From Pseudoxanthomonas sp. GM95 (GTDB taxonomy: Bacteria > Pseudomonadota > Gammaproteobacteria > Xanthomonadales > Xanthomonadaceae): a stretch of 64,000 nucleotides of DNA. The notes beneath the pieces are model-generated. The model saw nothing but the letters and a program-made list of their open reading frames with translations. It made no database searches and had not been told where the DNA came from. The DNA lies in assembly GCF_900109775.1 (NCBI RefSeq), contig NZ_FOAX01000001.1, forward strand, positions 62,001-126,000, given 5' to 3'. Position 1 is the first letter of the stretch; each line of letters starts with the position of its first letter. This document shows positions 1 through 64,000 of the stretch, piece by piece. The translations under genes and the position numbers were made by a program.

Positions 1-375
1 AAGCTCGATGGTGCCGGCGCCTCGAAGATCGGCACGCTGCTGCTGTACGTGCTGATCGCCTGCATCGGCATGCAGATGGATATCGCCGCGCTGTTGGATC
101 GGCCGTGGCTGTTCGCGCTGGGGATCATCTGGATCCTGGTCCACATCGTGCTGCTGTGGGGCCTGGGCAAGCTGCTGAAGGTGCCGTTCTTCTATTTCGC
201 GATCGGTTCGCAGAGCAACATCGGCGGGCCGGCCTCGGCGCCGGTGGTGGCGGCGGTGTTCCATCCCGCGCTGGCGCCGGTGGGCGCGCTGCTGGGCACG
301 CTGGGCTATGCGACCGGCACGGTCGCCGCCTATCTGGTCGGGATCGGCCTGCGCGCGATGGCCGGCGCCGGCTGA
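1..375 (+). CDS. DUF819 family membrane protein, C-terminal part
   Basis: The reading frame is already open at base 1, so this is the last 124 residues of a larger integral membrane protein. What remains has three to four hydrophobic segments and a glycine-rich stretch (QSNIGGPASAPVVA) typical of the DUF819 (YjcL-like) permease family. The substrate of this family is not established. The stop at 373-375 is followed after about 20 bases by the promoter of the next gene. Family assignment rests on the conserved Gly/Ala-rich membrane segment; transport itself is inferred. Confidence 0.75.
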   Translation, partial: KLDGAGASKIGTLLLYVLIACIGMQMDIAALLDRPWLFALGIIWILVHIVLLWGLGKLLKVPFFYFAIGSQSNIGGPASAPVVAAVFHPALAPVGALLGTLGYATGTVAAYLVGIGLRAMAGAG

Positions 376-398
376 GCCGATGCGTGGGCGTTTGCGCC

Positions 399-404
399 TA
401 GAAT
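399..404 (+). promoter_or_regulatory. -10 box TAGAAT of the cation antiporter gene
   Basis: TAGAAT lies 28 bases upstream of the antiporter ATG, a spacing seen before several other genes in this window. No good -35 hexamer is visible at 16-18 bases upstream, so the call depends on the -10 match and position. Confidence 0.4.
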
Positions 405-432
405 CGCCCCATCGTCGACGCGGGGAAACGTG

Positions 433-1383
433 ATGGCCGAGGCCTGGGGATTGTTCGCGCTGGGACTGGTGCTGCTGGCGCTGGGCGGCGACACCCTGGT
501 CAAGGGCGCGTCGGGCCTGGCGCAGAAGGCCGGCCTGTCGCCGTTCACCGCCGGTTTGCTGCTGGTAGCCTTCGGCACTTCGCTGCCGGAGCTGTTCGTC
601 AACGGCGCCGCGCTGCTCCATGGCGAACCCGCGCTGGCGCTGGGCAATGCGGTCGGCAGCAACCTGGTCAACCTGGGCCTGACCCTGCCGATCGCCGCGC
701 TGTGCGGCACCGTCCTGGTGCGCATGCGGCTGCTGTCGCCGCTGCTGTGGGTGCTGGTCGCGGCCAGCGCGCTGGTGATGGTGTTCGGCCTGGATGGCCG
801 CATCAACCGGCTGGAGGGCGCGATTCTGCTGGTGGCCTTCGTCGTGGTGGTCGTGCGCCTGATCGTGCTCGGTCGCAGCGAAGCCCCGGCCGTGCGCGAA
901 GGCGTGGAAACCTATGCCTTCACCCGCACCGTGCTGTGGCTCAATCTGATCCGGCTGGTGATCGGCGTGGTGCTGGTCGGCTACGGCGCGCGCGATGTCG
1001 TGCAGGCGATGCAGGGCCTGGCACCGGCGCTGGGCCTGTCGCCGCTGATGGCGGGCCTGCTGCCGCTGGCGATCGGCACCGCGCTGCCGGAAGTCGCGGC
1101 CGCCATCGTCGCGGCGCGGCGCGGGCAGGGCGACATGGTCCTGGGCCACGTGATCGGCTCGAGCGTGTGCAACCTGCTGCTGGTGATTGGCGGCATGGCC
1201 GCGATCGCGCCGCTGGCGCTGCCGGCCTCGTTCGTGCGCCTGGAGCTGCCGGCCGCCATCGCGCTGGCGGTGGTGCTGATTCCGATGCTGCGCGGCGATG
1301 CACGCGTCAGCCGGGTCGAAGCAGTCGTGCTGCTGGCGGCCTTCATCGGCTGGGTCATGCTGGAACTGGCCGGCTTTTTCTGA
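433..1383 (+). CDS. Calcium/sodium antiporter, CaCA family (YrbG-like)
   Basis: Inner-membrane cation exchanger of 316 residues with the inverted two-repeat structure of the CaCA superfamily. The first alpha repeat carries GTSLPEL (about residues 48-54) and GNAVGSN (71-77). The second carries GTALPEV followed by GHVIGSSVCN. These acidic/serine motifs form the ion-binding site in the family. About ten hydrophobic segments are visible. A GTG lies directly before the ATG; ATG 433 is preferred because GGGGA at 422-426 is then six bases upstream. The gene faces the Mrp antiporter operon tail to tail, with only 7 bases between stops. The transported ion (Ca2+, Na+ or K+) cannot be read from sequence. 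Confidence 0.88.
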   Translation: MAEAWGLFALGLVLLALGGDTLVKGASGLAQKAGLSPFTAGLLLVAFGTSLPELFVNGAALLHGEPALALGNAVGSNLVNLGLTLPIAALCGTVLVRMRLLSPLLWVLVAASALVMVFGLDGRINRLEGAILLVAFVVVVVRLIVLGRSEAPAVREGVETYAFTRTVLWLNLIRLVIGVVLVGYGARDVVQAMQGLAPALGLSPLMAGLLPLAIGTALPEVAAAIVAARRGQGDMVLGHVIGSSVCNLLLVIGGMAAIAPLALPASFVRLELPAAIALAVVLIPMLRGDARVSRVEAVVLLAAFIGWVMLELAGFF

Positions 1384-1390
1384 AGGGCGA

Positions 1391-1717
1391 TCAGTCGCGC
1401 TTGGCCGGCGGCTCGGGCCGCTGCCGTGGCAACAGCGCCAGCGCCGCCTTGGCGATCAGGTGTGCACTGATCGGCGCGGTGATGAACAGGAATACCGTGA
1501 TCAGCAGTTCGCGCAGCTGCAGCCCTTCGCCGCGCAGCAGGTGGTAGCCCATTGACGCCAGCAGGACGCAGCCCACGCCGAGCGTGCTGGACTTGGTGGG
1601 CGCATGCAGGCGGCGGAACACGTCCGAAAGCTTCACCAGTCCCAGCGCGCCGACCAGGATGAAGACGCTGCCGGCCACCAGCAGCACGATCAGCGCGAGG
1701 TCGAAGAACGCGCTCAT
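1391..1717 (-). CDS. mrpG: Mrp-type Na+/H+ antiporter subunit G
   Basis: Small membrane subunit (108 residues) of the multisubunit Mrp/Mnh cation/proton antiporter, last gene of a minus-strand operon. Three hydrophobic helices and the segment DVFRRLHAPTKSSTLG are diagnostic of MnhG/PhaG. The start ATG (1717) overlaps the mrpF stop as ATGA, indicating translational coupling. The basic C-terminal tail (residues about 97-108) is cytoplasmic by the positive-inside rule. MrpG is required for assembly of the complex in studied systems; it is not thought to move ions on its own. Confidence 0.9.
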   Translation of the reverse strand: MSAFFDLALIVLLVAGSVFILVGALGLVKLSDVFRRLHAPTKSSTLGVGCVLLASMGYHLLRGEGLQLRELLITVFLFITAPISAHLIAKAALALLPRQRPEPPAKRD

Positions 1718-1998
1718 TCGACGATGTCCCGGCGCAGCACGAACTTGCTCAGCACCACCGTACTGCCGAAGCCGAGCATGGCGATCACCAGCGCCGCTTC
1801 GAAATACACGGTCGAATCCAGGTGCATGCCGAGCAGCATCAGCCCGGCGATCGCGGTCACCGACAGCGTGTCCAGCGCCAGGATGCGGTCGGTGACGGTG
1901 GGCCCGCGCACCAGCCGCCACAGGCACAGCAACAGGGCCAGGCCAGTGACCCACAGCGCGCCGATCACGGTCAGGTCGAGCAGGACGGCGGTGTTCAT
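1714..1998 (-). CDS. mrpF: Mrp-type Na+/H+ antiporter subunit F
   Basis: Membrane protein of 94 residues with three predicted helices. It contains the RGPTVTDRILALDTL signature of MnhF/MrpF. ATG at 1998 overlaps the mrpE stop (ATGA), and its own stop overlaps mrpG. The six genes mrpA, C, D, E, F, G are therefore translated as a tightly coupled series and would give a stoichiometric antiporter complex. The role is Na+(K+)/H+ exchange in pH and salt homeostasis, based on the family. Confidence 0.9.
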   Translation of the reverse strand: MNTAVLLDLTVIGALWVTGLALLLCLWRLVRGPTVTDRILALDTLSVTAIAGLMLLGMHLDSTVYFEAALVIAMLGFGSTVVLSKFVLRRDIVE

Positions 1999-2480
1999 GG
2001 GAAGACCTCCATCAGCGGGGTTTCGTAGCGGGTCTTGATCTCGCGCACCAGCGCGGCGGCATCGTCAATATGCAGGGCGTGGACCAGGAGATGGCGACGG
2101 TCGTCGGTCAGCACCGCCGACAGCGTGCCGGGGGTGAGCGTGATCATGCTGGCCAGCACGGTGATGCCGCGCAGGTTGGTGATATCCAGCGGAATCCACA
2201 CGAAGCCCGGCTCGATCTTCGACTCGCGCCCCAGCACCTGCGCGGCCACGGTCAGGTTGGATTTGACGATGTCCCAGGCAAACAGCGCCGCCAGCTTCGG
2301 CACGCCGCGCAGCGAGCCGGTCGGGCAGTGTTCGTGGTCCATGCGCCGCGACAGCAGCGGAATGCCGATCGCCAGCGCCGCGCCCAGCACGATGTTGCCC
2401 GGCGAGACGCTGTTGTTGAGCAGCAGCCAGAACACCAGCAGGGCCAGGCTCAAGGACCATGAGGGCAGCCAGCGGCGCAT
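1995..2480 (-). CDS. mrpE: Mrp-type Na+/H+ antiporter subunit E
   Basis: 161-residue protein of the MnhE family. Two N-terminal hydrophobic segments are followed by a cytoplasmic domain with ITLTPGTLSAVL, the family signature. An in-frame upstream extension of the open frame exists but lies inside mrpD. The ATG at 2480 overlaps the mrpD stop (ATGA) and gives the usual family length, so it is taken as the start. It is co-translated with mrpF downstream. Confidence 0.9.
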   Translation of the reverse strand: MRRWLPSWSLSLALLVFWLLLNNSVSPGNIVLGAALAIGIPLLSRRMDHEHCPTGSLRGVPKLAALFAWDIVKSNLTVAAQVLGRESKIEPGFVWIPLDITNLRGITVLASMITLTPGTLSAVLTDDRRHLLVHALHIDDAAALVREIKTRYETPLMEVFP

Positions 2481-4015
2481 CAGGGCTCCCTCATGGCCGG
2501 GACCAGGCCGCGGATATGGTCGACATAGCCGGCGGTGTCCAGCAGCTGTTGCGCGGTGGCATCGGCGTAGGTCAGCAGCGGTTCGGCGAACACGCTCATG
2601 CCGACCACGCAGGTGAGCAGGACGATGGCAGCGGCGGTTTCGGCCGGGCGCGCGGGCGCCGGATTGACCGGGCCGGCCTCGTGGATCTGGGCCGGCACGC
2701 GCCAGAACAGGCGCACACCGGCGCGGCTGACGCCGATGATGACCATCAGACTGCTGAGCAGCACCGTGGACCACACCAGCCCGGTGTGCGCGACCGGCGT
2801 GGACGCCAGCAGCGCGACCTTGCCCAGGAAGCCCGACAGTGGCGGCAGGCCGGCCACGGCCACCGCCGCGATCAGGAACAGCACGCCCGGCACGGTGCGC
2901 CCGGGCAGCGGCGCGGGAATGGATTTGTCGTCACCGGCCGCGCCGCGACGGCGGCGGATCAGGTCGGCGATCAGGAACAGCGCTGCCGCGGTGAAGCAGC
3001 TATGCGCCAGGTAGTACAGGCCGGCGGCCATCGTGCCGGCGCCACCCAGCGAGAAGGCCACGAACAGCGTCGCCGCCGACCACACGACCAGATAGCCGAT
3101 CATCACCCGCAGGCGCGCCGATCCCAGCACGCCGAGCGCGGCGACGATGAGGGTTGCGGCACCCAGGACCAGCAGCCAAGACTGCCCGTAACCCGCCATC
3201 GCCCCGGCACCGGCGCCCAACAGCACGGTGGACACGCGCAGCACCGCATACAGGCCGACCTTGGTCATCACCGCGAACAGCGCCGATACCGCGGCCGGTG
3301 CGCGTGCGTAGGTTTCCGGCAGCCACAGGTACAGCGGCAGCAGCGCGGCCTTGGCGCAGAACACCACCAGCAACAGGCCAATCGCGGCCTTGACCAGCGC
3401 CAGGTTGGCGGGCGGCACCTGCGCGATGCGCACCGCCAGCTCGGCCATGTTGAGCGTGCCCAGCAGGCCGTAGATCAGGCCCAGCGCGATCAGGAACAGC
3501 GACGACGCAGTGACGTTGAACACCACGTAATGGAAGCCGTTGCGCATCCCCAGCCCGCGTCCACCCGACAGCAGCAGGCCGTAGCTGGCGATCAGCATCA
3601 CTTCGAAGAACACGAACAAGTTAAAGATGTCGCCGGTCAGGAACGCGCCGTTGAGCCCCATCAGCTGGAACTGGAACAGCGCGTGGAAATGCGGCGCGCG
3701 CGCATCCCAGCCGGCGCAGGCATGCAGCAGGCAGGCGCAGGCCAGCAGCGTGGTCACCGCCACCATCCACACCGACAACCGGTCGGCGACCAGGGTGATG
3801 CCCAGGCGCGCCGGCCAGTCGCCCAGCAGGTAGGCATCGACATGGCCGCTGGACGCGCCGATCACCAGCATCGCCACCACCACCACCAGCGCGGCCATCG
3901 CCAGCCAGGCCACGGTGCGGCGCACGGTGAAGCCGAAGCGGTTGTGTTCGACGATCAGCGATGCGGCGGCGCCGGCCATCGGGATCAGCACCGGCAGGAT
4001 CGGTAGATGATTCAC
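2480..4015 (-). CDS. mrpD: Mrp-type Na+/H+ antiporter subunit D
   Basis: Proton-translocating antiporter-like subunit (511 residues) homologous to NuoM/NuoN of complex I, with about 14 transmembrane helices. Recognisable segments include HPF-type proton channel helices and the LPLYLWLPETYARAPAAVSA motif, with the conserved lysine/proline region of the family. The start is GTG (4015), overlapping the mrpC stop as GTGA. MrpA and MrpD are the two ion-translocating subunits of the complex. The family has both Na+ and K+ exchangers, and sequence does not distinguish them here. Confidence 0.92.
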   Translation of the reverse strand: MNHLPILPVLIPMAGAAASLIVEHNRFGFTVRRTVAWLAMAALVVVVAMLVIGASSGHVDAYLLGDWPARLGITLVADRLSVWMVAVTTLLACACLLHACAGWDARAPHFHALFQFQLMGLNGAFLTGDIFNLFVFFEVMLIASYGLLLSGGRGLGMRNGFHYVVFNVTASSLFLIALGLIYGLLGTLNMAELAVRIAQVPPANLALVKAAIGLLLVVFCAKAALLPLYLWLPETYARAPAAVSALFAVMTKVGLYAVLRVSTVLLGAGAGAMAGYGQSWLLVLGAATLIVAALGVLGSARLRVMIGYLVVWSAATLFVAFSLGGAGTMAAGLYYLAHSCFTAAALFLIADLIRRRRGAAGDDKSIPAPLPGRTVPGVLFLIAAVAVAGLPPLSGFLGKVALLASTPVAHTGLVWSTVLLSSLMVIIGVSRAGVRLFWRVPAQIHEAGPVNPAPARPAETAAAIVLLTCVVGMSVFAEPLLTYADATAQQLLDTAGYVDHIRGLVPAMREP

Positions 4016-4395
4016 TTGCCGCTCCCGCGTGGATCGGTGCGGGCTTCGGGTTCGGGCGCGGTGTCATGCGCGTCCACGTGATCCCCGCCGTTGTCGGCGC
4101 GGCTGCGCATGGCCAGCACGATGCTCACGGCGGTCATCGCGAACGAGATCACGATGGCGGTCAGCACCAGCGCCTGCGGTAGCGGATCGGTGTAGTGGGC
4201 CAGGTCGGTCGGTACGCCATCGACGATGATCGGCGCCTTGCCCGCGACCGGACGACCGCCGGCGAAGATCAGCAGGTTGGTCGCATAGCTCAGGAAGGTC
4301 AGCCCCAGGATCACGTCGAAGCTGCGCGCGCGCAGCATCAGGTAGACCGCGACCGCGGTCAGGACGCCGATGGCAACGGCCAGGGCCAGTTCCAT
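4012..4395 (-). CDS. mrpC: Mrp-type Na+/H+ antiporter subunit C
   Basis: 127-residue NuoK-like membrane subunit with three transmembrane helices and the conserved LGLTFLSYATNLLIF segment. ATG 4395 overlaps the mrpA stop (TGATG). The hydrophilic C-terminal tail (about residues 98-127) is longer than the NuoK core. In complex I and Mrp systems this subunit lies between the antiporter-like subunits and supports proton transfer. Confidence 0.9.
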   Translation of the reverse strand: MELALAVAIGVLTAVAVYLMLRARSFDVILGLTFLSYATNLLIFAGGRPVAGKAPIIVDGVPTDLAHYTDPLPQALVLTAIVISFAMTAVSIVLAMRSRADNGGDHVDAHDTAPEPEARTDPRGSGK

Positions 4396-7235
4396 CAGGT
4401 GTGCTCCTCGCCGGTGAAGTCGGAGCGACGCAGTGGATCGACCACGCCGCGCTGGGTCTTGCGGGTGCGCGAGGCCTTGATGGTGCCCATCATCGAGAGC
4501 ATCAGCATGGCCGCGCCGAACACCACCAGGTACACGCCGGTGTCGAAAGCCATCGCGCTGGCCAGCTCCAGTTCGCCGATCAGCGGCAGGTGCAGGTTGA
4601 GATGCCCGCTGGTCAGGAACGGCACGCCGAACGCCATCGACGCCACGCCGCTGACCAGCGCCAGGACCACGCCGATGCCGATCGTGCGGATGAAGTCAAA
4701 GCCAAAGCGCGATTCGACCGAGCGCGCGCCTTGCAGCACGTACTGGATCAGCAGCGGCACCGCCAGCACCAGGCCGGCGATGAAGCCGCCGCCGGGCGCG
4801 TTGTGGCCGCGCAGGTACAGGTAGATCGAGACGGCCACGACCATCGGCGCCAGCACCTGCATCAGGTTGGCCGGCATCGACAGGTCCACCGGGCGCCCAT
4901 CGAAATGCCGTTCCGGCGCCATCCGCGCGCGCCGCAGCAGCGCGTGCACGACCAGGCCAGCGATGGCGAACACGGTGATTTCGCCAAAGGTATCGAAGCC
5001 GCGGAAGTCCACCAGGATCACGTTGACCACGTTGTGGCCCCAGGCCTGCGGCAGCGAGCGTTCCAGCATCTCCACCGCGACGGTGTCGTGTGGGCGCAGC
5101 ATCATCGCCCAGGCCAGCGCGCCGACCACGGTGCCGGTGACCAGCGCGATGGCGCCATCGCGCTGGCGGCGCGGCAAGGTGGTTTCATGCGGGGACTGTT
5201 CGGGCAGGTAGTTCATCGCCAGCAGCAGCAGAACCAGGGTGACCATCTCCACCATCAGCTGGGTCAGGGCCAGGTCCGGCGCGGACAGGAACACGAAGCT
5301 CAGGCTCACCGCCAGGCCGGTGCCGCCGATGCAGGCCACGGCCAGCAATCGGTGCCGGTACAGGCGCAGCGTTGCCACGGCCGGCACCAGCATCAGCAGC
5401 CACAGCACCCAGCCCGGCCACTGCATCGGCGTGTGCCAGCCACCGTTCCAGGCCAATGCGTGCCCGGGATCGCGCAGCAGCGGCAGTGCCATCGCCACCA
5501 GCGCGCTGACCACCAGCCACAGCAGCGTGCGCTGCAGGCTGCCGTTGGCCAGCGCGGCGGTGATGCGGTTGCCGGCGACGAACAGCAGCTCCAGATTGCG
5601 CTTGAAGATGTCGCGACCGATCGCCCGGCTGACCACCGCGTGCAGGTCGAGCAGCCTGGCCAGGCCGAAGTACAGCGCGATGCCGCCGACCACGCCGGCC
5701 AGGCTCATCGCCAGCGGCCAGTTCAGGCCATGCCAGACCGCCAGGCTGTACTCGGGCGTCGCCGCGCCCAGGATCGCCGACGCGCCCGCATGCAGCACCG
5801 GTGCGATGGTCAGCGCAGGGAAGATGCCGACGGCCACGCACAGCACCACCAGCACCTCGACCGGGATCTTCATCCACCTCGGCGGCTCGTGCGGCGTGGT
5901 GTCCAGGTCGCGTGGGCCCTTGCCGAAGAAGGTCTCGTAGACGAAGCGCAGGCTGTAGGCCACGCCCAGCACGCCGGCCAGCAGCGCGGCGGTGCCGGTG
6001 AAGATGCGCATCGGCAACGGTGCGTCGGTCTCGATGGCCGCGGCGAAGAACATTTCCTTGGACAGGAAGCCGTTGAGCAGCGGGATCCCGGCCATCGACA
6101 GCGAGGCGATGATCGCCAGCGCGCTGGTGAAGGGCATGAGCCTGCGCAGGCCGCCGAGCTTGCGGATGTCGCGGGTGTGGGTTTCGTGGTCGATGATGCC
6201 GGCGGCCATGAACAGCGAGGCCTTGAAGATCGCGTGGTTGAGGATGTGGAACACGCCGGCCACCACCGCCACCGGCGTGGACAGGCCGAACAGCATCGTG
6301 ATCAGGCCCAGGTGCGAGATGGTCGAATACGCCAGCAGGCCCTTGAGGTCCTGTTCGAAGATCGCATTCCACGCGCCGATCAGTAGGGTTGCCGCACCGA
6401 TGGTGCACACCGTGTAGAAGAACAGGTCGGTGCCGGCCAGGGCCGGGTGCAGGCGAGCCAACAGGAAGACGCCGGCCTTCACCATCGTCGCCGAATGCAG
6501 GTAGGCCGACACCGGCGTCGGCGCGGCCATCGCCTGTGGCAACCAGAAGTGGAACGGGAACTGCGCGCTCTTGGTGAAGATGCCGCCCAGCACCAGGTAC
6601 AGCGCCCACGGATACAGCGGGCTGGCGCGCAGCGTGTCGCCGGCGGACAGCACCACGTCCAGGTCATAGCTGCCGGCGATGCGCCCGATCAGCAGCACGC
6701 CGCCGAGCAGCGCCAGGCCGCCGCCGCCGGTAATGACCAGCGCCATGCGCGCGCCTTCACGGGCGTCCTGGCGATGCGACCAGAAACCGATCAGCAGGAA
6801 TGACGTCAGGCTGGTCAGTTCCCAGAAGATGCTCAGTAGCAGCAAGTTGCCGGAGATCACCACGCCCAGCATTGCGCCCATGAACAGCAACAGGAACGCC
6901 AGGAAGCGCGAGGCCGAATCGTTGCGGCTCAGGTAATAGCGCGCATACATGATCACCAGCGCGCCGATGGCCAGCACCAGCATCGCGAACATCCACGCGA
7001 AGCCATCCACCCGCAGGGTGAACTCCAGGCCGATGCGCGGCAGCCAGACATGACGGCTGTGCAGCACCTGGCCGTCGAGGATCGCCGGGGCCATCGCGCC
7101 CAGCAGCACCAGTCCCAGCACGGGGGCGAGCGCGGCGACCCAGGCGATGGCCGTGCGCGGCAGGCGATGCGCAGCGGCGACGGCCGCGGCCATCACGAAC
7201 GGCAGCGCCAGCAGCAGGTCGAGGGTTTGGGGCAT
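4395..7235 (-). CDS. mrpA: Mrp-type Na+/H+ antiporter subunit A fused to subunit B
   Basis: 946-residue integral membrane protein. Residues 1 to about 700 match MrpA/NuoL (antiporter domain with LTSFLLIGFW, LPQAMAAPTPVSAYLHSATMVK and LSKEMFF). The C-terminal part, after a linker near residue 770, is the MrpB domain with GGGFIAGLVLAVP. Mrp systems come with separate A and B or with a fused A-B gene; this is the fused form, which explains why no separate mrpB lies before mrpC. The open frame extends 26 codons upstream, but the MPQTLDLLLALP start at 7235 begins directly with a hydrophobic helix and fits the family. No strong Shine-Dalgarno is seen. A weak TATCCT (7269-7274, minus) could be the -10 box. 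Confidence 0.92.
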   Translation of the reverse strand: MPQTLDLLLALPFVMAAAVAAAHRLPRTAIAWVAALAPVLGLVLLGAMAPAILDGQVLHSRHVWLPRIGLEFTLRVDGFAWMFAMLVLAIGALVIMYARYYLSRNDSASRFLAFLLLFMGAMLGVVISGNLLLLSIFWELTSLTSFLLIGFWSHRQDAREGARMALVITGGGGLALLGGVLLIGRIAGSYDLDVVLSAGDTLRASPLYPWALYLVLGGIFTKSAQFPFHFWLPQAMAAPTPVSAYLHSATMVKAGVFLLARLHPALAGTDLFFYTVCTIGAATLLIGAWNAIFEQDLKGLLAYSTISHLGLITMLFGLSTPVAVVAGVFHILNHAIFKASLFMAAGIIDHETHTRDIRKLGGLRRLMPFTSALAIIASLSMAGIPLLNGFLSKEMFFAAAIETDAPLPMRIFTGTAALLAGVLGVAYSLRFVYETFFGKGPRDLDTTPHEPPRWMKIPVEVLVVLCVAVGIFPALTIAPVLHAGASAILGAATPEYSLAVWHGLNWPLAMSLAGVVGGIALYFGLARLLDLHAVVSRAIGRDIFKRNLELLFVAGNRITAALANGSLQRTLLWLVVSALVAMALPLLRDPGHALAWNGGWHTPMQWPGWVLWLLMLVPAVATLRLYRHRLLAVACIGGTGLAVSLSFVFLSAPDLALTQLMVEMVTLVLLLLAMNYLPEQSPHETTLPRRQRDGAIALVTGTVVGALAWAMMLRPHDTVAVEMLERSLPQAWGHNVVNVILVDFRGFDTFGEITVFAIAGLVVHALLRRARMAPERHFDGRPVDLSMPANLMQVLAPMVVAVSIYLYLRGHNAPGGGFIAGLVLAVPLLIQYVLQGARSVESRFGFDFIRTIGIGVVLALVSGVASMAFGVPFLTSGHLNLHLPLIGELELASAMAFDTGVYLVVFGAAMLMLSMMGTIKASRTRKTQRGVVDPLRRSDFTGEEHT

Positions 7236-7350
7236 GCAGGAAATGCAGCAGTCTGCGAGCAACGTTGGAGGATACCAGTCGCGGCGCATTCGGGTCCCTG
7301 ACCGTGGGGTCATGGCTGGCGCTGCGCGCGGGCTGCCCTATGCTGATGCG

Positions 7351-8253
7351 ATGCCCGATCTTGCAGACCCCATGACGTCAGTGCCTTCGACTCCCGCGCG
7401 CACTGCGCTGCTGCTGGGCGGCAGTGGCCAGATCGGCCAGGCCTTGTTGGCGCGACTGCGCGCGCAGGGCTGGTCGGTCCTGGCCGTGTCGCGCAGCGCG
7501 CAACCGGCGCAGGATGGCGTGCAGTGGTTGTCCGGTGAGCTGCAGCAGATGCCGCCGTTGCCGGCGTCAGTCGATGCGATCTTCAGCGCCGGGCCACTGG
7601 ATGCGTTCGCGCGCTGGTATGCCGAGGCCACGCTGGTGTGTCCGCGCGTGGTGGCCTTCGGCTCCACCAGTCTGGGCGTGAAGCAGGATTCGGCTGACGC
7701 CTATGAACGCGATCTTGCGGCACGCCTGCGTGGCGGCGAGGACGCGGTGTTCCAGCGGGCGGTGGCACTGGGCGCACAGGCCACGCTGCTGCGGCCGACG
7801 CTGGTCTATGGCGTGGGGCGCGATGCCACGCTCACGCAGATCGCCGCGCTGGCGCGCCGATTGCGTTGCTTCCCGTTGCCACACGGTGCCGATGGCCTGC
7901 GCCAGCCGGTGCATGTGGACGATCTGGCCGATGCAGCGCTGGCCGTAGTTGATGTCGATGCCACGTTCGGCAAGGCGTATGCGTTGGGTGGCGGCGAGAC
8001 GCTGCCGTATCGCGCGATGGTCGCGCGCACCTTGGCGGCGATGTCACCGCCAGCGCGATTGCTGGAACTGCCTGCGCCGGTGTTCCGGCTGGCCGTGGGC
8101 GCCGCGCAACGCATCGGCATCGCGCGTTCGCTCAATGCCGCCGCGGTGGCGCGCATGCGCGATGACCTGGTGTTCGACCTGGCGCCTGCACGACGCGACT
8201 TTGGTTACGCGCCACGTGGCTTTGCGCCGACCGCGGCGATGCTGGGTCAGTGA
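7351..8253 (+). CDS. NAD(P)-binding, SDR/epimerase-like protein
   Basis: Rossmann-fold protein of about 300 residues. The nucleotide-binding loop GGSGQIG (23-29) follows a hydrophobic beta strand. The order and lengths of later blocks (an FGSTS strand end, LRPTLVYGVGRD, a C-terminal substrate region) resemble extended SDR and NmrA-like proteins. The catalytic YxxxK of true epimerases is not apparent: the Tyr in DAYERDLAARL lacks a Lys at +4. It may be a non-canonical reductase or a regulatory NAD(P)-binding protein. The start is uncertain (ATG 7351 or 7372; no clear ribosome-binding site). It is divergent from the mrp operon and convergent with the Mpo1-like gene. Confidence 0.65.
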   Translation: MPDLADPMTSVPSTPARTALLLGGSGQIGQALLARLRAQGWSVLAVSRSAQPAQDGVQWLSGELQQMPPLPASVDAIFSAGPLDAFARWYAEATLVCPRVVAFGSTSLGVKQDSADAYERDLAARLRGGEDAVFQRAVALGAQATLLRPTLVYGVGRDATLTQIAALARRLRCFPLPHGADGLRQPVHVDDLADAALAVVDVDATFGKAYALGGGETLPYRAMVARTLAAMSPPARLLELPAPVFRLAVGAAQRIGIARSLNAAAVARMRDDLVFDLAPARRDFGYAPRGFAPTAAMLGQ

Positions 8254-8260
8254 TACTGCT

Positions 8261-8740
8261 TCAGTAACGCCAGCCCATCTTGCGATAGACCTTGGCCAGG
8301 ACCCAGATCGGGCCGATCAGCAGGTACACCAGGTCGGTGAGGAAACTCGGCTTGCGGCCTTCGATCCTGTGGCCGATGAACTGCGCGATCCACGCCAGCA
8401 CGAACACCGTCACCGCGCTCCACAGCAGCGCGTCCAGGCCGGCGCGCTGGGTCACCAGCCGACACACGCAGCCCATGAAGAAAAACACCACGAACATCCC
8501 CAGCCCGATCGAACGCGACAGCCGGTTGTAGAACGACCACGCGGCGAACATCGGCAGCACCGCCCACACGCCGCCGCGTAGCCAGTCCACCTGCACCGGG
8601 ATGCACCACAGCAGCGCGATCACCGACCACAGGATCGCCGGCACGGCGACCACGTGGATGGCCTGGTTGACGGGGTCGCGGTGGTCGCGCGAATAACTGG
8701 CAAACCAGTCGTCGATCGGCCGGGCGGCAGGCGCGTTCAT
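8261..8740 (-). CDS. Mpo1-like (DUF962) membrane protein
   Basis: 159-residue protein of the Mpo1/YGL010w family (formerly DUF962). It has four hydrophobic segments and the two conserved histidine regions: HRDPVNQAIHVV near residue 20 and QFIGHRIEGRKPS near residue 122. The yeast member is an Fe2+-dependent dioxygenase acting on 2-hydroxy fatty acids in the endoplasmic reticulum. Bacterial members have not been assigned a substrate to my knowledge, so an oxygenase role is only inferred. The start is well supported by GGAGGG four bases before ATG 8740. Confidence 0.8.
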   Translation of the reverse strand: MNAPAARPIDDWFASYSRDHRDPVNQAIHVVAVPAILWSVIALLWCIPVQVDWLRGGVWAVLPMFAAWSFYNRLSRSIGLGMFVVFFFMGCVCRLVTQRAGLDALLWSAVTVFVLAWIAQFIGHRIEGRKPSFLTDLVYLLIGPIWVLAKVYRKMGWRY

Positions 8741-8787
8741 CAATCCCTCCCGAGGATGCGTGCGCGATGGAGCAGGTCGTGTTGCTG

Positions 8788-8853
8788 GTGGAAGCCGCCT
8801 TGGCGGCGATGCGGCTTTAACTGAAAAGCCATCGCCACTGAAGTGACTCCCAC
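8788..8853. repeat. Pair of inverted GTGGxAGC-type palindromic repeats (REP-like)
   Basis: A unit starting GTGGAAGCC with internal symmetry GCCGCC/GGCGGC (8788-8811) faces an inverted unit ending GACTCCCAC (8830-8853). The pair lies in the 128-base gap between the Mpo1-like gene and purC. A second, related pair lies at 13829-13890, which supports a dispersed repeat family rather than chance. Confidence 0.6.
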
Positions 8854-8868
8854 GGGCACCGATGCCAC

Positions 8869-9795
8869 TCAGTCGACGGTGATGTCGGCCAGCTTCTGCA
8901 GGGCTTCGGCGTAGCGGGCGCGGGTGCGCTCGATCACTTCGGCCGGCAGCACCGGGCCGGGCGCGGTCTTGCCCCAGTCGGTGGTCTCCAGGTGGTCGCG
9001 CACGATCTGCTTGTCGTAGCTCGGCGGGCTGGTGCCGACCTGGTACTCGGCGGCCGGCCAGTAGCGCGAGGAATCCGGCGTCAGCATCTCGTCCATGATG
9101 TACAGGCGGCCGTCGGCGTCGGTACCGAACTCGAACTTGGTATCGGCCAGCAGGATGCCGCGCTGGGCCGCGTATTCGGCGGCGAACGCATAGATGCGCA
9201 GGGTCGCATCGCGCACGCGCTCGGCCAGGTCGCCACCGACAGCACGGACCATCGCGTCGAAGTCGATGTTCTCGTCGTGGTCGCCCACCGCCGCCTTGGT
9301 CGACGGGGTGAAGATCGGCTCGGGCAGCTTCTGCGCCTGCAGCAGGCCGTCGGGCAGTTCGATGCCGCTGACCTTGCCGGTGCGCTGGTAATCCTTCCAG
9401 CCGCTGCCGATCAGGTAGCCGCGGGCGATCGCCTCGACCGGCACCGGCTTGAGCTTCTTGGTGACCACCGCGCGCTTGGCGTACAGGGCCGGGTCCACGC
9501 CCTCGGGCAGGACGCTGGCCACGTCGATGCCGGTCAGGTGGTTGGGCATCAGGTGGGCGGTCTTCTCGAACCAGAAGTTCGAGATCTGGCACAGCATCTC
9601 GCCCTTGCCCGGGATCGGGTCGGGCAGCACCACGTCGAACGCACTCAGGCGGTCGGTGGCGACGATCAGCAGGTATTCGCCGGGCGGCGCATCGGCCGGC
9701 AGGCGCTCGCGCGGGATGTCGAAGACGTCGCGGACCTTGCCGCGGTGGCGCAGGTTCAGACCGGGAAGATCAGCTTGCAACAGCGTGGTGGGCAC
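8869..9795 (-). CDS. purC: Phosphoribosylaminoimidazole-succinocarboxamide synthase
   Basis: Purine biosynthesis enzyme (SAICAR synthetase): condenses CAIR with aspartate using ATP. 308 residues, the long bacterial form. Family blocks are visible in order: [13 protein letters not shown] (N-terminal ATP-binding loop), [45 protein letters not shown] and [12 protein letters not shown]. The frame is open further upstream without family similarity. Two GTG codons are close together (9801 and 9795); 9795 is chosen because AGGAG then lies five bases upstream, whereas it would overlap the other. A TACACT -10 box for this gene lies at 9882-9887 (minus). Confidence 0.93.
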
Positions 9796-9881
9796 AGGCA
9801 CTCCTGACGTGACGCGTCCTTCGCGAATGACCCCGCACGCATGGCACACCGGCACGCCGGTCTGGCGGCGGCGGGTCGCGT

Positions 9882-9887
9882 AGTGTA
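9882..9887 (-). promoter_or_regulatory. -10 box TACACT upstream of purC
   Basis: TACACT read on the minus strand, about 87 bases before the purC GTG, in the intergenic region shared with the divergent J-domain gene. No strong -35 is visible. Confidence 0.35.
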
Positions 9888-9991
9888 CGCGCCTGCGCGG
9901 GCAAGGCCAGACCCCCGTCACAGGGGCCTTCCGGTAGGCGATGGGCGGTGCCGTACCATGGAGCTTTGGACCCCGCAGGCAGGCACGATCG

Positions 9992-10327
9992 ATGAACCGC
10001 TGGTACGGAAAACTCCTGGGTGGCATTGCCGGCGCCCTGTTGTTCCGCCCCAATCCCGTGTTTGGCGTGCTGGCCGGCGTCCTGCTGGGCCACGCCTTCG
10101 ACCGCGACTGGTTCAAGCTGGCCAAGGACAATCCGTACCGGGCCTTCGACCTGACCAGCGACGCCAGCGATGCCGAAGTGGACCAGGCCTATCGCCGCTT
10201 GATCTCGCAGTACCACCCCGATCGCATGAACGGCGCCGCGCCCGAGCTGCGCGCCCGTGCCGCGGCCCGCGCGGCCGAGCTCAACGCCGCCTACGACCGG
10301 ATCAAGACCCAGCGCAAGGCGCGCTGA
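9992..10327 (+). CDS. Small membrane-anchored J-domain protein
   Basis: 111 residues. An N-terminal hydrophobic, glycine-rich segment (residues 7-35) is followed by a C-terminal J-domain with the invariant HPD motif at 75-77 and helices II and III around it. J-domains stimulate the ATPase of DnaK-type chaperones, so this protein should recruit an Hsp70 to the membrane. The layout, an N-terminal membrane segment with a terminal J-domain, recalls DjlA without its TerB-like middle domain. ATG 9992 is chosen because the hydrophobic segment begins right after it; the open frame extends 17 codons upstream. Confidence 0.78.
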
Positions 10328-10373
10328 GGCCGGTTGCGCCCGCCGTCACCGGCGGACGCAGGGAGGGCCGGAC

Positions 10374-11204
10374 TTAGAAGCGGTAGCTGGCGGTCACGCG
10401 CACGCTTTCCAGGTCGAAATCGCGGTCGCTGCGGCGGAAGTCGGTGCCGTTCGGGTTGACCAGGATGAAGGGATTGGTTGCCGGCGCCGGCCCGGCCGAG
10501 CGCACCCGGTAGTCGTTGTCGGTCAGCTGGGTCTGGATGTATTCCAGGCCCACGGTGAAGCGCTCGCCGATCATCCGCTCGTAGCCCGCGCCCCACTGCG
10601 CGCCGGTGGCCTTGGTGTCGCCGTTGTTGGTGAAGGTGTTGACGCCGTTGCTGGTGATGTAAGTGTTGGCGATGTCCGCACGCGCCACGCCGCCGGTGAT
10701 GTAGACCAGATTCGATTCGCCGAACACGTGGCCCATGCGCATCCGCAGCGAGGCCATGCCATCGACCTTGCGCAGCATCGTGTACGAAGCGGGCGTGGTG
10801 CTGAAGGACGTCACCGCATCGCGCACGTCGTTGCGCGACACCTCGCCCACCAGGCCGAACACCCAGTCGTTGGCGCGCCAGTCGTAGCCGCCGCGCAGGC
10901 CGTAGTCGGCGCCGCCGGAATTCTTGGCGCAGCCGGCGGCCGGCGTATTGCCCAGGGCGACGCCGTTGCAGGAGCCGGGCGAGAACGCGTTGGCGCCGGC
11001 GGCGGTGCGCACGGTGTCGTCGTACTGGCCGTCCAGGTTGGTGTCGAACAGGAAGCGGTCGCCGCCGTCGTCGGGTTTGAGCACGCTGCCGGCGTACAGG
11101 CCGACGTGGGCGCCATTCCAGGCGTCCTGGGCCTGGACGGCGAACGGAGCGGCGGCCAGCAGGCCAAGGGTGAGCAGGCGGGTCGAAGTCAGGGGTGACA
11201 GCAT
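10374..11204 (-). CDS. Outer-membrane beta-barrel protein
   Basis: 276 residues with a signal peptide (cleavage likely after AQA near residue 25), alternating amphipathic strands and a C-terminal ASYRF, the aromatic ending recognised by the BAM machinery. The pattern (GLYAGSVLKP, YGLRGGYDW, GYERMIGERFTVGLEY) fits the opacity/Omp25-like eight-stranded barrel family. An extracellular loop contains two cysteines (SCNG and AGCAKN) that could form a disulfide. GAGGA precedes ATG 11204. It is divergent from rpe; no transport substrate can be inferred. Confidence 0.8.
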   Translation of the reverse strand: MLSPLTSTRLLTLGLLAAAPFAVQAQDAWNGAHVGLYAGSVLKPDDGGDRFLFDTNLDGQYDDTVRTAAGANAFSPGSCNGVALGNTPAAGCAKNSGGADYGLRGGYDWRANDWVFGLVGEVSRNDVRDAVTSFSTTPASYTMLRKVDGMASLRMRMGHVFGESNLVYITGGVARADIANTYITSNGVNTFTNNGDTKATGAQWGAGYERMIGERFTVGLEYIQTQLTDNDYRVRSAGPAPATNPFILVNPNGTDFRRSDRDFDLESVRVTASYRF

Positions 11205-11408
11205 GTGGTGGTCCTCAAGGGGGTCGTCCATTGCCGGGATGCGCAGCACGCCTTTGAAAGACGTCCTCCCACGCACCCCGGCACGAGGCACCGGATGGGC
11301 CCCGCGCAGGCACCTACGGGCCGGATGCAGCCGCGGATGCTGACGATCCGGTCACCGCGCCGACAGCAGGCCGCGCCCGCCAAGGGTGAAATGCCCTGGC
11401 ACGGCGCC

Positions 11409-11414
11409 TAGAAT
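11409..11414 (+). promoter_or_regulatory. -10 box TAGAAT of rpe
   Basis: TAGAAT 47 bases before the rpe ATG, inside the 257-base region between the divergent outer-membrane protein gene and rpe. The rest of that region holds no gene that I can support. Confidence 0.4.
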
Positions 11415-11461
11415 TGCGCTCCCATGCGGCCCGTGCCGCACCGCCATCGCCAAGGGTCGTC

Positions 11462-12133
11462 ATGTCGAACTGCATCATCTCCCCGTCCATCCTGTCGGCC
11501 GATTTCGCCCGGCTCGGCGCCGAGGTGGACGCCGTGCTGGCCGCCGGCGCGGACTGGATCCATTTCGACGTGATGGACAACCACTACGTGCCCAACCTGA
11601 CCATCGGCCCGATGGTCTGCGAGGCGCTGCGCAAGTACGGCGTGACCGCGCCGATCGACGTGCACCTGATGGTCGAGCCCGTGGACCGGATCATCCCGGA
11701 CTTCGCCAAGGCCGGCGCCAGTGTCATCAGCTTCCATCCCGAAGCCAGCCGTCACGTGCATCGCACCGTGCAACTGATCAAGTCGCACGGCTGCAAGGCC
11801 GGCGTGGTGCTCAACCCGGCCACGCCGGTGGACATCCTGGACTGGGTGCTGGATGAAGTGGACCTGGTGCTGCTGATGTCGGTCAACCCGGGTTTCGGCG
11901 GCCAGGCGTTCATTCCTTCGGCGCTGGACAAGCTGCGCGTGGTGCGCCAGAAAATCGATGCGTCGGGCCGCGACATCCACCTGGAAATCGACGGCGGCGT
12001 GAAAGTCGACAACATCGCCGAGATCGCCGCCGCCGGCGCCGATACCTTCGTCGCCGGTTCGGCCATCTTCAACGCGCCGGACTACAGCGAGGTGATCGCC
12101 AAGATGCGCGCCGCCGTGGCAGGTGCACGTTGA
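11462..12133 (+). CDS. rpe: Ribulose-phosphate 3-epimerase
   Basis: Interconverts ribulose 5-phosphate and xylulose 5-phosphate in the pentose phosphate pathway. 223 residues forming a TIM barrel. Metal and catalytic blocks are all present: [35 protein letters not shown] and EIDGGV. AAGGG at 11452-11456 sets ATG 11462; the upstream in-frame extension is not needed. The stop overlaps the TTG start of the GNAT gene, so the two are probably co-translated. Confidence 0.95.
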
Positions 12134-12609
12134 GCGTCCAGATCCGTAGCGCCACGCGCGCAGATGTGCCGCTGATCTGCGAGCTGATCCAGGCGCTGGC
12201 CGATTACGAACGCGAGCCCGATGCCGTCAAGGCGACGCCGGCGGACATCGCACGCACGCTGTTCGACGAGGGCGCGACCGCGCACAGCGTGATCTGCGAG
12301 CAGGACGGCGTGGCCGTGGGCTTTGCCGTGTATTTCTTCAACTACTCGACCTGGCTGGGCCGCAACGGCATTTATCTGGAAGACCTGTTCGTGCGCCCGG
12401 AAGCGCGCGGGCAGGGCGCGGGACTGGCCCTGCTGCGGCACCTGGCCAAGCTGGCCGTGGACAAGGGCTGCGGTCGCTTCGAATGGTCGGTACTGGACTG
12501 GAACCAGCCGGCGATCGATTTCTATCGCGCCGCCGGCGCCAGGCCGATGGACGAGTGGACCGTCTATCGCATGGACGGCCAGGCGCTGGCCGATTTCGCC
12601 CGCGGCTGA
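12130..12609 (+). CDS. GNAT acetyltransferase, spermidine/spermine N1-acetyltransferase-like
   Basis: 159-residue GNAT-fold protein. The acetyl-CoA pyrophosphate loop reads [10 protein letters not shown] (about 94-103), preceded by the IYLEDLFV strand. The C-terminal blocks [13 protein letters not shown] and [11 protein letters not shown] match the SAT1-like subgroup, whose members acetylate polyamines or related amines. The start is TTG at 12130 overlapping the rpe stop (TTGA), with AGGTG four bases upstream. The substrate is not certain; other small amines are possible. Confidence 0.8.
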
Positions 12610-12661
12610 TCGTGCCGCGGACCCGGCGCGCGTGCTGCGCGCCTGACGCAGGAGACCTCAT

Positions 12662-13819
12662 ATGCTGCCTTTGTTCCGGCTCACCGCCCTGGCCATGACC
12701 GCACTGCCGCTGGCGGCCAGTGCCGCGTCGGTCGACCTGCTGGTCGGCTCCTATACCGAAGGCGATGCGCCCGGCCTGTACGCGTACAAGTTCGACACCG
12801 CCAGCGGCAAGCTCGATCCCAAGCCCTGGCAGCAGCTGCGACTGGATAACCCGTCGTGGCTGGTGGTCTCGCCCGATCAATCGCGCGTGTATGCGGTCAA
12901 CGAAAACGGCCCCGGCGCGCGCGATGCGGTCGGCCGCGCCAGCGCGCTGACGCTCGATGCCAAACACGTGCTGACCCTGGACAACCAGGTGTCCACGCTA
13001 GGCGATCACCCGACCCACGCCAGCCTCACGCCCGACGGTCGCTATCTGCTAGTGGCCAACTACTCGGTCAACGCCGATCCGGGCGGCACGCTGGCCGTGT
13101 TGCCGATCGATGCGCGCGGCCAGCTGCAGCCGGTGACCCAGCTGTCGAGCTACCAGGCCAGCCACGTCGACAAGGACCGGCAGCTGTCGGCGCACATCCA
13201 CTCGGTCAACTTCGCGCCCGACGGCAAGACCGCGTATGTCGCTGACCTGGGCGGCGATCGCGTCTACGCCTATCGCTACGCGCCGGGCGACAACGCCGAG
13301 CGTCCGCTGCAGCCGGCGGCCATGCCGTTCCTCGCGCTGCCGCCGGGCAGTGGCCCGCGCCACCTGGTATTCGATGCCGACGGCCAGCACGCGTACCTGA
13401 CGTTGGAAATGACCGGCCAGGTCGCGACGCTGGACGTCGCGGCCGATGGCGCGCTGTCGCTGCGCCAGGTGCATGACCTGTTCGAGGCGGGTTTCAAGGG
13501 CGACAACGGCGCCGGCGCGATTCATCTCTCGGCCGACGGCAAGTTCCTCTACGCGGTCAATCGCGGCACCGACAACCAGATCGCGGTGTTCGCGGTCGCC
13601 GCCGATAGCGACTTGTCGCTGGTCCAGCGCCGCGCGACCGAAGGCCGCCAGCCGCGTGAGTTCTCGATCGATCCGTCAGGCCATTTCCTGCTGGTGGCTG
13701 CGCAGGGCGACAACCGCATCGTCGTGATCGCGCGCGATCCCAGGACCGGCAAGCTCGGCAAGACCTTGCAGACGGTCGAGGTGGCGGCGCCGTCGGATCT
13801 GAAGTTCCTGAAGCCCTGA
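12662..13819 (+). CDS. Exported lactonase family protein (6-phosphogluconolactonase/carboxymuconate cyclase fold)
   Basis: 385 residues beginning with a signal peptide (cleavage near ASA, residue 21), so the mature protein is periplasmic. The rest is a seven-bladed beta-propeller of the Pgl/YbhE lactonase family: YTEGDAPGLYAYKFD, HPTHASLTPDGRYLLVANY, HSVNFAPDGKTAYVADLGGDRVY, GSGPRHLVFDADG and FSIDPSGHFLLVAAQ. Cytoplasmic members hydrolyse 6-phosphogluconolactone; an exported member more likely acts on another lactone or only binds a ligand. AGGAGA lies upstream of ATG 12662. Confidence 0.82.
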   Translation: MLPLFRLTALAMTALPLAASAASVDLLVGSYTEGDAPGLYAYKFDTASGKLDPKPWQQLRLDNPSWLVVSPDQSRVYAVNENGPGARDAVGRASALTLDAKHVLTLDNQVSTLGDHPTHASLTPDGRYLLVANYSVNADPGGTLAVLPIDARGQLQPVTQLSSYQASHVDKDRQLSAHIHSVNFAPDGKTAYVADLGGDRVYAYRYAPGDNAERPLQPAAMPFLALPPGSGPRHLVFDADGQHAYLTLEMTGQVATLDVAADGALSLRQVHDLFEAGFKGDNGAGAIHLSADGKFLYAVNRGTDNQIAVFAVAADSDLSLVQRRATEGRQPREFSIDPSGHFLLVAAQGDNRIVVIARDPRTGKLGKTLQTVEVAAPSDLKFLKP

Positions 13820-13828
13820 GCACGCGCG

Positions 13829-13890
13829 ATCGCCGCTGAAGCGGCTCCCACACCAGCACAGACGTTGTGGGAGCTGCTTCAGCAGCAGTG
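13829..13890. repeat. Pair of inverted GTGGGAGC-type palindromic repeats (REP-like)
   Basis: Unit 13829-13851 ends GCGGCTCCCAC and unit 13867-13890 begins GTGGGAGCTGC; each is itself a hairpin around CTGAAG or CTTCAG. The pair follows the lactonase stop directly and is related to the pair at 8788-8853 but in the opposite mutual orientation. Confidence 0.65.
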
Positions 13891-13929
13891 TGGCTCCCCC
13901 AGCACAACCACCGCCGCCGAACGACGCCC

Positions 13930-13965
13930 AAAAAAGAAACCGCGTCGAGTCGCCCCAACGCGGTT
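13930..13965 (-). terminator. Rho-independent terminator on the minus strand
   Basis: Read on the minus strand: AACCGCGT (13965-13958), a 12-base loop, ACGCGGTT (13945-13938), then TCTTTTTT. No minus-strand protein gene precedes it within more than 2 kb, so it probably ends a small RNA (see the ncRNA entry). On the plus strand it has no T-tract. Confidence 0.65.
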
Positions 13966-14050
13966 CCGGTGAATGCTGGAGGCTGATCCTGCCTCCCTCC
14001 GTCGTCCCTGCTATGGCCTTCGATGTTGCGCGCGATGTTTGACCGAATCG
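13930..14050 (-). ncRNA. Candidate small RNA ending in the 13930-13965 terminator
   Basis: The 388-base stretch 13820-14207 contains no credible protein gene. On the minus strand a 6-bp hairpin (GGAGGC/GCCTCC around AGGATCA, 13978-13996) precedes the strong terminator hairpin with its U-tract, the typical 3' organisation of a trans-acting small RNA. The AGGA in the first loop resembles a CsrA-type binding element. No convincing promoter was found, so the 5' end given is only nominal. Confidence 0.35.
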
Positions 14051-14207
14051 TGACAGGCGGGCGACAAATCCATCGCGCGGCTTTCCAGGCGCCAGTCCCG
14101 CGCACGCTGTTCACGCGGCGCGTCCTGCTGACCGTCCGGTCAGCTCTGTAATGCATGGTCGGTCGATGCGGCTGCTAGCCTGCGGCACCCCACCTTGTGT
14201 CGTTCCC

Positions 14208-15134
14208 ATGTCGCAGCCCCGCTGGCGTCTGATCCTCAACGGCAAGTCCGCCGGCAACGACGCAGTGCGGGCTGCGGTCATGGCGATGCGCCGCCGCGAC
14301 GTGCACCTGGACGTGCGCGTGACCTGGGAAGGCGGCGATGCCGAACGTTACGTCGCCGAGGCCATCGCCGATGGCGTGGACACGGTGATCGCCGGCGGCG
14401 GCGACGGCACCTTGAGCGAGGTCGCCACCACGCTGGCCCATCGCGACGAACCGGCCGACGCGCTGCCTGCGCTCGCGCTGTTGCCGCTGGGCACGGCGAA
14501 CGACTTCGCCACCGCCGCGCTGATCCCGGCCGAGCCGTTGCAGGCCCTGCAGCTCGCCGCCGACGGCCCGCTAAACGCCATCGACCTGCTGCGCGTCACG
14601 GCCGACCACGGCCCGCACTGGTGCGCCAACGTGGCCACCGGCGGCTTCGGCACGCAGGTGACGGTGGAGACCGACGAGGCGATGAAGCGCGTGCTGGGCG
14701 GGCTGGCCTACGTGGTCACCGGGCTGGCGCGGCTGGGCCGGGTCGAGCCGCTGCGGGCGCGCTTCACCGGACCGGATTTCCGCTGGGAAGGCGCGTTCAT
14801 CGCGCTGGGCCTGGGCAATGGCCGCCAGGCCGGGGGCGGCCAGGCGCTCTGCCCGGAGGCGCTGATCGACGATGGCCTGCTGGACCTGACCATCATCCCC
14901 GAGCTCACCGGCACCTTCGCCGCCACGCTGGGCACGCTGATCACCGGTGGCAAACGCGCCGCGCTTGAGCAGGTTGCCGTGCGCCGGCAGCTGCCGTGGG
15001 TGGAGATCGACGTGGACCAGCCGATCACGCTCAACCTCGATGGCGAGCCGGAAACCTCGCGCCACTTCCGTATCGAATGCGTGCCGGGCCGGCTGCGCAT
15101 GCACCTGCCGGCTGCCTGCCCGCTGCTGGGCTGA
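14208..15134 (+). CDS. YegS/DgkB-type lipid kinase
   Basis: 308-residue member of the diacylglycerol kinase catalytic-domain family. GGGDGT at 63-68 is the nucleotide-binding motif and LGTANDFA (95-102) is the second signature. The C-terminal beta-sandwich domain ends with LDGEPE. E. coli YegS phosphorylates phosphatidylglycerol in vitro; others act on diacylglycerol or sphingoid bases, so the lipid substrate is open. The frame extends 19 codons upstream, but ATG 14208 begins the conserved [12 protein letters not shown] strand. Confidence 0.85.
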
Positions 15135-15271
15135 GTCTCACTGCACAGCCCTAAGCGGCGGCGCTCGCTCTATCACTCGTTGAATCCCAAGGCGGGCGCC
15201 GACGGCACCGGCGCGCGGTCGTGTGCCCGCGCTGAACCGGTTGGGCTTTGGTCTAATGGCTCATGATCTTC

Positions 15272-15296
15272 ATAACGATACGATGCGTCTCGTTAT
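15272..15296. promoter_or_regulatory. Imperfect 25-bp palindrome, candidate IclR-family operator
   Basis: Left arm ATAACGATACG and right arm CGTCTCGTTAT are separated by ATG, with 10 of 11 arm positions complementary. The element lies 80 bases before the alcohol dehydrogenase ATG, in the 242-base gap after the lipid kinase gene, near where transcription of the adh-mmsA operon should begin. The convergent IclR-family gene at 18169-18963 is the obvious candidate regulator. Assignment is by position and symmetry. Confidence 0.5.
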
Positions 15297-15376
15297 TTGA
15301 TTCCAGTCCGCATTGGTGCGCCAGCCGAAGGCTCGGGCACCGCCTTGCGTCCATGCCGGTTCCGCTTGGAGGTTTC

Positions 15377-16564
15377 ATGTCCGCCCAGGTCATCCTGCCC
15401 CGCGTCATGCATGTCGGTGCCGATGCCAGCCTCAAGGCCGGCGAGGTGCTGGTCGTGCTGGGCTGTTCACGCCCGCTGATCGTCACCGATCCGATGATGG
15501 TCAAGCTTGGCTACGCTGCCACCGTACAGGACGCGCTGGCTGCGGCCGGCATCGCTTCGGACGTGTTTGCCGACACCGTGCCCGAGCCGACCGAAAGCTC
15601 GATCGTGGCCGGCGTGGAGCAGGTCCGCCACGGCAGCTACGACGCCATCATCGCGCTGGGCGGTGGCAGCCCGATCGACAGCGCCAAGGCCATCGCGATC
15701 CTGGGCAAGCACGGCGGCGTGATCCGCGACTACAAATTCCCGCGCCAGGTCAACGAAGCCGGCCTGCCGATCATCGCGATCCCGACCACCGCCGGCACCG
15801 GCTCGGAATGCACGCGCTTCACCATCATCACCGACGAGGCCAACGACGAAAAACTGCTGTGCGTTGGCCTGGGCTTCATGCCGATCGCCGCGCTGGTGGA
15901 CTACAAGCTCACCGTCAGCGTGCCGGCGCGCACCACCGCCGATACCGGCATCGATGCGATGACCCACGCGATGGAGGCCTACGTCAGCCGCAAGGCCAGC
16001 GCCTACAGCGACAGCCAGGCCATCGCCGCGATGCGCCTGATCGGACCGAACCTGCGCACCGTCTATCACGATGGCAACGATCAACCCGCGCGCGAGGCGA
16101 TGATGCTCGGCGCCACGCTGGCGGGGATCGCGTTCTCCAATGCGTCGGTGGCGCTGGTGCACGGCATGAGCCGGCCGATCGGCGCGTTTTTCCACGTGCC
16201 GCACGGCCTGTCCAACGCGATGCTGCTGCCCAGCGTGACCGCGTGGTCGATTCCTGCTGCATCGGCGCGTTACGCCGACTGCGCGCGCTTCCTCGGCGCG
16301 GCCGAATTGCGCGATGACGATGCCACGGCCAACGCCAAGCTCATCGACTTCCTCTACGCGATCAACGCCGAACTGCAGGTGCCCACGCTAGCCGAGTTCG
16401 GCGCGCAGCATGCGCGCTTCTTCGAGCTGCTGCCGACTATGGCCGAACAGGCGCTGGCGTCCGGCTCACCCGGCAACAATCCGCGCGTGCCCAGCGCGGA
16501 CGAGATCATCGACATCTACAAGACCCTGTGGGTCGAACCCCAACAAGAGGCGTTGCGCGCATGA
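15377..16564 (+). CDS. Iron-containing (group III) alcohol dehydrogenase
   Basis: 395-residue NAD(P)-dependent alcohol dehydrogenase of the Fe-ADH family. The dinucleotide-binding motif is GGGSPIDSAKA (95-105). The four metal ligands are present: D193 and H197 (GIDAMTHAMEAY), H262 and H276 (VHGMSRPIGAFFHVPHG). GGAGG four bases upstream fixes ATG 15377; the open frame further upstream spans the candidate operator and is not expected to be coding. The stop overlaps mmsA by ATGA, so alcohol oxidation to an aldehyde is probably coupled to the CoA-acylating aldehyde dehydrogenase that follows. The alcohol substrate is unknown; 3-hydroxypropionate or a related hydroxyacid is a reasonable guess from the partner enzyme. 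Confidence 0.85.
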   Translation: MSAQVILPRVMHVGADASLKAGEVLVVLGCSRPLIVTDPMMVKLGYAATVQDALAAAGIASDVFADTVPEPTESSIVAGVEQVRHGSYDAIIALGGGSPIDSAKAIAILGKHGGVIRDYKFPRQVNEAGLPIIAIPTTAGTGSECTRFTIITDEANDEKLLCVGLGFMPIAALVDYKLTVSVPARTTADTGIDAMTHAMEAYVSRKASAYSDSQAIAAMRLIGPNLRTVYHDGNDQPAREAMMLGATLAGIAFSNASVALVHGMSRPIGAFFHVPHGLSNAMLLPSVTAWSIPAASARYADCARFLGAAELRDDDATANAKLIDFLYAINAELQVPTLAEFGAQHARFFELLPTMAEQALASGSPGNNPRVPSADEIIDIYKTLWVEPQQEALRA

Positions 16565-18099
16565 ATTCGATCCTCAAGGAACCGCTGCAACCGGCGGCGA
16601 ACACCACCATTACAGGCCATCTCATCAACGGCCAGGAGCGCCTGGACGCGGCGCGCCTGCAGGACGTCTACAACCCGTCGACCGGTGAGGTCGGCAGCCA
16701 GGTCGCGCTGGCGTCCAAGGCCACGGTGGAGGAAGCCATCGCCGCCGCGCAGGCCGCGTTCCCGGCGTGGCGCGATACGCCGCCGGCCAAGCGCGCGCGG
16801 ATCATGTTCAAGTTCAAGCAGCTGCTGGAAGACAACGCCGCGCGCATCTGCGAACTGATCGGCCGCGAGCACGGCAAGATTGCGCACGACGCCGCCGGCG
16901 AACTGCAGCGCGGCATCGAGAACGTGGAGTACGCCTGCGCCGCGCCGGAACTGCTCAAGGGCGAGTACACGCGTAACGTCGGCCCGGGCATCGATTCGTG
17001 GAGCGAGTTCCAGCCGATGGGCGTGGTGGCCGGCATCACGCCGTTCAACTTCCCGGTGATGGTGCCGCTGTGGATGTATCCGATGGCGCTGGTGTGCGGC
17101 AACACCTTCGTGCTCAAGCCATCCGAACGCGATCCCGGCCCGACGCTGTTCATCGCCCAGCTGCTGCACGAGGCGGGCCTGCCGCCGGGCGTGCTCAACG
17201 TGGTCAACGGCGATAAAGAGGCGGTGGATGCCCTGCTCACCGACAAGCGCGTGCAGGCGGTGAGCTTCGTCGGCTCCACGCCGATCGCCGAGTACATCTA
17301 TTCGACCGCCACGGCCAACGGCAAGCGCTGCCAGGCGCTGGGCGGGGCGAAGAACCACGCCATCGTCATGCCCGATGCCGACCTGGACAACGCGGTCAGC
17401 TCGCTGCTGGGCGCGGCCTTCGGATCGTCGGGCGAGCGCTGCATGGCGCTGTCGGTCGCAGTAGCGGTGGGCGATGAGATCGCCGATGCGCTGATCGCCA
17501 AGATGAGCCAGGCGATGCAGGCGCTGAAGGTCGGTGCCTTCAGCGATGCCAACAACGATTTCGGCCCGCTGATCACCGCCCAGCATCGCGACAAGGTGGT
17601 GGGCTTCGTCGACAGCGCCGAATCGCAGGGCGCGCGCGTGGTCGTCGATGGCCGCATGCCCACCGTGCCCGGCTACGAGCAGGGCTTCTACGTCGGCGGC
17701 ACGCTGATCGACGGCGTCACCGCCGACATGGACAGCTACAAGCAGGAGATCTTCGGGCCTGTCCTGCAGGTGGTGCGGGTCAAGACGATGGATGAAGCGA
17801 TGCAACTCATCAACGACCACGAATACGGCAACGGCACCTGCATCTACACGCGCGATGGCGAGGCCGCGCGCTGGTTCAGCGATCACGTGCAGGTCGGCAT
17901 GGTCGGCATTAACGTGCCGCTGCCCGTGCCGGTCGCCTTCCACAGTTTCGGCGGGTGGAAGCGCTCGCTGTTCGGCGATCTGTCGGCCTACGGCCCGGAT
18001 GGCGTGCGCTTCTACACGCGGCGCAAGACCATCACCCAGCGTTGGCCCTCGGCCGGCGTGCGCGAAGGCGCGGTGTTCTCGATGCCGACGATGAACTGA
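16561..18099 (+). CDS. mmsA: CoA-acylating methylmalonate-/malonate-semialdehyde dehydrogenase
   Basis: 512-residue aldehyde dehydrogenase-fold enzyme. The catalytic cysteine is C294 in GERCMALS, the signature of methylmalonate-semialdehyde dehydrogenases. The position of the hydrolytic Glu of ordinary ALDHs is taken by Asn in GGAKNHAIV (about 265), as expected for a CoA-acylating enzyme. PFNFP (161-165) is the oxyanion Asn region. The product would be propionyl-CoA or acetyl-CoA. The gene is coupled to the iron-ADH (ATGA overlap) and followed by a terminator. No mmsB or valine-degradation genes are adjacent, so malonate semialdehyde is as likely a substrate as methylmalonate semialdehyde. 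Confidence 0.9.
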   Translation: MNSILKEPLQPAANTTITGHLINGQERLDAARLQDVYNPSTGEVGSQVALASKATVEEAIAAAQAAFPAWRDTPPAKRARIMFKFKQLLEDNAARICELIGREHGKIAHDAAGELQRGIENVEYACAAPELLKGEYTRNVGPGIDSWSEFQPMGVVAGITPFNFPVMVPLWMYPMALVCGNTFVLKPSERDPGPTLFIAQLLHEAGLPPGVLNVVNGDKEAVDALLTDKRVQAVSFVGSTPIAEYIYSTATANGKRCQALGGAKNHAIVMPDADLDNAVSSLLGAAFGSSGERCMALSVAVAVGDEIADALIAKMSQAMQALKVGAFSDANNDFGPLITAQHRDKVVGFVDSAESQGARVVVDGRMPTVPGYEQGFYVGGTLIDGVTADMDSYKQEIFGPVLQVVRVKTMDEAMQLINDHEYGNGTCIYTRDGEAARWFSDHVQVGMVGINVPLPVPVAFHSFGGWKRSLFGDLSAYGPDGVRFYTRRKTITQRWPSAGVREGAVFSMPTMN

Positions 18100-18125
18100 T
18101 CCACCCTCCCGGGTTAGTGCGGTGG

Positions 18126-18152
18126 CGGCGGCCCGCGATGGCCGCCGTTTTT
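18126..18152 (+). terminator. Rho-independent terminator after mmsA
   Basis: Perfect 8-bp stem CGGCGGCC/GGCCGCCG with a 6-base loop, followed by five T residues. It lies between the convergent mmsA and IclR genes. Confidence 0.8.
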
Positions 18153-18168
18153 GCGTGAAGCGAAGCGG

Positions 18169-18963
18169 CTACGCGCCTTCGTCTTCGCCTTCCGGGGCCT
18201 CAATCAGCACCGCCAGGTCCTGCGCGGCGCGGCGCATCGCCGGCTCGCAGGCGCGCAGGTCTTCGATTGATTTGCGCAGCGTCGGCGCGTGCACGTACAG
18301 GTAGGCGAAGCTGCGGCCCTGCGCGTCCTTGATCGGCACAGAGACAGCGACCATGCCGGCGATGAATTCCTCATCGTCCACGCCCAGCTCGGTGCGCGCG
18401 ATGTCCTGCAGCGCGTGTTCCAGCGTCGCCGGATCGGTGAGCGTGCGCCGGGTCATGCGCTCCAGCGGCAGGCTGCCGATGATGCGGCTGCGGCGCGCCT
18501 TGCTCATGCTGCTCAGGTAAAGCTTGCCGCTGGCCGTGCACCACACTGGCGCCAGGCTGCCGTTGGGCAGGTGGATCTGCAGCGGCCAATGGCTCTGGAC
18601 GCGGTCGTAATAGACCATGTCCAGGCCATCGGGAATCGAGATGCCGCAGGTCTCGTCGACCTCGGCCGAAAGCCGGCGCAGGATCGCCTGGCGCAACGCC
18701 TTGTGGCGGCTGGTGTACAGCACGCCGCGCGCGATGGTGACCATGCGTTCGCCTGGCACCACCAGCCCGCGCATGTTGACCTGCACGTAGCCTTCGGCCT
18801 GCAGCTGCTGCAGCAGGCGATGGATGCTGGGCTTGGGGATGTCGAGCAGGAAGGCCAGGTCGGCCGGCGAAGGCGGGCGCTGTGCCTCGGACACCGCTTC
18901 GATGATTTCCAGCACGCGCGAGATCGCCGATCCCTTGGTCCGGCCGGATTCTTGTGGGCTCAT
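18169..18963 (-). CDS. IclR-family transcriptional regulator
   Basis: 264 residues. An N-terminal winged helix-turn-helix (about 14-70; PSPADLAFLLDIPKPSIHRLLQQL) is followed by the IclR effector-binding domain (about 85-250; DETCGISIPDGLDMVYYDRV, GSLAPVWCTASGKLYLSSM, VSVPIKDAQGR). The family usually regulates neighbouring catabolic genes in response to a small carboxylic effector. It is convergent with the adh-mmsA operon, upstream of which lies the palindrome at 15272-15296. The acidic C-terminus is short. The effector cannot be deduced. Confidence 0.88.
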   Translation of the reverse strand: MSPQESGRTKGSAISRVLEIIEAVSEAQRPPSPADLAFLLDIPKPSIHRLLQQLQAEGYVQVNMRGLVVPGERMVTIARGVLYTSRHKALRQAILRRLSAEVDETCGISIPDGLDMVYYDRVQSHWPLQIHLPNGSLAPVWCTASGKLYLSSMSKARRSRIIGSLPLERMTRRTLTDPATLEHALQDIARTELGVDDEEFIAGMVAVSVPIKDAQGRSFAYLYVHAPTLRKSIEDLRACEPAMRRAAQDLAVLIEAPEGEDEGA

Positions 18964-19062
18964 GGCATTCCTGGATGGGGCATGGGGCGCGTCGCGGTCA
19001 TGGCCGTGTCACGGCCGTGTGCGCGGCATTGTTCCATAGCGCCGGCACGCGTCCGCGGGCCG

Positions 19063-19090
19063 TTGCACGATTGCCGCATTGCGGTACAGT
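19063..19090 (+). promoter_or_regulatory. Sigma-70 promoter of trpE
   Basis: TTGCAC (19063-19068) and TACAGT (19085-19090) with a 16-base spacer. Transcription would start at about 19097, 112 bases before the trpE TTG, leaving a leader region. Confidence 0.65.
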
Positions 19091-19097
19091 ACGGCCC

Positions 19098-19247
19098 GTG
19101 CCCGCCCTGACGACCAAGCTTTCCTCCTTTTCCGCTCGCCGCGCGTGGCGATGGTGGCCTGTTGCCGTCGTCCGTCCCGCCGCCACCGAGTTCGTGAAGG
19201 AAAGCCTCCTTGATCACCGCCGAGCAGTTCCAGCGCCACGCCGCTGA
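19098..19247 (+). CDS. Candidate trp leader peptide with a Trp cluster
   Basis: An open frame of 49 codons starts at a GTG located at or next to the predicted trpE transcription start (a leaderless start) and reads through the leader into the first 37 bases of trpE in another frame. At 19146-19157 it contains three Trp codons in four (W-R-W-W). Trp runs of this type sense charged tRNA-Trp in attenuation systems. Against it: the frame does not stop before trpE, and I do not see a clear U-tract terminator. A competing 20-codon frame (ATG 19151, stop 19211-19213) ends exactly at the trpE start. Confidence 0.3.
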   Translation: MPALTTKLSSFSARRAWRWWPVAVVRPAATEFVKESLLDHRRAVPAPRR

Positions 19248-20700
19248 CGTCCAGACCCCCGGGTCGAACCCTCTTGTCCCCGTTGTCCGCGAAGTGCTGT
19301 CCGATCTGGACACGCCGCTTTCGGTCTACCTGAAACTCGCCGACGGCCCGTACACCTACCTGTTCGAATCGGTCGAAGGCGGTGAGCGCTTCGGTCGCTA
19401 TTCCATCATCGGCCTGCCGGCGCGTCGCGTGCTGACCTTCCGCGGCCACACGCTGGAAGTGCGCCAGGATGGGCAGGTGGTGGAGACGCGTGAGGTCGCC
19501 GATCCCTTCGCCGAAATCGAATCACTGCGTGCCGCCCATGCCGTGCCCAAGCTGGAAGGCCTGCCGGGCTTCACCGGTGGTCTGGTGGGCTGGTTCGGCT
19601 TCGAGTGCATCGGCTACATCGAGCCGCGCCTGGCCGGCGGCAAGGCCCGCGACGAGCTGGACACGCCCGATATCCTGCTGATGGTGTCCGAGGAAGTGGC
19701 GGTGTTCGACAGCCTCAAGGGCCGCCTGTACCTGATCGTGCATGCCGACCCGCGTGTGGAAGGCGCCTGGGATGCGGCGCAGGCGCGCCTGGATGCGCTG
19801 CAGGAGAAGCTGCGCCAGCCCGGCGCCGGCTATCCGAAGCCGATCACCCGCGAGGTGATGGACGAGAGCCACTTCGTCTCCGGCTTCACCCGCGAAGGTT
19901 TCATCGACGCGGTCGAGCAGTCCAAGGAATACATCCGCGCCGGCGACATTTTCCAGGTGGTGCTGAGTCAGCGCCTGAGCGTGCCCTTCAGCGCGCGCCC
20001 GGTGGACGTGTACCGCGCGCTGCGTGCGCTGAATCCGTCACCGTACATGTACTTCCTCGATGTGGGCGACGTGCAGGTGGTGGGCTCCTCGCCGGAAATC
20101 CTGGTGCGCCTGCAGGATGGCAAGGTCACCGTGCGCCCGATCGCCGGCACCCGTCCGCGCGGCGCCACGCCGGAAGAAGACAAGGCGCTGGAAGTCGAGC
20201 TGCTGGCCGACCCGAAGGAACTGGCCGAGCACGTGATGCTGATCGACCTGGGCCGCAACGATGCCGGTCGCGTCTCGCAGGCTGGCACCGTGGAAGTGGG
20301 CGAGCGCTTCGGCATCGAGCGCTACAGCCACGTGATGCATATCGTCAGCGAGGTCACCGGCCAGTTGAAGCTGGGCCTGAGCTATACCGACGTGCTGCGC
20401 GCGACCTTCCCGGCCGGCACGGTCAGTGGTGCACCGAAGATCCGCGCGCTGGAAGTGATCCGCGAGCTGGAGCCGATTAAGCGCAACGTGTACGCCGGCA
20501 GCATCGGCTACATCGGCTGGCACGGCGATGCCGATACCGCCATCGCCATCCGCACCGCGGTGATCAAGGACGGCCGCCTGCACGTGCAGGCCGGCGCCGG
20601 CATCGTCTACGACTCGGATCCGCAGAAAGAGTGGGACGAAACCATGAACAAGGGCCGTGCGCTGTTCCGCGCCGTGGCCCAGGCCGCGCAGGGCTTGTGA
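19210..20700 (+). CDS. trpE: Anthranilate synthase component I
   Basis: First committed enzyme of tryptophan synthesis: chorismate to anthranilate with ammonia from TrpG. 496 residues. The N-terminal regulatory part has LFESVEGGERFGRYSIIG, the feedback-site region. The C-terminal chorismate-binding domain has IFQVVLSQR, RPIAGTRPRG, DLGRNDAGR, YSHVMHIVSEV and FPAGTVSGAPK. The start is TTG 19210, with GGA-rich sequence about ten bases upstream; no ATG is suitable. The stop overlaps the ltaE ATG (TGATG). trpE is separated from trpG by ltaE and a SIMPL gene, as in several xanthomonads. Confidence 0.93.
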   Translation: MITAEQFQRHAADVQTPGSNPLVPVVREVLSDLDTPLSVYLKLADGPYTYLFESVEGGERFGRYSIIGLPARRVLTFRGHTLEVRQDGQVVETREVADPFAEIESLRAAHAVPKLEGLPGFTGGLVGWFGFECIGYIEPRLAGGKARDELDTPDILLMVSEEVAVFDSLKGRLYLIVHADPRVEGAWDAAQARLDALQEKLRQPGAGYPKPITREVMDESHFVSGFTREGFIDAVEQSKEYIRAGDIFQVVLSQRLSVPFSARPVDVYRALRALNPSPYMYFLDVGDVQVVGSSPEILVRLQDGKVTVRPIAGTRPRGATPEEDKALEVELLADPKELAEHVMLIDLGRNDAGRVSQAGTVEVGERFGIERYSHVMHIVSEVTGQLKLGLSYTDVLRATFPAGTVSGAPKIRALEVIRELEPIKRNVYAGSIGYIGWHGDADTAIAIRTAVIKDGRLHVQAGAGIVYDSDPQKEWDETMNKGRALFRAVAQAAQGL

Positions 20701-21752
20701 TGGACGGCAACGCGATGACCCCGAAAGCCTCTTTTCGCAACGACTACAGCGAAGGCGCGCATCCGCGCCTGCTGCAGGCATTGGCCCAGGCCAGCGCCGA
20801 GCAGAACGCCGGCTATGGCTTGGACGCGCACAGCACGCGCGCCGCGCAGCTGATCGTCGCGCGCCTCGGCCAGCCGCAGGCGCAGGTGCATTTCCTGGTC
20901 GGCGGCACCCAGACCAACCTGCTGGCGATCTCCGCGTTCCTGCGTCCGCACGAGGCGGTGATCGCCGTGGCCAGCGGCCATGTCGCCACCCACGAGACCG
21001 GCGCCATCGAAGCCACCGGCCACAAGGTGCTCATCACCCCGCACGTGGACGGCAAGCTCACGCCCGATGGCGTGCGCGCGCTGCTGGCCGAAAACACCAG
21101 CGAGCACATGGTCAAGCCGCGCCTGGTGTATGTCTCCAACACCACCGAGCTGGGCACCATCTACACCAAGGCCGAGCTGCAGGCGCTGCGCGCGCTGTGC
21201 GATGAGTGCGGCCTGCTGTTCTATCTCGACGGCGCGCGCCTGGGCAGTGCGCTGACCGCGGAAGGCAACGACCTGAGCCTGGCCGACATCGCCGCGCTCA
21301 CCCACGCCTTCTACATCGGCGGCACCAAGAACGGCGCGCTGGTCGGCGAGGCGCTGGTCGTCGTCGAACCGGCGCTGCAGGCCGACCTGCGTTACCTGAT
21401 CAAGCAACGCGGCGCGATGCTGGCCAAGGGCATGGTGTTGGGCGCGCAGTTCGAAGCGCTGTTCGAAGACGCGCTGTTCTTCGAACTCGGCGCACACGCC
21501 AACGCCATGGCCCAGCGCCTCCAGGCCGGCCTGAAGGCCGCCGGGATCGCGCTGCTGATCCATTCGCCCAGCAACCAGGTCTTCCCGATCCTCACCCACG
21601 CCCAGATCGAGGCGCTGGCAGGCGTCACCAGCTTCGAGCGCTGGTCGCCGCACAGCGACACTCACGCGGTGATCCGCCTGGTGTGTTCGTGGGCTACGCG
21701 CGAGGACGCGGTGGATGCGCTGCTGGCTGCGATCGGCCACCTCGTCCGCTGA
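20700..21752 (+). CDS. Low-specificity L-threonine aldolase-like PLP enzyme
   Basis: 350 residues, fold-type I PLP enzyme of the beta-eliminating lyase/threonine aldolase family. The PLP lysine is K210 in YIGGTKNG; other blocks are FRNDYSEG at the start, FLVGGTQTN and LYYLDGAR-like FYLDGARLG (175-182). Such enzymes cleave threonine or allo-threonine to glycine and acetaldehyde. The ATG shares one base with the trpE stop (TGATG); a second ATG at 20715 is possible. Its position in the trp cluster has no obvious pathway logic. Confidence 0.82.
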   Translation: MDGNAMTPKASFRNDYSEGAHPRLLQALAQASAEQNAGYGLDAHSTRAAQLIVARLGQPQAQVHFLVGGTQTNLLAISAFLRPHEAVIAVASGHVATHETGAIEATGHKVLITPHVDGKLTPDGVRALLAENTSEHMVKPRLVYVSNTTELGTIYTKAELQALRALCDECGLLFYLDGARLGSALTAEGNDLSLADIAALTHAFYIGGTKNGALVGEALVVVEPALQADLRYLIKQRGAMLAKGMVLGAQFEALFEDALFFELGAHANAMAQRLQAGLKAAGIALLIHSPSNQVFPILTHAQIEALAGVTSFERWSPHSDTHAVIRLVCSWATREDAVDALLAAIGHLVR

Positions 21753-21819
21753 GCATGTGCGGGTTGCCTTCCCCTCCCATCCGACCAGCAGCGCTGGTCT
21801 TTCGACAAGGCGTGTTGAA

Positions 21820-22572
21820 ATGAAACGTGCATGGATGTTGTGGTCGTTGCTGCTTCCGGTCGTGGCCTCCGCGCAGGTCAACAGCCTGCCGTCGCAGCCG
21901 CATCTGCTGGTCAAGGGCGAGGCGCACCGTGAGGTCATGCCGGATCGCTTTGGTGTGCTGGTGACCCTGCAGCGCGTCGATCCGTCGCCTGAGCTGGCAC
22001 GCATGCAGGTGCAGGCCGATGCGGCGACCGTGCTGTCGGCCTTTCGCGGACATCATGTGCTGCCCGACTCGATCGATGCGGCCACGCTGACGATCCAGCC
22101 GAAGACCGAATACATCGATGGGCGCGAAGTGTTCAAGGGTAGCGAGGTGACGCGCCGGCTGGCTGCGACCTTCAAGACGCTGGCCGATACGCGTGCCTTT
22201 CTGGCGGAGCTGAGGACCAGTCCATCGCTGCAGCTGTCCGGCATCACGCCCAGCTACAGCGACGAGGCCAGCCTTCGAAAGACCTTGAAGGCCGACGCGG
22301 CCCGGCAGTCGCGCGAGGCGGCCGAAGGCTTGGCCAAGGCGTATGGCGTCAAGCTGGCCGGCCTTTACACCATCTCTGATGTCGCCCCGGCTTTCAGCTA
22401 TGGCATCCAGGCGGGGACGTGGCCTGGCACACACACGTCTGTGCCGCCTGCGCCCCCCGCGCCGCCCGCGCCATTGGCTGACATCTCCGCGCGGGTGGAT
22501 GGCGAAGCGCTGGAAGCCGGCAGTCTCACCCTCTCCGAAAACGTCTATGCGGTCTTCCTGATCGCGCAATGA
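21820..22572 (+). CDS. Exported SIMPL-domain (DUF541) protein
   Basis: 250 residues with a signal peptide (cleavage near ASA, residue 18). The mature part is a SIMPL (DUF541) domain: [22 protein letters not shown] at the N-terminus and a central [28 protein letters not shown]-like region of the family. A proline-rich stretch (about 206-218) separates the last strand. Members are periplasmic or outer-membrane-associated and include the E. coli oxidative-stress protein YggE; the molecular function is unknown. A 6-bp hairpin followed by TTT (21783-21802) precedes the gene and may partly separate it from ltaE. Confidence 0.8.
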
Positions 22573-22582
22573 GTACACCGTC

Positions 22583-23161
22583 ATGCTGCTGATGCTCGAC
22601 AACTACGACAGCTTTACCTACAACCTCGTGCAGTACCTGCAGGCGCTGGGCGCCGAGGTCGAGGTGGTGCGCAACGACGCGCTGAGCGTTGATGACATCG
22701 CAAAAAAGGCGCCGCAACGCATCGTGATCTCGCCCGGTCCGTGCACGCCCAACGAGGCGGGCGTGTCGCTGGAACTGATCGAGCGCCTGGGCGCGACCAC
22801 GCCGATCCTGGGCGTGTGCCTGGGCCACCAGAGCATCGGCCAGGTTTACGGCGGCGATGTGATCCGCGCCGGCCGCATCATGCACGGCAAGGTCTCGCCG
22901 ATCCGCCACGAAGGCCGCGGCGTATTTGCCGGCCTGCCGGATCGCTACGAGGCCACGCGCTATCACTCACTGGTGGTGGACAAGGCCACGTTGCCGCCTG
23001 CGCTTGAAGTCACGGCCTGGACCGAGAACGACGACGGCTCGATGGAAGAAATCATGGGCCTGCGCCATCGCGAGTTCCCGGTCGAAGGCGTGCAGTTCCA
23101 CCCCGAATCCATCCTCACCCAGCACGGTCACGCGCTGCTGAAGAATTTCCTGGAGCGCTGA
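22583..23161 (+). CDS. trpG: Anthranilate synthase component II (glutamine amidotransferase)
   Basis: 192-residue class I glutamine amidotransferase supplying ammonia to TrpE. The catalytic triad is C79 (GVCLGHQ), H173 and E175 (QFHPESI). The N-terminal [16 protein letters not shown] and oxyanion loop ISPGPCTP are canonical. The gene opens the trpG-x-trpD-ABM-trpC-HAD group, all on the same strand with gaps of only a few bases or overlaps until trpC. A closely related pabA product is possible from sequence, but the context strongly favours trpG. Confidence 0.93.
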
Positions 23162-23163
23162 GC

Positions 23164-23514
23164 ATGAGCCGAAATCTGCTCGTCCTACTGATCGCGTGGT
23201 TGGGGTGTGCCATGAGTGCTCACGCCGCGACGGTGCCTTCAGGCGCCACGTGCAAGGACGAGGCAACGGTTCAGGCTCGAAAGTTGCTCGTTTTCCATTT
23301 CGGCAGCGACGACGATCGGATCGACATCAGTCCAAACGTCGAGCCGCTGCCCTCGATCGTGAATCCGCGCAACGCGCGACAGCGCTTCGATGTGCTCGAA
23401 GTCTGGGGCACGATCTATAAAGGTAACTACCGGATGCGCTTTGAATACTGGCCGGACAAAGATGGAAGTTGCACCTTGATGGGCCAGGAAATCCTCGAAT
23501 ACGCGAGCCTTTGA
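23164..23514 (+). CDS. Small exported protein of unknown function within the trp operon
   Basis: 116 residues with a clear signal peptide (cleavage after AHA, residue 21). The mature 95-residue protein has two cysteines (C30 and C103) that could form a disulfide in the periplasm, and aromatic strands such as [10 protein letters not shown] do not recognise the family. It begins two bases after the trpG stop and ends four bases before trpD, so it must be co-transcribed with tryptophan genes, although nothing in it suggests a role in that pathway. Confidence 0.75.
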
Positions 23515-23518
23515 TCTT

Positions 23519-24547
23519 ATGAGCATCACCGCGCAGGAAGCCCTGCAACGCACCATCGAACACCGCGAGATCTTCCACGACGAGATGGTGGATCTGATGC
23601 GCCAGGTCATGCGCGGCGAGCTCTCGCCGATGATGACCGCTGCCATCCTCACCGGCTTGCGGGTGAAGAAGGAAACCGTCGGCGAGATCGCGGGCGCAGC
23701 CACGGTGATGCGCGAATTCTCGCGCACGGTGGATGTGGCCGATCGCACTCACATGGTCGATATCGTCGGCACCGGCGGCGACGGCTCGCACACCTTCAAC
23801 ATCTCGACCTGCGCGATGTTCGTTGCCGCGGCCGCCGGCGCGAAGGTCGCCAAGCACGGCAACCGCAGCGTCTCGTCCAAGTCGGGCAGCGCCGATGCGA
23901 TCGAAGCGCTGGGCGCGAAGATCGAGCTGCAGCCCGAGCAGGTCGCCGCGGCCATCGAGGCCACCGGCATCGGCTTCATGTTCGCGCCGATCCATCATCC
24001 GGCGATGAAGGTCGTCGCGCCGGTGCGACGCGAGATGGGCGTGCGCACGATCTTCAACATCCTGGGGCCCCTGACCAACCCGGCTGGCTCGCCGAACATC
24101 CTGATGGGCGTGTTCCATCCCGATCTGGTCGGCATCCAGGCGCGCGTGCTGCAGGAACTCGGCGCCGAGCGTGCATTGGTGGTGTGGGGCCGCGATGGCA
24201 TGGACGAGCTCTCGCTCGGTGCGGGAACGCTGGTCGGCGAGCTGCGCGATGGCCAGGTGCGCGAGTACGAACTGCATCCGGAGGATTTCGGCATCGCCAT
24301 GTCGGCCAGTCGCAACCTCAAGGTGGAAAGCCCGGAGGAGTCGATCGCGATCCTGCATGCGGTGCTGGCCGGCGAGCCCGGTCCTGCGCTCGACATCGTG
24401 GTGTTCAACGCCGGCGCGGCGCTGTACGTCGCCGGCGTCAGCGACTCGATCGCCACGGGCATCGAATGCGCGCGCGCGGCGATTGCCGATGGCAGCGCCG
24501 CGGCCAAGCTGCGCCAGTACGTCGACTTCACCCGCGTGCTGCCGTGA
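23519..24547 (+). CDS. trpD: Anthranilate phosphoribosyltransferase
   Basis: Transfers phosphoribosyl from PRPP to anthranilate, second step of tryptophan synthesis. 342 residues. The PRPP-binding GTGGDG motif lies at 84-89, followed by [22 protein letters not shown] and a [22 protein letters not shown] block that forms the anthranilate tunnel. The stop overlaps the GTG start of the following ABM gene (GTGA), so the two are translationally coupled. Confidence 0.95.
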
Positions 24548-24894
24548 GCCTGGGCGCAGCGGGCTTTGCCGAGCTGCCGGCGCCGCCGTACTGGGCGGTG
24601 GTGTTCTCTTCGCGCCGCAGCGCCGGTGACGACATCGGCTACGGCGAAGCCGCAAGGTGCATGGTCGAGCTGGCGCAGCAGCAGCCGGGTTTCCTAGGCG
24701 TGGAATCTGCGCGTGGCGAGGATGGCTTCGGCATCACCGTGTCCTACTGGGAAACCGAGGCGGCCATTGCCGCCTGGCGCGCGCATGCCGAGCACGCCGC
24801 GGTGCGCGCCACCGGCCGCCGCGACTGGTACACCCACTTCGAGCTGCGCGTGGCCAAGGTGGAACGCGCCTACGGCGGCGGCCACGCGGCCTGA
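24544..24894 (+). CDS. Antibiotic biosynthesis monooxygenase (ABM)-domain protein
   Basis: 116 residues with the dimeric alpha+beta barrel ABM pattern: [10 protein letters not shown] strand, a [11 protein letters not shown] turn, [21 protein letters not shown] and a final TRRDW-like [13 protein letters not shown]. Such small proteins are cofactor-free monooxygenases, haem-degrading enzymes or of unknown function. The GTG start (24544) overlaps the trpD stop. It is followed after 80 bases by trpC. A detoxifying or side-product role in the trp pathway is conceivable but only inferred from context. Confidence 0.75.
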
Positions 24895-24974
24895 CGGGCC
24901 GGTCAAGGACCGCCGATGACGACAATGCGACAATGGCGCATCAGCCGCGGTCGACGCGGCGCGCAACGGACACC

Positions 24975-25766
24975 ATGAGCGACATCCTCGACACCATCCT
25001 CGCCCGCAAGCGCGAAGAAATCGCCGCACGCAGCGCCGTCGTGCCGCTGGCCGACCTGATTGCGCGTGTCGACGCCGCGCCGCCGGTGCGCGGCTTCGCC
25101 GACGCACTGCGCCGGACCATCGCCGCCGGCGATGCCGGCGTGATTGCCGAAGTGAAAAAAGCCAGCCCGTCCAAGGGCGTGATCCGGCCCGATTTCAATC
25201 CGGCGGAGATCGCGGTGAGCTACGAATTCGGCGGTGCCGCGTGCCTGTCGGTGCTGACCGACGTGGACTTCTTCCAAGGCGCCGACGAATACCTGCAGCA
25301 GGCACGCGAGGCCTGCACGCTGCCGGTGCTGCGCAAGGATTTCACCATCGACGCTTACCAGGTGTATGAGGCGCGCGTGCTGGGCGCCGACTGCATCCTG
25401 CTGATCGTGGCGGCGCTGGACGACCAGCAGCTGGTCGAACTGGCCGACCTAGCCATGCAGCTGGGCATGGACGTGCTGGTGGAAGTGCACGACATCGACG
25501 AGCTGGAGCGTGCGCTGCAGGTGCCGGCGCCGCTGCTGGGCATCAACAACCGCAACCTGCGCACCTTCGAGGTCTCGCTGCAGAACACGCTGGAGATGAA
25601 GGGCGCCGTGCCGCGCGACCGCATCCTGATTACCGAGAGCGGCATCGTCACGCCGGACGACGTGGCGACGATGCGCGGGCAGGGCGTGCATGGCTTCCTG
25701 GTCGGCGAGGCCTTCATGCGCGCCGACGAGCCGGGCGAGGCGCTGCGGCAGCTGTTCTTCGCATGA
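24975..25766 (+). CDS. trpC: Indole-3-glycerol-phosphate synthase
   Basis: Closes the indole ring from CdRP in tryptophan synthesis. 263 residues, TIM barrel, monofunctional (no TrpF fused). Signature [17 protein letters not shown] includes the catalytic Lys and the phosphate-contact region; others are [46 protein letters not shown] and ITESGI. ATG 24975 begins the family N-terminus ([15 protein letters not shown]); the frame is open upstream without family similarity. The stop overlaps the HAD gene by ATGA. Confidence 0.95.
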
Positions 25767-26488
25767 CCGTGCCCGGACCGTATCCGACGCCCGCGGCCGA
25801 TGCGCCGGTGGTGGTGTTCGATTTCGACCACACGCTCTACGACGGCGACTCGGGCAGCCATCTGTTCGCCTGGCTGATCAAGCGCAGTTGGATACGCACC
25901 GCCGCCGCCGTGCTGCTGACGCCACTGCTGGGGCCGCTGGTGGCGATGCTGCCCACGCGCCGGCGCGGGATTTCCGGCTACGTGTGGATCGCGACCTTCG
26001 GCCTGCACCGTCGTCGTGACCTGGACGCGCTGATCGATCAGTACGTGGCCGCCAACAAGGACGAGATGCGCACGCGGCTGCTGCCGCTGGCGCTGGATGT
26101 GTTCACCGCGCACCGCGCGGCGGGCGATCGCGTGGTGGTGGCCACCGGCGCGCCGCCGGAACTGGCGCGGGAGATCCTGTCTTTCGTCGCCCACCAGGAC
26201 GTGCCGGTGATCGGCACCCTGGTCGGGCCGAAGTTCGGCGCGGTGGCCGCGCGCCGCCACTGCCATCATGAGGAGAAGATGCGGATGCTGCGCGAGCAGG
26301 GCTATGGCGACATCGCCGTGGCCTACAGTGACAGCACCGCCGATTTGCCGCTGCTCAAAGCGGCGGCCCGCCCGGTGGTGGTCAATCCGAAGGCGGATAA
26401 AGAGGCGCTGTTCCAGCGCGTGCTGCCGGCCGGGACGCCGATCCTCAACTGGGGCTGCGCCAGCCGCGGCGGCGCGCCCGCGGCGTGA
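25763..26488 (+). CDS. HAD-IB family phosphatase (SerB-like)
   Basis: 241-residue haloacid dehalogenase-superfamily hydrolase. Motif I is [11 protein letters not shown] with nucleophile D20 and acid D22; motif II is VVATGAP; motif IV is [12 protein letters not shown] hydrophobic insertion (residues about 45-68) after motif I forms a helical cap typical of HAD-IB enzymes related to phosphoserine phosphatase and to phospholipid phosphatases. Start ATG overlaps the trpC stop. The substrate is not known; the hydrophobic cap suggests a membrane or lipid phosphate. Confidence 0.82.
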
Positions 26489-26501
26489 AGTGCGGCATTG
26501 A

Positions 26502-27257
26502 TCAGCGGTTGAACAGCACCAGCTGGTAGGCGCTGACCACCAGCGCCAGCACTCCGACGCTGCCCAGGATGACCCGCTCCGGCAGGCGCTTGACCATGAT
26601 GGCGGCCAGCGGCGAAGCCAGCACGCCGCCGATCACCAGGCCGGCCACAACGTGGGCGTATTCCATGCCGATGGTGAAGACGAAGGTCAGCGAGATGGCC
26701 AGGGTCACGGCGAATTCGGCCAGGTTGACCGTGCCGATGGTTGCCCGGGTCGCGCTGCCCGAGGCCAGCAAGGTCGAGGTCGACAGCGAGCCCCAGCCGC
26801 CCCCGCCAATTGCATCCAGCAGCCCCGCCAGAAAACCCACCGCCGGCACCTTGCGCTGGCCGGCTGCTTCGGCCTTGGCCGCGCGATGGCGGATGACCCG
26901 GCGCAGAATCAGCACCGCCAGCACCAGCAGGTAGAGGCAGGTCACCGGCCGGAACAGGTTGCCCGGCACCCGGGTCAGCACGTAGGCGCCGATCACCCCG
27001 CCGACCACGCCGGGAATGGCCAGGCGCAGCAGCAGGGTGCGGTCGACATTGCCCATCAGCGCGTGGCTGCCGCCGGACGCGCCGGTGGTGAAGACCTTGG
27101 CGGTATGTACAGCTGCACTAACCGATGCGGGTGGCAGGCCCATCGCCAGTAGCACCGAGGTCGAGACCAACCCGAACGCCATGCCCAGCGCGCCATCGAC
27201 CAGCTGCGCGGCCAGTCCGATCAGGATGAACCAGTAGAAATCGTTGCCCAGTTCCAT
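26502..27257 (-). CDS. TSUP-family permease (TauE/SafE-like)
   Basis: 251-residue membrane protein with eight hydrophobic segments. The two inverted repeats of the TSUP family are visible: GALGMAFGLVSTSVLL with VHTAKVFTTGASG in the first half, and GLLDAIGGGGWGSLSTSTLL with GTVNLAEFAVTLAIS in the second. Members export or import sulfite, sulfoacetate, taurine-derived or other organosulfur compounds; the substrate here is unknown. ATG 27257 is chosen over 27281 because the latter adds a polar stretch with a poorer ribosome site. It is 114 bases downstream of clp on the same strand with no terminator between them. Confidence 0.82.
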   Translation of the reverse strand: MELGNDFYWFILIGLAAQLVDGALGMAFGLVSTSVLLAMGLPPASVSAAVHTAKVFTTGASGGSHALMGNVDRTLLLRLAIPGVVGGVIGAYVLTRVPGNLFRPVTCLYLLVLAVLILRRVIRHRAAKAEAAGQRKVPAVGFLAGLLDAIGGGGWGSLSTSTLLASGSATRATIGTVNLAEFAVTLAISLTFVFTIGMEYAHVVAGLVIGGVLASPLAAIMVKRLPERVILGSVGVLALVVSAYQLVLFNR

Positions 27258-27371
27258 CGGCACAGTCCCATCTGCAGGCATGTGCCGCCGGGCAGCCAGT
27301 CCGGGCGCCCAAGCGGTGGTTGAACGGTGCGGCCCACCCCCTGATGGGCCGGTTTTCGGCGTGGCGCCGGG

Positions 27372-28055
27372 TCAGCGCGTGCCGTACAGCACGACGGTCT
27401 TGCCGCGTGCGTGGAGCAGGCCGTCGGCCTGGAGCTTCTTCAGGACGCGCCCGGCCATCTCGCGCGAGCAGCCCACCAGGCGGGCCAGCTCCTGGCGAGA
27501 GACGCGCATCTGGGTGCCCTGCGGGTGGCTCATGGCCTCCGGCTCGTGGGCCAGGTCATGCAGGGTACGGATGATGCGGTCGGTCACGTCCAGGAACGCC
27601 AGGCGGCTGGCCTTGCGACTGGTGTCCAGCAGGCGACGCGAGAGCTGGGTGCCGATGGCGAACAGCAGCTTGGCCGCGTCCGAGGCCAACTGACCGCCGA
27701 ACAGCTGGTGCAGGCGCTCGTAGCTGATTTCGGCCAGCTCGCACTGGGTGCGGGTACGCAGGACGACCTCACGGCGGTCCGATTCGATGAACAAGCCCAT
27801 CTCACCGACGAACTCGCCCGGGCCGAAATAGCCCAGGACCAGCTCGCGGTCTTCTTCTTCCTCGGCCAGGATGCTCACCGAGCCGCTGACCACGTAATAA
27901 AGGGTTCCAGCCGGGTCGCCCGGGCGGAAAACGTCGGCGCGTGCCGGGTAGCGACGGCGGTGGCTGTTGGACAGGAACGACTCGATCGTCGTCAGGTCAG
28001 GAATCAGCGCGCTGGCGGGGGATCGCGTCAAACTCGGGGGAAGACCTGCTTTCAT
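27372..28055 (-). CDS. clp: Clp, CRP/FNR-family global regulator
   Basis: 227-residue CAP-like protein of xanthomonads. The cyclic-nucleotide-binding fold spans about 25-145 (FRPGDPAGTLYYVVSGSVSIL, GEFVGEMGLF) and a C-terminal helix-turn-helix is SRQELARLVGCSREMAGRVLKKL (186-208). In the binding pocket the Arg-Ser pair of E. coli CRP is replaced by RRE (94-96); the Glu aligns, allowing for the shorter N-terminus, with E99 of Xanthomonas Clp, which is important for c-di-GMP binding. In Xanthomonas, c-di-GMP releases Clp from DNA, controlling extracellular enzymes, EPS and biofilm. Divergent from speD. Confidence 0.92.
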   Translation of the reverse strand: MKAGLPPSLTRSPASALIPDLTTIESFLSNSHRRRYPARADVFRPGDPAGTLYYVVSGSVSILAEEEEDRELVLGYFGPGEFVGEMGLFIESDRREVVLRTRTQCELAEISYERLHQLFGGQLASDAAKLLFAIGTQLSRRLLDTSRKASRLAFLDVTDRIIRTLHDLAHEPEAMSHPQGTQMRVSRQELARLVGCSREMAGRVLKKLQADGLLHARGKTVVLYGTR

Positions 28056-28200
28056 GGCAGCTCATATAGTGAAACGAATTGTCCCGAGCTTAGTCTGAAT
28101 GGGGCGGCTGCGGCAATGTGCGTTGCACTGTCATTTCGCCGTCAGACCATTTGCCGCATAATTCCGCCCTTCACCCGTTTCTTTGCGAAGGTCCATTGCC

Positions 28201-28992
28201 GTGGTCAAACCACTGCCGCGCCTGAGGTTGCAGGGCTTCAACAACCTCACCAAGGCACTCAGCTTCAACATTTACGACGTCTGCTATGCAGTCTCGGAAG
28301 ACGAGCGCCAGCGCTACATCGAGTACATCGATGAGGAATACAACGCCGATCGCCTGACCCAGATCCTCACGGATGTGGCGGAGATCATCGGCGCCAATAT
28401 CCTCAACGTGGCCCGCCAGGACTACGACCCGCAGGGCGCCTCGGTGACCATCCTCATCTCCGAGGAGCCGGTGATCGACAAGTCGGCCGCCAAGGGCGTG
28501 ATCTCCGACGCCGTGGTCGCGCACATGGACAAGAGTCACATCACCGTCCACACCTATCCGGAGACGCATCCGCAGGCCGGCATCGCGACCTTCCGTGCGG
28601 ACATCGACGTGGCTACCTGCGGCGTGATCTCGCCGCTGAAGGCGCTGAACTACCTGATCGAGTCGTTCGAGTCGGACATCGTGATCATGGACTACCGCGT
28701 CCGTGGCTTCACCCGCGACATCAAGGGCAAGAAGCACTACATCGATCACAAGATCAACTCGATCCAGGACTTCATGGCCAAGAACATCAAGTCGCGCTAC
28801 GAGATGATCGACGTCAACGTCTACCAGGAAAATATCTTCCACACGAAGATGCACCTGACCGACTTCGACCTGGACCAGTACCTGTTCGAGGAAAAGGCCC
28901 GCAACCTGTCGTTCAAGGAGCGGATGAAGATCGAGAACCTGGTGCGCCGGGAGATCGAGGAGCTTTTCCACGGCCGCAACCTGGCCGAGTAA
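28201..28992 (+). CDS. speD: S-adenosylmethionine decarboxylase proenzyme, class IA
   Basis: Produces decarboxylated SAM for spermidine synthesis. 263 residues, E. coli type. The self-cleavage site is K111-S112 in [13 protein letters not shown], with S112 becoming the pyruvoyl group; this matches E. coli numbering exactly. Other blocks: [31 protein letters not shown]-like [20 protein letters not shown] and [14 protein letters not shown]. The frame is open from a TTG at 28183, but GTG 28201 gives the family N-terminus (VKPLPRLRL) with GAAGG upstream. A CATAAT -10 box lies at 28157-28162. Confidence 0.94.
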
Positions 28993-29050
28993 TCCCTAGC
29001 TGAGGGTCAGCCGCGGTTACACGGCACTGACTTAAGGTTGTGGCATCAAC

Positions 29051-29108
29051 GGCGGGACGACCCGCCCGTGGCAGCCAATGCCGCGCACGAAGATGGCCGA
29101 CGACGGCC
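29051..29108 (+). promoter_or_regulatory. Guanidine-II (mini-ykkC) riboswitch
   Basis: Two short hairpins, both with the diagnostic ACGR loop: GGCGGG-ACGA-CCCGCC (29051-29066) and GGCCG-ACGA-CGGCC (29095-29108), separated by a 28-base linker. This is the consensus architecture of guanidine-II riboswitches, whose two loops together bind guanidinium. It sits 62 bases before sugE, the expected target gene class. The 3' arm of the second hairpin is also part of the terminator that follows. Confidence 0.88.
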
Positions 29109-29137
29109 CGGGCTCACGTCCGGGCCGTTTCGTTTTT
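29103..29137 (+). terminator. Riboswitch-controlled intrinsic terminator
   Basis: A 9-bp stem (29103-29111 with 29120-29128; ACGGCCCGG against CCGGGCCGT) with an 8-base loop, followed by TTTCGTTTTT. Its 5' arm overlaps the closing arm (29104-29108) of riboswitch hairpin 2, so the two structures exclude each other. Guanidinium binding should stabilise hairpin 2 and allow read-through into sugE. Confidence 0.82.
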
Positions 29138-29169
29138 GCGGCCGGGCAAAACAAGTAAGGAGAACGACG

Positions 29170-29484
29170 ATGGCGTGGATCTATCTGCTGGTGGCCGGGG
29201 TGTTCGAGATCGGCTTCGCGATGGGACTCAAGTACACCGAGGGCTTTACGCGGCTGTGGCCGAGCGTGGGCACGATGGCGGCGGCCGGTGCCAGCCTGTG
29301 GCTGATGACCCAGGCGATGAAGGGCATTCCAGTCGGCACGGCCTACGCGGTGTGGACCGGGATCGGCGCCACCGGCGTGGCGGTGGTGGGCATGGCGTTG
29401 TTCGCCGAACCGGCTTCACCGGCGCGACTGGCATGCATCGGCCTGATCGTGGCCGGTGTCATCGGGTTGAAGCTCGCTAGTTAG
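29170..29484 (+). CDS. sugE: Guanidinium exporter, SugE/Gdx subtype of the SMR family
   Basis: 104-residue protein with four transmembrane helices, dual-topology SMR fold. The central essential glutamate is E13 in [13 protein letters not shown], and the [14 protein letters not shown] motif in helix 3 identifies the SugE/Gdx rather than the EmrE subtype. Gdx proteins exchange guanidinium for two protons. The guanidine-II riboswitch and terminator immediately upstream independently support this substrate. Start ATG 29170 has AAGGAG eight bases upstream; the open frame further upstream overlaps the riboswitch and is not coding. Confidence 0.94.
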
Positions 29485-29626
29485 TCCCGCCTGCGGACCA
29501 AGCGCGCCTCCCAAGTTGGCTGCGCAAACCTTGGGCCCCACGCATCGCTTTCCTATCCCCGCGCCGTTGGCGCGCCCCCTTAACAAAAGGGGCTCTACTC
29601 CATCATGTTCGCTAGCGAGCATTTGC

Positions 29627-30271
29627 TCAGAGCCGATACGCCACGGTCTTCATGAAGCGCGAGGCCAGCTTCATTACGCCGGGGATCGGCTGAGGCAACC
29701 GGCGCGCGCCGGCATGTTCGGCGTGATCGGCATGGCGGGCTTCGTCGGCCTTCATCACGCGCAGCACGTCGCGGCTGCGCAGGTCGGCTGGCGGCAGGAT
29801 GTCCAGGTGTTCGTCCAGGTGGGCTTCGACCTGGCGCTCGGTCTCGACCACGAACCCCAGATTCCAGCCGTCGCCGCGCAGGCCGGCCAGCAGGCCGATC
29901 GCATAGCTGCCGCCGTACCAGAGCGGGTTGAACAGGCTGGGGCGGCTGTCCAGTTCGCGCAGGCGCTGGGCGCACCAGGCCAGATGGTCGGTTTCTTCCT
30001 GGGCCGCCTCGTGCAGATGGGCGCGGGTCTGCATATCACGGGCGACCGCGGCCTGGCCCGAATACAGCGCCTGAGCGCAGACCTCGCCGACGTGGTTAAT
30101 GCGCATCAGGCCGGCGGCGTGGCGGCGCTCGTTCTCGTCAAGCGCGATATCCGGCGTGGCCGCGGCGGGGTAGGGGCGCCGCGCGGGCGGGTTGCCGACG
30201 GTGGTTTCCAGGGCGTGCTGGGCTTCGGCCAACAGCAGGTCGAAGGTGGAATGCGTGCGGGTCGCGGTCAT
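29627..30271 (-). CDS. coq7: 3-demethoxyubiquinol 3-hydroxylase
   Basis: 214-residue di-iron monooxygenase (Coq7/UbiF replacement) hydroxylating 3-demethoxyubiquinol in ubiquinone synthesis. The ferritin-like ligands are present in order: [39 protein letters not shown] and [11 protein letters not shown]. The first 40 residues are poorly conserved. It is a membrane-associated protein. It ends next to the sugE region convergently and is divergent from rplM. The 142-base gap between sugE and coq7 shows only short GC-rich hairpins. Confidence 0.93.
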
Positions 30272-30388
30272 GGCGGCAGTGGGGGCCGTGGCGCTGCGGT
30301 GAGGCAGCCGATGCGGCCATGTTCCCTCGCGCGGCTGGGGATGCCAAGCCGAGGCGCCCGGGCGCGTTTAGCAAGAGGTTGCCGGGAC

Positions 30389-30417
30389 TTGCAAGCGCCG
30401 GGGCGGCCCCGTACAAT
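30389..30417 (+). promoter_or_regulatory. Promoter of the rplM-rpsI operon
   Basis: TTGCAA (30389-30394) and TACAAT (30412-30417) with a 17-base spacer. It leaves a leader of roughly 90 bases before rplM. Confidence 0.75.
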
Positions 30418-30515
30418 CCCGCCCCTTCGTTTCACCCTTCACAACGCGTGGCAAAGTTCCGCGTGGGGCCAACGCCCCGAGCGCAATCCGCCCGACCAAA
30501 CAAAAGAGCTTTTTC

Positions 30516-30944
30516 ATGAGCACGTTCACCGCAAAGAACGAGACCGTCCAGCGAGACTGGTTCATCGTTGACGCCTCGGGCAAGACCCTGGGCCGTCTGT
30601 CCACCGAGCTGGCCCGCCGCCTGCGTGGCAAGCACAAACCGGTCTATACCCCGCACGTTGATACTGGCGACTACCTGATCGTCATCAACGCCGAGAAGAT
30701 TGCCGTCACCGGCAAGAAGCTCACCGACAAGAAGTATCACCGCTTCACCGGTTACATCGGTAACCTGAAGACCGAGAGCCTGCAGCAGGCCCTTGAGCGT
30801 CATCCGGAGCGCGTGATCGAGACCGCCGTGAAGGGCATGCTGCCGAAGGGCCCGCTGGGCCGCGCCATGTACCGCAAGCTGAAGGTCTACGCCGGTACTA
30901 CCCATCCGCACGCCGCACAGCAGCCGCAGGTCCTGGACATCTAA
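30516..30944 (+). CDS. rplM: 50S ribosomal protein L13
   Basis: 142-residue large-subunit protein, early assembly protein binding 23S rRNA. Blocks [49 protein letters not shown] and [19 protein letters not shown] are canonical. It forms the universal rplM-rpsI operon with two bases between stop and the next start. The unusual features are few; the leader between promoter and start may carry autoregulatory structure, as in E. coli, but I could not define one. Confidence 0.97.
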
Positions 30945-30946
30945 TC

Positions 30947-31339
30947 ATGGCTATCACTCAGAACTACGGCACCGGCCGTCGCAAGTCCTCCACCGCCCGC
31001 GTGTTCCTGCGCAAGGGCACCGGCAAGATCACCGTCAACGACCGTCCGCTGGACGAGTTCTTCGGCCGTGAGACCGCGCGCATGATCGTGCGCCAGCCGC
31101 TGGAGCTGACCAACAACACCGAGAGCTTCGACATCCTCGTGACCGCCGCTGGCGGCGGCACCACCGGCCAGGCCGGCGCCATCCGCCTGGGCATCGCCCG
31201 CGCGCTGGTCGAGTACGACGAAACCCTGAAGTCCGAGCTGCGCAAGGCGGGCTTCATGACCCGCGACGCCCGCGAAGTCGAGCGTAAGAAGGTCGGCCTG
31301 CACAAGGCACGTCGCGCCACGCAGTTCTCGAAGCGCTAA
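30947..31339 (+). CDS. rpsI: 30S ribosomal protein S9
   Basis: 130-residue small-subunit protein whose C-terminal tail reaches the P-site tRNA. N-terminal [15 protein letters not shown] and the C-terminal [17 protein letters not shown] with its terminal Lys-Arg are canonical. Expressed with rplM. There is no terminator directly after it; the tRNA-Gln promoter follows at 31351. Confidence 0.97.
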
Positions 31340-31350
31340 TCCGCTTCTGC

Positions 31351-31379
31351 TTTACGCTGGACGGCGGCGTCCGTATACT
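31351..31379 (+). promoter_or_regulatory. Promoter of tRNA-Gln
   Basis: TTTACG (31351-31356) and TATACT (31374-31379) with a 17-base spacer, about 20 bases before the mature tRNA. Confidence 0.75.
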
Positions 31380-31399
31380 TCGCCGCCCAGCTGTTCCAC

Positions 31400-31474
31400 A
31401 GCCCCGTCGCCAAGCGGTAAGGCACCTGACTCTGACTCAGGCATTCGGAGGTTCGAATCCTTCCGGGGCTGCCA
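31400..31474 (+). tRNA. tRNA-Gln (anticodon CTG)
   Basis: 75-base cloverleaf with encoded CCA. The acceptor stem pairs AGCCCCG with CGGGGCT (31464-31470), discriminator G, then CCA. The anticodon arm CCTGA-CTCTGAC-TCAGG gives anticodon CTG, reading CAG (glutamine). The T arm contains GGTTCGAATCC. It is a single-gene unit with its own promoter and terminator. Confidence 0.95.
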
Positions 31475-31487
31475 TCTTCAAGAAAAG

Positions 31488-31514
31488 AGACTCGCTTCGG
31501 CGGGTCTTTTTTTT
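31488..31514 (+). terminator. Rho-independent terminator after tRNA-Gln
   Basis: AGACTCGC pairs with GCGGGTCT (one G-T wobble) around a stable TTCG tetraloop, followed by seven or more T residues. Confidence 0.88.
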
Positions 31515-31640
31515 GCCCGTCATTTACTGCGCAGCCGCGATGCGATGGCGGTGTTCCGCGGTTGCTGAAGGTCTTGGTGCACGCCTCATGCGCGTGGTCA
31601 TGCGTTGCGCACACGGAACGGGCGCGCGCGGGGCGAGGTG

Positions 31641-31646
31641 TAGAAT
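31641..31646 (+). promoter_or_regulatory. -10 box TAGAAT of the 2OG-dioxygenase gene
   Basis: TAGAAT 57 bases before ATG 31703. No good -35 partner is visible. The rest of the tRNA-to-dioxygenase gap holds nothing I can name. Confidence 0.35.
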
Positions 31647-31702
31647 CGCCGGCTGTTCCGCGGCTGCCATCGCTGCCGCTTTTTCCGGATACGGCCGTCG
31701 CC

Positions 31703-32440
31703 ATGAGTGTTTCCCCGCCTCCTCCCCTGACTCCGGTTGCGGAGGTCGTTGGCCGCATGCGCCTGGAAGGGTATGCAGTGATCGACCGTGACGCCGTTTG
31801 TGCGCTGGCCGATTGCAGTGCCGATGCGCTGGACGCGCTGACCCCGGACTGGAACGACCTGGCCGTCGATACCTATCTGCGCGATGGCGGACGTTATCGC
31901 CGTCGCCGCCACGCCTGCTTCGTGCAGGACGGCGATGCGCTGCAGCTGTCGCCGCGCCGCGCGCACTGGCAGTCGGAGGACTACAACGCGCTGCACGGCG
32001 GCATGCATCGCTGGTTCGAACCGGTGGCCGAGGCGACCCTGGCGCAGCCGGCGTGGTCGGGATTGATCGCCGGCTTCGGCAAGCTGTTCGCGCAGCTGCG
32101 CGGGCAATCGCAGTGGTTCGTCGAAGCGCACCAGTTCCGCATCGACACCGCCAACGGCATCGGCCGGCCGACGCCGGAAGGCGCGCACCGCGACGGTGTG
32201 GATTTCGTCGTGGTGCTGCTGATCGACCGGGTCGACATCAAGGGCGGCGAGACGCGCGTGTTCGAAGCCGATGGCACCCACGGCCAGCGCTTCACTTTGG
32301 GTCAGCCGTGGTCGGCGCTGCTGCTGGACGATGCGCGGGTGATCCATGAATCCACCCCGATCCAGCCGGCCGATGGCGCCGGCCACCGTGACACGCTGGT
32401 GCTGACCTACCGCGCCGGGGCGTTCCAGGGCGAAGACTGA
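31703..32440 (+). CDS. 2OG-Fe(II) dioxygenase family protein (PF10014 type)
   Basis: 245 residues. The iron ligands are H162 and D164 (EGAHRDGVDF) and distal H215 (RVIHESTPI); an Arg following in HRDTLVLTYR would bind 2-oxoglutarate. The order matches the 2OG-Fe_Oxy_2 family that includes L-isoleucine and other free amino-acid hydroxylases of Bacillus and other bacteria. The hydroxylated substrate here is unknown. ATG 31703 is chosen since the preceding open frame lies across the predicted promoter. It is followed after 61 bases by fahA. Confidence 0.8.
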   Translation: MSVSPPPPLTPVAEVVGRMRLEGYAVIDRDAVCALADCSADALDALTPDWNDLAVDTYLRDGGRYRRRRHACFVQDGDALQLSPRRAHWQSEDYNALHGGMHRWFEPVAEATLAQPAWSGLIAGFGKLFAQLRGQSQWFVEAHQFRIDTANGIGRPTPEGAHRDGVDFVVVLLIDRVDIKGGETRVFEADGTHGQRFTLGQPWSALLLDDARVIHESTPIQPADGAGHRDTLVLTYRAGAFQGED

Positions 32441-32501
32441 GCCGTTGCTCGCGGCGCTCGTTACAATTGAAACGAGCGCCGGAGGGGCGCGGAGGACGTC
32501 G

Positions 32502-33491
32502 ATGAAACTGGGTTCCCTGAAGGAAGGCGGCCGCGACGGCACGCTGATCGTGGTCTCGCGTGATCTCACCCGCGCCGTGCGCGCCACTGGCATCGCACCA
32601 ACGTTGCAGCGCGCCCTGGACGACTGGGCCGGCATCGCGCCGCGCCTGGCGGCGCTGTCCGACTCGCTCAATGCCGGCCAGGCCGATGGTGACTTCGACC
32701 TGGACATGGCCGCACTGGCCGCGCCGTTGCCGCGCGCCTACGAGTTCGTCGATGGCAGCGCCTACCTGGCCCACGTCGAGCGCGTGCGCAAGGCGCGCGG
32801 CGCCGAGGTGCCGGCGACCTTCTACACCGATCCGCTGATGTACCAGGCCACCAGCGCCGGGTTCCTGGGGCCGCGCGAGCCGATCCGCGTGGTCAGCGAG
32901 GACTATGGCATCGACCTGGAGGCCGAGGTCGTGATCGTCACCGACGACGTGCCGATGGCCGTGGATGCCGCGCAGGCCGCCGCGCACATCCAACTGGTGG
33001 GCTTGGTCAACGATGTGTCCTTGCGTAACCTGATCCCGGGCGAGTTGGCCAAGGGGTTCGGCTTCCTGCAGTCCAAGCCGCGCTCGGCGCTGTCGCCGGT
33101 CCTGGTGACGCCGGATGAACTGGGCCAGGCCTGGCAGGGCGACAAGCTGCACTTGGCCATGCGCACCCAGCTCAACGGCGCCTGGTTTGGTGAGCCGGAA
33201 GCAGGCGTGGACATGCAGTTCGACTTCGCCCAGCTCATCGCCCATGCCGCGTGCACCCGCCCGCTGGTGGCCGGCACGCTGGTGGGCTCGGGCACGATCG
33301 CCAATCACGACACCGGCAAGGGCGCGTCCTGCCTGGCCGAGCAGCGGGTGGTGGAAACCCTGCGCGACGGCCAGCCGGCCACGCCGTTCCTGTCCTTCGG
33401 CGATACCGTGCGCATCGAGATGCTGGCACGCGACGGAAGTCCCATTTTCGGTGCGATCGAGCAGCGGATCGAACGGCAGCCTTTGCCATAA
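32502..33491 (+). CDS. fahA: Fumarylacetoacetate hydrolase family protein (fumarylacetoacetase)
   Basis: 329 residues; hydrolyses fumarylacetoacetate to fumarate and acetoacetate, the last step of the homogentisate route of tyrosine catabolism. Metal-site blocks: DYGIDLEAEVVIVTDDV with acidic ligands, LVGLVNDVSLRNLIPGELAKGFGFLQSKP and GTLVGSGTIANHDTGKGASCLAE. The length and the QSKPRSALSPV block match the shorter bacterial fumarylacetoacetases. GGAGG five bases upstream supports ATG 32502. The next gene is maleylacetoacetate isomerase, which supplies its substrate and supports the name. Upper-pathway genes (hppD, hmgA) are not in this window. Confidence 0.9.
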   Translation: MKLGSLKEGGRDGTLIVVSRDLTRAVRATGIAPTLQRALDDWAGIAPRLAALSDSLNAGQADGDFDLDMAALAAPLPRAYEFVDGSAYLAHVERVRKARGAEVPATFYTDPLMYQATSAGFLGPREPIRVVSEDYGIDLEAEVVIVTDDVPMAVDAAQAAAHIQLVGLVNDVSLRNLIPGELAKGFGFLQSKPRSALSPVLVTPDELGQAWQGDKLHLAMRTQLNGAWFGEPEAGVDMQFDFAQLIAHAACTRPLVAGTLVGSGTIANHDTGKGASCLAEQRVVETLRDGQPATPFLSFGDTVRIEMLARDGSPIFGAIEQRIERQPLP

Positions 33492-33567
33492 CCTTGCGAC
33501 GTCCCACAATGCGCCGCTGGGCGGTGCCATCGTGGCCGCGCCTGCTTGAAACGAGGTTGTCCCGCGC

Positions 33568-34245
33568 ATGGCGGAGCTTTTGCGGTTGTATTCCTACTGG
33601 CGCTCCAGCGCCGCGTACCGGGTCCGGATCGGGCTCAACCTCAAGGGACTGAGCTACGACCTGATCCCGGTGCACCTGGTGCGCGACGGTGGGCAGCAGC
33701 ACCACGACGAGTACGCCCAGCTCAACCCGCAGCACCTGGTGCCGACGCTGATGCACGGCGGCCGGGTGATGCGCCAGTCGCTGGCGATCCTGGAATACCT
33801 GGACGAGAGCTGGCCCGAACGCCCGCTGCTGCCGGCTTCGGCGCGTGACCGTGCCCGCGTGCGCGCGCTGTCGCAGCTGGTGGGTTCGGACATCCATCCG
33901 CTCAACAACCTGCGCGTGCTGCGCTTCTTCGAGGAGGAGTGGATGGTGCCGGCGGTCGAGCGCGATGCCTGGGTGCGGCACTGGATCGTCGAAGGGTTCC
34001 GGGCGATGGAGACGCTGCTGGCCGACGACCTGGTCACCGGCACCTATTGCCACGGCGAAGCGCCGGGCATGGCCGATGCCTGCCTGGTGCCGCAGGTCTA
34101 CAACGCGCGCCGCTTCGGCGTGGACATGAGCGCCTATCCGACCATCGCGCGGATCGAGCAGGCCTGCCTGCAGCTGCCGGCCTTCCGCCAGGCCAGTCCC
34201 GAGCAACAACCGGACGCGCCGCAGGCCGAGCCCGCCCGCGCCTGA
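33568..34245 (+). CDS. maiA: Maleylacetoacetate isomerase
   Basis: 225-residue zeta-class glutathione S-transferase converting maleylacetoacetate to fumarylacetoacetate with glutathione. The active-site motif SSAAYR (13-18) begins the N-terminal thioredoxin-like domain; NPQHLVPTL provides the cis-proline region and QSLAILEYLDE the glutathione gamma-Glu contact. The C-terminal tail (after about 210) is extended and rich in Pro, Gln and Ala. It lies 76 bases after fahA on the same strand. Confidence 0.92.
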   Translation: MAELLRLYSYWRSSAAYRVRIGLNLKGLSYDLIPVHLVRDGGQQHHDEYAQLNPQHLVPTLMHGGRVMRQSLAILEYLDESWPERPLLPASARDRARVRALSQLVGSDIHPLNNLRVLRFFEEEWMVPAVERDAWVRHWIVEGFRAMETLLADDLVTGTYCHGEAPGMADACLVPQVYNARRFGVDMSAYPTIARIEQACLQLPAFRQASPEQQPDAPQAEPARA

Positions 34246-34258
34246 TCGTCTGGCGCCA

Positions 34259-34290
34259 CGAAAAAGCCCCCGCATGCGGGGGCTTTTTTC
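34259..34290. terminator. Bidirectional Rho-independent terminator between maiA and pilU
   Basis: AAAAAGCCCCCGC facing GCGGGGGCTTTTTT gives a long GC stem with an A-tract on one side and a T-tract on the other, so it can end both the plus-strand maiA and the minus-strand pilU transcripts. Confidence 0.9.
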
Positions 34291-34307
34291 TTTGTTGCCG
34301 AGACGCC

Positions 34308-35444
34308 TCAGCCGAAGCCGTGGGTGATGGTCGGCGGCGCGCTGCTTTCGTACAGGTCCCCGTAGGGATCGTGCTCGCCGGCCGAGCCTTCGGACAGGCG
34401 GAACTTCAGCGCCAGGCCGTCGCGCGAATCGGCTGCGCGCAGCGCTTCTTCCTGTGCGATTCGCCCTTCCTTGACCATGCGGAACAGGCACTGGTCAAAG
34501 GATTCCATGCCTTCTTCCAGCGATTCTTCCATCGCCTGCTTGATCTCGTGGACCTGGCCGCGGCGCAGCAGGTCGCGGATCACCGGCGTGTTGATCAACA
34601 CCTCGGCGGCCGGGATGCGGCGGCCGTCCACGCCCTTGACCAGGCGCTGGGAGACCACGGCGCGCAGGTTCAGCGCCAGGTTCATCAGCACGTTCTTGTG
34701 TGCGGTCTCGGGGAAGAAGTTGAGGATGCGCTCGATGGTCTGGTCGGCGTTGTTGGAGTGCAGGGTCGCCAGGCACAGGTGGCCGGTTTCGGCGAAGGCG
34801 ATCGCCGCTTCCATCGTGGTCGCATCCAGGATCTCGCCGATCAGGATCACGTCCGGGGCCTCGCGCATCGCGTTCTTCAGTGCGTTGTGGAAGGCGTGGG
34901 TGTCCAGGCCGACTTCGCGCTGGTTGACGATGGACTGCTTGTGCTTGTGCAGGTATTCGATCGGATCCTCGATGGTGAGGATGTGGCCGGTGGTGCTGGA
35001 GTTGCGGTAGTCGATCATCGAGGCCAGCGACGTGGACTTGCCCGAGCCGGTCGAGCCGACCAGCAGGACCAGCCCGCGCGGGGTCATGATGATGTCCTTG
35101 AGCACCTCGGGCAGCTGCAGCTCCTCGATCGAGGGAATCTTGCTGCGGATGGCGCGGATGACCATGCCCACTTCGCCGCGCTGCTTGAACACGTTGACAC
35201 GGAAGCGGCCGGCATCGGCCAGGGCCACGGCCATGTTCAGCTCCAGGTCGCGCTCGAACTGCGGCACCTGGCCTTCGTCCATCAGCGAATAGGCGATTTT
35301 CTTGACCATGCCAGGCGGCAGGCCGGTGTTGCCCAGGGGATAGAGCTTGCCTTCGATCTTGATGTAGACGGGGGCGCCGGTGGTCAGGAACATGTCCGAC
35401 GCGTTCTTTTCCGTCATCAGCTTCAGGAAATAGCCGATGTCCAT
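34308..35444 (-). CDS. pilU: Type IV pilus retraction ATPase, PilU
   Basis: 378-residue hexameric ATPase of the PilT/PilU family powering pilus retraction for twitching. Walker A is GSTGSGKST (130-138); the Asp box is ILTIEDPIEY; the His box region is ETGHLCLATLHSNN. The N-terminus (DIGYFLKLMTEKNASDMFLTTGAP) and the extended acidic C-terminal tail are of PilU type rather than PilT. In the Walker B region the usual GE-[IM]-R-D reads GEILD, with Leu206 in place of Arg (see findings). PilT is usually next to it but is not seen in this window. AGGGG precedes ATG 35444. Confidence 0.9.
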   Translation of the reverse strand: MDIGYFLKLMTEKNASDMFLTTGAPVYIKIEGKLYPLGNTGLPPGMVKKIAYSLMDEGQVPQFERDLELNMAVALADAGRFRVNVFKQRGEVGMVIRAIRSKIPSIEELQLPEVLKDIIMTPRGLVLLVGSTGSGKSTSLASMIDYRNSSTTGHILTIEDPIEYLHKHKQSIVNQREVGLDTHAFHNALKNAMREAPDVILIGEILDATTMEAAIAFAETGHLCLATLHSNNADQTIERILNFFPETAHKNVLMNLALNLRAVVSQRLVKGVDGRRIPAAEVLINTPVIRDLLRRGQVHEIKQAMEESLEEGMESFDQCLFRMVKEGRIAQEEALRAADSRDGLALKFRLSEGSAGEHDPYGDLYESSAPPTITHGFG

Positions 35445-35544
35445 GATGAGCCCCTGCTGGCTGATGCGTTCGCGTGCATTTGCAAGTGCAGCGCGAGCTT
35501 GACGACAATGGCCGCGGATTCCCCTTGAACGCCGCGTACCTCAG

Positions 35545-36006
35545 ATGATTCGTAGCTTCGCACAATTCTCCGGGCTGCTGTGTGCGGCCTGTCTGGCCTT
35601 CACGGCCATGCCCGCGGCCCACGCGCAGGAAGCGGCCGTGGCCGAACTCACCTCGGCCCAAGCCGCCGTGCAGCGCGCCACCGATGCCGACGCAGACCAG
35701 TACGCGCCGGACCTGATCCAGGCCGCGCGCGACAAGGTCTCGCAGGCCCAGTCGCTGGCCGAAACCCGCAGCGGCCGCAAGCAGGCGCCCCTGGTCGCCC
35801 TGCAGGCGCTGGCCGATGCCGACCTGGCGCGCGCGCGCAGCGAGCAGGCCAGCGCGCAGGCCCGGCTCTCGCAGGAGCAGTCGGAAATTGACCGCCTGCA
35901 GAAGGCGCTCGCCACACCGCCGCCGGCCCCCGCGCCGCCGGTCGCTTTGCCGCCGCAGAACACGCTTCCGGCCCTGCCCACCACCTTGCCGGAGACCACG
36001 CTGTGA
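35545..36006 (+). CDS. Exported DUF4398-type envelope protein
   Basis: 153 residues with a signal peptide (cleavage after AHA, residue 27). The mature part is an alpha-helical DUF4398-like domain (AELTSAQAAVQRATDADADQYAPDLIQAARDKV-type helical hairpin with coiled-coil character to about residue 118). A proline-rich tail follows (PPPAPAPPVALPP). The stop overlaps the GTG start of the OmpA-like gene (GTGA), so the two are made together and probably act together in the periplasm. Function unknown. Confidence 0.78.
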   Translation: MIRSFAQFSGLLCAACLAFTAMPAAHAQEAAVAELTSAQAAVQRATDADADQYAPDLIQAARDKVSQAQSLAETRSGRKQAPLVALQALADADLARARSEQASAQARLSQEQSEIDRLQKALATPPPAPAPPVALPPQNTLPALPTTLPETTL

Positions 36007-36890
36007 ACCTGTCGCTTTCCCGTGCCGTACTTCTGGCGCTGATGCTGGGTGTGTCCGCCTCGGCGCTGGCGGCTGACGATGACGTGGTCGCCCAATTGAA
36101 CGCGCGATTGAGCGCGCTGGACGCCAACCCGGACCTGCGCGAGCAGGGCGCCTACGAGCGCCTGCAGGCCGTGCAGGCCATCAGTCGCTACGCCGATTCC
36201 AAGCGCAGCGAGCGCGATGCCACCTTGTACGTGGCCCAGCGCCGGGTCGAGATCGCCGAACTGGCCGCGCAGAACGGCGCGACCAACCGCAAGATCGGCG
36301 ACCTGGACCGCACCCGCAACGACCTGCTGCTGGAAGCCAGCCGTCGCGAGACCGCGCGTGCCCGTCAGGAGGCCGAACGCCTGCGGGTGCAGCAGCAGAT
36401 CCAGGCCGAGGAAGCCGAGCGCATGCGCCAGCAGGCCGAGATCGAGGCCCAGGCCCAGGCCGATCAGGTCATGACCAATGCCACCGACACCCAGCAGGCC
36501 AAGCTGAGCGCCGCGCGCCAGAAGGATGCCTCGCTGGCCCGCCAGGAAGCCGAGCTGGTCTCCGGCGCCAAGCTGCCCAAGTCCAGTTTCAACGCCGATG
36601 GCAGCGAAAGCTTCCCGCTGGCGGTAAGCGTGTTCGAGACCGGCAAATCCACGCTTTCGGCGTCGGGCAAGTCAACGGTGCAGGCGCTGGCCGCCTACAT
36701 GGACGCCACCAAGGGCGCCAAGATGCGTGTGGACGGCTATGGCGACAAGCAGACCCCAGGCGCCCGTCGTTCGGCGGCCCTGCGCACCGCCCTGATCGCC
36801 GCCGGCGTGGCCAAAGCCAGGATCAGCGACGGCGGCAGCAAGGGCACGGGCAGCAAGACGCAGGCGGCGGTGGTCGTCGTCACGCTTTAA
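36003..36890 (+). CDS. OmpA-domain protein with helical DUF4398-like N-terminus
   Basis: 295 residues with a signal peptide (about 1-23). Residues 25-185 form long charged, Ala/Arg/Gln-rich helices with heptad character. The C-terminal 100 residues have the OmpA-like pattern: VSVFETGKSTLSASGKSTVQALAAYM, then a DGYGDKQTPGARRSAALRTAL stretch. The canonical peptidoglycan-binding Asn/Arg pattern (NxxLSxxRA) is degenerate, with only the Asp of GYGD and Arg of ALRTAL in suitable places. It starts at GTG 36003 overlapping the preceding gene. A cell-wall-linked structural role is inferred. Confidence 0.75.
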   Translation: MNLSLSRAVLLALMLGVSASALAADDDVVAQLNARLSALDANPDLREQGAYERLQAVQAISRYADSKRSERDATLYVAQRRVEIAELAAQNGATNRKIGDLDRTRNDLLLEASRRETARARQEAERLRVQQQIQAEEAERMRQQAEIEAQAQADQVMTNATDTQQAKLSAARQKDASLARQEAELVSGAKLPKSSFNADGSESFPLAVSVFETGKSTLSASGKSTVQALAAYMDATKGAKMRVDGYGDKQTPGARRSAALRTALIAAGVAKARISDGGSKGTGSKTQAAVVVVTL

Positions 36891-37224
36891 ATTGTTGTTA
36901 AAAGTCAGTCATTTATTCGGTTTCCGTGCTGACTTTCGCGGTCTGCACGGGACTGGGTTGGCGGCTCGACAGATTGCTGTACGAATGCCGCGCCGGACCC
37001 TTGTCGGTCCCGGGAGGCAGGAGTAGGGTCGTATCCCCAGGCGGGTCGCCAACGACCGCCTGGATTGACGGAGACGCCGCGCCAATGAAGCCGATGCCCG
37101 ATCCAATCCAGCCAACCGTCAACGTCCATCCCGGGCGTCGGTTCGGTGATCCGGTGCTCCCCCACGCCACGCCCTGCGCCGATGTCCGGCCGGGGCGTTT
37201 GCATTTCAGCTGAAGGAGACTCCC
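36891..37224. other. 334-base intergenic region with two GC-rich hairpins
   Basis: No credible protein gene. It contains a hairpin GGACC/GGTCC (about 36995-37010) and a stronger one at 37037-37063 (CCAGGCGG-GTCG against CGAC-CGCCTGG with a CCAA loop and a one-base bulge). No T-tract follows either. They could belong to the leader of the DUF465 gene or to an unrecognised RNA. Confidence 0.4.
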
Positions 37225-37443
37225 ATGTTCGAAGGGCAACCACAGTCCGAAATCGAGGCATTGATCAAGACCGACCCCGAGTTCAAGCAGCTCTACGAGC
37301 GTCATCGCAAGCTCGACAAGAAGGTCACCGACGCCGAGCTTGGCGTGCTCCCCATCGGCGAAGCCACCCTGGGGCAGATGAAGCGGGAAAAACTCCTGGC
37401 CAAGCAGCGCCTGCTGCGCAAGTACGAGGCCGCACCGCACTAA
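37225..37443 (+). CDS. DUF465 (YdcH-like) small protein
   Basis: 72-residue helical-hairpin protein of the DUF465 family: IEALIKTDPEFKQLYERHRKLDKKVTDAE, then LKREKLLAKQRLL-like basic helix. Function unknown; widespread in proteobacteria, usually as a single-gene unit. AAGGAGA lies seven bases before the ATG. It is preceded by a 334-base non-coding stretch. Confidence 0.88.
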   Translation: MFEGQPQSEIEALIKTDPEFKQLYERHRKLDKKVTDAELGVLPIGEATLGQMKREKLLAKQRLLRKYEAAPH

Positions 37444-37638
37444 GTTCGCAGTCGCGGGTGTCGGTACTTTCCTCGTCGGGATACCGGCACCCGCGCAATT
37501 TCTTTCCGCATCGCGGCGACCTTTGACAGGTCGCCGCTTGCGTATCGGGGGTTCGGTGGCGAAGGCCGGATTCCTGAATCGGTCTTGATGGCGGCAGTGC
37601 CATAATCGGCGGTCCCAAAGACGAGCGTGACCTTCCGC

Positions 37639-39015
37639 ATGGCGATCCACTCCTCGGTCCTCGAACTGATCGGCAAGACCCCCATCGTCAAGGCGCAGCA
37701 CCTGGACGCCGGTCCGTGCGAGCTGTACCTGAAGCTGGAGAGCGCCAACCCCGGCGGCTCGATCAAGGACCGCATCGGCCTGTCGATGATCAGCGCGGCC
37801 GAAGCGCGCGGCGACCTCAAGCCCGGCGCCACGCTGGTCGAAGGCACGGCGGGCAACACCGGCCTGGGACTGGCGTTGGTGGCCCAGCAGAAGGGCTACC
37901 GCCTGATCCTGGTGGTGCCGGACAAGATGAGCCGCGAGAAGATCTTCAACCTCAAGGCGATGGGCGCCGAAGTGGTGCTGACCCGTTCGGACGTGGCCAA
38001 GGGCCATCCCGAGTACTACCAGGACCTGGCTGCGCGCATCGCCAGCGAGACGCCCGGCGCGTACTTCATCAACCAGTTCGGCAATCCGGACAATCCAGCC
38101 GCGCACGAGTTCGGTACCGGGCCTGAAATCCTGGAGCAGATGGGCGGCGAACTGGACGCGATCGTCTTCGGCTGCGGCAGCTCGGGCACGATGACGGGCC
38201 TGTCGCGCGCCTTCGCCAAGGCTTCGCCCAACACCGAGCTGGTGCTGGCCGATCCGGTTGGCTCGATCCTGACCGAGTACATCAACGAAGGCACGCTGAG
38301 CGAAAAATCCGGCAGCTGGCTGGTGGAAGGCATCGGCGAGGATTTCCTGCCGGCCATTTCCGACTTCAGCCGGGTCAAGAAGGCTTATGCGATCCCGGAC
38401 AAGGAAAGCTTCCTGACCGCGCGCGAGCTGCTGGCCAAGGAGGGCATCCTGGGCGGCTCGTCGACCGGCACGTTGCTGGCCGCCGCGCTGCGCTACTGCC
38501 GCGAGCAGACCACGCCGAAGAAGGTGCTGGTGTTCGTCTGCGATACCGGCAACAAGTACCTGTCCAAGATGTACAACGACTACTGGATGCTGGACAACGG
38601 TTTCGTCGAGCGCCCGCAGCACGGCGACCTGCGCGACCTGATCCTGCGCCCGTACAGCCAGAAGGACACGGTGGTGGTGGCGCCAACCGACCTGCTGACC
38701 ACGGCCTACCAGCGCATGAAGCTTTACGACGTCTCGCAGCTGCCGGTGATGGAAGGCGAGAAGCTGGTCGGCATCATCGATGAGTCCGACGTGCTGCTGC
38801 ACGTGTACGGCGACGAGGCGCGCTTTGGCGATCCGGTCTCCACCGCGATGGTCAGCAAGCTGGAGCGGCTGGATGTGAAGTCGCCGATCGAGGCGCTGTT
38901 GCCGGTGTTCGACCGTGGCCAGGTCGCGATCGTCACCGACAAAAGCACCGACAAGTTCCTGGGCTTGATTACCCGGATCGACCTGCTCAATTACCTGCGC
39001 CGACGCGTGCAATAG
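37639..39015 (+). CDS. cbs: Cystathionine beta-synthase
   Basis: 458-residue PLP enzyme of fold type II with a C-terminal pair of CBS domains. PLP lysine K43 lies in GGSIKDR; the substrate loop is EGTAGNTG and the phosphate-binding loop GCGSSGTMTG; GGSSTGTLLAAAL is the third signature. CBS domains occupy about 335-455 (YDVSQLPVMEGEKLVGIIDESD and FDRGQVAIVTD). It condenses homocysteine with serine; with the downstream metB it forms a transsulfuration pair. There is no N-terminal haem domain. ATG 37639 gives the usual xanthomonad N-terminus; a GTG at 37627 is possible. A CATAAT -10 box lies at 37601-37606. Confidence 0.9.
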   Translation: MAIHSSVLELIGKTPIVKAQHLDAGPCELYLKLESANPGGSIKDRIGLSMISAAEARGDLKPGATLVEGTAGNTGLGLALVAQQKGYRLILVVPDKMSREKIFNLKAMGAEVVLTRSDVAKGHPEYYQDLAARIASETPGAYFINQFGNPDNPAAHEFGTGPEILEQMGGELDAIVFGCGSSGTMTGLSRAFAKASPNTELVLADPVGSILTEYINEGTLSEKSGSWLVEGIGEDFLPAISDFSRVKKAYAIPDKESFLTARELLAKEGILGGSSTGTLLAAALRYCREQTTPKKVLVFVCDTGNKYLSKMYNDYWMLDNGFVERPQHGDLRDLILRPYSQKDTVVVAPTDLLTTAYQRMKLYDVSQLPVMEGEKLVGIIDESDVLLHVYGDEARFGDPVSTAMVSKLERLDVKSPIEALLPVFDRGQVAIVTDKSTDKFLGLITRIDLLNYLRRRVQ

Positions 39016-39074
39016 CGCGCGCGTTCAGTTTCAGATTCAGACACTTGCGCATGTCGCGCCGGTCACAGCGCTGG

Positions 39075-39080
39075 TAGAAT
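39075..39080 (+). promoter_or_regulatory. -10 box TAGAAT of metB
   Basis: TAGAAT 27 bases before the metB ATG, in the 91-base gap after cbs. The transcript may continue into the LPS genes since wzm starts at the metB stop. Confidence 0.4.
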
Positions 39081-39106
39081 CCCGACCGCACTTACGGAAG
39101 TCCCCC

Positions 39107-40291
39107 ATGTCCGAACACACTCGCGGGAGCCAGGACGGCGACAGCACCCTGGCTCTGGCGACGCTCGCCATCCACGGCGGGCAGTCTCCCGATCCCAGCA
39201 CCGGGGCGGTGATGCCGCCGATCTATGCCACCTCGACCTACGCGCAGGCCAGCCCGGGCGAGCACACCGGCTTCGAATACAGCCGCACGCAGAACCCGAC
39301 CCGGTTCGCCTACGAGCGCTGCGTGGCCGCGCTGGAAGGCGGCAGCCGCGGGTTCGCCTTTGCCTCGGGCATGGCCGCGACCGCGACCGTGCTGGAGCTG
39401 CTGGACAGCGGCGACCACGTCATCGCGATGGATGACCTGTACGGCGGCAGCTATCGCCTGTTCGAGCGCGTGCGCAAGCGCAGCGCGGGGCTGGATTTCA
39501 GCTTCGTCGACCTGACCGATCCGGCGGCCTTCGAAGCGGCGATCACGCCGAAGACCAAAATGGTCTGGATCGAGACACCGACCAACCCGATGCTCAAGAT
39601 CGTGGACATCGCCGCGATCGCGACCATCGCCCGCAAACACGGCCTGCGCGTGGTGGTGGACAACACCTTCGCCTCGCCGATGCTGCAGCGCCCACTGGCG
39701 CTGGGCGCGGACATCGTCGTGCATTCGGCCACCAAGTACCTCAACGGTCACTCGGACATGGTCGGCGGCATCGCCGTGGTCGGCGCCGACACCGAACTGG
39801 CCGAACAGCTCGCCTTCCTGCAGAACTCCGCTGGCGCGGTGCAGGGCCCGTTCGACAGCTTCCTCGCCCTGCGTGGTCTGAAGACCCTGCACCTGCGCAT
39901 GAAAGCCCACTGCGACAACGCTCTGGCGCTGGCGCAATGGCTGGAGACACAAGATGCGGTATCAAACGTGATCTACCCCGGCCTGCCTTCGCACCCACAG
40001 CACGCCATCGCCGCGAAGCAGATGACCGGCTTCGGCGGGATTATCTCCCTCGAGCTCAAGGGCGGGGCCGCAGCAGCCAAGCAGTTTTGCGAGAAAACCC
40101 AACTCTTCACCCTCGCCGAGTCTCTCGGCGGTGTCGAAAGCCTAGTCAACGTCCCAGCACTAATGACCCATGCCTCCATTCCCGTTGACCGCCGTGCACG
40201 GTTGGGCATCAGTGATGGACTGGTGCGATTGAGTGTCGGCGTCGAGGCGCTCGCTGATCTGCAGTGGGACATTTGCGAGGCATTGCCTTGA
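39107..40291 (+). CDS. metB: Cystathionine gamma-synthase/gamma-lyase family PLP enzyme
   Basis: 394-residue Cys/Met metabolism enzyme of fold type I. PLP lysine K210 lies in HSATKYLNGHSD, as in the Xanthomonas enzyme; YSRTQNPTR and SSGMAAT-like ASGMAATATV provide the phosphate contacts; ETPTNPML and DNTFASP are canonical. Beside cbs it fits reverse transsulfuration (cystathionine to cysteine); synthase activity is also possible. This gene marks the left border of the LPS locus in xanthomonads. Over its last 70 codons the codon use departs from the rest (see findings). Its stop overlaps the wzm TTG start. Confidence 0.9.
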   Translation: MSEHTRGSQDGDSTLALATLAIHGGQSPDPSTGAVMPPIYATSTYAQASPGEHTGFEYSRTQNPTRFAYERCVAALEGGSRGFAFASGMAATATVLELLDSGDHVIAMDDLYGGSYRLFERVRKRSAGLDFSFVDLTDPAAFEAAITPKTKMVWIETPTNPMLKIVDIAAIATIARKHGLRVVVDNTFASPMLQRPLALGADIVVHSATKYLNGHSDMVGGIAVVGADTELAEQLAFLQNSAGAVQGPFDSFLALRGLKTLHLRMKAHCDNALALAQWLETQDAVSNVIYPGLPSHPQHAIAAKQMTGFGGIISLELKGGAAAAKQFCEKTQLFTLAESLGGVESLVNVPALMTHASIPVDRRARLGISDGLVRLSVGVEALADLQWDICEALP

Positions 40292-41127
40292 GCGCCGGGC
40301 AGCACATCTCGCTTTCCGATGCCAGGGAAGATAGGGGGGCGCTCGTGTTTTGGCGGCACCTGTCGAAAAGCTTGCGTAATCCAGAGTTCTGGGCGCTTTC
40401 CAGTTGGCTGGATATTTTGGTGAAGGCGCGTAAATCCCGCTTGGGCATCCTCTGGTTGATGACGCCGGCTTTGGTGTACGTGTTTGGCCTCGGTGCCTTT
40501 TTCGCCGGTATGGGCGGGAAGCCAATCCCCTTGTTCGCAGCGCATGTAGCGCTGGGATCCATTGTGTTTCGTACGCTCATGTCTACGGTCATGAGTAGTG
40601 CGGGTATCTTCCATTCCGGCGCATCGTTCATCATGGATGGGCGGACGCGATTAACCGACTATCTACTGCAATCCATCGCAAAGTCGTTTTTTGACCTCTG
40701 TATGTATTTGCCGATTACCTGTATTGCACTCTGGATATTTCCTGCGGTTGCTCTGAAAGGCCTTGCTTTCGCACCTGTGGCGCTCTTGCTGATCTATATC
40801 AATGCATTGTGGATCAGTGTGGTCTTTGGCTTGCTTGGGGCGCGTTTCCCCGATTTCGGGCAGCTTCTCAGCAACATCTCGATCTTTCTGTTTTTGCTCA
40901 CGCCCATCATCTGGTACCCGGATACCATGCCGGCTGAGAGTCTGCGCGGCCAGCTAATGCGAGCCAATCCGTTTTATCACTTCATCCAGATATTTCGTGC
41001 ACCAATCCTGGTGGAGCCGATTGAGCCTTTAACATGGTGGTATGTAGGAATTTCTTCCGTCATGGGGCTGGCTATCGCTACGCTCCTGTACCGGCGCTAT
41101 GCGCGCTTTGTGCCTTTGTGGATCTGA
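40288..41127 (+). CDS. wzm: O-antigen ABC transporter permease
   Basis: 279-residue ABC-2 type permease with six transmembrane helices (first near residue 54, last near 250). LRNPEFWALSSWLDILVKARKSRLGILW is the cytoplasmic N-terminal region of Wzm/TagG proteins, and NPFYHFIQIFRAPIL precedes the last helix. With Wzt it exports completed lipid-linked polysaccharide to the periplasm. TTG 40288 is chosen as start: GAGG (40277-40280) lies seven bases upstream and the codon overlaps the metB stop (TTGA). A GTG at 40264 would lack a ribosome site. Codon use is clearly less GC-rich than in metB. Confidence 0.9.
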   Translation: MSAGQHISLSDAREDRGALVFWRHLSKSLRNPEFWALSSWLDILVKARKSRLGILWLMTPALVYVFGLGAFFAGMGGKPIPLFAAHVALGSIVFRTLMSTVMSSAGIFHSGASFIMDGRTRLTDYLLQSIAKSFFDLCMYLPITCIALWIFPAVALKGLAFAPVALLLIYINALWISVVFGLLGARFPDFGQLLSNISIFLFLLTPIIWYPDTMPAESLRGQLMRANPFYHFIQIFRAPILVEPIEPLTWWYVGISSVMGLAIATLLYRRYARFVPLWI

Positions 41128-41131
41128 ATCC

Positions 41132-42277
41132 ATGAGCGCCCACATCCGCGTACGGAATCTTCAACTCGAAGTGCCTGCCTTCATGCAGCGGGACCGAGAT
41201 TCGACGGGCTGGCTTTCCACGTTCCTGGGCGCAGCCTTTGATCCTCCGAGGCGGCAGGTGGTTCGCCTGCTGGACAACGTTTCTTTTGATATCAGGGAAG
41301 GGGATCGCCTGGCAATTCTCGGGCGGAACGGTGCGGGAAAGAGCACGCTGCTGCGCGTGCTCAATGGGGTCTACCGTCCTACACGAGGCAGTCTGGAGGT
41401 TTCAGGCACCTGCCAAGCGCTGTTGAATCTATCGCTGGGTCTTAACAACGAGGCGACGGTGCGCGAAAACATTCTTCTGCGAGGGGTGGCGATGGGCCTT
41501 CCGTCCTCGTTCCTGCGCACGCAGATTGGCCCGATCCTGAGTTTCGCCGGTTTGGAGCAAAAGGCATCGCATCGACTCCGGACACTGTCGTCCGGGCAAC
41601 GAATGCGGCTGGGTTTTGCGATTTCTACGTCCGTCCAGCACGACATTATGCTGATGGACGAATGGGTAGGAGCCGGCGATCAGGAGTTCATGACCAAGGC
41701 AAAGGAGCGAATGCGCGATCGGGTTGGCGGAAGCAAGATCGTCGTGCTTGCAAGCCATAGCGTCGGCCTCCTGCGGGACATTTGCAACAAGGGCATCGTG
41801 CTCGAGCGTGGTCGCGTGCTTTTTGCTGGTGACATTACATCCGCGCTTCACCGATATCACACCTTGGTTGCCGATGCCCGTGAGCAGGTCGCTGCCGGCA
41901 GCGAGGAAGAAGAAGTCACCGCCCAGGTATACGGGACAATCGAAGCCATAGAGCACATTGGCGATGGTCGTTTCCTGGTCAAAGGCTGGATGGTGGATAC
42001 CGATGGCGGGGTGCCAGGCAGCTTGTCACTTGAAGTGCACGGGCATCGTCATCTTGCGGACACCTTCGAGCAGGTCAACCGTCGAGACGTAGCAAACCAC
42101 CTCGGGCTCATCAACAGCCGGTGCGGCTTCCACGCGGTCTTCACTGTCGCGGGAGCCAGTGGTCCTGCGGATCTTGGTGGCGACGTGAGAGTTCTTGGTG
42201 GGGTCGCGCCCGGCATTGGCGATGCTGCCCTGCGTTTGGCGAAGGTGGTTCTGCACGCAGTGGGACAAGAGGCTTGA
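41132..42277 (+). CDS. wzt: O-antigen ABC transporter ATPase with C-terminal recognition module
   Basis: 381 residues. ABC domain: Walker A GRNGAGKS (64-71), signature LSSGQ (152-156), Walker B IMLMDE (172-177), switch His H209; the N-terminal extension before Walker A and LLNLSLGLNNEATVRENI are typical of polysaccharide exporters. After residue 265 comes a separate module starting IEAIEHIGDGRFLVKGWMVDTDG, about 115 residues. In E. coli O8/O9a the Wzt C-terminal domain recognises the cap at the end of the finished chain. Here the module resembles ones in the neighbouring methyltransferase and glycosyltransferase genes rather than the known carbohydrate-binding Wzt domain, as far as I can judge. 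ATG follows the wzm stop by four bases. Confidence 0.9.
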   Translation: MSAHIRVRNLQLEVPAFMQRDRDSTGWLSTFLGAAFDPPRRQVVRLLDNVSFDIREGDRLAILGRNGAGKSTLLRVLNGVYRPTRGSLEVSGTCQALLNLSLGLNNEATVRENILLRGVAMGLPSSFLRTQIGPILSFAGLEQKASHRLRTLSSGQRMRLGFAISTSVQHDIMLMDEWVGAGDQEFMTKAKERMRDRVGGSKIVVLASHSVGLLRDICNKGIVLERGRVLFAGDITSALHRYHTLVADAREQVAAGSEEEEVTAQVYGTIEAIEHIGDGRFLVKGWMVDTDGGVPGSLSLEVHGHRHLADTFEQVNRRDVANHLGLINSRCGFHAVFTVAGASGPADLGGDVRVLGGVAPGIGDAALRLAKVVLHAVGQEA

Positions 42278-42332
42278 ATCAAACTCAATCGAATGACCTT
42301 GATGGTCATCACAACCGGGGCTTGTTCTGATC

Positions 42333-43697
42333 ATGGCGCAATACCAATCCTTCCCCGGTGCAGTGGGGGATTCACGGTCACTGGACAAGCTGAAGGCGCT
42401 CCACCTTCCGGTGCTCGCTGACAAATCCTTCTTGGATGTTGGCTGCAACGAAGGTTTCTTCTGTGGTTTTGCTGCTTTTCAGGGCGCTTCGCGAATCGTG
42501 GGGATAGATCGTTCGCAGTTGTTCGTCGAGCGTGCTGCAGCGAGGTTTCCTCAGGTGGATTTCTTCGCTCAGGGGTGGGACGAACTGCCGGACGGCCAGT
42601 TTGATGTGATCCTGTTGGCATCAGCGCTTCACTACGCGGATGACCAAGCTGCACTCATTCGTACGCTAGTAGGAAAGCTGACGGCCAACGGCGTATTAGT
42701 CCTCGAACTCGGTGTGACGCACAGTGCTGAGCCGATCTGGGAGGCCGTGGTACGCGGCATCGACCGTCGCTTGTTTCCCTCGATGCCGATGCTCAGGGAA
42801 GTGCTTGGCGACTACGCCTGGAAATGGATGGGGCCAAGTATCCGGCAGGACGGTGATCCGGTGGCCCGCCAGGTCATTCATGTTTCCAGGCGCCGTCCGC
42901 TGGCGTACTTGCTGATGCAGCCTCCTGGTTACGGGAAAAGCAGCGTGGCAGGCGGCTTATTTCCAAAGGCCGGCGTGCCCCTGATCTCAGGAGATGCAGA
43001 AGTATCTGCAGTAGCGCGCGGAGAATCTAGGGCATCGCCAGCCTTGGTCGAGGCTATTCGCAGGGACTTTTCGCCTTACAGCATCGACAAGGCGATTCAG
43101 CGGGTCTTTGCGGAACAACTGGGGCATGAGTTGATCGCGCTTTTGATGGCGCGCGCAGGTGATGGTGACGTGGCGATTGATGTCTATGTGCCGCACGAGC
43201 AGCATGAAGTCATGAGGGCGATCGTCGCCGATCACGGGCGAATCCCTGTTGTATTGGATTGGGGGCGCATCGGGGAGGCGCCGCTGATGGAGGAGGAGAT
43301 GGAGCGCCAGGCCAATGCCTACTATCTCGCGATGCTTCCTTCGGATCAGCCTGGTGCAGTAGCCATCGACTGGAAGCATGCAGGTGTGGTGGATGAGGTC
43401 TGGATCGAGCGAGGGCGCTTGATGCTACGTGGCTGGGCAGTGGGATCGGATGGGCGCCTGCCAGACGAGGTGAGCATTGAACTTGGCCGCAAGACCATCA
43501 AGGCAGATCGGCTGGAGCGGCAGCTGCGCCCGGACGTACAGCAGGCGCTCGGCTTGCCTCACGCGCTGGTCGGATATCGGTTAACCATCCCCATCACTGC
43601 AGATGTTGACCTGTCCGCTGTAGTTCGCAAGCTCAAAGTCAGTTTTGACGGTCAGGCCACCAACGCAAGCAACATTAAAGTGCGTGCATCACAGTGA
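42333..43697 (+). CDS. Methyltransferase, P-loop and GWAVD-module fusion protein
   Basis: 454 residues in three parts. Residues 30-185: class I SAM methyltransferase with motif I FLDVGCNEGFF (33-43), motif II GIDRS and motif IV FDVILLASALHY. Residues 190-335: a P-loop-like domain with PPGYGKSS (197-204), in which the first Gly of GxxxxGKS is replaced by Gln, then LISGD (217-221), resembling small-molecule kinases. Residues 345-454: a module with LRGWAVGSDGRLP also seen in Wzt and the large glycosyltransferase. A methyltransferase joined to a phosphotransferase beside wzm-wzt recalls WbdD, the chain-terminating enzyme of E. coli O8/O9a, though the kinase part is unrelated. A capping role is inference. 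Confidence 0.75.
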   Translation: MAQYQSFPGAVGDSRSLDKLKALHLPVLADKSFLDVGCNEGFFCGFAAFQGASRIVGIDRSQLFVERAAARFPQVDFFAQGWDELPDGQFDVILLASALHYADDQAALIRTLVGKLTANGVLVLELGVTHSAEPIWEAVVRGIDRRLFPSMPMLREVLGDYAWKWMGPSIRQDGDPVARQVIHVSRRRPLAYLLMQPPGYGKSSVAGGLFPKAGVPLISGDAEVSAVARGESRASPALVEAIRRDFSPYSIDKAIQRVFAEQLGHELIALLMARAGDGDVAIDVYVPHEQHEVMRAIVADHGRIPVVLDWGRIGEAPLMEEEMERQANAYYLAMLPSDQPGAVAIDWKHAGVVDEVWIERGRLMLRGWAVGSDGRLPDEVSIELGRKTIKADRLERQLRPDVQQALGLPHALVGYRLTIPITADVDLSAVVRKLKVSFDGQATNASNIKVRASQ

Positions 43698-45985
43698 TGC
43701 AGCGTGATGCTGCCGTGGCGCGACTCGACTTAAGCCCGCCGGAACTTGGCGGGTGTGAGCTATATCACTGGTCGCCGATGTCCCAACCGGCTTTGCCATT
43801 GCGCGCGCCTGCGCGCTGCCTTGAAATGAGGCCTGGCTGGTATCGCATCACAGCGCGAGCCGAAACGCGCAAAGGGGAGTGGATATCCACTGCACTGGAA
43901 TTGCTTTATCGGAATGGCGATCGTGTGCGTGTTCCGCTCATGGGCCCAGGTTTAGATGGGCGCATTGATGATGTCGTGCTCCTGCGGCACGACATGATGG
44001 AAATTTCGCTCTTTCCTTCGGAGGATCCGTTGGAATTTTCCATGGGAGAGGTACGGTGCCAGTTTCTGCCGTTGCCACGCAGGATCATTGCGATGCTTGC
44101 GCGTTTCCGTCACGAAAATGGCGAATGGGACCCGCGCGCCTCAGTCGCTGCAGGAGCGTCGCTGTTGCGTCATTGCGCATTGGGTCGGCCAAGAAAAGGG
44201 CTCCACGCGCTGTCCTATCGTTTCCAGGAGAGTCGGCGGCTTCGGACACGTGCGCGGACTTACGCCGATTGGGTTGCACGTTACGCGACGCCTCAACCTG
44301 CTGATCTCTTGGAATTTGCGGCGCAGGGACAGGCGCTGGCGGTCGAAGGTCCGTTGATTTCGTTGCTGGTGCCGACCTATCAGACGCCTGTCCGCTGGCT
44401 GCGTAAATGCCTGGAAAGCGTCATCGCCCAAGCTTACCCGCGTTGGGAGTTGTGCATTGCAGATGATGCGTCACCTGATCCCGGGATCAAGCGCGTTCTC
44501 GAGGAGTACGCGGCACGCGATCCACGCATCCGCTTCATCGTGCGGGCGCGAAATGGGCACATCTCGGAAGCCTCCAACACTGCATTGGTCATGGCGCAGG
44601 GTCAGTATGTGGCCCTGCTGGATCACGATGACGAGCTTGTGCCGCAAGCCTTGTTGCGAATGGTCCAACGACTGAAGGAACAGCCTGCGCTGCGGATGAT
44701 CTATTCGGATGAGGACAAGATCGACGCGTCAGGCCTGCGCTTTGATCCTTATTTCAAGCCGGACTGGAATCCTGATCTCCTGCTGTCACAGAATTATATT
44801 TGCCATTTCACCGTGATCGATGCCGACCTTGTTCGCGATGTGGGTGGCTTCAGAGTGGGCTTCGAGGGAAGCCAGGATCACGATCTCTTCCTGCGTTGTA
44901 CTCGGCGCCTGCAATCGAAGGAGATTGGCCATCTCGCGGAAATTTTGTACCACTGGCGTGCTATCCCAGGATCGACGGCGCTCGAGCGTGGCGCAAAGGA
45001 TTACGCGGCGGATGCTGGCGCACGCGCAGTACAGGATCACTTGGACCTCACGGCGGGAGGACAAGTGGAATCGCTCCTGCATGGTCACTATCGCGTGCGC
45101 AGGCCGCTTCCGGATTCGCCGCCCAAGGTGGCACTGATCATTCCAACGAGAGACCGCGTTGGACTGCTTAAGATGTGCGTCGAATCCGTTCTCCTGAAGA
45201 CGACGTATCCGAATTTCGAGATCATCATCGTGGATAACCAATCCACGTCTCCCGACGCATTGGAGTATCTCTCCCATATCGACGGCGACCCGAGGATCAG
45301 GGTCCTGCCTTATGACGCCCCTTTTAACTATTCCGCGATAAACAATTACGCTGTACGGGTCTGTGACGCCGACGTGGTGGCGCTGGTCAACAACGACATC
45401 GAAGTCATCACCCCTGATTGGCTTGAGGAGATGGTTGCCCACGCGTTGCGCCCCACCGTGGGCGCCGTTGGTGCGATGCTCTACTATCCGGGCGATACGA
45501 TCCAGCATGCGGGGGTCGTGCTGGGTGTATGGGGCGTGGCGAATCATTTCTATGCCGGCCAGCCCAAGGGATACCCGGGGCATGGAGGCCGCGCGCGCGT
45601 CGTTCAGAACCTGTCCGCGGTCACCGCAGCATGCCTGGTGATCCAGCGATCCCGTTTCCTAGAGGTCGGGGGGCTGGATGAGGCTAATCTTGCGGTGGCT
45701 TTCAACGACGTTGACTTCTGCCTGCGGTTGATGGGCGCTGGCTATGCCAATGTCTGGACGCCATTTGCCGAGCTCTACCACCATGAGTCCGCGTCCCGTG
45801 GCGCCGAGAATACGGATGCAAAACGCGCCCGTTTCGCAGGTGAAGTTGCTTACATGACCCATTGCTGGGCGGGCATCCTTCGGCAGGATCCTGCCTACAA
45901 TCCGAATCTCTCGCTAGAAGGCACCAACTGTGAACTGGCATTTCCGCCGAGAGGGTGGGATGTGCATGGAGCGATGCCAAGGTGA
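43697..45985 (+). CDS. Bifunctional glycosyltransferase with two GT2 domains
   Basis: 762 residues. The N-terminal 200 residues are of unknown type, strand-rich with RPGWYRITARAETRKGEW. GT2 domain 1 starts LISLLVPTYQTP (about 220) with catalytic DHDDE (310-314) and EGSQDHDLFLR as base region. GT2 domain 2 starts VALIIPTRDRV (about 478) with VNNDIE (565-570) and FNDVDFCLRL. Both resemble rhamnosyltransferase-like enzymes of O-antigen clusters (WsaF/RfbC type). Each domain probably adds one linkage of the repeat unit. ATG 43697 shares one base with the preceding stop (TGATG); a GTG at 43694 is the alternative. Confidence 0.85.
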   Translation: MQRDAAVARLDLSPPELGGCELYHWSPMSQPALPLRAPARCLEMRPGWYRITARAETRKGEWISTALELLYRNGDRVRVPLMGPGLDGRIDDVVLLRHDMMEISLFPSEDPLEFSMGEVRCQFLPLPRRIIAMLARFRHENGEWDPRASVAAGASLLRHCALGRPRKGLHALSYRFQESRRLRTRARTYADWVARYATPQPADLLEFAAQGQALAVEGPLISLLVPTYQTPVRWLRKCLESVIAQAYPRWELCIADDASPDPGIKRVLEEYAARDPRIRFIVRARNGHISEASNTALVMAQGQYVALLDHDDELVPQALLRMVQRLKEQPALRMIYSDEDKIDASGLRFDPYFKPDWNPDLLLSQNYICHFTVIDADLVRDVGGFRVGFEGSQDHDLFLRCTRRLQSKEIGHLAEILYHWRAIPGSTALERGAKDYAADAGARAVQDHLDLTAGGQVESLLHGHYRVRRPLPDSPPKVALIIPTRDRVGLLKMCVESVLLKTTYPNFEIIIVDNQSTSPDALEYLSHIDGDPRIRVLPYDAPFNYSAINNYAVRVCDADVVALVNNDIEVITPDWLEEMVAHALRPTVGAVGAMLYYPGDTIQHAGVVLGVWGVANHFYAGQPKGYPGHGGRARVVQNLSAVTAACLVIQRSRFLEVGGLDEANLAVAFNDVDFCLRLMGAGYANVWTPFAELYHHESASRGAENTDAKRARFAGEVAYMTHCWAGILRQDPAYNPNLSLEGTNCELAFPPRGWDVHGAMPR

Positions 45986-46066
45986 TGGGAGCTTGCACTG
46001 CTGGATGATGCCACCACGGTGTCACGTGGACCGTAAACTTGATAAGGAAAGAATAGGGGGTGATCT

Positions 46067-46702
46067 ATGGCGGTGCTGAATCAACAGGTTCCGAGCGGAT
46101 GCTTGACGGGGGCGGGGAGCCCTCCAGTCGAGTCGGTGGGGATGGAAATCCATCTTGCAGCGGTCAATGAGCTTGAGCGTCGATTGCGACAGGCGTATGC
46201 GGAATTCCATGAAATCGACCGTTTGAAAGAACGGATCTCTGCCATCGAAGCCGAGGGCGAATGCCTGAAGCAGGAGCTGGCGGGCTGCTATCGCGAGCTT
46301 GCAACGCTGACGCTCTTGCTGGCAGAGGCAGAGCAGGCCGCACCAGTGGCGACGAGTGTTGTCAAGGCGCCGCCTGTGCGTCTCTCGTTGGGACGCATCG
46401 TCAGATTCTTCAATCGATGCCGCGACCGTTGGCAGGCGAATCATGTGCGCGCACGCATCCAAGCTTCCGGCCTGTTCGATCCATCTTGGTATATCGCGAA
46501 GTATCCAGATGTTGCCGCGTCTGGGATCGATCCGCTAGAGCACTATCTGCAATTCGGTGCCGGGGAGGGGCGGGGAGTAGGGCCGAATTTCGACATGACG
46601 GCGTATCTGGCATTGAATCCGACAGCGCGGCTTGGTAATCCCATCCTGCATTACCTAGATGGATCTGCAGCGGCTAAGGAAGAGGCAACTCGGAATGGTT
46701 AA
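46067..46702 (+). CDS. Coiled-coil protein with YPDVA-type repeats
   Basis: 211 residues. Residues 26-90 form a heptad-patterned coiled coil (LAAVNELERRLRQAYAEF, LKERISAIEAEGECLKQEL). After a Pro/basic linker, residues 138-200 contain repeats of the form FDPSWYIAKYPDVAASG followed by PLEHYLQFGAGEGRG. The same repeat opens the next protein. No catalytic motif is visible, so it may be a scaffold or length-measuring partner of the polymerase complex (in E. coli O9a a coiled coil in WbdD sets chain length). A GGGGGTGAT ribosome site precedes ATG 46067. Its end overlaps the next gene by eight bases. Confidence 0.65.
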   Translation: MAVLNQQVPSGCLTGAGSPPVESVGMEIHLAAVNELERRLRQAYAEFHEIDRLKERISAIEAEGECLKQELAGCYRELATLTLLLAEAEQAAPVATSVVKAPPVRLSLGRIVRFFNRCRDRWQANHVRARIQASGLFDPSWYIAKYPDVAASGIDPLEHYLQFGAGEGRGVGPNFDMTAYLALNPTARLGNPILHYLDGSAAAKEEATRNG

Positions 46703-49700
46703 TGGAGTAGAACTTGCAATGCTTGAGCGCTTGATCGTCGAGTCTGGAATGTTCGATGCCGATTGGTATCGTGCTCGCTATCCGGATGTGGCGTTGATCG
46801 GTATGGAGCCGTTGCCGCATTTCGTCAGATTCGGCGCCCAGTTAGGGCGCAGCCCGGGACCAGACTTTGATCCTGGCTACTATGCGCAGAGCAACGCTGA
46901 TGTCGCGGCCGGTGGTTCGAGCCCGCTGTTGCATTACCTTCAATACGGGCGTCAGGAAGGTCGGCCCGGCAAAGCACCGCTCGTGGTCCAGGCCGCTGAA
47001 GAGGGCGTCCAGATTGCGGCGCTCGGAGCGCCAAGACTTTATGGTCATCTCGATCGTGCGACCCCCACCTTAATTGAAGGGTGGGCAGTAGACGAGGCAG
47101 CGCCTGGCGCGCCGGTCCGGTTGCAGCTTTTCGTGGACGGCGAAAAGGTCATGGACTTCGCCACGTCACGCGAGCGCCATGACGTCACCGCCAACAAGCT
47201 GCCCGGTGCGAATGCAGGTTTTTCGTTGCATTTGGCGCAGGGGATTCTCCGGACTGGCCAGAGCGTCGAGGTCCGCGAGGTTACCAGAGCTCGTAGCCTT
47301 GGAGAGGGGGTGAAGGTGATCGGCGCTTCGGCAGTCCGCAGCCGGCTGCCTGCGCCCACCTACCTAACCACACTTTCAACGGGGGCCATGCTTCCTGTCA
47401 CGGTAGTGGTGCCGGTCTACAACTCGCCCGATGCAGTAGCGGCATGCCTTGCTTCGCTCACTGAAAATCCGATGCCCGACTCCAGCGAAGTGCTGATAAT
47501 CGACGACGGCAGCACCGATCCACGCATTGCCGAACTCTTGCGGCGTTACGCGACGGTGCCCGGTTTCCGGCTGGAGATGAATCCGAGCAACATCGGCTAT
47601 ACGCGGACAGTGAACCGAGCGCTGGAGCTGGCCGCTGGCCGGGACGTGGTGCTGCTCAACAGCGATACCACAGTGACACCGCGCTGGCTGCACAATCTCA
47701 GGTACTGCGCATATTCACAGCCGGACATCGGGTCGGTGACAGCACTGTCGGACAACGCCGGCGCGTTTTCGGTTCCGGAGATTGGTGTTGCCAATTCTCC
47801 TCCGGCCTACTTGGATAGTGCCAGCACCGCAAAAGTCGTCACGCAGGCTGGTGAAGGCATTCCCATCGATGTCCCGACTGGGAACGGCTTCTGCCTTTAT
47901 CTGAGGCGCCATGCGCTCGATGTCGTTGGTGGTTTCGACGAAGCCAAGTATCCCCGGGGGTATGGCGAAGAAAACGACCTGTGCATGCGCCTGATGTATG
48001 CTGGTTGGCGCAATGTCATCTGTGACAAGGCTTATGTGTTCCACCTAAGGTCCCAGAGTTTCGGGGATATGAAGCGGGCACTGGTCGAGGACGGCGCGCG
48101 GCAGCTTGCCATCGACTATCCGGAATACCGCGCGCTGATCTCGCGATTCAACGACATCGAATTCGCGATGCGCCGCAATCGCCTGCGGAAGACCTTGCTG
48201 GCCGCTTCTTCGGCGCTGCCGAAGCCGAGGGTGCTGTTCGTCATCTCGACGACAACGGGAGGAACGCCTCAGACCAACTTGGACCTGATGCGCGCAGTGG
48301 CGGAAAGATACGAAGGTTTCCTGCTGCGATGCGACTCGCTGACCTTGACGCTTTCCAAGCTCGTGAACGGCAACCTGGTGACCTTGGAGACCGTCGCGCT
48401 GCATGCGCCGATCAGGGCCGTTCCGCACACATCTGATGAATACGACCGCCTGCTTCTGGACATTCTGTATCGCCACTCCATTGATGTGCTGCATATCAGG
48501 CACGTGGCTTGGCACAGCCTAGGGATCGCGTCGGCCGCCAAGGCGCTGCAGATCCCCGTGATCTTTTCCGTCCACGATTTCTACGCGCTTTGCCCATCCG
48601 TGAATCTGCTGGACACGGAGCATCGCTACGTGGGCACGTCGGAGGATGGAGCCAGATTGAATCCGCTATGGCCACAGCAGGTGGTGCCTGACGGATTCGT
48701 GCGCCGCTGGCGATTGATGATGGGGCGGTTCCTTGCCGACTGTTCGGCATTCGTGACCACCTCGCCGTCTGCCAAGCGGTTGTTTGGCGAGGTCTATCCG
48801 GAACATGTGGGCCGGATGCGGGTCATCCCGCACGGTCGGGATTTCGATCTGCTTGCGATGAATTCCACGACGCCCCAGCGTGGCAGGCCAATGAAGGTTC
48901 TGGTGCCGGGGAATATCTCGGTCAGCAAGGGGGCGCTCCTCCTGCGTGATGTCAGTGTGCTCGATGAGGAAGGACGAGTAGAACTGCATTTCCTCGGGCA
49001 TGCCATCCAGGAAGTCAAGCGCGTCGGTGTGCATCACGGCGCTTACAAGCGCGAAGAATTCCAGGCAAAGGTCGCTGCCATCGCGCCGAGCGTGGGCGTC
49101 GTGCTGTCGATCTGGCCCGAAACCTTCTGCCATACCCTGACCGAGATGTGGGCGGCCGGGATTCCCGTCCTGGGCTTGGATACGGGTGCAGTGGGCGATC
49201 GCATCCGTGCTACGGGCGGCGGCTGGCTCTTGCCGGCAGATGCGACGCCAAGCGATATCCTCCAGAAACTGGTGGAGCTGGCGAACAATCCGACGGAAGT
49301 CTTGGCGAGGCAGGAAGACCTCGCTCGCTGGCAGGCGGCCGAAGCTGTTGTCCATGACACGGCGCATATGGCGTCCAGCTACCGGCAGCTCTACAGCGAG
49401 TCGATGCTTGGTGGGAGGCGGCCTCTGCGTGTTGGCCTAGTCATGAAGTTGCGTGGCTTGAGGCATCGCCCCCCCACCGCCCATATCCGAGTGCTGAGGC
49501 CGATGCGGGCTGCGGCACAGACGGGACGGCTGGATCCACGGCCTATTTCGGTGGGTTCTCTCATCGCAGGTGCAGCCAGTGCGTTTGATGTCGTGGTCAT
49601 ACAGCGTGATGCAGTACCGCCCGCGCAGACAGAGCTGCTGTTGGACGCCCTGCGCATTGCTGGCGTGCCATGGATCTTCGAAATGGACGACATGCTCTGG

Positions 49701-50486
49701 GACTTGCCCAAGGATCACTTGGACCATGCGATTGACGATGTGGCGATCGCCAGCATGCGTGCAATCGCCCAAGGCGCCGCCTGCCTCACCACAAGTAGCG
49801 CGCCTTTGGCGGCGGCCCTATCCGAGACCAATGCACGAGTGGAAATCATCCCCAACGCACTGGACGAGACGCTATGGTGTAGCCCGCTGCCGGCAGGGCT
49901 CAGTGCTGAGGTTGCGGGGGCGCTTGGATTGAGTGCTGAACGGCGGTACATCCTTTATATGGGGTCCAATTCCCATGCGAAGGACCTCGAGATGATCGTG
50001 CCGGCGCTCGAGCGCGTGCTGGATCGGCATCCTGATGTGCAGATTCTGCAGATCGGGGGCGGGCACCCGCTTCCTTTTGCCAAGGAAGTGACCTGCCCGC
50101 CACGCTTTCCGACTTACCCGGAATTCGTGGTCTGGTTCAGGGCGCTCTGCAGCCATTGCACGCTGGCCCTGGCGCCACTGCGCGCTGATGCTTTCAACGA
50201 AGCCAAGTCGGACATCAAGTTCTTGGATTACAGCCTTGCTGGCGTTCCGGCAATCTTCAGCGACTTTGGTCCATATAGATGCACCGTCCATGACGGTTTC
50301 AGTGGGCTGCTACGTACGAATGATGTCGACTCGTGGCAAGAAGGAATCGAGGTCTTGCTTGATCGCCCTGATGTTGCTAGTCGCATCGCCGAGCAGGCCA
50401 GCAAGGCAGCCAGTGAGCGGACGCTCGCTAGGAGCGGTGTCGGTGAAGTGTGGGTGGATCTACTTGAGCGTATTGCAAGCCGGTGA
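46695..50486 (+). CDS. Trifunctional glycosyltransferase (GT2 plus two GT4-like domains)
   Basis: 1263 residues. Order: two YPDVA-type repeats (18-95), a GWAVD module (120-220; LIEGWAVDEAAPG), a GT2 domain (234-440; TVVVPVYNSPD, LIIDDGSTD, LLNSDT, YGEENDLCMR), a GT-B/GT4-like domain (512-890; VLFVISTTTGGTP, VIPHGRD, SIWPETFCHTLTEMWAAGIPVLG), then a second GT-B domain (910-1255; IIPNALD, YMGSNSHAKDLE, LAPLRADAFNEAKSDIKFLDYSLAGVPAI). Three transferases on one chain, beside a double GT2, suggest one machine assembling a repeat unit of about five linkages. ATG 46695 is chosen (overlapping the previous stop); 46659 is possible. Confidence 0.85.
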   Translation: MVNGVELAMLERLIVESGMFDADWYRARYPDVALIGMEPLPHFVRFGAQLGRSPGPDFDPGYYAQSNADVAAGGSSPLLHYLQYGRQEGRPGKAPLVVQAAEEGVQIAALGAPRLYGHLDRATPTLIEGWAVDEAAPGAPVRLQLFVDGEKVMDFATSRERHDVTANKLPGANAGFSLHLAQGILRTGQSVEVREVTRARSLGEGVKVIGASAVRSRLPAPTYLTTLSTGAMLPVTVVVPVYNSPDAVAACLASLTENPMPDSSEVLIIDDGSTDPRIAELLRRYATVPGFRLEMNPSNIGYTRTVNRALELAAGRDVVLLNSDTTVTPRWLHNLRYCAYSQPDIGSVTALSDNAGAFSVPEIGVANSPPAYLDSASTAKVVTQAGEGIPIDVPTGNGFCLYLRRHALDVVGGFDEAKYPRGYGEENDLCMRLMYAGWRNVICDKAYVFHLRSQSFGDMKRALVEDGARQLAIDYPEYRALISRFNDIEFAMRRNRLRKTLLAASSALPKPRVLFVISTTTGGTPQTNLDLMRAVAERYEGFLLRCDSLTLTLSKLVNGNLVTLETVALHAPIRAVPHTSDEYDRLLLDILYRHSIDVLHIRHVAWHSLGIASAAKALQIPVIFSVHDFYALCPSVNLLDTEHRYVGTSEDGARLNPLWPQQVVPDGFVRRWRLMMGRFLADCSAFVTTSPSAKRLFGEVYPEHVGRMRVIPHGRDFDLLAMNSTTPQRGRPMKVLVPGNISVSKGALLLRDVSVLDEEGRVELHFLGHAIQEVKRVGVHHGAYKREEFQAKVAAIAPSVGVVLSIWPETFCHTLTEMWAAGIPVLGLDTGAVGDRIRATGGGWLLPADATPSDILQKLVELANNPTEVLARQEDLARWQAAEAVVHDTAHMASSYRQLYSESMLGGRRPLRVGLVMKLRGLRHRPPTAHIRVLRPMRAAAQTGRLDPRPISVGSLIAGAASAFDVVVIQRDAVPPAQTELLLDALRIAGVPWIFEMDDMLWDLPKDHLDHAIDDVAIASMRAIAQGAACLTTSSAPLAAALSETNARVEIIPNALDETLWCSPLPAGLSAEVAGALGLSAERRYILYMGSNSHAKDLEMIVPALERVLDRHPDVQILQIGGGHPLPFAKEVTCPPRFPTYPEFVVWFRALCSHCTLALAPLRADAFNEAKSDIKFLDYSLAGVPAIFSDFGPYRCTVHDGFSGLLRTNDVDSWQEGIEVLLDRPDVASRIAEQASKAASERTLARSGVGEVWVDLLERIASR

Positions 50487-50534
50487 GACCAAGGCTTCGC
50501 ATATGCTTCGATTCGTGAAATTGGAGTGCTGGGC

Positions 50535-51782
50535 GTGATCCCTGTTGAACTTAAGCGGTGTGAGCGTACAGAACTTCCTGTTCGCGCGAGTCTGCTCGAA
50601 GGACTGGCGGAACCTAAAGATTTCAGGGTGGATATCCAATCAGTACGTATACTTAATCCTGATCTTGATCAGATACTCGGAAGCAGCTGGCGTCGGCCGA
50701 ATCGTGATCACTTCCTTGGTGCAAATTCACTGATGCTGCCCGAGCTGTGGAGTGAGGGCATTGAAATGCCCTCGCCTCTTCAGATTAGCGTAATGCATGA
50801 AGCCTGGGTATTTGGCGGCGTGATTACGCAAAGGGCTGAAGCCACTCACTCCCAAGGACAGGCGCTGCTGACGCGAAATGGTGGTGTCACTCAGGATTCG
50901 TTTGGAATCATGGATGGAAACGTCACGTGGGCGGAAAATATTCTTTCCTATGACGAGGCGTCGGGAGCTTGGGCGTATATAGGTCCTTCCGAGGCTACGA
51001 GGTTAAAGGGTGACTACTATCTCGTAGGTAATGTTCATCGGCATTTCGGTCATGTGATGCTTGAAGGTCTGAGCCGACTCTGGGCCATGCGCCAAGTATC
51101 ACAAGTTACTTCTGACTTGCGATTTTTAGTTTACGAATCTGATGTCAGGCCTTTCGCACTTGAACTTCTAAGGTTGGCCGGCGTGCCAGAGGATCGCATT
51201 GTGTCTGCTTCCCCGGCAACATCGGTCGAACGCCTATTTGTGCCCTCGACCGCAATGCGGACACATCGCTCGATTAGCCCGGAGATGGGGGAGGTTTGGG
51301 GGCGAATTTCGCTGAAGCAGGCTTCGGGGGGGTATAGAAGCGCCCGCCGCAAGGTCTATTTGTCGCGAAAGGCGATCGGGAATCGCCCCTTGGAGAATGA
51401 AGAGGCGCTGGAAGCTTTATTGCTTTCGCGTGGCTTCGAGATAAGGTGTTCCGAGACCATGACGATTCCTGAACAGATCCGCATGGCATCGGAATCTGAG
51501 ATCTTGGCGGGACCGGTAGGAAGCCAGATGTACCTGGCGGGTTTTCAACAGCCAGGCTCGTCTGTGCTGGTGCTGGCTCCCCGGAATTTTTACCTCAAAG
51601 ATGATCTGCTCCTTGCCGCAGTGCGTTTCCACCACCTCGATGTATGCTTTGGCTCGCCGCTCGATTTCAGAAAGGACAAGGCCAATCGTCGATGGAGTGT
51701 AGATCTCGTTGAGGTGGAGGCGAGGCTAGACGAACTGATAGTAAGCCGGGAGATGCCTGCCGATTTGGAACGTGACAAATAA
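50535..51782 (+). CDS. Glycosyltransferase family 61 (DUF563) protein
   Basis: 415 residues with the DUF563/GT61 pattern: GDYYLVGNVHRHFGHVMLEGLSRLW-type block (about 155-180; HFGHVMLE), then RRKVYLSRK, NEEALEALLLSRGFE, MTIPEQI and LAGPVGSQM near the C-terminus. GT61 enzymes transfer xylose, GlcNAc or other sugars; bacterial members occur in O-antigen and capsule loci. GTG 50535 is chosen because GGAG lies eight bases upstream; GTG 50526 is in frame too. Codon use is AT-richer than in the flanking chromosome. No terminator is seen before the 567-base gap that follows. Confidence 0.82.
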   Translation: MIPVELKRCERTELPVRASLLEGLAEPKDFRVDIQSVRILNPDLDQILGSSWRRPNRDHFLGANSLMLPELWSEGIEMPSPLQISVMHEAWVFGGVITQRAEATHSQGQALLTRNGGVTQDSFGIMDGNVTWAENILSYDEASGAWAYIGPSEATRLKGDYYLVGNVHRHFGHVMLEGLSRLWAMRQVSQVTSDLRFLVYESDVRPFALELLRLAGVPEDRIVSASPATSVERLFVPSTAMRTHRSISPEMGEVWGRISLKQASGGYRSARRKVYLSRKAIGNRPLENEEALEALLLSRGFEIRCSETMTIPEQIRMASESEILAGPVGSQMYLAGFQQPGSSVLVLAPRNFYLKDDLLLAAVRFHHLDVCFGSPLDFRKDKANRRWSVDLVEVEARLDELIVSREMPADLERDK

Positions 51783-52349
51783 ATGACGTCGCGTGCAGCG
51801 CGCGCAGTGGACCGTTTCCCTTCATTTTTGGGAAATGAAACTAGTCGGTTGGCTGATACGCGTCTGTAGAGCGGCCGTACTTCGAACTATTGGCGCTGTT
51901 TGAAGTGTATTAAGCAACTCGCTAGAGTGGATATGCACTCGCTTATAGCGAGCAGATCTGAATTCCGGTCTCCTAATGCAGGTCGATGACCTGCCCTAAG
52001 TGCTGCGGGAGGTTGCAGGACTGCACCTGATGTGACTCCGAACATCAGGTCTTGGTATTAGCAGCCCTTCTTGGGTTCAGCTTTCAGAGACCAAATCCCA
52101 GTCGCATCGCCAGCGACCATCTTTATCAATTGCCGTGTGGTCAGTGGCCATCTGCTCCGCCCTCGCTGGAAAACCTAGACAACGAGTGTGGAAAGGAAAT
52201 GCGTTGTTGAGGTGCATCTCAATAGATTGTCTGCGTGTCATATTGAGGCCTCCGATTTGTGCATAGGGTGCTATCGTGTAGCTGGCAGTTGGCGAATGAA
52301 CTGCTTACTCGAGTTCTGTGTAATTGGCATGAATATAGGAGGCTCTGCT
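51783..52349. other. 567-base non-coding stretch rich in inverted repeats
   Basis: No supported protein gene. Perfect inverted repeats: CTCGCTA/TAGCGAG (51919-51925 and 51946-51952), GCAGGTC-gat-GACCTGC (51978-51994) and ACCTGATGT/ACATCAGGT with an 8-base loop (52025-52050). None has a T-tract. It may be the leader of the methyltransferase gene, a structured RNA, or the remains of a deleted gene or mobile element. Confidence 0.5.
51900..51928 (+). promoter_or_regulatory. Candidate promoter for the MycE-like methyltransferase gene
   Basis: TTGAAG (51900-51905) and TAGAGT (51923-51928) with a 17-base spacer. It would give a leader of about 415 bases containing the inverted repeats described above. 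Confidence 0.4.
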
Positions 52350-53525
52350 TTGACTCGTGAAAATCTTATGGATCTATCGGTTAAGCATAAGACCGACAAA
52401 TGGGGGGCGCATCATTATGCGAAGCATTATGAGCGCCACCTTGCCCATTTCAGAGATAAAAAAGTTGTGATGCTTGAGATTGGAATTGGTGGTTATGCGG
52501 ATCCATTCGGCGGCGGAGCCAGTTTAAGGGTCTGGTCTGACTGGTTTACGCATTCCGAGACCGTGATCGTTGGTGTCGACATTCACGAGAAGAGAATGAA
52601 GTTTGATGATCCCCGGGTCAGGGTTCACCGGGGTAGCCAGATCGATATTGCTTTTCTGGAAGAGCTTCATGATCTGTATGGCGATTTTGATATCGTGCTG
52701 GATGATGGAAGTCATCTGCCGGAGCATGTCATTACAACTTTCAAGTTTCTGTATCCGCGGACAAGGGATGGGGGGATCTATATCGTCGAAGATACTCAAA
52801 CAAGCTATTGGGAAGGAGGGCGGGCAAGTAGGGCCTCTTACTACAACCCGGAGAATCCAACCATTAGTTTTTTCAAAAGCCTTCCGGACTGGATAAATTA
52901 CGCAGAAGTTCCATTGCCCTCGGACCCGAGCTTCTACGATTTACACACGGTGGGGGCGCATTTTTATCACAATCTCATCGTGATAGATAAAGACAGGAAC
53001 GTAGAGAAGAGTAATTTAGTTCCATCTCGCGTGGGACGCGAAGTTGTCGATTACATGAAGCCACTCATCGCTGTTCCACTCAGGCACGGTGTTCCGCGTA
53101 TGGGGCTGCTAGCCCATGTGGGCGGCGTGGGTGATGTGAGAAACGAAGATATTCCGTCTGTTGTTACCGATGGCAGGCATCCTCGATTTATCCAGGGGAT
53201 TCGGTTGCTATGTGGTCTGGATGACGAGAAGAAGGTCGAATATAGGGTGCGGCTCCAATCAGGTGATTGGACGGAGTGGGTATGCGGCAATAGGTATGCT
53301 GGCACCCGCGGCAAGAATGAATCTTTGAGCGGTTTTTCAGTTCGCCTTGCTGGCGATTGGGTCGGGAAATACGACCTGCTGATGATTGGTTCCTTCCAGT
53401 CCCTGGATGGATTAATTCTGCGGCATGAAGGATCGGACTGCATCACAGAGGAGGGGGGTAAGAAAATCGCCGGGATGCAAATTCTATTTCTTCCAAGTGC
53501 CACTTCAGCTCCTTCTGGGTACTGA
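52350..53525 (+). CDS. MycE-like metal-dependent sugar O-methyltransferase
   Basis: 391 residues. The N-terminal 240 match the MycE/CmcI-like methyltransferases: LSVKHKTDKWG with an HHYAKHYERHL helix, SAM-site LEIGIGGYADPFGG, GVDIHEK, then DIVLDDGSHLPEH and YIVEDTQTSYW. MycE methylates a deoxysugar hydroxyl with Mg2+; here the target is probably an O-antigen residue. The last 120 residues are an extra domain I do not recognise. TTG 52350 is preferred: a full AGGAGG (52337-52342) lies seven bases upstream, whereas the earlier in-frame ATGs (52329, 52296) have none. Composition is low in GC. Confidence 0.78.
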   Translation: MTRENLMDLSVKHKTDKWGAHHYAKHYERHLAHFRDKKVVMLEIGIGGYADPFGGGASLRVWSDWFTHSETVIVGVDIHEKRMKFDDPRVRVHRGSQIDIAFLEELHDLYGDFDIVLDDGSHLPEHVITTFKFLYPRTRDGGIYIVEDTQTSYWEGGRASRASYYNPENPTISFFKSLPDWINYAEVPLPSDPSFYDLHTVGAHFYHNLIVIDKDRNVEKSNLVPSRVGREVVDYMKPLIAVPLRHGVPRMGLLAHVGGVGDVRNEDIPSVVTDGRHPRFIQGIRLLCGLDDEKKVEYRVRLQSGDWTEWVCGNRYAGTRGKNESLSGFSVRLAGDWVGKYDLLMIGSFQSLDGLILRHEGSDCITEEGGKKIAGMQILFLPSATSAPSGY

Positions 53526-53694
53526 ATTGGCCCCGCGCGAATTCTGCATAGGAGCTGATGTGACGTACGTACCTGGCGCATCGCATCGCCTCCCTTTTCA
53601 GAGTGGGGGCTGCGTGTAGGTACGCCGAAAGAGTCATTCCTGTAGACGATCTAAGTCGCGGAAAGCGCAATCACATTGCTTGTGCCCGGCGTCA

Positions 53695-53739
53695 AGCCTG
53701 CTGCTGTTACTCTGCATCCACAGCAGCAGGCTCTTCTTT
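53695..53739 (+). terminator. Rho-independent terminator closing the LPS locus
   Basis: Perfect 13-bp stem AGCCTGCTGCTGT/ACAGCAGCAGGCT with a 12-base loop followed by CTTCTTTC. It lies between the plus-strand LPS genes and the convergent etfBA operon. The preceding 170 bases hold no gene I can support. Confidence 0.78.
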
Positions 53740-53757
53740 CAATAAAAAAATCCCCCA

Positions 53758-54696
53758 TTAGATCGTCGCTTGCAGCTCCGGCAGGATCGCAAACAAATCC
53801 CCCACCAGCCCGATATCGGCGATCTCGAAGATCGGCGCGTCAGCGTCCTTGTTGATCGCCACAATCGTGCCGGCGTCCTTGATTCCGGTCAGGTGCTGGA
53901 TGGCGCCGGAGATGCCGATGGCCATGTACAGCTCGGGGGCGATGATCTTGCCGGTCTGGCCGACCTGGAGTTCGTTGGGCACGTAGCCAGCATCGACCGC
54001 GGCACGCGAAGCGCCGACGGCGGCACCGAGTTTGTCGGCCAGCTTGTAGATGATGTCGAAGTTTTCCTTCGAACCGACGCCGCGACCGCCGGAGACCACG
54101 CGCTTGGCGCTCTGCAGGTCGGGGCGGTCGGACTTGCCGGCGGCCAGACCGATGAAGCGGGTGTGCGTGGGCAGCGTAGCGTCGACGCTCGCCGCTTCGA
54201 TTGGCGCACTGCCGCCGGCGGGCGCTTCCGGCCAGGAGGCGGTGCGCACGGTGGCGACCACGGTCTGGCTGGCGTCGGGTTCGACGGTGATGATGGCGTT
54301 GCCCGCATAGATCGGGCGGGTGAAGGTGTGTTCGCCTTCGACCGTGATCAGGTCCGAGACCTGCGCCACGCCCAGCAGCGCGGCCACGCACGGCATCAGG
54401 TCCTTGCCGAAGGTGGTCGAGGGGCCGAATACATGCGTGTAGCCGGCCGCCAGCGCCACGATCTGCGGGGCCAGAACCTGGCCGATGGCGTGGGCGTTGG
54501 CGGCGTTGGCCACGGTCAGCACCTTGGTGACGCCGGTGATCTTGGCGGCAGCTTCGGCGACGGCGGCCGGATCGGCGGCCAGCACGACCACGTCGAGCGC
54601 TTCGGGCTTGAGTGCGGCGGCGGCGCTGACGGTCTTGGCGGTGGAAGCGTTGAGCGCGCCGTCCAGGTGTTCGGCGATGACGAGGACCTTGGCCAT
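53758..54696 (-). CDS. etfA: Electron transfer flavoprotein alpha subunit
   Basis: 312 residues; with EtfB carries electrons from acyl-CoA and other dehydrogenases to ETF-ubiquinone oxidoreductase. N-terminal [10 protein letters not shown]; the C-terminal FAD-binding domain has [35 protein letters not shown] and the terminal [28 protein letters not shown] block. ATG 54696 shares one base with the etfB stop (TAATG). This gene is the right border of the LPS locus in xanthomonads. Confidence 0.95.
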
Positions 54697-55442
54697 TACA
54701 GCAACCCCTTCTGCTTGAGTGCGGCCACCAGCTCGGCGGCGTCCTTGACCATCACGCCGCGGCTGCGCTTGGGCGGCGCGGCGTAGTGGGTGGTCTTGAG
54801 TTCGGCGCCGGCTTCCACGGCCAGGTCGGCGAACGCGATCGTCTCCAGCGGCTTGGACTTGGCCTTCATGATGTCGGGCAGCTTGATGAAGCGCGGCTCG
54901 TTCAGGCGCAGATCGGTGGTGATCACCGCCGGCAGGTCGATTTCCAGCGTTTCCAGGCCGGCGTCGACTTCGCGCGTCACCGTGGCCTTGCCGTCGGCGA
55001 TCTCGACCTTGGAGGCGAACGTCGCCTGCGGGCGGCCCCATAGCGTGGCCAGCATCTGGCCCGTCTGGCTGGCGTCGTCGTCGATGGCCTGCTTGCCCAG
55101 GATCACGATGTCCGGTTGCTCTTTCTCAATCAGCTTGAGCAGGGTGCGAGCGGCGGTCAGCGGCGACACCGGGCCGTCGGCGACCACGTGCAAAGCGCGG
55201 TTGGCGCCCATCGCCAGACCATTACGCAGGTGCGCGGCGGCATCGGCAGGAGCAATCGTGGCCACAACCACTTCAGTGGCGATGCCTTTATCGCGCAGGC
55301 GCAGGGCTTCTTCCAGCGCGATTTCATCGAAAGGATTGGGCGAGAGCTTCACGCCCTCGGTGACCACGCCGGAGTGGTCCGGCTTGACCTGGATGCGCAC
55401 GTTGTAGTCCACCACGCGCTTGTAGGCGACGAGAATCTTCAT
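54696..55442 (-). CDS. etfB: Electron transfer flavoprotein beta subunit
   Basis: 248 residues binding AMP structurally. MKILVAYKRVVDYNVRI, NPFDEIALEEALRL, GKQAIDDDASQTGQMLA and the recognition region DLRLNEPRFIKLPDIMKAKSKP are canonical. First gene of the etfB-etfA operon. A TAGAAT -10 box lies at 55514-55519 on the minus strand, in the region shared with divergent ugd. Confidence 0.95.
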   Translation of the reverse strand: MKILVAYKRVVDYNVRIQVKPDHSGVVTEGVKLSPNPFDEIALEEALRLRDKGIATEVVVATIAPADAAAHLRNGLAMGANRALHVVADGPVSPLTAARTLLKLIEKEQPDIVILGKQAIDDDASQTGQMLATLWGRPQATFASKVEIADGKATVTREVDAGLETLEIDLPAVITTDLRLNEPRFIKLPDIMKAKSKPLETIAFADLAVEAGAELKTTHYAAPPKRSRGVMVKDAAELVAALKQKGLL

Positions 55443-55513
55443 CGGAGCTGCGAGTCCTTGAGGAACCTGTACGAGTGGCCCGGCCGCGGCGGCTGGCGCG
55501 GGGCAGATTCCCG

Positions 55514-55519
55514 ATTCTA
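55514..55519 (-). promoter_or_regulatory. -10 box TAGAAT of etfBA
   Basis: TAGAAT read on the minus strand, 72 bases before the etfB ATG. The -35 position is weak. Confidence 0.4.
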
Positions 55520-55707
55520 ACGGGCCGGGCGCCGCCATGCGACACCGTATGGTGGTTTGGCATTCCAGAGGCGCGTGAAAACCTGCATCTGTCCGGCAGG
55601 GGAGCGAGGGCGCCGGCGCCCGGCGAAACCTGCGACGCCATCCAGACCGCGTTGCATGCGCGTGTCGTATCGTAGCGGGGCTTCCATCCCCCATGAGGTT
55701 GCGACAC

Positions 55708-56874
55708 ATGAAGATTGCGGTGGCCGGTACCGGCTACGTGGGCCTGTCAAACGGCGTCCTGTTGGCCAAGCACCATGAGGTGGTGGCCCTGGATATCGTC
55801 GAGGCCAAGGTCAGGATGCTCAACGAGGGCCGTGCGCCCATCGTCGACAAGGAGCTGGAGGCCGCATTGGCCGAAGGCGGTTTGAATTTCCGCGCGACGC
55901 TGGACCCGGTCGATGCCTACACCGGCGCGGAGTTTGTGATCATCGCCACGCCAACCGATTACGACCCGGAGACCAACTACTTCAACACCCGTTCGATCGA
56001 GGCGGTGATCGGCAAGGTGCTGGAGGTCAATCCGTCGGCCACGATGGTGATCAAGTCGACCGTGCCGGTGGGTTATACGCAGAAGGCGCGTGCGCAGTTC
56101 GGTACCGACAACATCGTGTTTTCGCCCGAGTTCCTGCGCGAAGGCAAGGCGCTGTACGACAACCTGCATCCGTCGCGGATCATCGTCGGCGAGCGTTCGA
56201 AGCGGGCCAAGGTCTTCGCCGGGCTGCTGCAGGAAGGTGCGATCAAGCAGGACGTGCCGGTGCTGTTCACCGAGCCGACCGAGGCCGAGGCGATCAAGCT
56301 GTTCGCCAATACCTATCTGGCCATGCGCGTGTCCTACTTCAACGAGCTGGACACCTATGCGGTCACCAATGACCTGGACAGCCGCCAGATCATCGAAGGC
56401 ATCTGCCTGGACCCGCGCATCGGCTCGCACTACAACAATCCGTCCTTCGGCTACGGTGGCTACTGCCTGCCCAAGGACACCAAGCAGCTGCTGGCCAACT
56501 ACCAGAGCGTGCCGCAGAACATCATCCGCGCGATCGTGGATTCCAACACCACGCGCAAGGACTTCATCGCCGCCGATGTGCTGCGCCGCAAACCGAAGAT
56601 CGTGGGCATTTATCGCCTGATCATGAAGGCCGGCTCGGACAATTTCCGCGCCTCCAGCATCCAGGGCGTGATGAAGCGCCTCAAGGCCAAGGGCGTGGAA
56701 GTGATCGTGTACGAGCCCACGTTGAGCGAGGCCGAGTTCTTCCGCTCGCGCGTGGTCAACGACCTGGCGGCATTCAAGGCCGAGTCGGACGTGATCATCA
56801 GCAACCGCATGACCGACCAGCTCGATGACGTCGCCGACAAGGTCTATACGCGCGATCTGTTCGGCGACAACTGA
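55708..56874 (+). CDS. ugd: UDP-glucose 6-dehydrogenase
   Basis: 388-residue enzyme oxidising UDP-glucose to UDP-glucuronate, a precursor for surface polysaccharides and lipid A modification. NAD-binding [10 protein letters not shown] (7-16), catalytic C253 in [10 protein letters not shown], and [16 protein letters not shown] and [14 protein letters not shown] blocks. The length is that of the short E. coli type. GAGG lies nine bases before ATG 55708. Together with xanA nearby it can serve the LPS genes, though both genes have host-like composition and are probably ancestral. Confidence 0.94.
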
Positions 56875-56904
56875 CTGCGCCTGCGGATCGAGGTCAGTCA
56901 AAAG

Positions 56905-56932
56905 AAGAAGGGCGCCGCGAGGCGCCCTTCTT
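56905..56932. terminator. Bidirectional terminator between ugd and xanA
   Basis: 12-bp stem AAGAAGGGCGCC/GGCGCCCTTCTT around a GCGA tetraloop. On the minus strand it is followed by CTTTTG, on the plus strand by CGTTCC, so it is stronger for xanA. Confidence 0.8.
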
Positions 56933-56953
56933 CGTTCCGGTCAACAGCGAAAC

Positions 56954-58300
56954 TCAGCCCTGCAGCAACGCTGAGATCTCGTCGGTCTTCTGCTTCAGCA
57001 GCGCCGCGTCGCCACGGGTTTCCACGTTCAGGCGCAGCAGCGGCTCGGTGTTGGAGCTGCGGATATTGACGCGCCACTGGCCGAAATCGGCGCTGACGCC
57101 GTCGGTGTAGTCCAGTTCCGGGTTCAGGTCGGCGTAGGTGTCCATGACGCGCTTGACCGCGGCCTTGGCGTCGCTGACCTTGAAGTTGATCTCGCCGCTG
57201 CACGGGAACTTGGCCACGCGGTCTTCCACCCAGTTGCCCAGCGAACGGCCGGAGGTCGAGACCAGTTCGGCGATCAGCAGCCACGGGATCATGCCGGAGT
57301 CGGCGAAGGCGAACTCGCGGAAGTAGTGGTGCGCGCTCATCTCGCCGCCGTACACCGCGTTTTCCGCGCGCATCTTCTCCTTGATGAAGGCGTGGCCGCT
57401 CTTGCACAGCACCGGCACACCGCCGGCGGCTTCCACCATCTCGATGGTGTTCCAGGTCAGACGCGGGTCGTGCACGACCTTGCCGCCGGGCTGCTTGGCC
57501 AGGATCGCCTGGGCCAGCAGGCCCACCAGGTAATAGCCTTCGATGAAGTTGCCGTGCTCGTCGAAGAAGAAGCAGCGGTCGAAGTCACCATCCCAGGCGA
57601 TGCCGAAATCGGCGCCGTGTTCCTTCACCGCTTCGGCGGTGGCGGCGCGGTTTTCCGGCAGCAGCGGGTTGGGAATGCCGTTAGGGAAATTGCCGTCCGG
57701 CTCATGGAACACGCGGATGAATTCCAGCGGCAGGTGCGGCGCCAGTAGATCGACAATCGCGCCCGCGCCGCCGTTGCCGGCATTGACCACCACCTTGAGC
57801 GGCTTGAGCGCCTCGGGCTTGATGTAGCTCAGCAGGTGCTGGATGTAGGCGGATTTGTCCGGGCGGCTTTCTTCGCTGGCGGTGGGCGCAGTGGCGGGCG
57901 CCTTGTCGGCATCGGCCTGGTCGCGGATGTCGAACAGGCCGGTGTCCGAGCTGATCGGCCGGGCCTGCTCGCGCACCAGCTTCATGCCGTTGTAGTCCAT
58001 CGGGTTGTGGCTGGCGGTGACCATCACGCCGCCGGCGGCCTTGAGGTGATCGGTCTGGAAATAGACCTCCTCGGTGCCGCACAGGCCGATGTCGATGACC
58101 TCGCGGCCCTTGGCGCGCAGGCCGGCCGAGAGCGCGTCCTGCAGGCCGGCGCTGGTCAGGCGCACGTCGTGGCCCAGCACGACCGGGCCGGCGTCCAGCA
58201 TGTCGGCCAGCGCCACGCCGATGCGGCGCGCCAGGTCCTCGTCCAGTTCATCGGGGACGCGGCCACGGATGTCGTAGGCCTTGAATGCGGGAAGCGGCAT
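56954..58300 (-). CDS. xanA: Phosphoglucomutase/phosphomannomutase
   Basis: 448-residue phosphohexomutase interconverting the 1- and 6-phosphates of glucose and mannose, supplying UDP-glucose and GDP-mannose precursors. Phosphoserine S97 in TASHNP, metal ligands D237, D239 and D241 in DGDFDR, sugar-recognition GEMSAHHYF and phosphate-binding RSSNTEP, all at the positions of the Xanthomonas enzyme. AAAGGA precedes ATG 58300. A TACACT -10 box lies at 58336-58341 (minus). In Xanthomonas, xanA is needed for both LPS and xanthan. Confidence 0.94.
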
Positions 58301-58411
58301 GGAGGGAGTCCTTTGTGGGGGAAACAGGGCCAGCGAGTGTAGCCAAGCAGATGACAATCCGGCGTTAGCGCGCAGGACCAAAGTCCAACAGGCCGTCGCC
58401 GGGGCCGCCGC

Positions 58412-58417
58412 TAGAAT
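58412..58417 (+). promoter_or_regulatory. -10 box TAGAAT of scoAB
   Basis: TAGAAT 35 bases before the scoA ATG, divergent from the xanA promoter region. Confidence 0.4.
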
Positions 58418-58451
58418 GCGAAGCGACGCCTGTAACAACGGATACGACGCG

Positions 58452-59189
58452 ATGACCCAGACAACTCCCGGCCGCGACGCGCGCGCTGGCAAGGTATTTC
58501 CGGATGCGGCGACGGCGCTGGCGGATATCGCCGCCGATGGCCAGACCCTGGCGGTGGGCGGTTTCGGCCTGTGCGGTATCCCCGAGGTGCTGATCAGCGC
58601 GCTGCGCGAGACCGGGGTCAAGGACCTGACGGTGATCTCCAACAACGCGGGCGTCGATGGCTTCGGCCTGGGCCAGCTGCTGGCCACGCGCCAGATCAAG
58701 AAGATGATTTCGTCCTATGTGGGCGAGAACAAGGAGTTCGAGCGCCAGTACCTGGCCGGCGAGCTGGAGCTGGAGTTCAACCCGCAGGGCACGCTGGCCG
58801 AGCGCCTGCGCGCCGGCGGGGCGGGCATTCCTGCGTTCTTCACCGCCACCGGCTACGGCACGGTGATCGCCGAAGGCAAGGAGACGCGCGAGTTCGACGG
58901 CAAGCATTACGTGCTGGAAACCGCGCTGCACGCCGATATCGCCCTGGTCAAAGCCTGGAAGGCCGATACGGCCGGCAACCTGGTGTTCCGCATGACCGCG
59001 CGCAACTTCAACCCGGCCTGCGCGATGGCCGGCAAGACCTGCGTGGTGGAGGTCGAAGAAATCGTCGAGGTTGGCGAGATCGCGCCGGACCAGGTTCACC
59101 TGCCCGGCATTTACGTCGATCGCATCGTGTTGAATGCCAAGCCCGAGAAGCGCATCGAACAGCGCACCGTGCGCGAGGAGTCAAAGTAA
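58452..59189 (+). CDS. scoA: 3-oxoacid CoA-transferase subunit A
   Basis: 245 residues, family I CoA transferase. [10 protein letters not shown] is the CoA-binding glycine loop near residue 37; [34 protein letters not shown] and RMTARNFNP are canonical for the succinyl-CoA:acetoacetate/3-oxoadipate type. It transfers CoA from succinyl-CoA to a 3-oxoacid. The upstream open frame overlaps xanA's divergent promoter and is not used. The stop shares a base with the scoB ATG (TAATG). Confidence 0.93.
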
Positions 59190-59821
59190 TGGCCTGGACC
59201 CGCGAACAGATGGCCGCGCGCGCCGCGCAGGAACTCACCGACGGCGCTTACGTGAACCTGGGCATTGGCCTGCCCACGCTGGTGGCCAACTACATTCCCG
59301 ATGGCGTGGATGTGTGGCTGCAGTCTGAAAACGGACTGCTCGGCATCGGCCCGTTTCCGACCGAGGACGAGATCGACGCCGACCTCATTAACGCCGGCAA
59401 GCAGACCGTCACCGCACGCAAGGGCGCCAGCTTCTTCGGCAGCCATGATTCGTTCGCGATGATCCGCGGCGGCCACATCGATCTGGCGATCCTCGGCGCG
59501 ATGCAGGTGAGCGAGAAAGGCGACCTGGCCAACTGGATGGTGCCCGGCAAGATGGTTAAGGGGATGGGCGGCGCGATGGATCTGGTCGCCGGCGTCAAGC
59601 GCGTCGTGGTGATCATGGAACACGTCGCCAAGGACGGCAGCCACAAGATCCTGTCCGAGTGTGATCTGCCGCTGACCGGCCTCGGCGTGGTCGACCGAAT
59701 CATTACCGACTTGGGAGTGTTTGATGTCACGCCGGAGGGTTTGAAAGTGGCGGAGCTGGCCGATGGCATCACGTTGGATCAGCTCGCCTCCATAACCGGC
59801 GTCGTTCTGCTGAGGAATTGA
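59189..59821 (+). CDS. scoB: 3-oxoacid CoA-transferase subunit B
   Basis: 210 residues. Catalytic glutamate E47 in LQSENGLLG forms the covalent CoA thioester; [32 protein letters not shown] and [11 protein letters not shown] are canonical. GAGGAG lies eight bases before ATG 59189. Acetoacetate from the fahA step is one possible substrate in this cell, but the two loci are far apart. A 7-bp hairpin GCATCAC/GTGATGC (59851-59869) follows the gene. Confidence 0.94.
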
Positions 59822-59896
59822 TTACAGGCTTCCGAACTGAATAAAGGATCGCATCACACTTCGTGATGCAGGTCCGGTTTTGGCGCGGTGTTCGGA

Positions 59897-59902
59897 TATA
59901 GT
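59897..59902 (+). promoter_or_regulatory. -10 box TATAGT upstream of the metalloprotease gene
   Basis: TATAGT about 78 bases before ATG 59980; the -35 region is weak. Confidence 0.35.
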
Positions 59903-59979
59903 CCGCCAAAGCAAATGTGGCGCGATTTGTTTGCCTGTGTCGGATCAGGCAATGGCGCCCCAAATCAGGGGGCTTGGAA

Positions 59980-62310
59980 ATGAAGTGGAACTTCTTCGCG
60001 TTGATGGGATTGGCAGCGCTGGCTGGCTGCAGCAAGGATTGGGCAGGCGATGCGGCACGTGGTAATCACGCTGTGGTTGCTGCGCAGCCTTTGACAGCGA
60101 AGGCATTGATGGCACATGGGCCTTCAGCTTCTTCGATTGCAGGCGCGCCTGATCGGGGTTCCTTGCTGGCGTATCAGCGCAACGCACCAACGACCCGCAC
60201 CGATGCCTACATGCTCTTCCCGGTCAGCATGAGCGAAGCGCATGCGGTCGCCGCAACGCTCAGCGGGGAGTTGACGCTGGAAGCACCCGACGGCACGCCA
60301 TTGCGCGTTCGCTATGCCCGCCATGAAGAGTACCCAGACGGCAACTGGAGCTGGATTGGGCGAGTAGAAGGCGGTGATCCCGGTCGCGAGGCCATCATTA
60401 CATTTGGCGAGCAGGCTGTTTTCGGCAGCATTCCGCAGGCAGACGGCAGCACGCTACGGCTGACGACTCAGGCAGGGCAAGTCTATGCCATGACCATCGA
60501 TCCAAGGAATTTCAAGACGACCCGCCGCAAAGGTGGTCCTGACGCCATGGCGGCGCCTGCGGCACTAGATCCTTTTGCTGCGTCGGCCACATCACTTGCC
60601 GCAAGCGCGACGGCTACCACTGCGAGTCAGGCGAAAGTCACCGCAGGCGCGACGGCTTCGGCCACCAACACGATCGACGTGGTCCTTGGGTACACCAATG
60701 GATATGCCGCAGGCCTGGGCGGGCAGTCAGCCGCAGTCACGCGCTTGCAGAACCTGATCGCGACAGCCAACGCGGCATTAAGCAACAGCAATGTGGCCGC
60801 TCAGGTTCGTCTGGTTGGGACGGTGCAAGTCACTTATACGGACAGCAACGACAACGGCGCGGCGCTCAACGCGCTGACCGGTATCTCCGACAGCGGCGCG
60901 CCTGTCACAATCCCCGCCGCGCTGAAACCGCTACGCGACGCGCGTGAGACTTATGGTGCGGATTTGGTTTCGTTGGTCCGCAAGTTCGATGAATCCGAAA
61001 ACGATGGCTGTGGCGTTGCGTGGCTCAACGGTGCGGGCGGTGTTGCGATCACTAGCAGCGACGCGGCCTACGCTTACTCGGTCGTCAGCGACGGCACCGA
61101 TCGCGGCAGCGATGGCAAGACGTATTACTGCGAAGACCATACGCTGGCCCATGAAATGGCCCACAACATGGGTTCGCAGCATGACGTCGACAACGCCGGC
61201 GGCATGCAAGGCCGTTATCCTTACTCCTACGGCCTGAAGGCGTCCTCCACTGCCGGAAATTTCTACACCGTGATGGCCTACGGTGACAGTGGTCAGACCT
61301 CCTACAACGTGTTCTCGAATCCGAATGTCACCATCTGCGGTGGTCGTGCCTGTGGCGTTGCTGGCCAAACTGACAACGCGCGCAGCCTGAATCTAACGAT
61401 TCCGCTTGTTTCCAAGTTTCGCCCCACGATCGTTGGCTCTGACTCGGTGCCGTATCTTTATGCGATCAGCAAAAATGATCCCGCGCGGACAAGTGTTGTT
61501 CTGAACATTATGGCGGGGTCGAATAACTATTCAAGCTTCGTTACTCAGGCGGATATAAATTTAGCTAGAGTGGGTTTAGACGAGCGCTGGATTTTTCAGG
61601 TTGGTGATTACAATTTGGATGGTGTTATTGATGTGTACTCGGTTAAAAGAACTTCAAGTTCGGGAAAGACCGAAGTGCATATTCTTGACGGTGCGAGTGG
61701 CTTTTCATCTTTCAGTCTTCATGCGGCAACAGCTTTGCCTGAGACTGGTGTAGATGGGCGCTGGATGTTTCGCATCGCCGATTATAATCGAGATGGGCGG
61801 CTTGATCTTTATGCCATTAAGCGTTCTAGTACTAGCTCGGGGCGTACTGAGGTGCACGTCTTAAATGGGGCTGATAATTTTAAGACGTTTCTATTGCACG
61901 CAGCGACAGGATTGGCCGGGACGGGTGCGGACTATTCATGGACATTTGACCTTGCGGATTACAACGGGGATGGTGTACCAGATCTATACGCAGTCAAGAA
62001 GAACGGAAGTTCCGAAAGGACTGAAGTTCATGTCATGGACGGTGCAGCGAAATATTCAACGTTTCTACTGCATCAGGCGACTGTTCTGGCGAGTACCGGC
62101 AGGGACAATGCGTGGGAGTTCTCGGTGGCAGATTTCGATTTGGACGGAAAGCCTGATCTATATGTGATTAAGAAGAATGCTATGACCACTGGCAGGACGG
62201 AAGTGCATATTATGAGCGGATCCTCTAAGTTTCAGGCCTATCTTCTGCATGCAGCCACTACCGTCCCAATTTCTGGGGGCGATTCTTCTTGGGCTTTCGT
62301 CGCCAGATAG
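59980..62310 (+). CDS. Reprolysin-like zinc metalloprotease lipoprotein with C-terminal repeats
   Basis: 776 residues. Residues 1-17 form a lipoprotein signal with lipobox LAGC (C17). A propeptide-like region extends to about 225. The catalytic domain has H391-E-x-x-H395-x5-H401 (LAHEMAHNMGSQHD) and a later VMAYG Met-turn, the metzincin pattern of M12B-like bacterial proteases. From about 490 to the end are five tandem repeats of roughly 54 residues, each with a W-x-F, a DYNxDGxxDLY acidic loop and GRTEVHV, likely a calcium-binding propeller-like tail. The repeat-coding part is markedly AT-richer than the first 1.4 kb. Surface proteolysis or adhesion is inferred. Confidence 0.85.
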   Translation: MKWNFFALMGLAALAGCSKDWAGDAARGNHAVVAAQPLTAKALMAHGPSASSIAGAPDRGSLLAYQRNAPTTRTDAYMLFPVSMSEAHAVAATLSGELTLEAPDGTPLRVRYARHEEYPDGNWSWIGRVEGGDPGREAIITFGEQAVFGSIPQADGSTLRLTTQAGQVYAMTIDPRNFKTTRRKGGPDAMAAPAALDPFAASATSLAASATATTASQAKVTAGATASATNTIDVVLGYTNGYAAGLGGQSAAVTRLQNLIATANAALSNSNVAAQVRLVGTVQVTYTDSNDNGAALNALTGISDSGAPVTIPAALKPLRDARETYGADLVSLVRKFDESENDGCGVAWLNGAGGVAITSSDAAYAYSVVSDGTDRGSDGKTYYCEDHTLAHEMAHNMGSQHDVDNAGGMQGRYPYSYGLKASSTAGNFYTVMAYGDSGQTSYNVFSNPNVTICGGRACGVAGQTDNARSLNLTIPLVSKFRPTIVGSDSVPYLYAISKNDPARTSVVLNIMAGSNNYSSFVTQADINLARVGLDERWIFQVGDYNLDGVIDVYSVKRTSSSGKTEVHILDGASGFSSFSLHAATALPETGVDGRWMFRIADYNRDGRLDLYAIKRSSTSSGRTEVHVLNGADNFKTFLLHAATGLAGTGADYSWTFDLADYNGDGVPDLYAVKKNGSSERTEVHVMDGAAKYSTFLLHQATVLASTGRDNAWEFSVADFDLDGKPDLYVIKKNAMTTGRTEVHIMSGSSKFQAYLLHAATTVPISGGDSSWAFVAR

Positions 62311-62349
62311 GTCCTGCTCTCGAGATGTGCCACTTGAGTAATTAGGGCA

Positions 62350-62928
62350 TTGAGTTGCGAACTCAGCATTTTTGAATATTGCCCGCAGTGGTTTTCGAAG
62401 CCTACTTTGCTCTACAGGAGGCTGGAGCCAATTTCATGGCAAACCCACCGTATCCGCATGTTTGGGAAGTGGGTCGACTCGCCGCGGTTGAGTTGCTGGA
62501 TCGGGGATCCGGAAGCGCGTTATCGGTATTCGGGGCAGACGTTTGCGCCACATCCTTGGCCGGCGGCGCTGGTGCCGGTGCGGGACCGGCTCCGGGAGGA
62601 GCTTGGGGTGGGGTTCAACAGCGTACTGGCCAATCTGTACCGGGACGGGCGCGATGCGATGGGCTGGCATAGCGATGATGAGCCGGAACTGGGGCCTGAG
62701 CCGGTGATTGCGTCGGTCAGCTTGGGGGTGGCGCGGCGGTTCGTGATGCGGCGGCGTGACGATCCCGCCGTCAAACGTGAATTTCTGCTGGAGCCAGGGA
62801 GCTTGCTGGTGATGTCGGGCAGCTGCCAGCGCGACTGGCAGCATGCGCTGCCGCGGACGGCCAGGCCGGTTGGGCCGCGCATCAATCTGACGTTCCGCCG
62901 CATCATCGTGCCGCCTGACGCCGCCTGA
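62350..62928 (+). CDS. alkB: AlkB-type alpha-ketoglutarate-dependent dioxygenase
   Basis: 192-residue Fe(II)/2OG enzyme that removes alkyl lesions from nucleic acids. Iron ligands H107 and D109 (GWHSDDE) and H165 (DWQHALP); 2OG-binding arginines R177 and R183 in RINLTFR; substrate-loop WVDSPRLSCWIGD. The N-terminus is uncertain: TTG 62350 with TAGGG upstream is used because no ATG occurs before the conserved core. The last codons lie in a 10-bp tandem repeat and the stop is in its second copy. Confidence 0.87.
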   Translation: MSCELSIFEYCPQWFSKPTLLYRRLEPISWQTHRIRMFGKWVDSPRLSCWIGDPEARYRYSGQTFAPHPWPAALVPVRDRLREELGVGFNSVLANLYRDGRDAMGWHSDDEPELGPEPVIASVSLGVARRFVMRRRDDPAVKREFLLEPGSLLVMSGSCQRDWQHALPRTARPVGPRINLTFRRIIVPPDAA

Positions 62929-62950
62929 CGCCGCCTGACGCCGCCTGACT
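62911..62950 (+). repeat. Four tandem copies of a 10-bp unit CCGCCTGAC(G/T)
   Basis: Three exact copies of CCGCCTGACG and a fourth ending in T, spanning the 3' end of alkB. The stop codon is in copy two. Copy number could change by slippage, but extra copies would fall after the stop. Confidence 0.9.
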
Positions 62951-63261
62951 GTCGTGGTGATGCTGCCGAGTTGTGCACGGGGCTTGCCCTCGCGCGATGC
63001 TGAGGTCGCCGGGCGCGGCGAGCTTGGGCCGCAGCGGCGAGCGCCAGTGCCGCTTTCCCGTGATGACGCCCGATCCTGGTAGACGCGATGTGATGCAAAG
63101 CGCCAGGTTCGAGCGTGCCGCGGACGCGACCGTGATCGACGATGATTGCGCACGTTGGGCTGGGCGGTTCCGGTTCCCCGATAGGCGCGCAGCGACTTCG
63201 TCAGCGACGTTTCAGGCGTTCCGCGGAGTTCACGAACTCGCGAACAAGGGCAGTGCAGGTG
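62951..63261. other. Non-coding stretch between alkB and the PqiC-like gene
   Basis: About 310 bases with host-like GC content. Open frames here lack codon bias, conserved motifs or ribosome sites. I see no terminator, RNA gene or repeat. Confidence 0.4.
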
Positions 63262-63924
63262 TTATTGCGCGGCTGCAGCCGGCTTCGGCGCGCCGTATTC
63301 CACAGCCGGATGCGCCTGCACGCTGGTCAGGGTCCAGCCGACGATCTGGGTGGTCAGCTGGGTCAGGGCCTGGTCGAAAGCCTGCACGACCACGCCGGTT
63401 TCGGTGCCGCTGGCCGGCTGGATGACGTTGAAGGTGCGCGAGGCGGCCACGCTCTGGTCGGCGTTCTGCACCAGCTTGGCGTTGACCACCAGCACGGCCG
63501 AAGGCGTGGCGCCGCCAGCGTAGTCGGCCTCGAAACGGCGCACGTCCATCACCAGCTTGTAGACGCCGCGGATGCCGGCATCGGTCGTGCCGGTGCCGCC
63601 GGTCTTGCCCGAGTCCTCCAGCGTGCGGGTCACCGCGTCCTGCAGCATGTCGGTGGCGCTCTGCGCCCAGGCGGCGCCGTGGTAGACCTGCAACTCGTCC
63701 GGGGTCGGCCGCACGGCGATGCGCGAGCTGTCCAGCACGCGCGCCGCGCTGGGCTTGGCGACCACGATCGAGGCCGGCACCGACGGCCAGTTGGGGTCGG
63801 CAGTCACCTGGACCTGCGGCGAATAGATGCTGGTCGGTTCGCGACCACCGCCACCCAGCAGCGAGGAGCAGCCGGCCAGCGTCAATGAAGTCCCCAGGAC
63901 GAGGAAGAAGGCGGAGGTCTTCAT
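63262..63924 (-). CDS. ABC-type transport auxiliary lipoprotein (PqiC/YmbA-like)
   Basis: 220 residues with a lipoprotein signal (lipobox LAGC, C19). The domain is that of the transport-associated lipoproteins which partner MCE (MlaD/PqiB) proteins: SIVVAKPSAARVLDSSRIAVRPTPDELQVYHGAAWAQ is the characteristic N-terminal block and a WAQSATDMLQDAVTRTLE helix follows. It acts in phospholipid trafficking between the inner and outer membranes. ATG 63924 overlaps the upstream MCE gene stop (ATGA). Confidence 0.87.
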   Translation of the reverse strand: MKTSAFFLVLGTSLTLAGCSSLLGGGGREPTSIYSPQVQVTADPNWPSVPASIVVAKPSAARVLDSSRIAVRPTPDELQVYHGAAWAQSATDMLQDAVTRTLEDSGKTGGTGTTDAGIRGVYKLVMDVRRFEADYAGGATPSAVLVVNAKLVQNADQSVAASRTFNVIQPASGTETGVVVQAFDQALTQLTTQIVGWTLTSVQAHPAVEYGAPKPAAAAQ

Positions 63925-64000
63925 TTCGGTTCGAATTCCTTCGGTGCGTCGCGGCCCAGCAGGTAGCGCGCGGGGTTGCCTTCGAGCCGGTCGCTGACCC
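63921..64000 (-). CDS. MCE-family (MlaD-like) protein, C-terminal end
   Basis: Only the last 25 codons lie in the window; they read ...SDRLEGNPARYLLGRDAP then KEFEPK and stop, a C-terminus typical of MCE proteins of MlaD-like ABC lipid transporters. The stop overlaps the start of the PqiC-like gene, so the two form an operon transcribed leftward from outside the window. Confidence 0.65.
   Translation of the reverse strand, partial: VSDRLEGNPARYLLGRDAPKEFEPK

Follow-up and report, generated by a model that had tools for sequence, protein, structure and literature searches.

A methyltransferase joined to a P-loop kinase-like domain beside wzt, a candidate third type of methyl-phosphate chain terminator in a xanthomonad LPS locus

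In an LPS locus of Pseudoxanthomonas sp. GM95, the gene that follows wzt encodes a single protein made of three parts: a methyltransferase, a P-loop kinase-like domain and a C-terminal module that shares its ancestry with the C-terminal domain of the neighboring Wzt. With moderate confidence, we read this protein as a bifunctional chain terminator for the O-polysaccharide exported by Wzm/Wzt, one that works like WbdD. Its architecture, the conservation of its likely catalytic residues, the homology of its C-terminal module and its linkage to Wzt proteins with a C-terminal domain are established by the comparisons reported here. For the enzyme's substrate, its chemistry, the order of its steps and its effect on export and chain length, we infer the following course. 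The P-loop domain, of a polynucleotide kinase (PNK)- or zeta-like kind, would use ATP to phosphorylate a hydroxyl of the non-reducing terminal sugar, and the N-terminal methyltransferase would then methylate this terminal phosphate with SAM. The resulting methyl-phosphate end would stop elongation, the C-terminal module of Wzt would read the mark before export, and the enzyme's own Wzt-homologous module would bind the chain.

Throughout, the window is the whole stretch of DNA that was analyzed, 64,000 nucleotides long. The gene is an intact ORF with an ATG start, and it is indeed the next gene after wzt, as the first-pass annotation had placed it, with a gap of 55 bp (Table 1). The locus runs in the order metB-like gene, wzm, wzt, the methyltransferase–P-loop gene, glycosyltransferases, a further methyltransferase and etfA. 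In Xanthomonas and Stenotrophomonas, the variable LPS locus sits between metB and etfA (PMC2238763, in part), and it is in this variable LPS locus of xanthomonads that our gene sits. A repeat of about 40 residues with a YPDV core is common to the 211-residue protein of the locus, to its glycosyltransferases (46659–50486) and to the tails of Desulfovibrio relatives of the enzyme; the Pfam scan of the window lists no family for it. Adjoining the LPS locus is a reprolysin-like metallopeptidase with FG-GAP repeats (59917–62310).

Table 1. Features of the locus in window coordinates, with the basis of each assignment
Feature	Position	Strand	Basis
Methyltransferase + P-loop kinase-like + C-terminal module protein (454 aa)	42333..43697	+	ORF, Pfam, family alignment
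Methyltransferase domain, residues 1-185	42333..42887	+	Pfam; 64-member alignment; alignment to WbdD
H100/Y101 (methyltransferase domain)	42630-42635	+	Align with WbdD H132/H133
R179 (methyltransferase domain)	42867-42869	+	Aligns with WbdD R203
P-loop kinase-like domain, residues about 184-340	42882..43352	+	Conservation, profile matches
Walker A QPPGYGKS, residues 196-203	42918..42941	+	GK[ST] in 62/62 members, first position variable
Asp221 of LISGD, candidate catalytic base	42993..42995	+	D 59, E 3 of 62
Asp283, candidate Walker B / Mg2+ residue	43179..43181	+	D 51, E 11 of 62
C-terminal module, residues 344-450, homologous to Wzt C-terminal domain	43362..43682	+	Profile searches
wzt, ABC transporter ATPase (392 aa)	41099..42277	+	ABC_tran E 1.7e-21; NCBIfam Wzt/RfbE 7.4e-54, under the model's cut-off
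Wzt C-terminal module, residues 272-368	41912..42202	+	Domain E 1.6e-19 with enzyme-module profile; alignment
wzm, ABC transporter permease	40264..41127	+	ABC2_membrane E 2.4e-9; NCBIfam Wzm/RfbD 1.1e-40, under the cut-off
Two-domain family 2 glycosyltransferase; start overlaps stop of the 42333-43697 gene	43694..45985	+	Pfam
211-aa protein, coiled-coil-like stretch (residues 30-63) and YPDV-type repeat	46067..46702	+	Home-made heptad scan
Multi-domain glycosyltransferase (GT2 and GT4 parts)	46659..50486	+	Pfam
GT61-type glycosyltransferase	50526..51782	+	Pfam
metB-like cystathionine lyase, left border of the xanthomonad LPS locus	39107..40291	+	Name presumed by us from the sequence family
etfA, right border of the LPS locus	53758..55041	-	ETF_alpha E 8.1e-36

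A profile search of the kind proposed at first pass, for this architecture beside wzt genes, returned a family. The profile (A2), which combines the window protein with those of four genus-mates and a viral relative, was run against one genome per species, with preselection by two peptide patterns from the methyltransferase. It returned at least 79 loci. In 60 of these (L044–L103), the methyltransferase and the P-loop core are fused; 19 show a methyltransferase match only. More members are likely, as preselection relied on those two patterns and covered no more than 80 loci. Together with the window protein and the viral contig L001, the 60 loci supply the 62 P-loop sequences compared below, and a fused core conserved this widely is more than chance. 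The family occurs in Xanthomonadaceae, Halomonas and its relatives, Accumulibacter, Zobellella/Oceanimonas, Desulfovibrio, a few alphaproteobacteria and assorted metagenome bins. An order-wide sample of 398 genomes, with five candidates scored per genome, gave a match at E ≤ 1e-12 in 16 genomes, full length in nine. Within Xanthomonadaceae, wzm-wzt lies directly upstream of the enzyme in 16 of the 17 fetched loci, as it does in the window; the exception, L045, has its wzt about 12.5 kb away on the same contig.

Viral contigs carry parts of the same architecture. On the viral contig L001 (1123–2043), the fused methyltransferase and P-loop lie beside a Mu F-like head gene. On a second viral contig, L002 (4995–6229), a methyltransferase gene of this kind is followed immediately by a separate P-loop gene, both after a glycosyltransferase; the P-loop profile matches the latter gene over 34 residues only, at E 7e-8 among the 17 ORFs searched. 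We count the side-by-side placement of the two activities on L002 in support of the terminator reading. In a phage collection, all 12 matching records match the methyltransferase part only, and among plasmids none of 383 records spans 80% of the query, the best 20 of the 383 matching residues 1–124 only.

The methyltransferase assignment made at first pass is well founded. Methyltransf_11 matches residues 34–124 at E 6.6e-12 (Pfam), and a 64-member profile of this domain matches WbdD of Escherichia coli HS at E 3.5e-12. In that alignment, H100 and Y101 fall on WbdD H132 and H133, and R179 falls on R203. R179 is Arg in all 64 members and H100 is His in 63, whereas residue 101 is Tyr in every one, so that the phosphate-residue set of WbdD is kept at R203 and H132 and changed to Tyr at H133. 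The two kept residues support the terminator reading; the Tyr counts against it. According to PMC3482155 (in part), R203, H132 and H133 of WbdD are essential, confer the use of phosphate and are without equivalent in the O8 sugar methyltransferase; two further methyltransferases have His or Tyr at the place of the His pair. R203 is therefore the only telling residue, because His/Tyr pairs also occur elsewhere (PMC3482155, in part). Among PDB sequences, the methyltransferase part has 175 matches at E ≤ 0.001, including WbdD (1.7e-9) and, over a stretch of 60 residues, a human 7SK methyl-phosphate capping enzyme (1.3e-10), and general methyltransferases outscore both.

These residues bear on another scheme, in which the methyltransferase alone would cap the chain, with an O-methyl group on a sugar as in E. 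coli O8, and the P-loop domain would be an ATPase for regulation, assembly or recruitment. Such a division of labor would fit the greater variability of the P-loop domain, whose mean column identity is 30% against 47% for the methyltransferase (64-member alignment), and the absence of the first Walker A Gly from 46 of 62 members. It fits poorly with the invariance of R179, whose WbdD counterpart R203 is absent from the O8 enzyme (PMC3482155, in part), and with a natural variant, in genome G466, that keeps the P-loop without a recognizable SAM motif. We consider this scheme quite unlikely.

The two P-loop motifs named at first pass are both present, as QPPGYGKSS at residues 196–204 and LISGD at residues 217–221, and the reported replacement of the first P-loop Gly by Gln is real. 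Across the 62 members, that position is Gln 24 times, Gly 16 times, Glu and Asp 8 times each and something else in the remaining 6. G201 and K202, by contrast, never change, and at residue 203 only S or T occurs. Because the position varies in the family while GK[ST] is kept throughout, the Gln reads as a family trait and not as decay, and we set aside the idea of a dead site. PNK/zeta-like kinases have a Walker A of the form GxxxxGK[ST], an acidic residue after the second strand and a further acidic residue downstream. Both corresponding acidic positions, 221 and 283, are acidic in all 62 members, and D221 is the candidate counterpart of the catalytic base of these kinases; the kinase-type residues are part of the support for a terminator.

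Profile matches for this domain are mostly weak. Among the best 25 of 88 Pfam families at E ≤ 1, AAA_33 is the commonest match (42 of the 62 members), ahead of AAA_17 (24), Zeta_toxin (19) and CPT (6), and many members also match other AAA-type families. The window's own domain matches only AAA_33, at E 0.077, which we count against the terminator reading. Among the best 60 of 487 PDB sequence matches at E ≤ 1, zeta toxin 1gvn matches the P-loop profile at E 2e-5; above it stand a chain of the multi-domain adenylate kinase 9 and one annotated as a cilia protein, both scores being sums of several weak stretches, and the rest are mostly general AAA proteins. Taken with the kinase-type acidic residues, these weak matches suggest that the domain most resembles PNK/zeta-type kinases. 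The first-pass proposal of a different kinase fold is supported in that the domain bears no relation to the kinase of WbdD and conserves kinase-type residues; its likeness to PNK and zeta kinases draws on the acidic residues and weak matches.

We know of no PNK/AAA_33, zeta-toxin or CPT kinase that acts on polysaccharide ends. Zeta toxins phosphorylate UDP-GlcNAc, and the profile relatives of our domain include zeta toxin and chloramphenicol phosphotransferase-like kinases; the P-loop domain might thus phosphorylate a nucleotide sugar or another small molecule, the modified sugar then being added as a cap. The module that the enzyme shares with Wzt points instead to action on the polymer, and we regard a small-molecule substrate as very unlikely.

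That module had been described at first pass as like the Wzt C-terminus, and the likeness turns out to be homology, with a profile-profile E of 1.4e-28. Within the window, a module profile built without any Wzt picks out Wzt at E 8e-20, and no further ORF of at least 80 residues reaches E ≤ 1e-3. We rejected for the window the notion that the module is a general glycosyltransferase add-on, as the profile matches only Wzt and the enzyme there; beyond the window, it also matches one ORF on L045 (7e-9) and, on L094, a glycosyltransferase (4e-8). The domain is of a different kind from that of E. coli. The window Wzt has no Pfam Wzt_C match at E ≤ 1 (E. coli Wzt as control, 2.9e-25), sequence similarity between the window-type and E. 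coli Wzt C-terminal domains was not found, and the enzyme's module meets only chance-level matches among PDB sequences (best E 0.41). Of the suggestion that the locus follows the E. coli logic, the presence of a C-terminal domain on Wzt holds, but the domain is not of the E. coli type.

Six relatives from beyond Xanthomonadaceae have this type of module at E ≤ 1e-10 (L060, L062, L067, L069, L081 and L090), and three more match it weakly. Fifteen loci bear a different C-terminal module of about 135 residues, and the Halomonas-type module compares with the xanthomonad type at E 0.04–0.05. Judged by eye, the tail is a short YPDV-type repeat at seven Desulfovibrio-type loci and is missing at others. 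In these comparisons, the methyltransferase and P-loop core stays constant, and the tail is exchangeable. In the Accumulibacter locus L063, the module runs on in a separate short ORF (8001–9128, then 9157–9486), which is either a frameshift or a real split. We also compared parts of Wzt and the enzyme by distance-matrix tests on 18 pairs. The two C-terminal modules do not co-vary (partial Mantel −0.05, p 0.62), a result that counts against the terminator reading; the P-loop against the Wzt C-terminal domain gives 0.30 (p 0.023), which is not significant after correction for five tests, and the other three pairings give p 0.12–0.35.

The presence of the enzyme goes with the kind of Wzt. We scanned 247 Xanthomonadaceae genomes for Wzt at E ≤ 1e-60, scoring seven candidates per genome, and found one in 53. 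The Wzt match reaches residue 303 or beyond in 30 of these and ends at residues 256–273 in 23; when 11 of the 23 were checked, the protein ended 2–13 residues past the match in all 11. The enzyme is present in 17 of the 30 genomes whose Wzt has the C-terminal domain and in none of the 23 whose Wzt lacks it (Fisher 3.9e-6). Behind this count, the enzyme profile finds a match at E ≤ 1e-8 in 23 of the 53 genomes; six of them (G156, G318, G354, G476, G493 and G507) have no Wzt C-terminal domain, match over a short methyltransferase stretch and nothing more (E 2e-11 or weaker), and are scored as lacking the enzyme. Fifteen of the 17 enzymes are full length, one is a fragment on another contig (G465) and one has a divergent methyltransferase (G466); without these two, the comparison is 15 of 30 against 0 of 23 (p 2.9e-5). 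The split recurs in all four genera with both kinds of Wzt, where the numbers of genomes with C-terminal domain and enzyme, domain only, enzyme only and neither are 4/1/0/2, 3/0/0/2, 3/0/0/2 and 3/0/0/4 (stratified probability 4e-5). Both this linkage and the gene order, which is that of E. coli O9, support the terminator reading. Because wzt and the enzyme adjoin and move together, the association shows a cassette and not by itself a mechanism, and joint transfer alone would also yield it.

Thirteen of the 30 Wzt proteins with a C-terminal domain occur without such an enzyme, which we count against the terminator reading. The two closest of them are 57% (G506) and 50% (G541) identical, and in both genomes a sulfotransferase-domain protein takes the enzyme's place after wzt (L154:2622–5207 and L155:2565–4511), with Sulfotransfer_3 matches of 2e-7 and 1.3e-8, both over the cut-off; these proteins also hold a stretch like the window's YPDV-repeat proteins. 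The remaining 11 are 39–45% identical and are followed in six cases by a glycosyltransferase- or polymerase-type protein (L156, L161, L162, L163 weakly, L165 and L166); in the other five (L157, L158, L159, L160 and L164), the protein that follows has no convincing Pfam match. In G466, the gene after wzt (L167:2334–3620) keeps the P-loop and the C-terminal module, has no recognizable SAM motif and has no Pfam match at E ≤ 0.01. We count this variant in favor of a terminator. The sulfotransferase and kinase-only variants may be alternative caps, the former possibly a sulfate cap.

Beyond Xanthomonadaceae, the settings are more varied. We scanned 44 genomes, 43 from outside the family and that of L045, for export genes. 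Twenty have KpsC/KpsS-type genes (PF05159). In 11 of these, the distance to the enzyme is at most 20 kb, where by our own estimate random placement would give about 0.8 genomes; in the other nine, the genes and the enzyme are on separate contigs. At least 11 of the 44 have an ABC-2 permease (PF01061) no more than 35 kb from the enzyme, and three, one of them L045, have a Wzm like that of the window at up to 20 kb. We rejected a Wzx setting as the rule: PF01943, the only such family scanned, lies within 20 kb in two genomes, both Desulfovibrio, several contigs being short. Two Desulfovibrio relatives with YPDV-repeat tails have other company, L087 (7917–9164) lying near EF-G and DNA polymerase I genes and L089 (7803–9188) near aldo-keto reductase, dehydrogenase and SMP-30-like genes; the six neighbors scanned at these loci are housekeeping or metabolic and not glycan genes. 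Genomes G445 and G448 each have more than one match.

Overall, the enzyme tends to accompany ABC-exported glycans, capsules included. Haemophilus influenzae b, a KpsC/S-type capsule setting, is described as exporting by an ABC transporter without a terminating residue (PMC11231755, in part). Because the enzyme is often near KpsC/S genes outside Xanthomonadaceae and near a Wzm of the window's kind in only three of the 44 genomes, the reading of a cap by the Wzt C-terminal domain cannot be general across the family. The first-pass picture of a terminator next to wzt fits the Xanthomonadaceae loci; the KpsC/S loci and L087 and L089 are other settings, and these count against the terminator reading. 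They would also fit an enzyme that phosphorylated and methylated sugars along or beside the chain, as side-group decoration, instead of the terminal residue, and did not stop polymerization: KpsC/S-type capsules can go unterminated, two Desulfovibrio copies sit among non-glycan genes, and the enzyme itself has no coiled coil. Side decoration would leave unexpected the strict co-occurrence with C-domain Wzt in Xanthomonadaceae, and we judge it unlikely.

The coiled coil deserves separate mention under the terminator reading, since it has been called characteristic of terminators (PMC11231755, in part). By a home-made heptad score, the enzyme has none (0.53 against 0.43 ± 0.16 for shuffled sequence; WbdD as control, 1.19), and this too counts against termination. 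The 211-residue protein encoded downstream scores 0.93 (shuffled, 0.44 ± 0.16) and is a possible separate ruler acting in trans. In 5 of 17 related loci, the next ORF downstream of the enzyme scores above 0.95, and in L045 the ORF next upstream does; this threshold carries no shuffle control, and the window's 211-residue protein just misses it. Structurally, the lack of a coiled coil in the enzyme itself is what most sets it apart from known terminators.

More tentatively, at a little short of an even chance, we see a third, independently assembled class of methyl-phosphate capping enzyme. In it, a P-loop kinase of the PNK/zeta kind would replace the protein-kinase fold, and a new chain-reading module would be common to enzyme and exporter. 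The slot after wzt would be a swappable cap cassette, filled by a methyltransferase-kinase, a kinase that has lost its methyltransferase or a sulfotransferase, and the same core would serve capsule clusters and phages. If true, three different kinases have been recruited to one and the same capping task, and a P-loop kinase would act on a polysaccharide end. The fused core could then serve as a sequence marker for terminated, ABC-exported glycans, the modules would form a new family of exporter-attached chain readers, and the sulfotransferase neighbors would predict a sulfate-type cap. Whether the exporter reads the cap would also become testable, by exchanging cassettes between close relatives.

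One of the closest known parallels is WbdD of E. coli O9/O9a (Klebsiella O3). Our comparison used a gene of E. coli HS that is annotated only as a class I methyltransferase; we name it WbdD because it lies beside wbdA, next to wzt, and encodes methyltransferase and APH/Pkinase domains with the expected residues. Like WbdD, our protein fuses a methyltransferase to a kinase-type domain, a putative one here, retains the R203 and H132 equivalents, and follows wzm and wzt in the E. coli O9 order, with a Wzt that carries a C-terminal domain. Unlike WbdD, whose kinase is a match to APH/Pkinase (protein-kinase/APH type), it has a P-loop domain: APH/Pkinase is absent among the protein's seven Pfam matches (E ≤ 1) and among the best 25 of 88 Pfam families for the P-loop members. 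A coiled coil is built into WbdD (also PMC3482155, in part) and is lacking in ours; the H133 position is Tyr here, and the Wzt C-terminal domain is Wzt_C in E. coli and not in the window. As the kinase type and the coiled coil differ, we do not claim membership of the WbdD family. Compared with Wzt_C domains, the window's module likewise sits after the ATPase and its expected role is alike, whereas it lacks similarity to the E. coli domain and a Pfam match, and the enzyme's module has no significant PDB sequence match. In all terminated examples described, a carbohydrate-binding module on the transporter reads the chain end (PMC11231755, in part).

With PNK/AAA_33, zeta-toxin and CPT kinases, the P-loop domain shares GK[ST], the acid after the second strand and the later acid, along with mostly weak profile matches; unlike them, its first Walker A Gly is variable (Gly in 16 of 62). 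Among the matches listed, no open-access paper title, preprints aside, names a terminator that pairs a methyltransferase with a P-loop kinase. Another close precedent is ORF6 of Klebsiella pneumoniae O7, published in 2024, which joins a methyltransferase, an AmiN-like kinase shown to be active and a predicted carbohydrate-binding module, Ig-like and called by its authors the first in a terminator (PMC11231755, in part). Our protein resembles it in uniting a methyltransferase, a second type of kinase and a predicted carbohydrate-binding module in one protein; by its description, ORF6 is set apart by its AmiN-like kinase, a coiled coil and fused GT2 modules, and its product is a methyl-phosphate end (PMC11231755, in part). 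The first-pass proposal of a new type of terminator needs toning down: the kinase-like domain does differ in type from the kinase of WbdD, but ours would not be the first alternative to it. Judged from its sequence, the protein probably brings a third type of kinase to methyl-phosphate termination, following those of WbdD and O7 ORF6.
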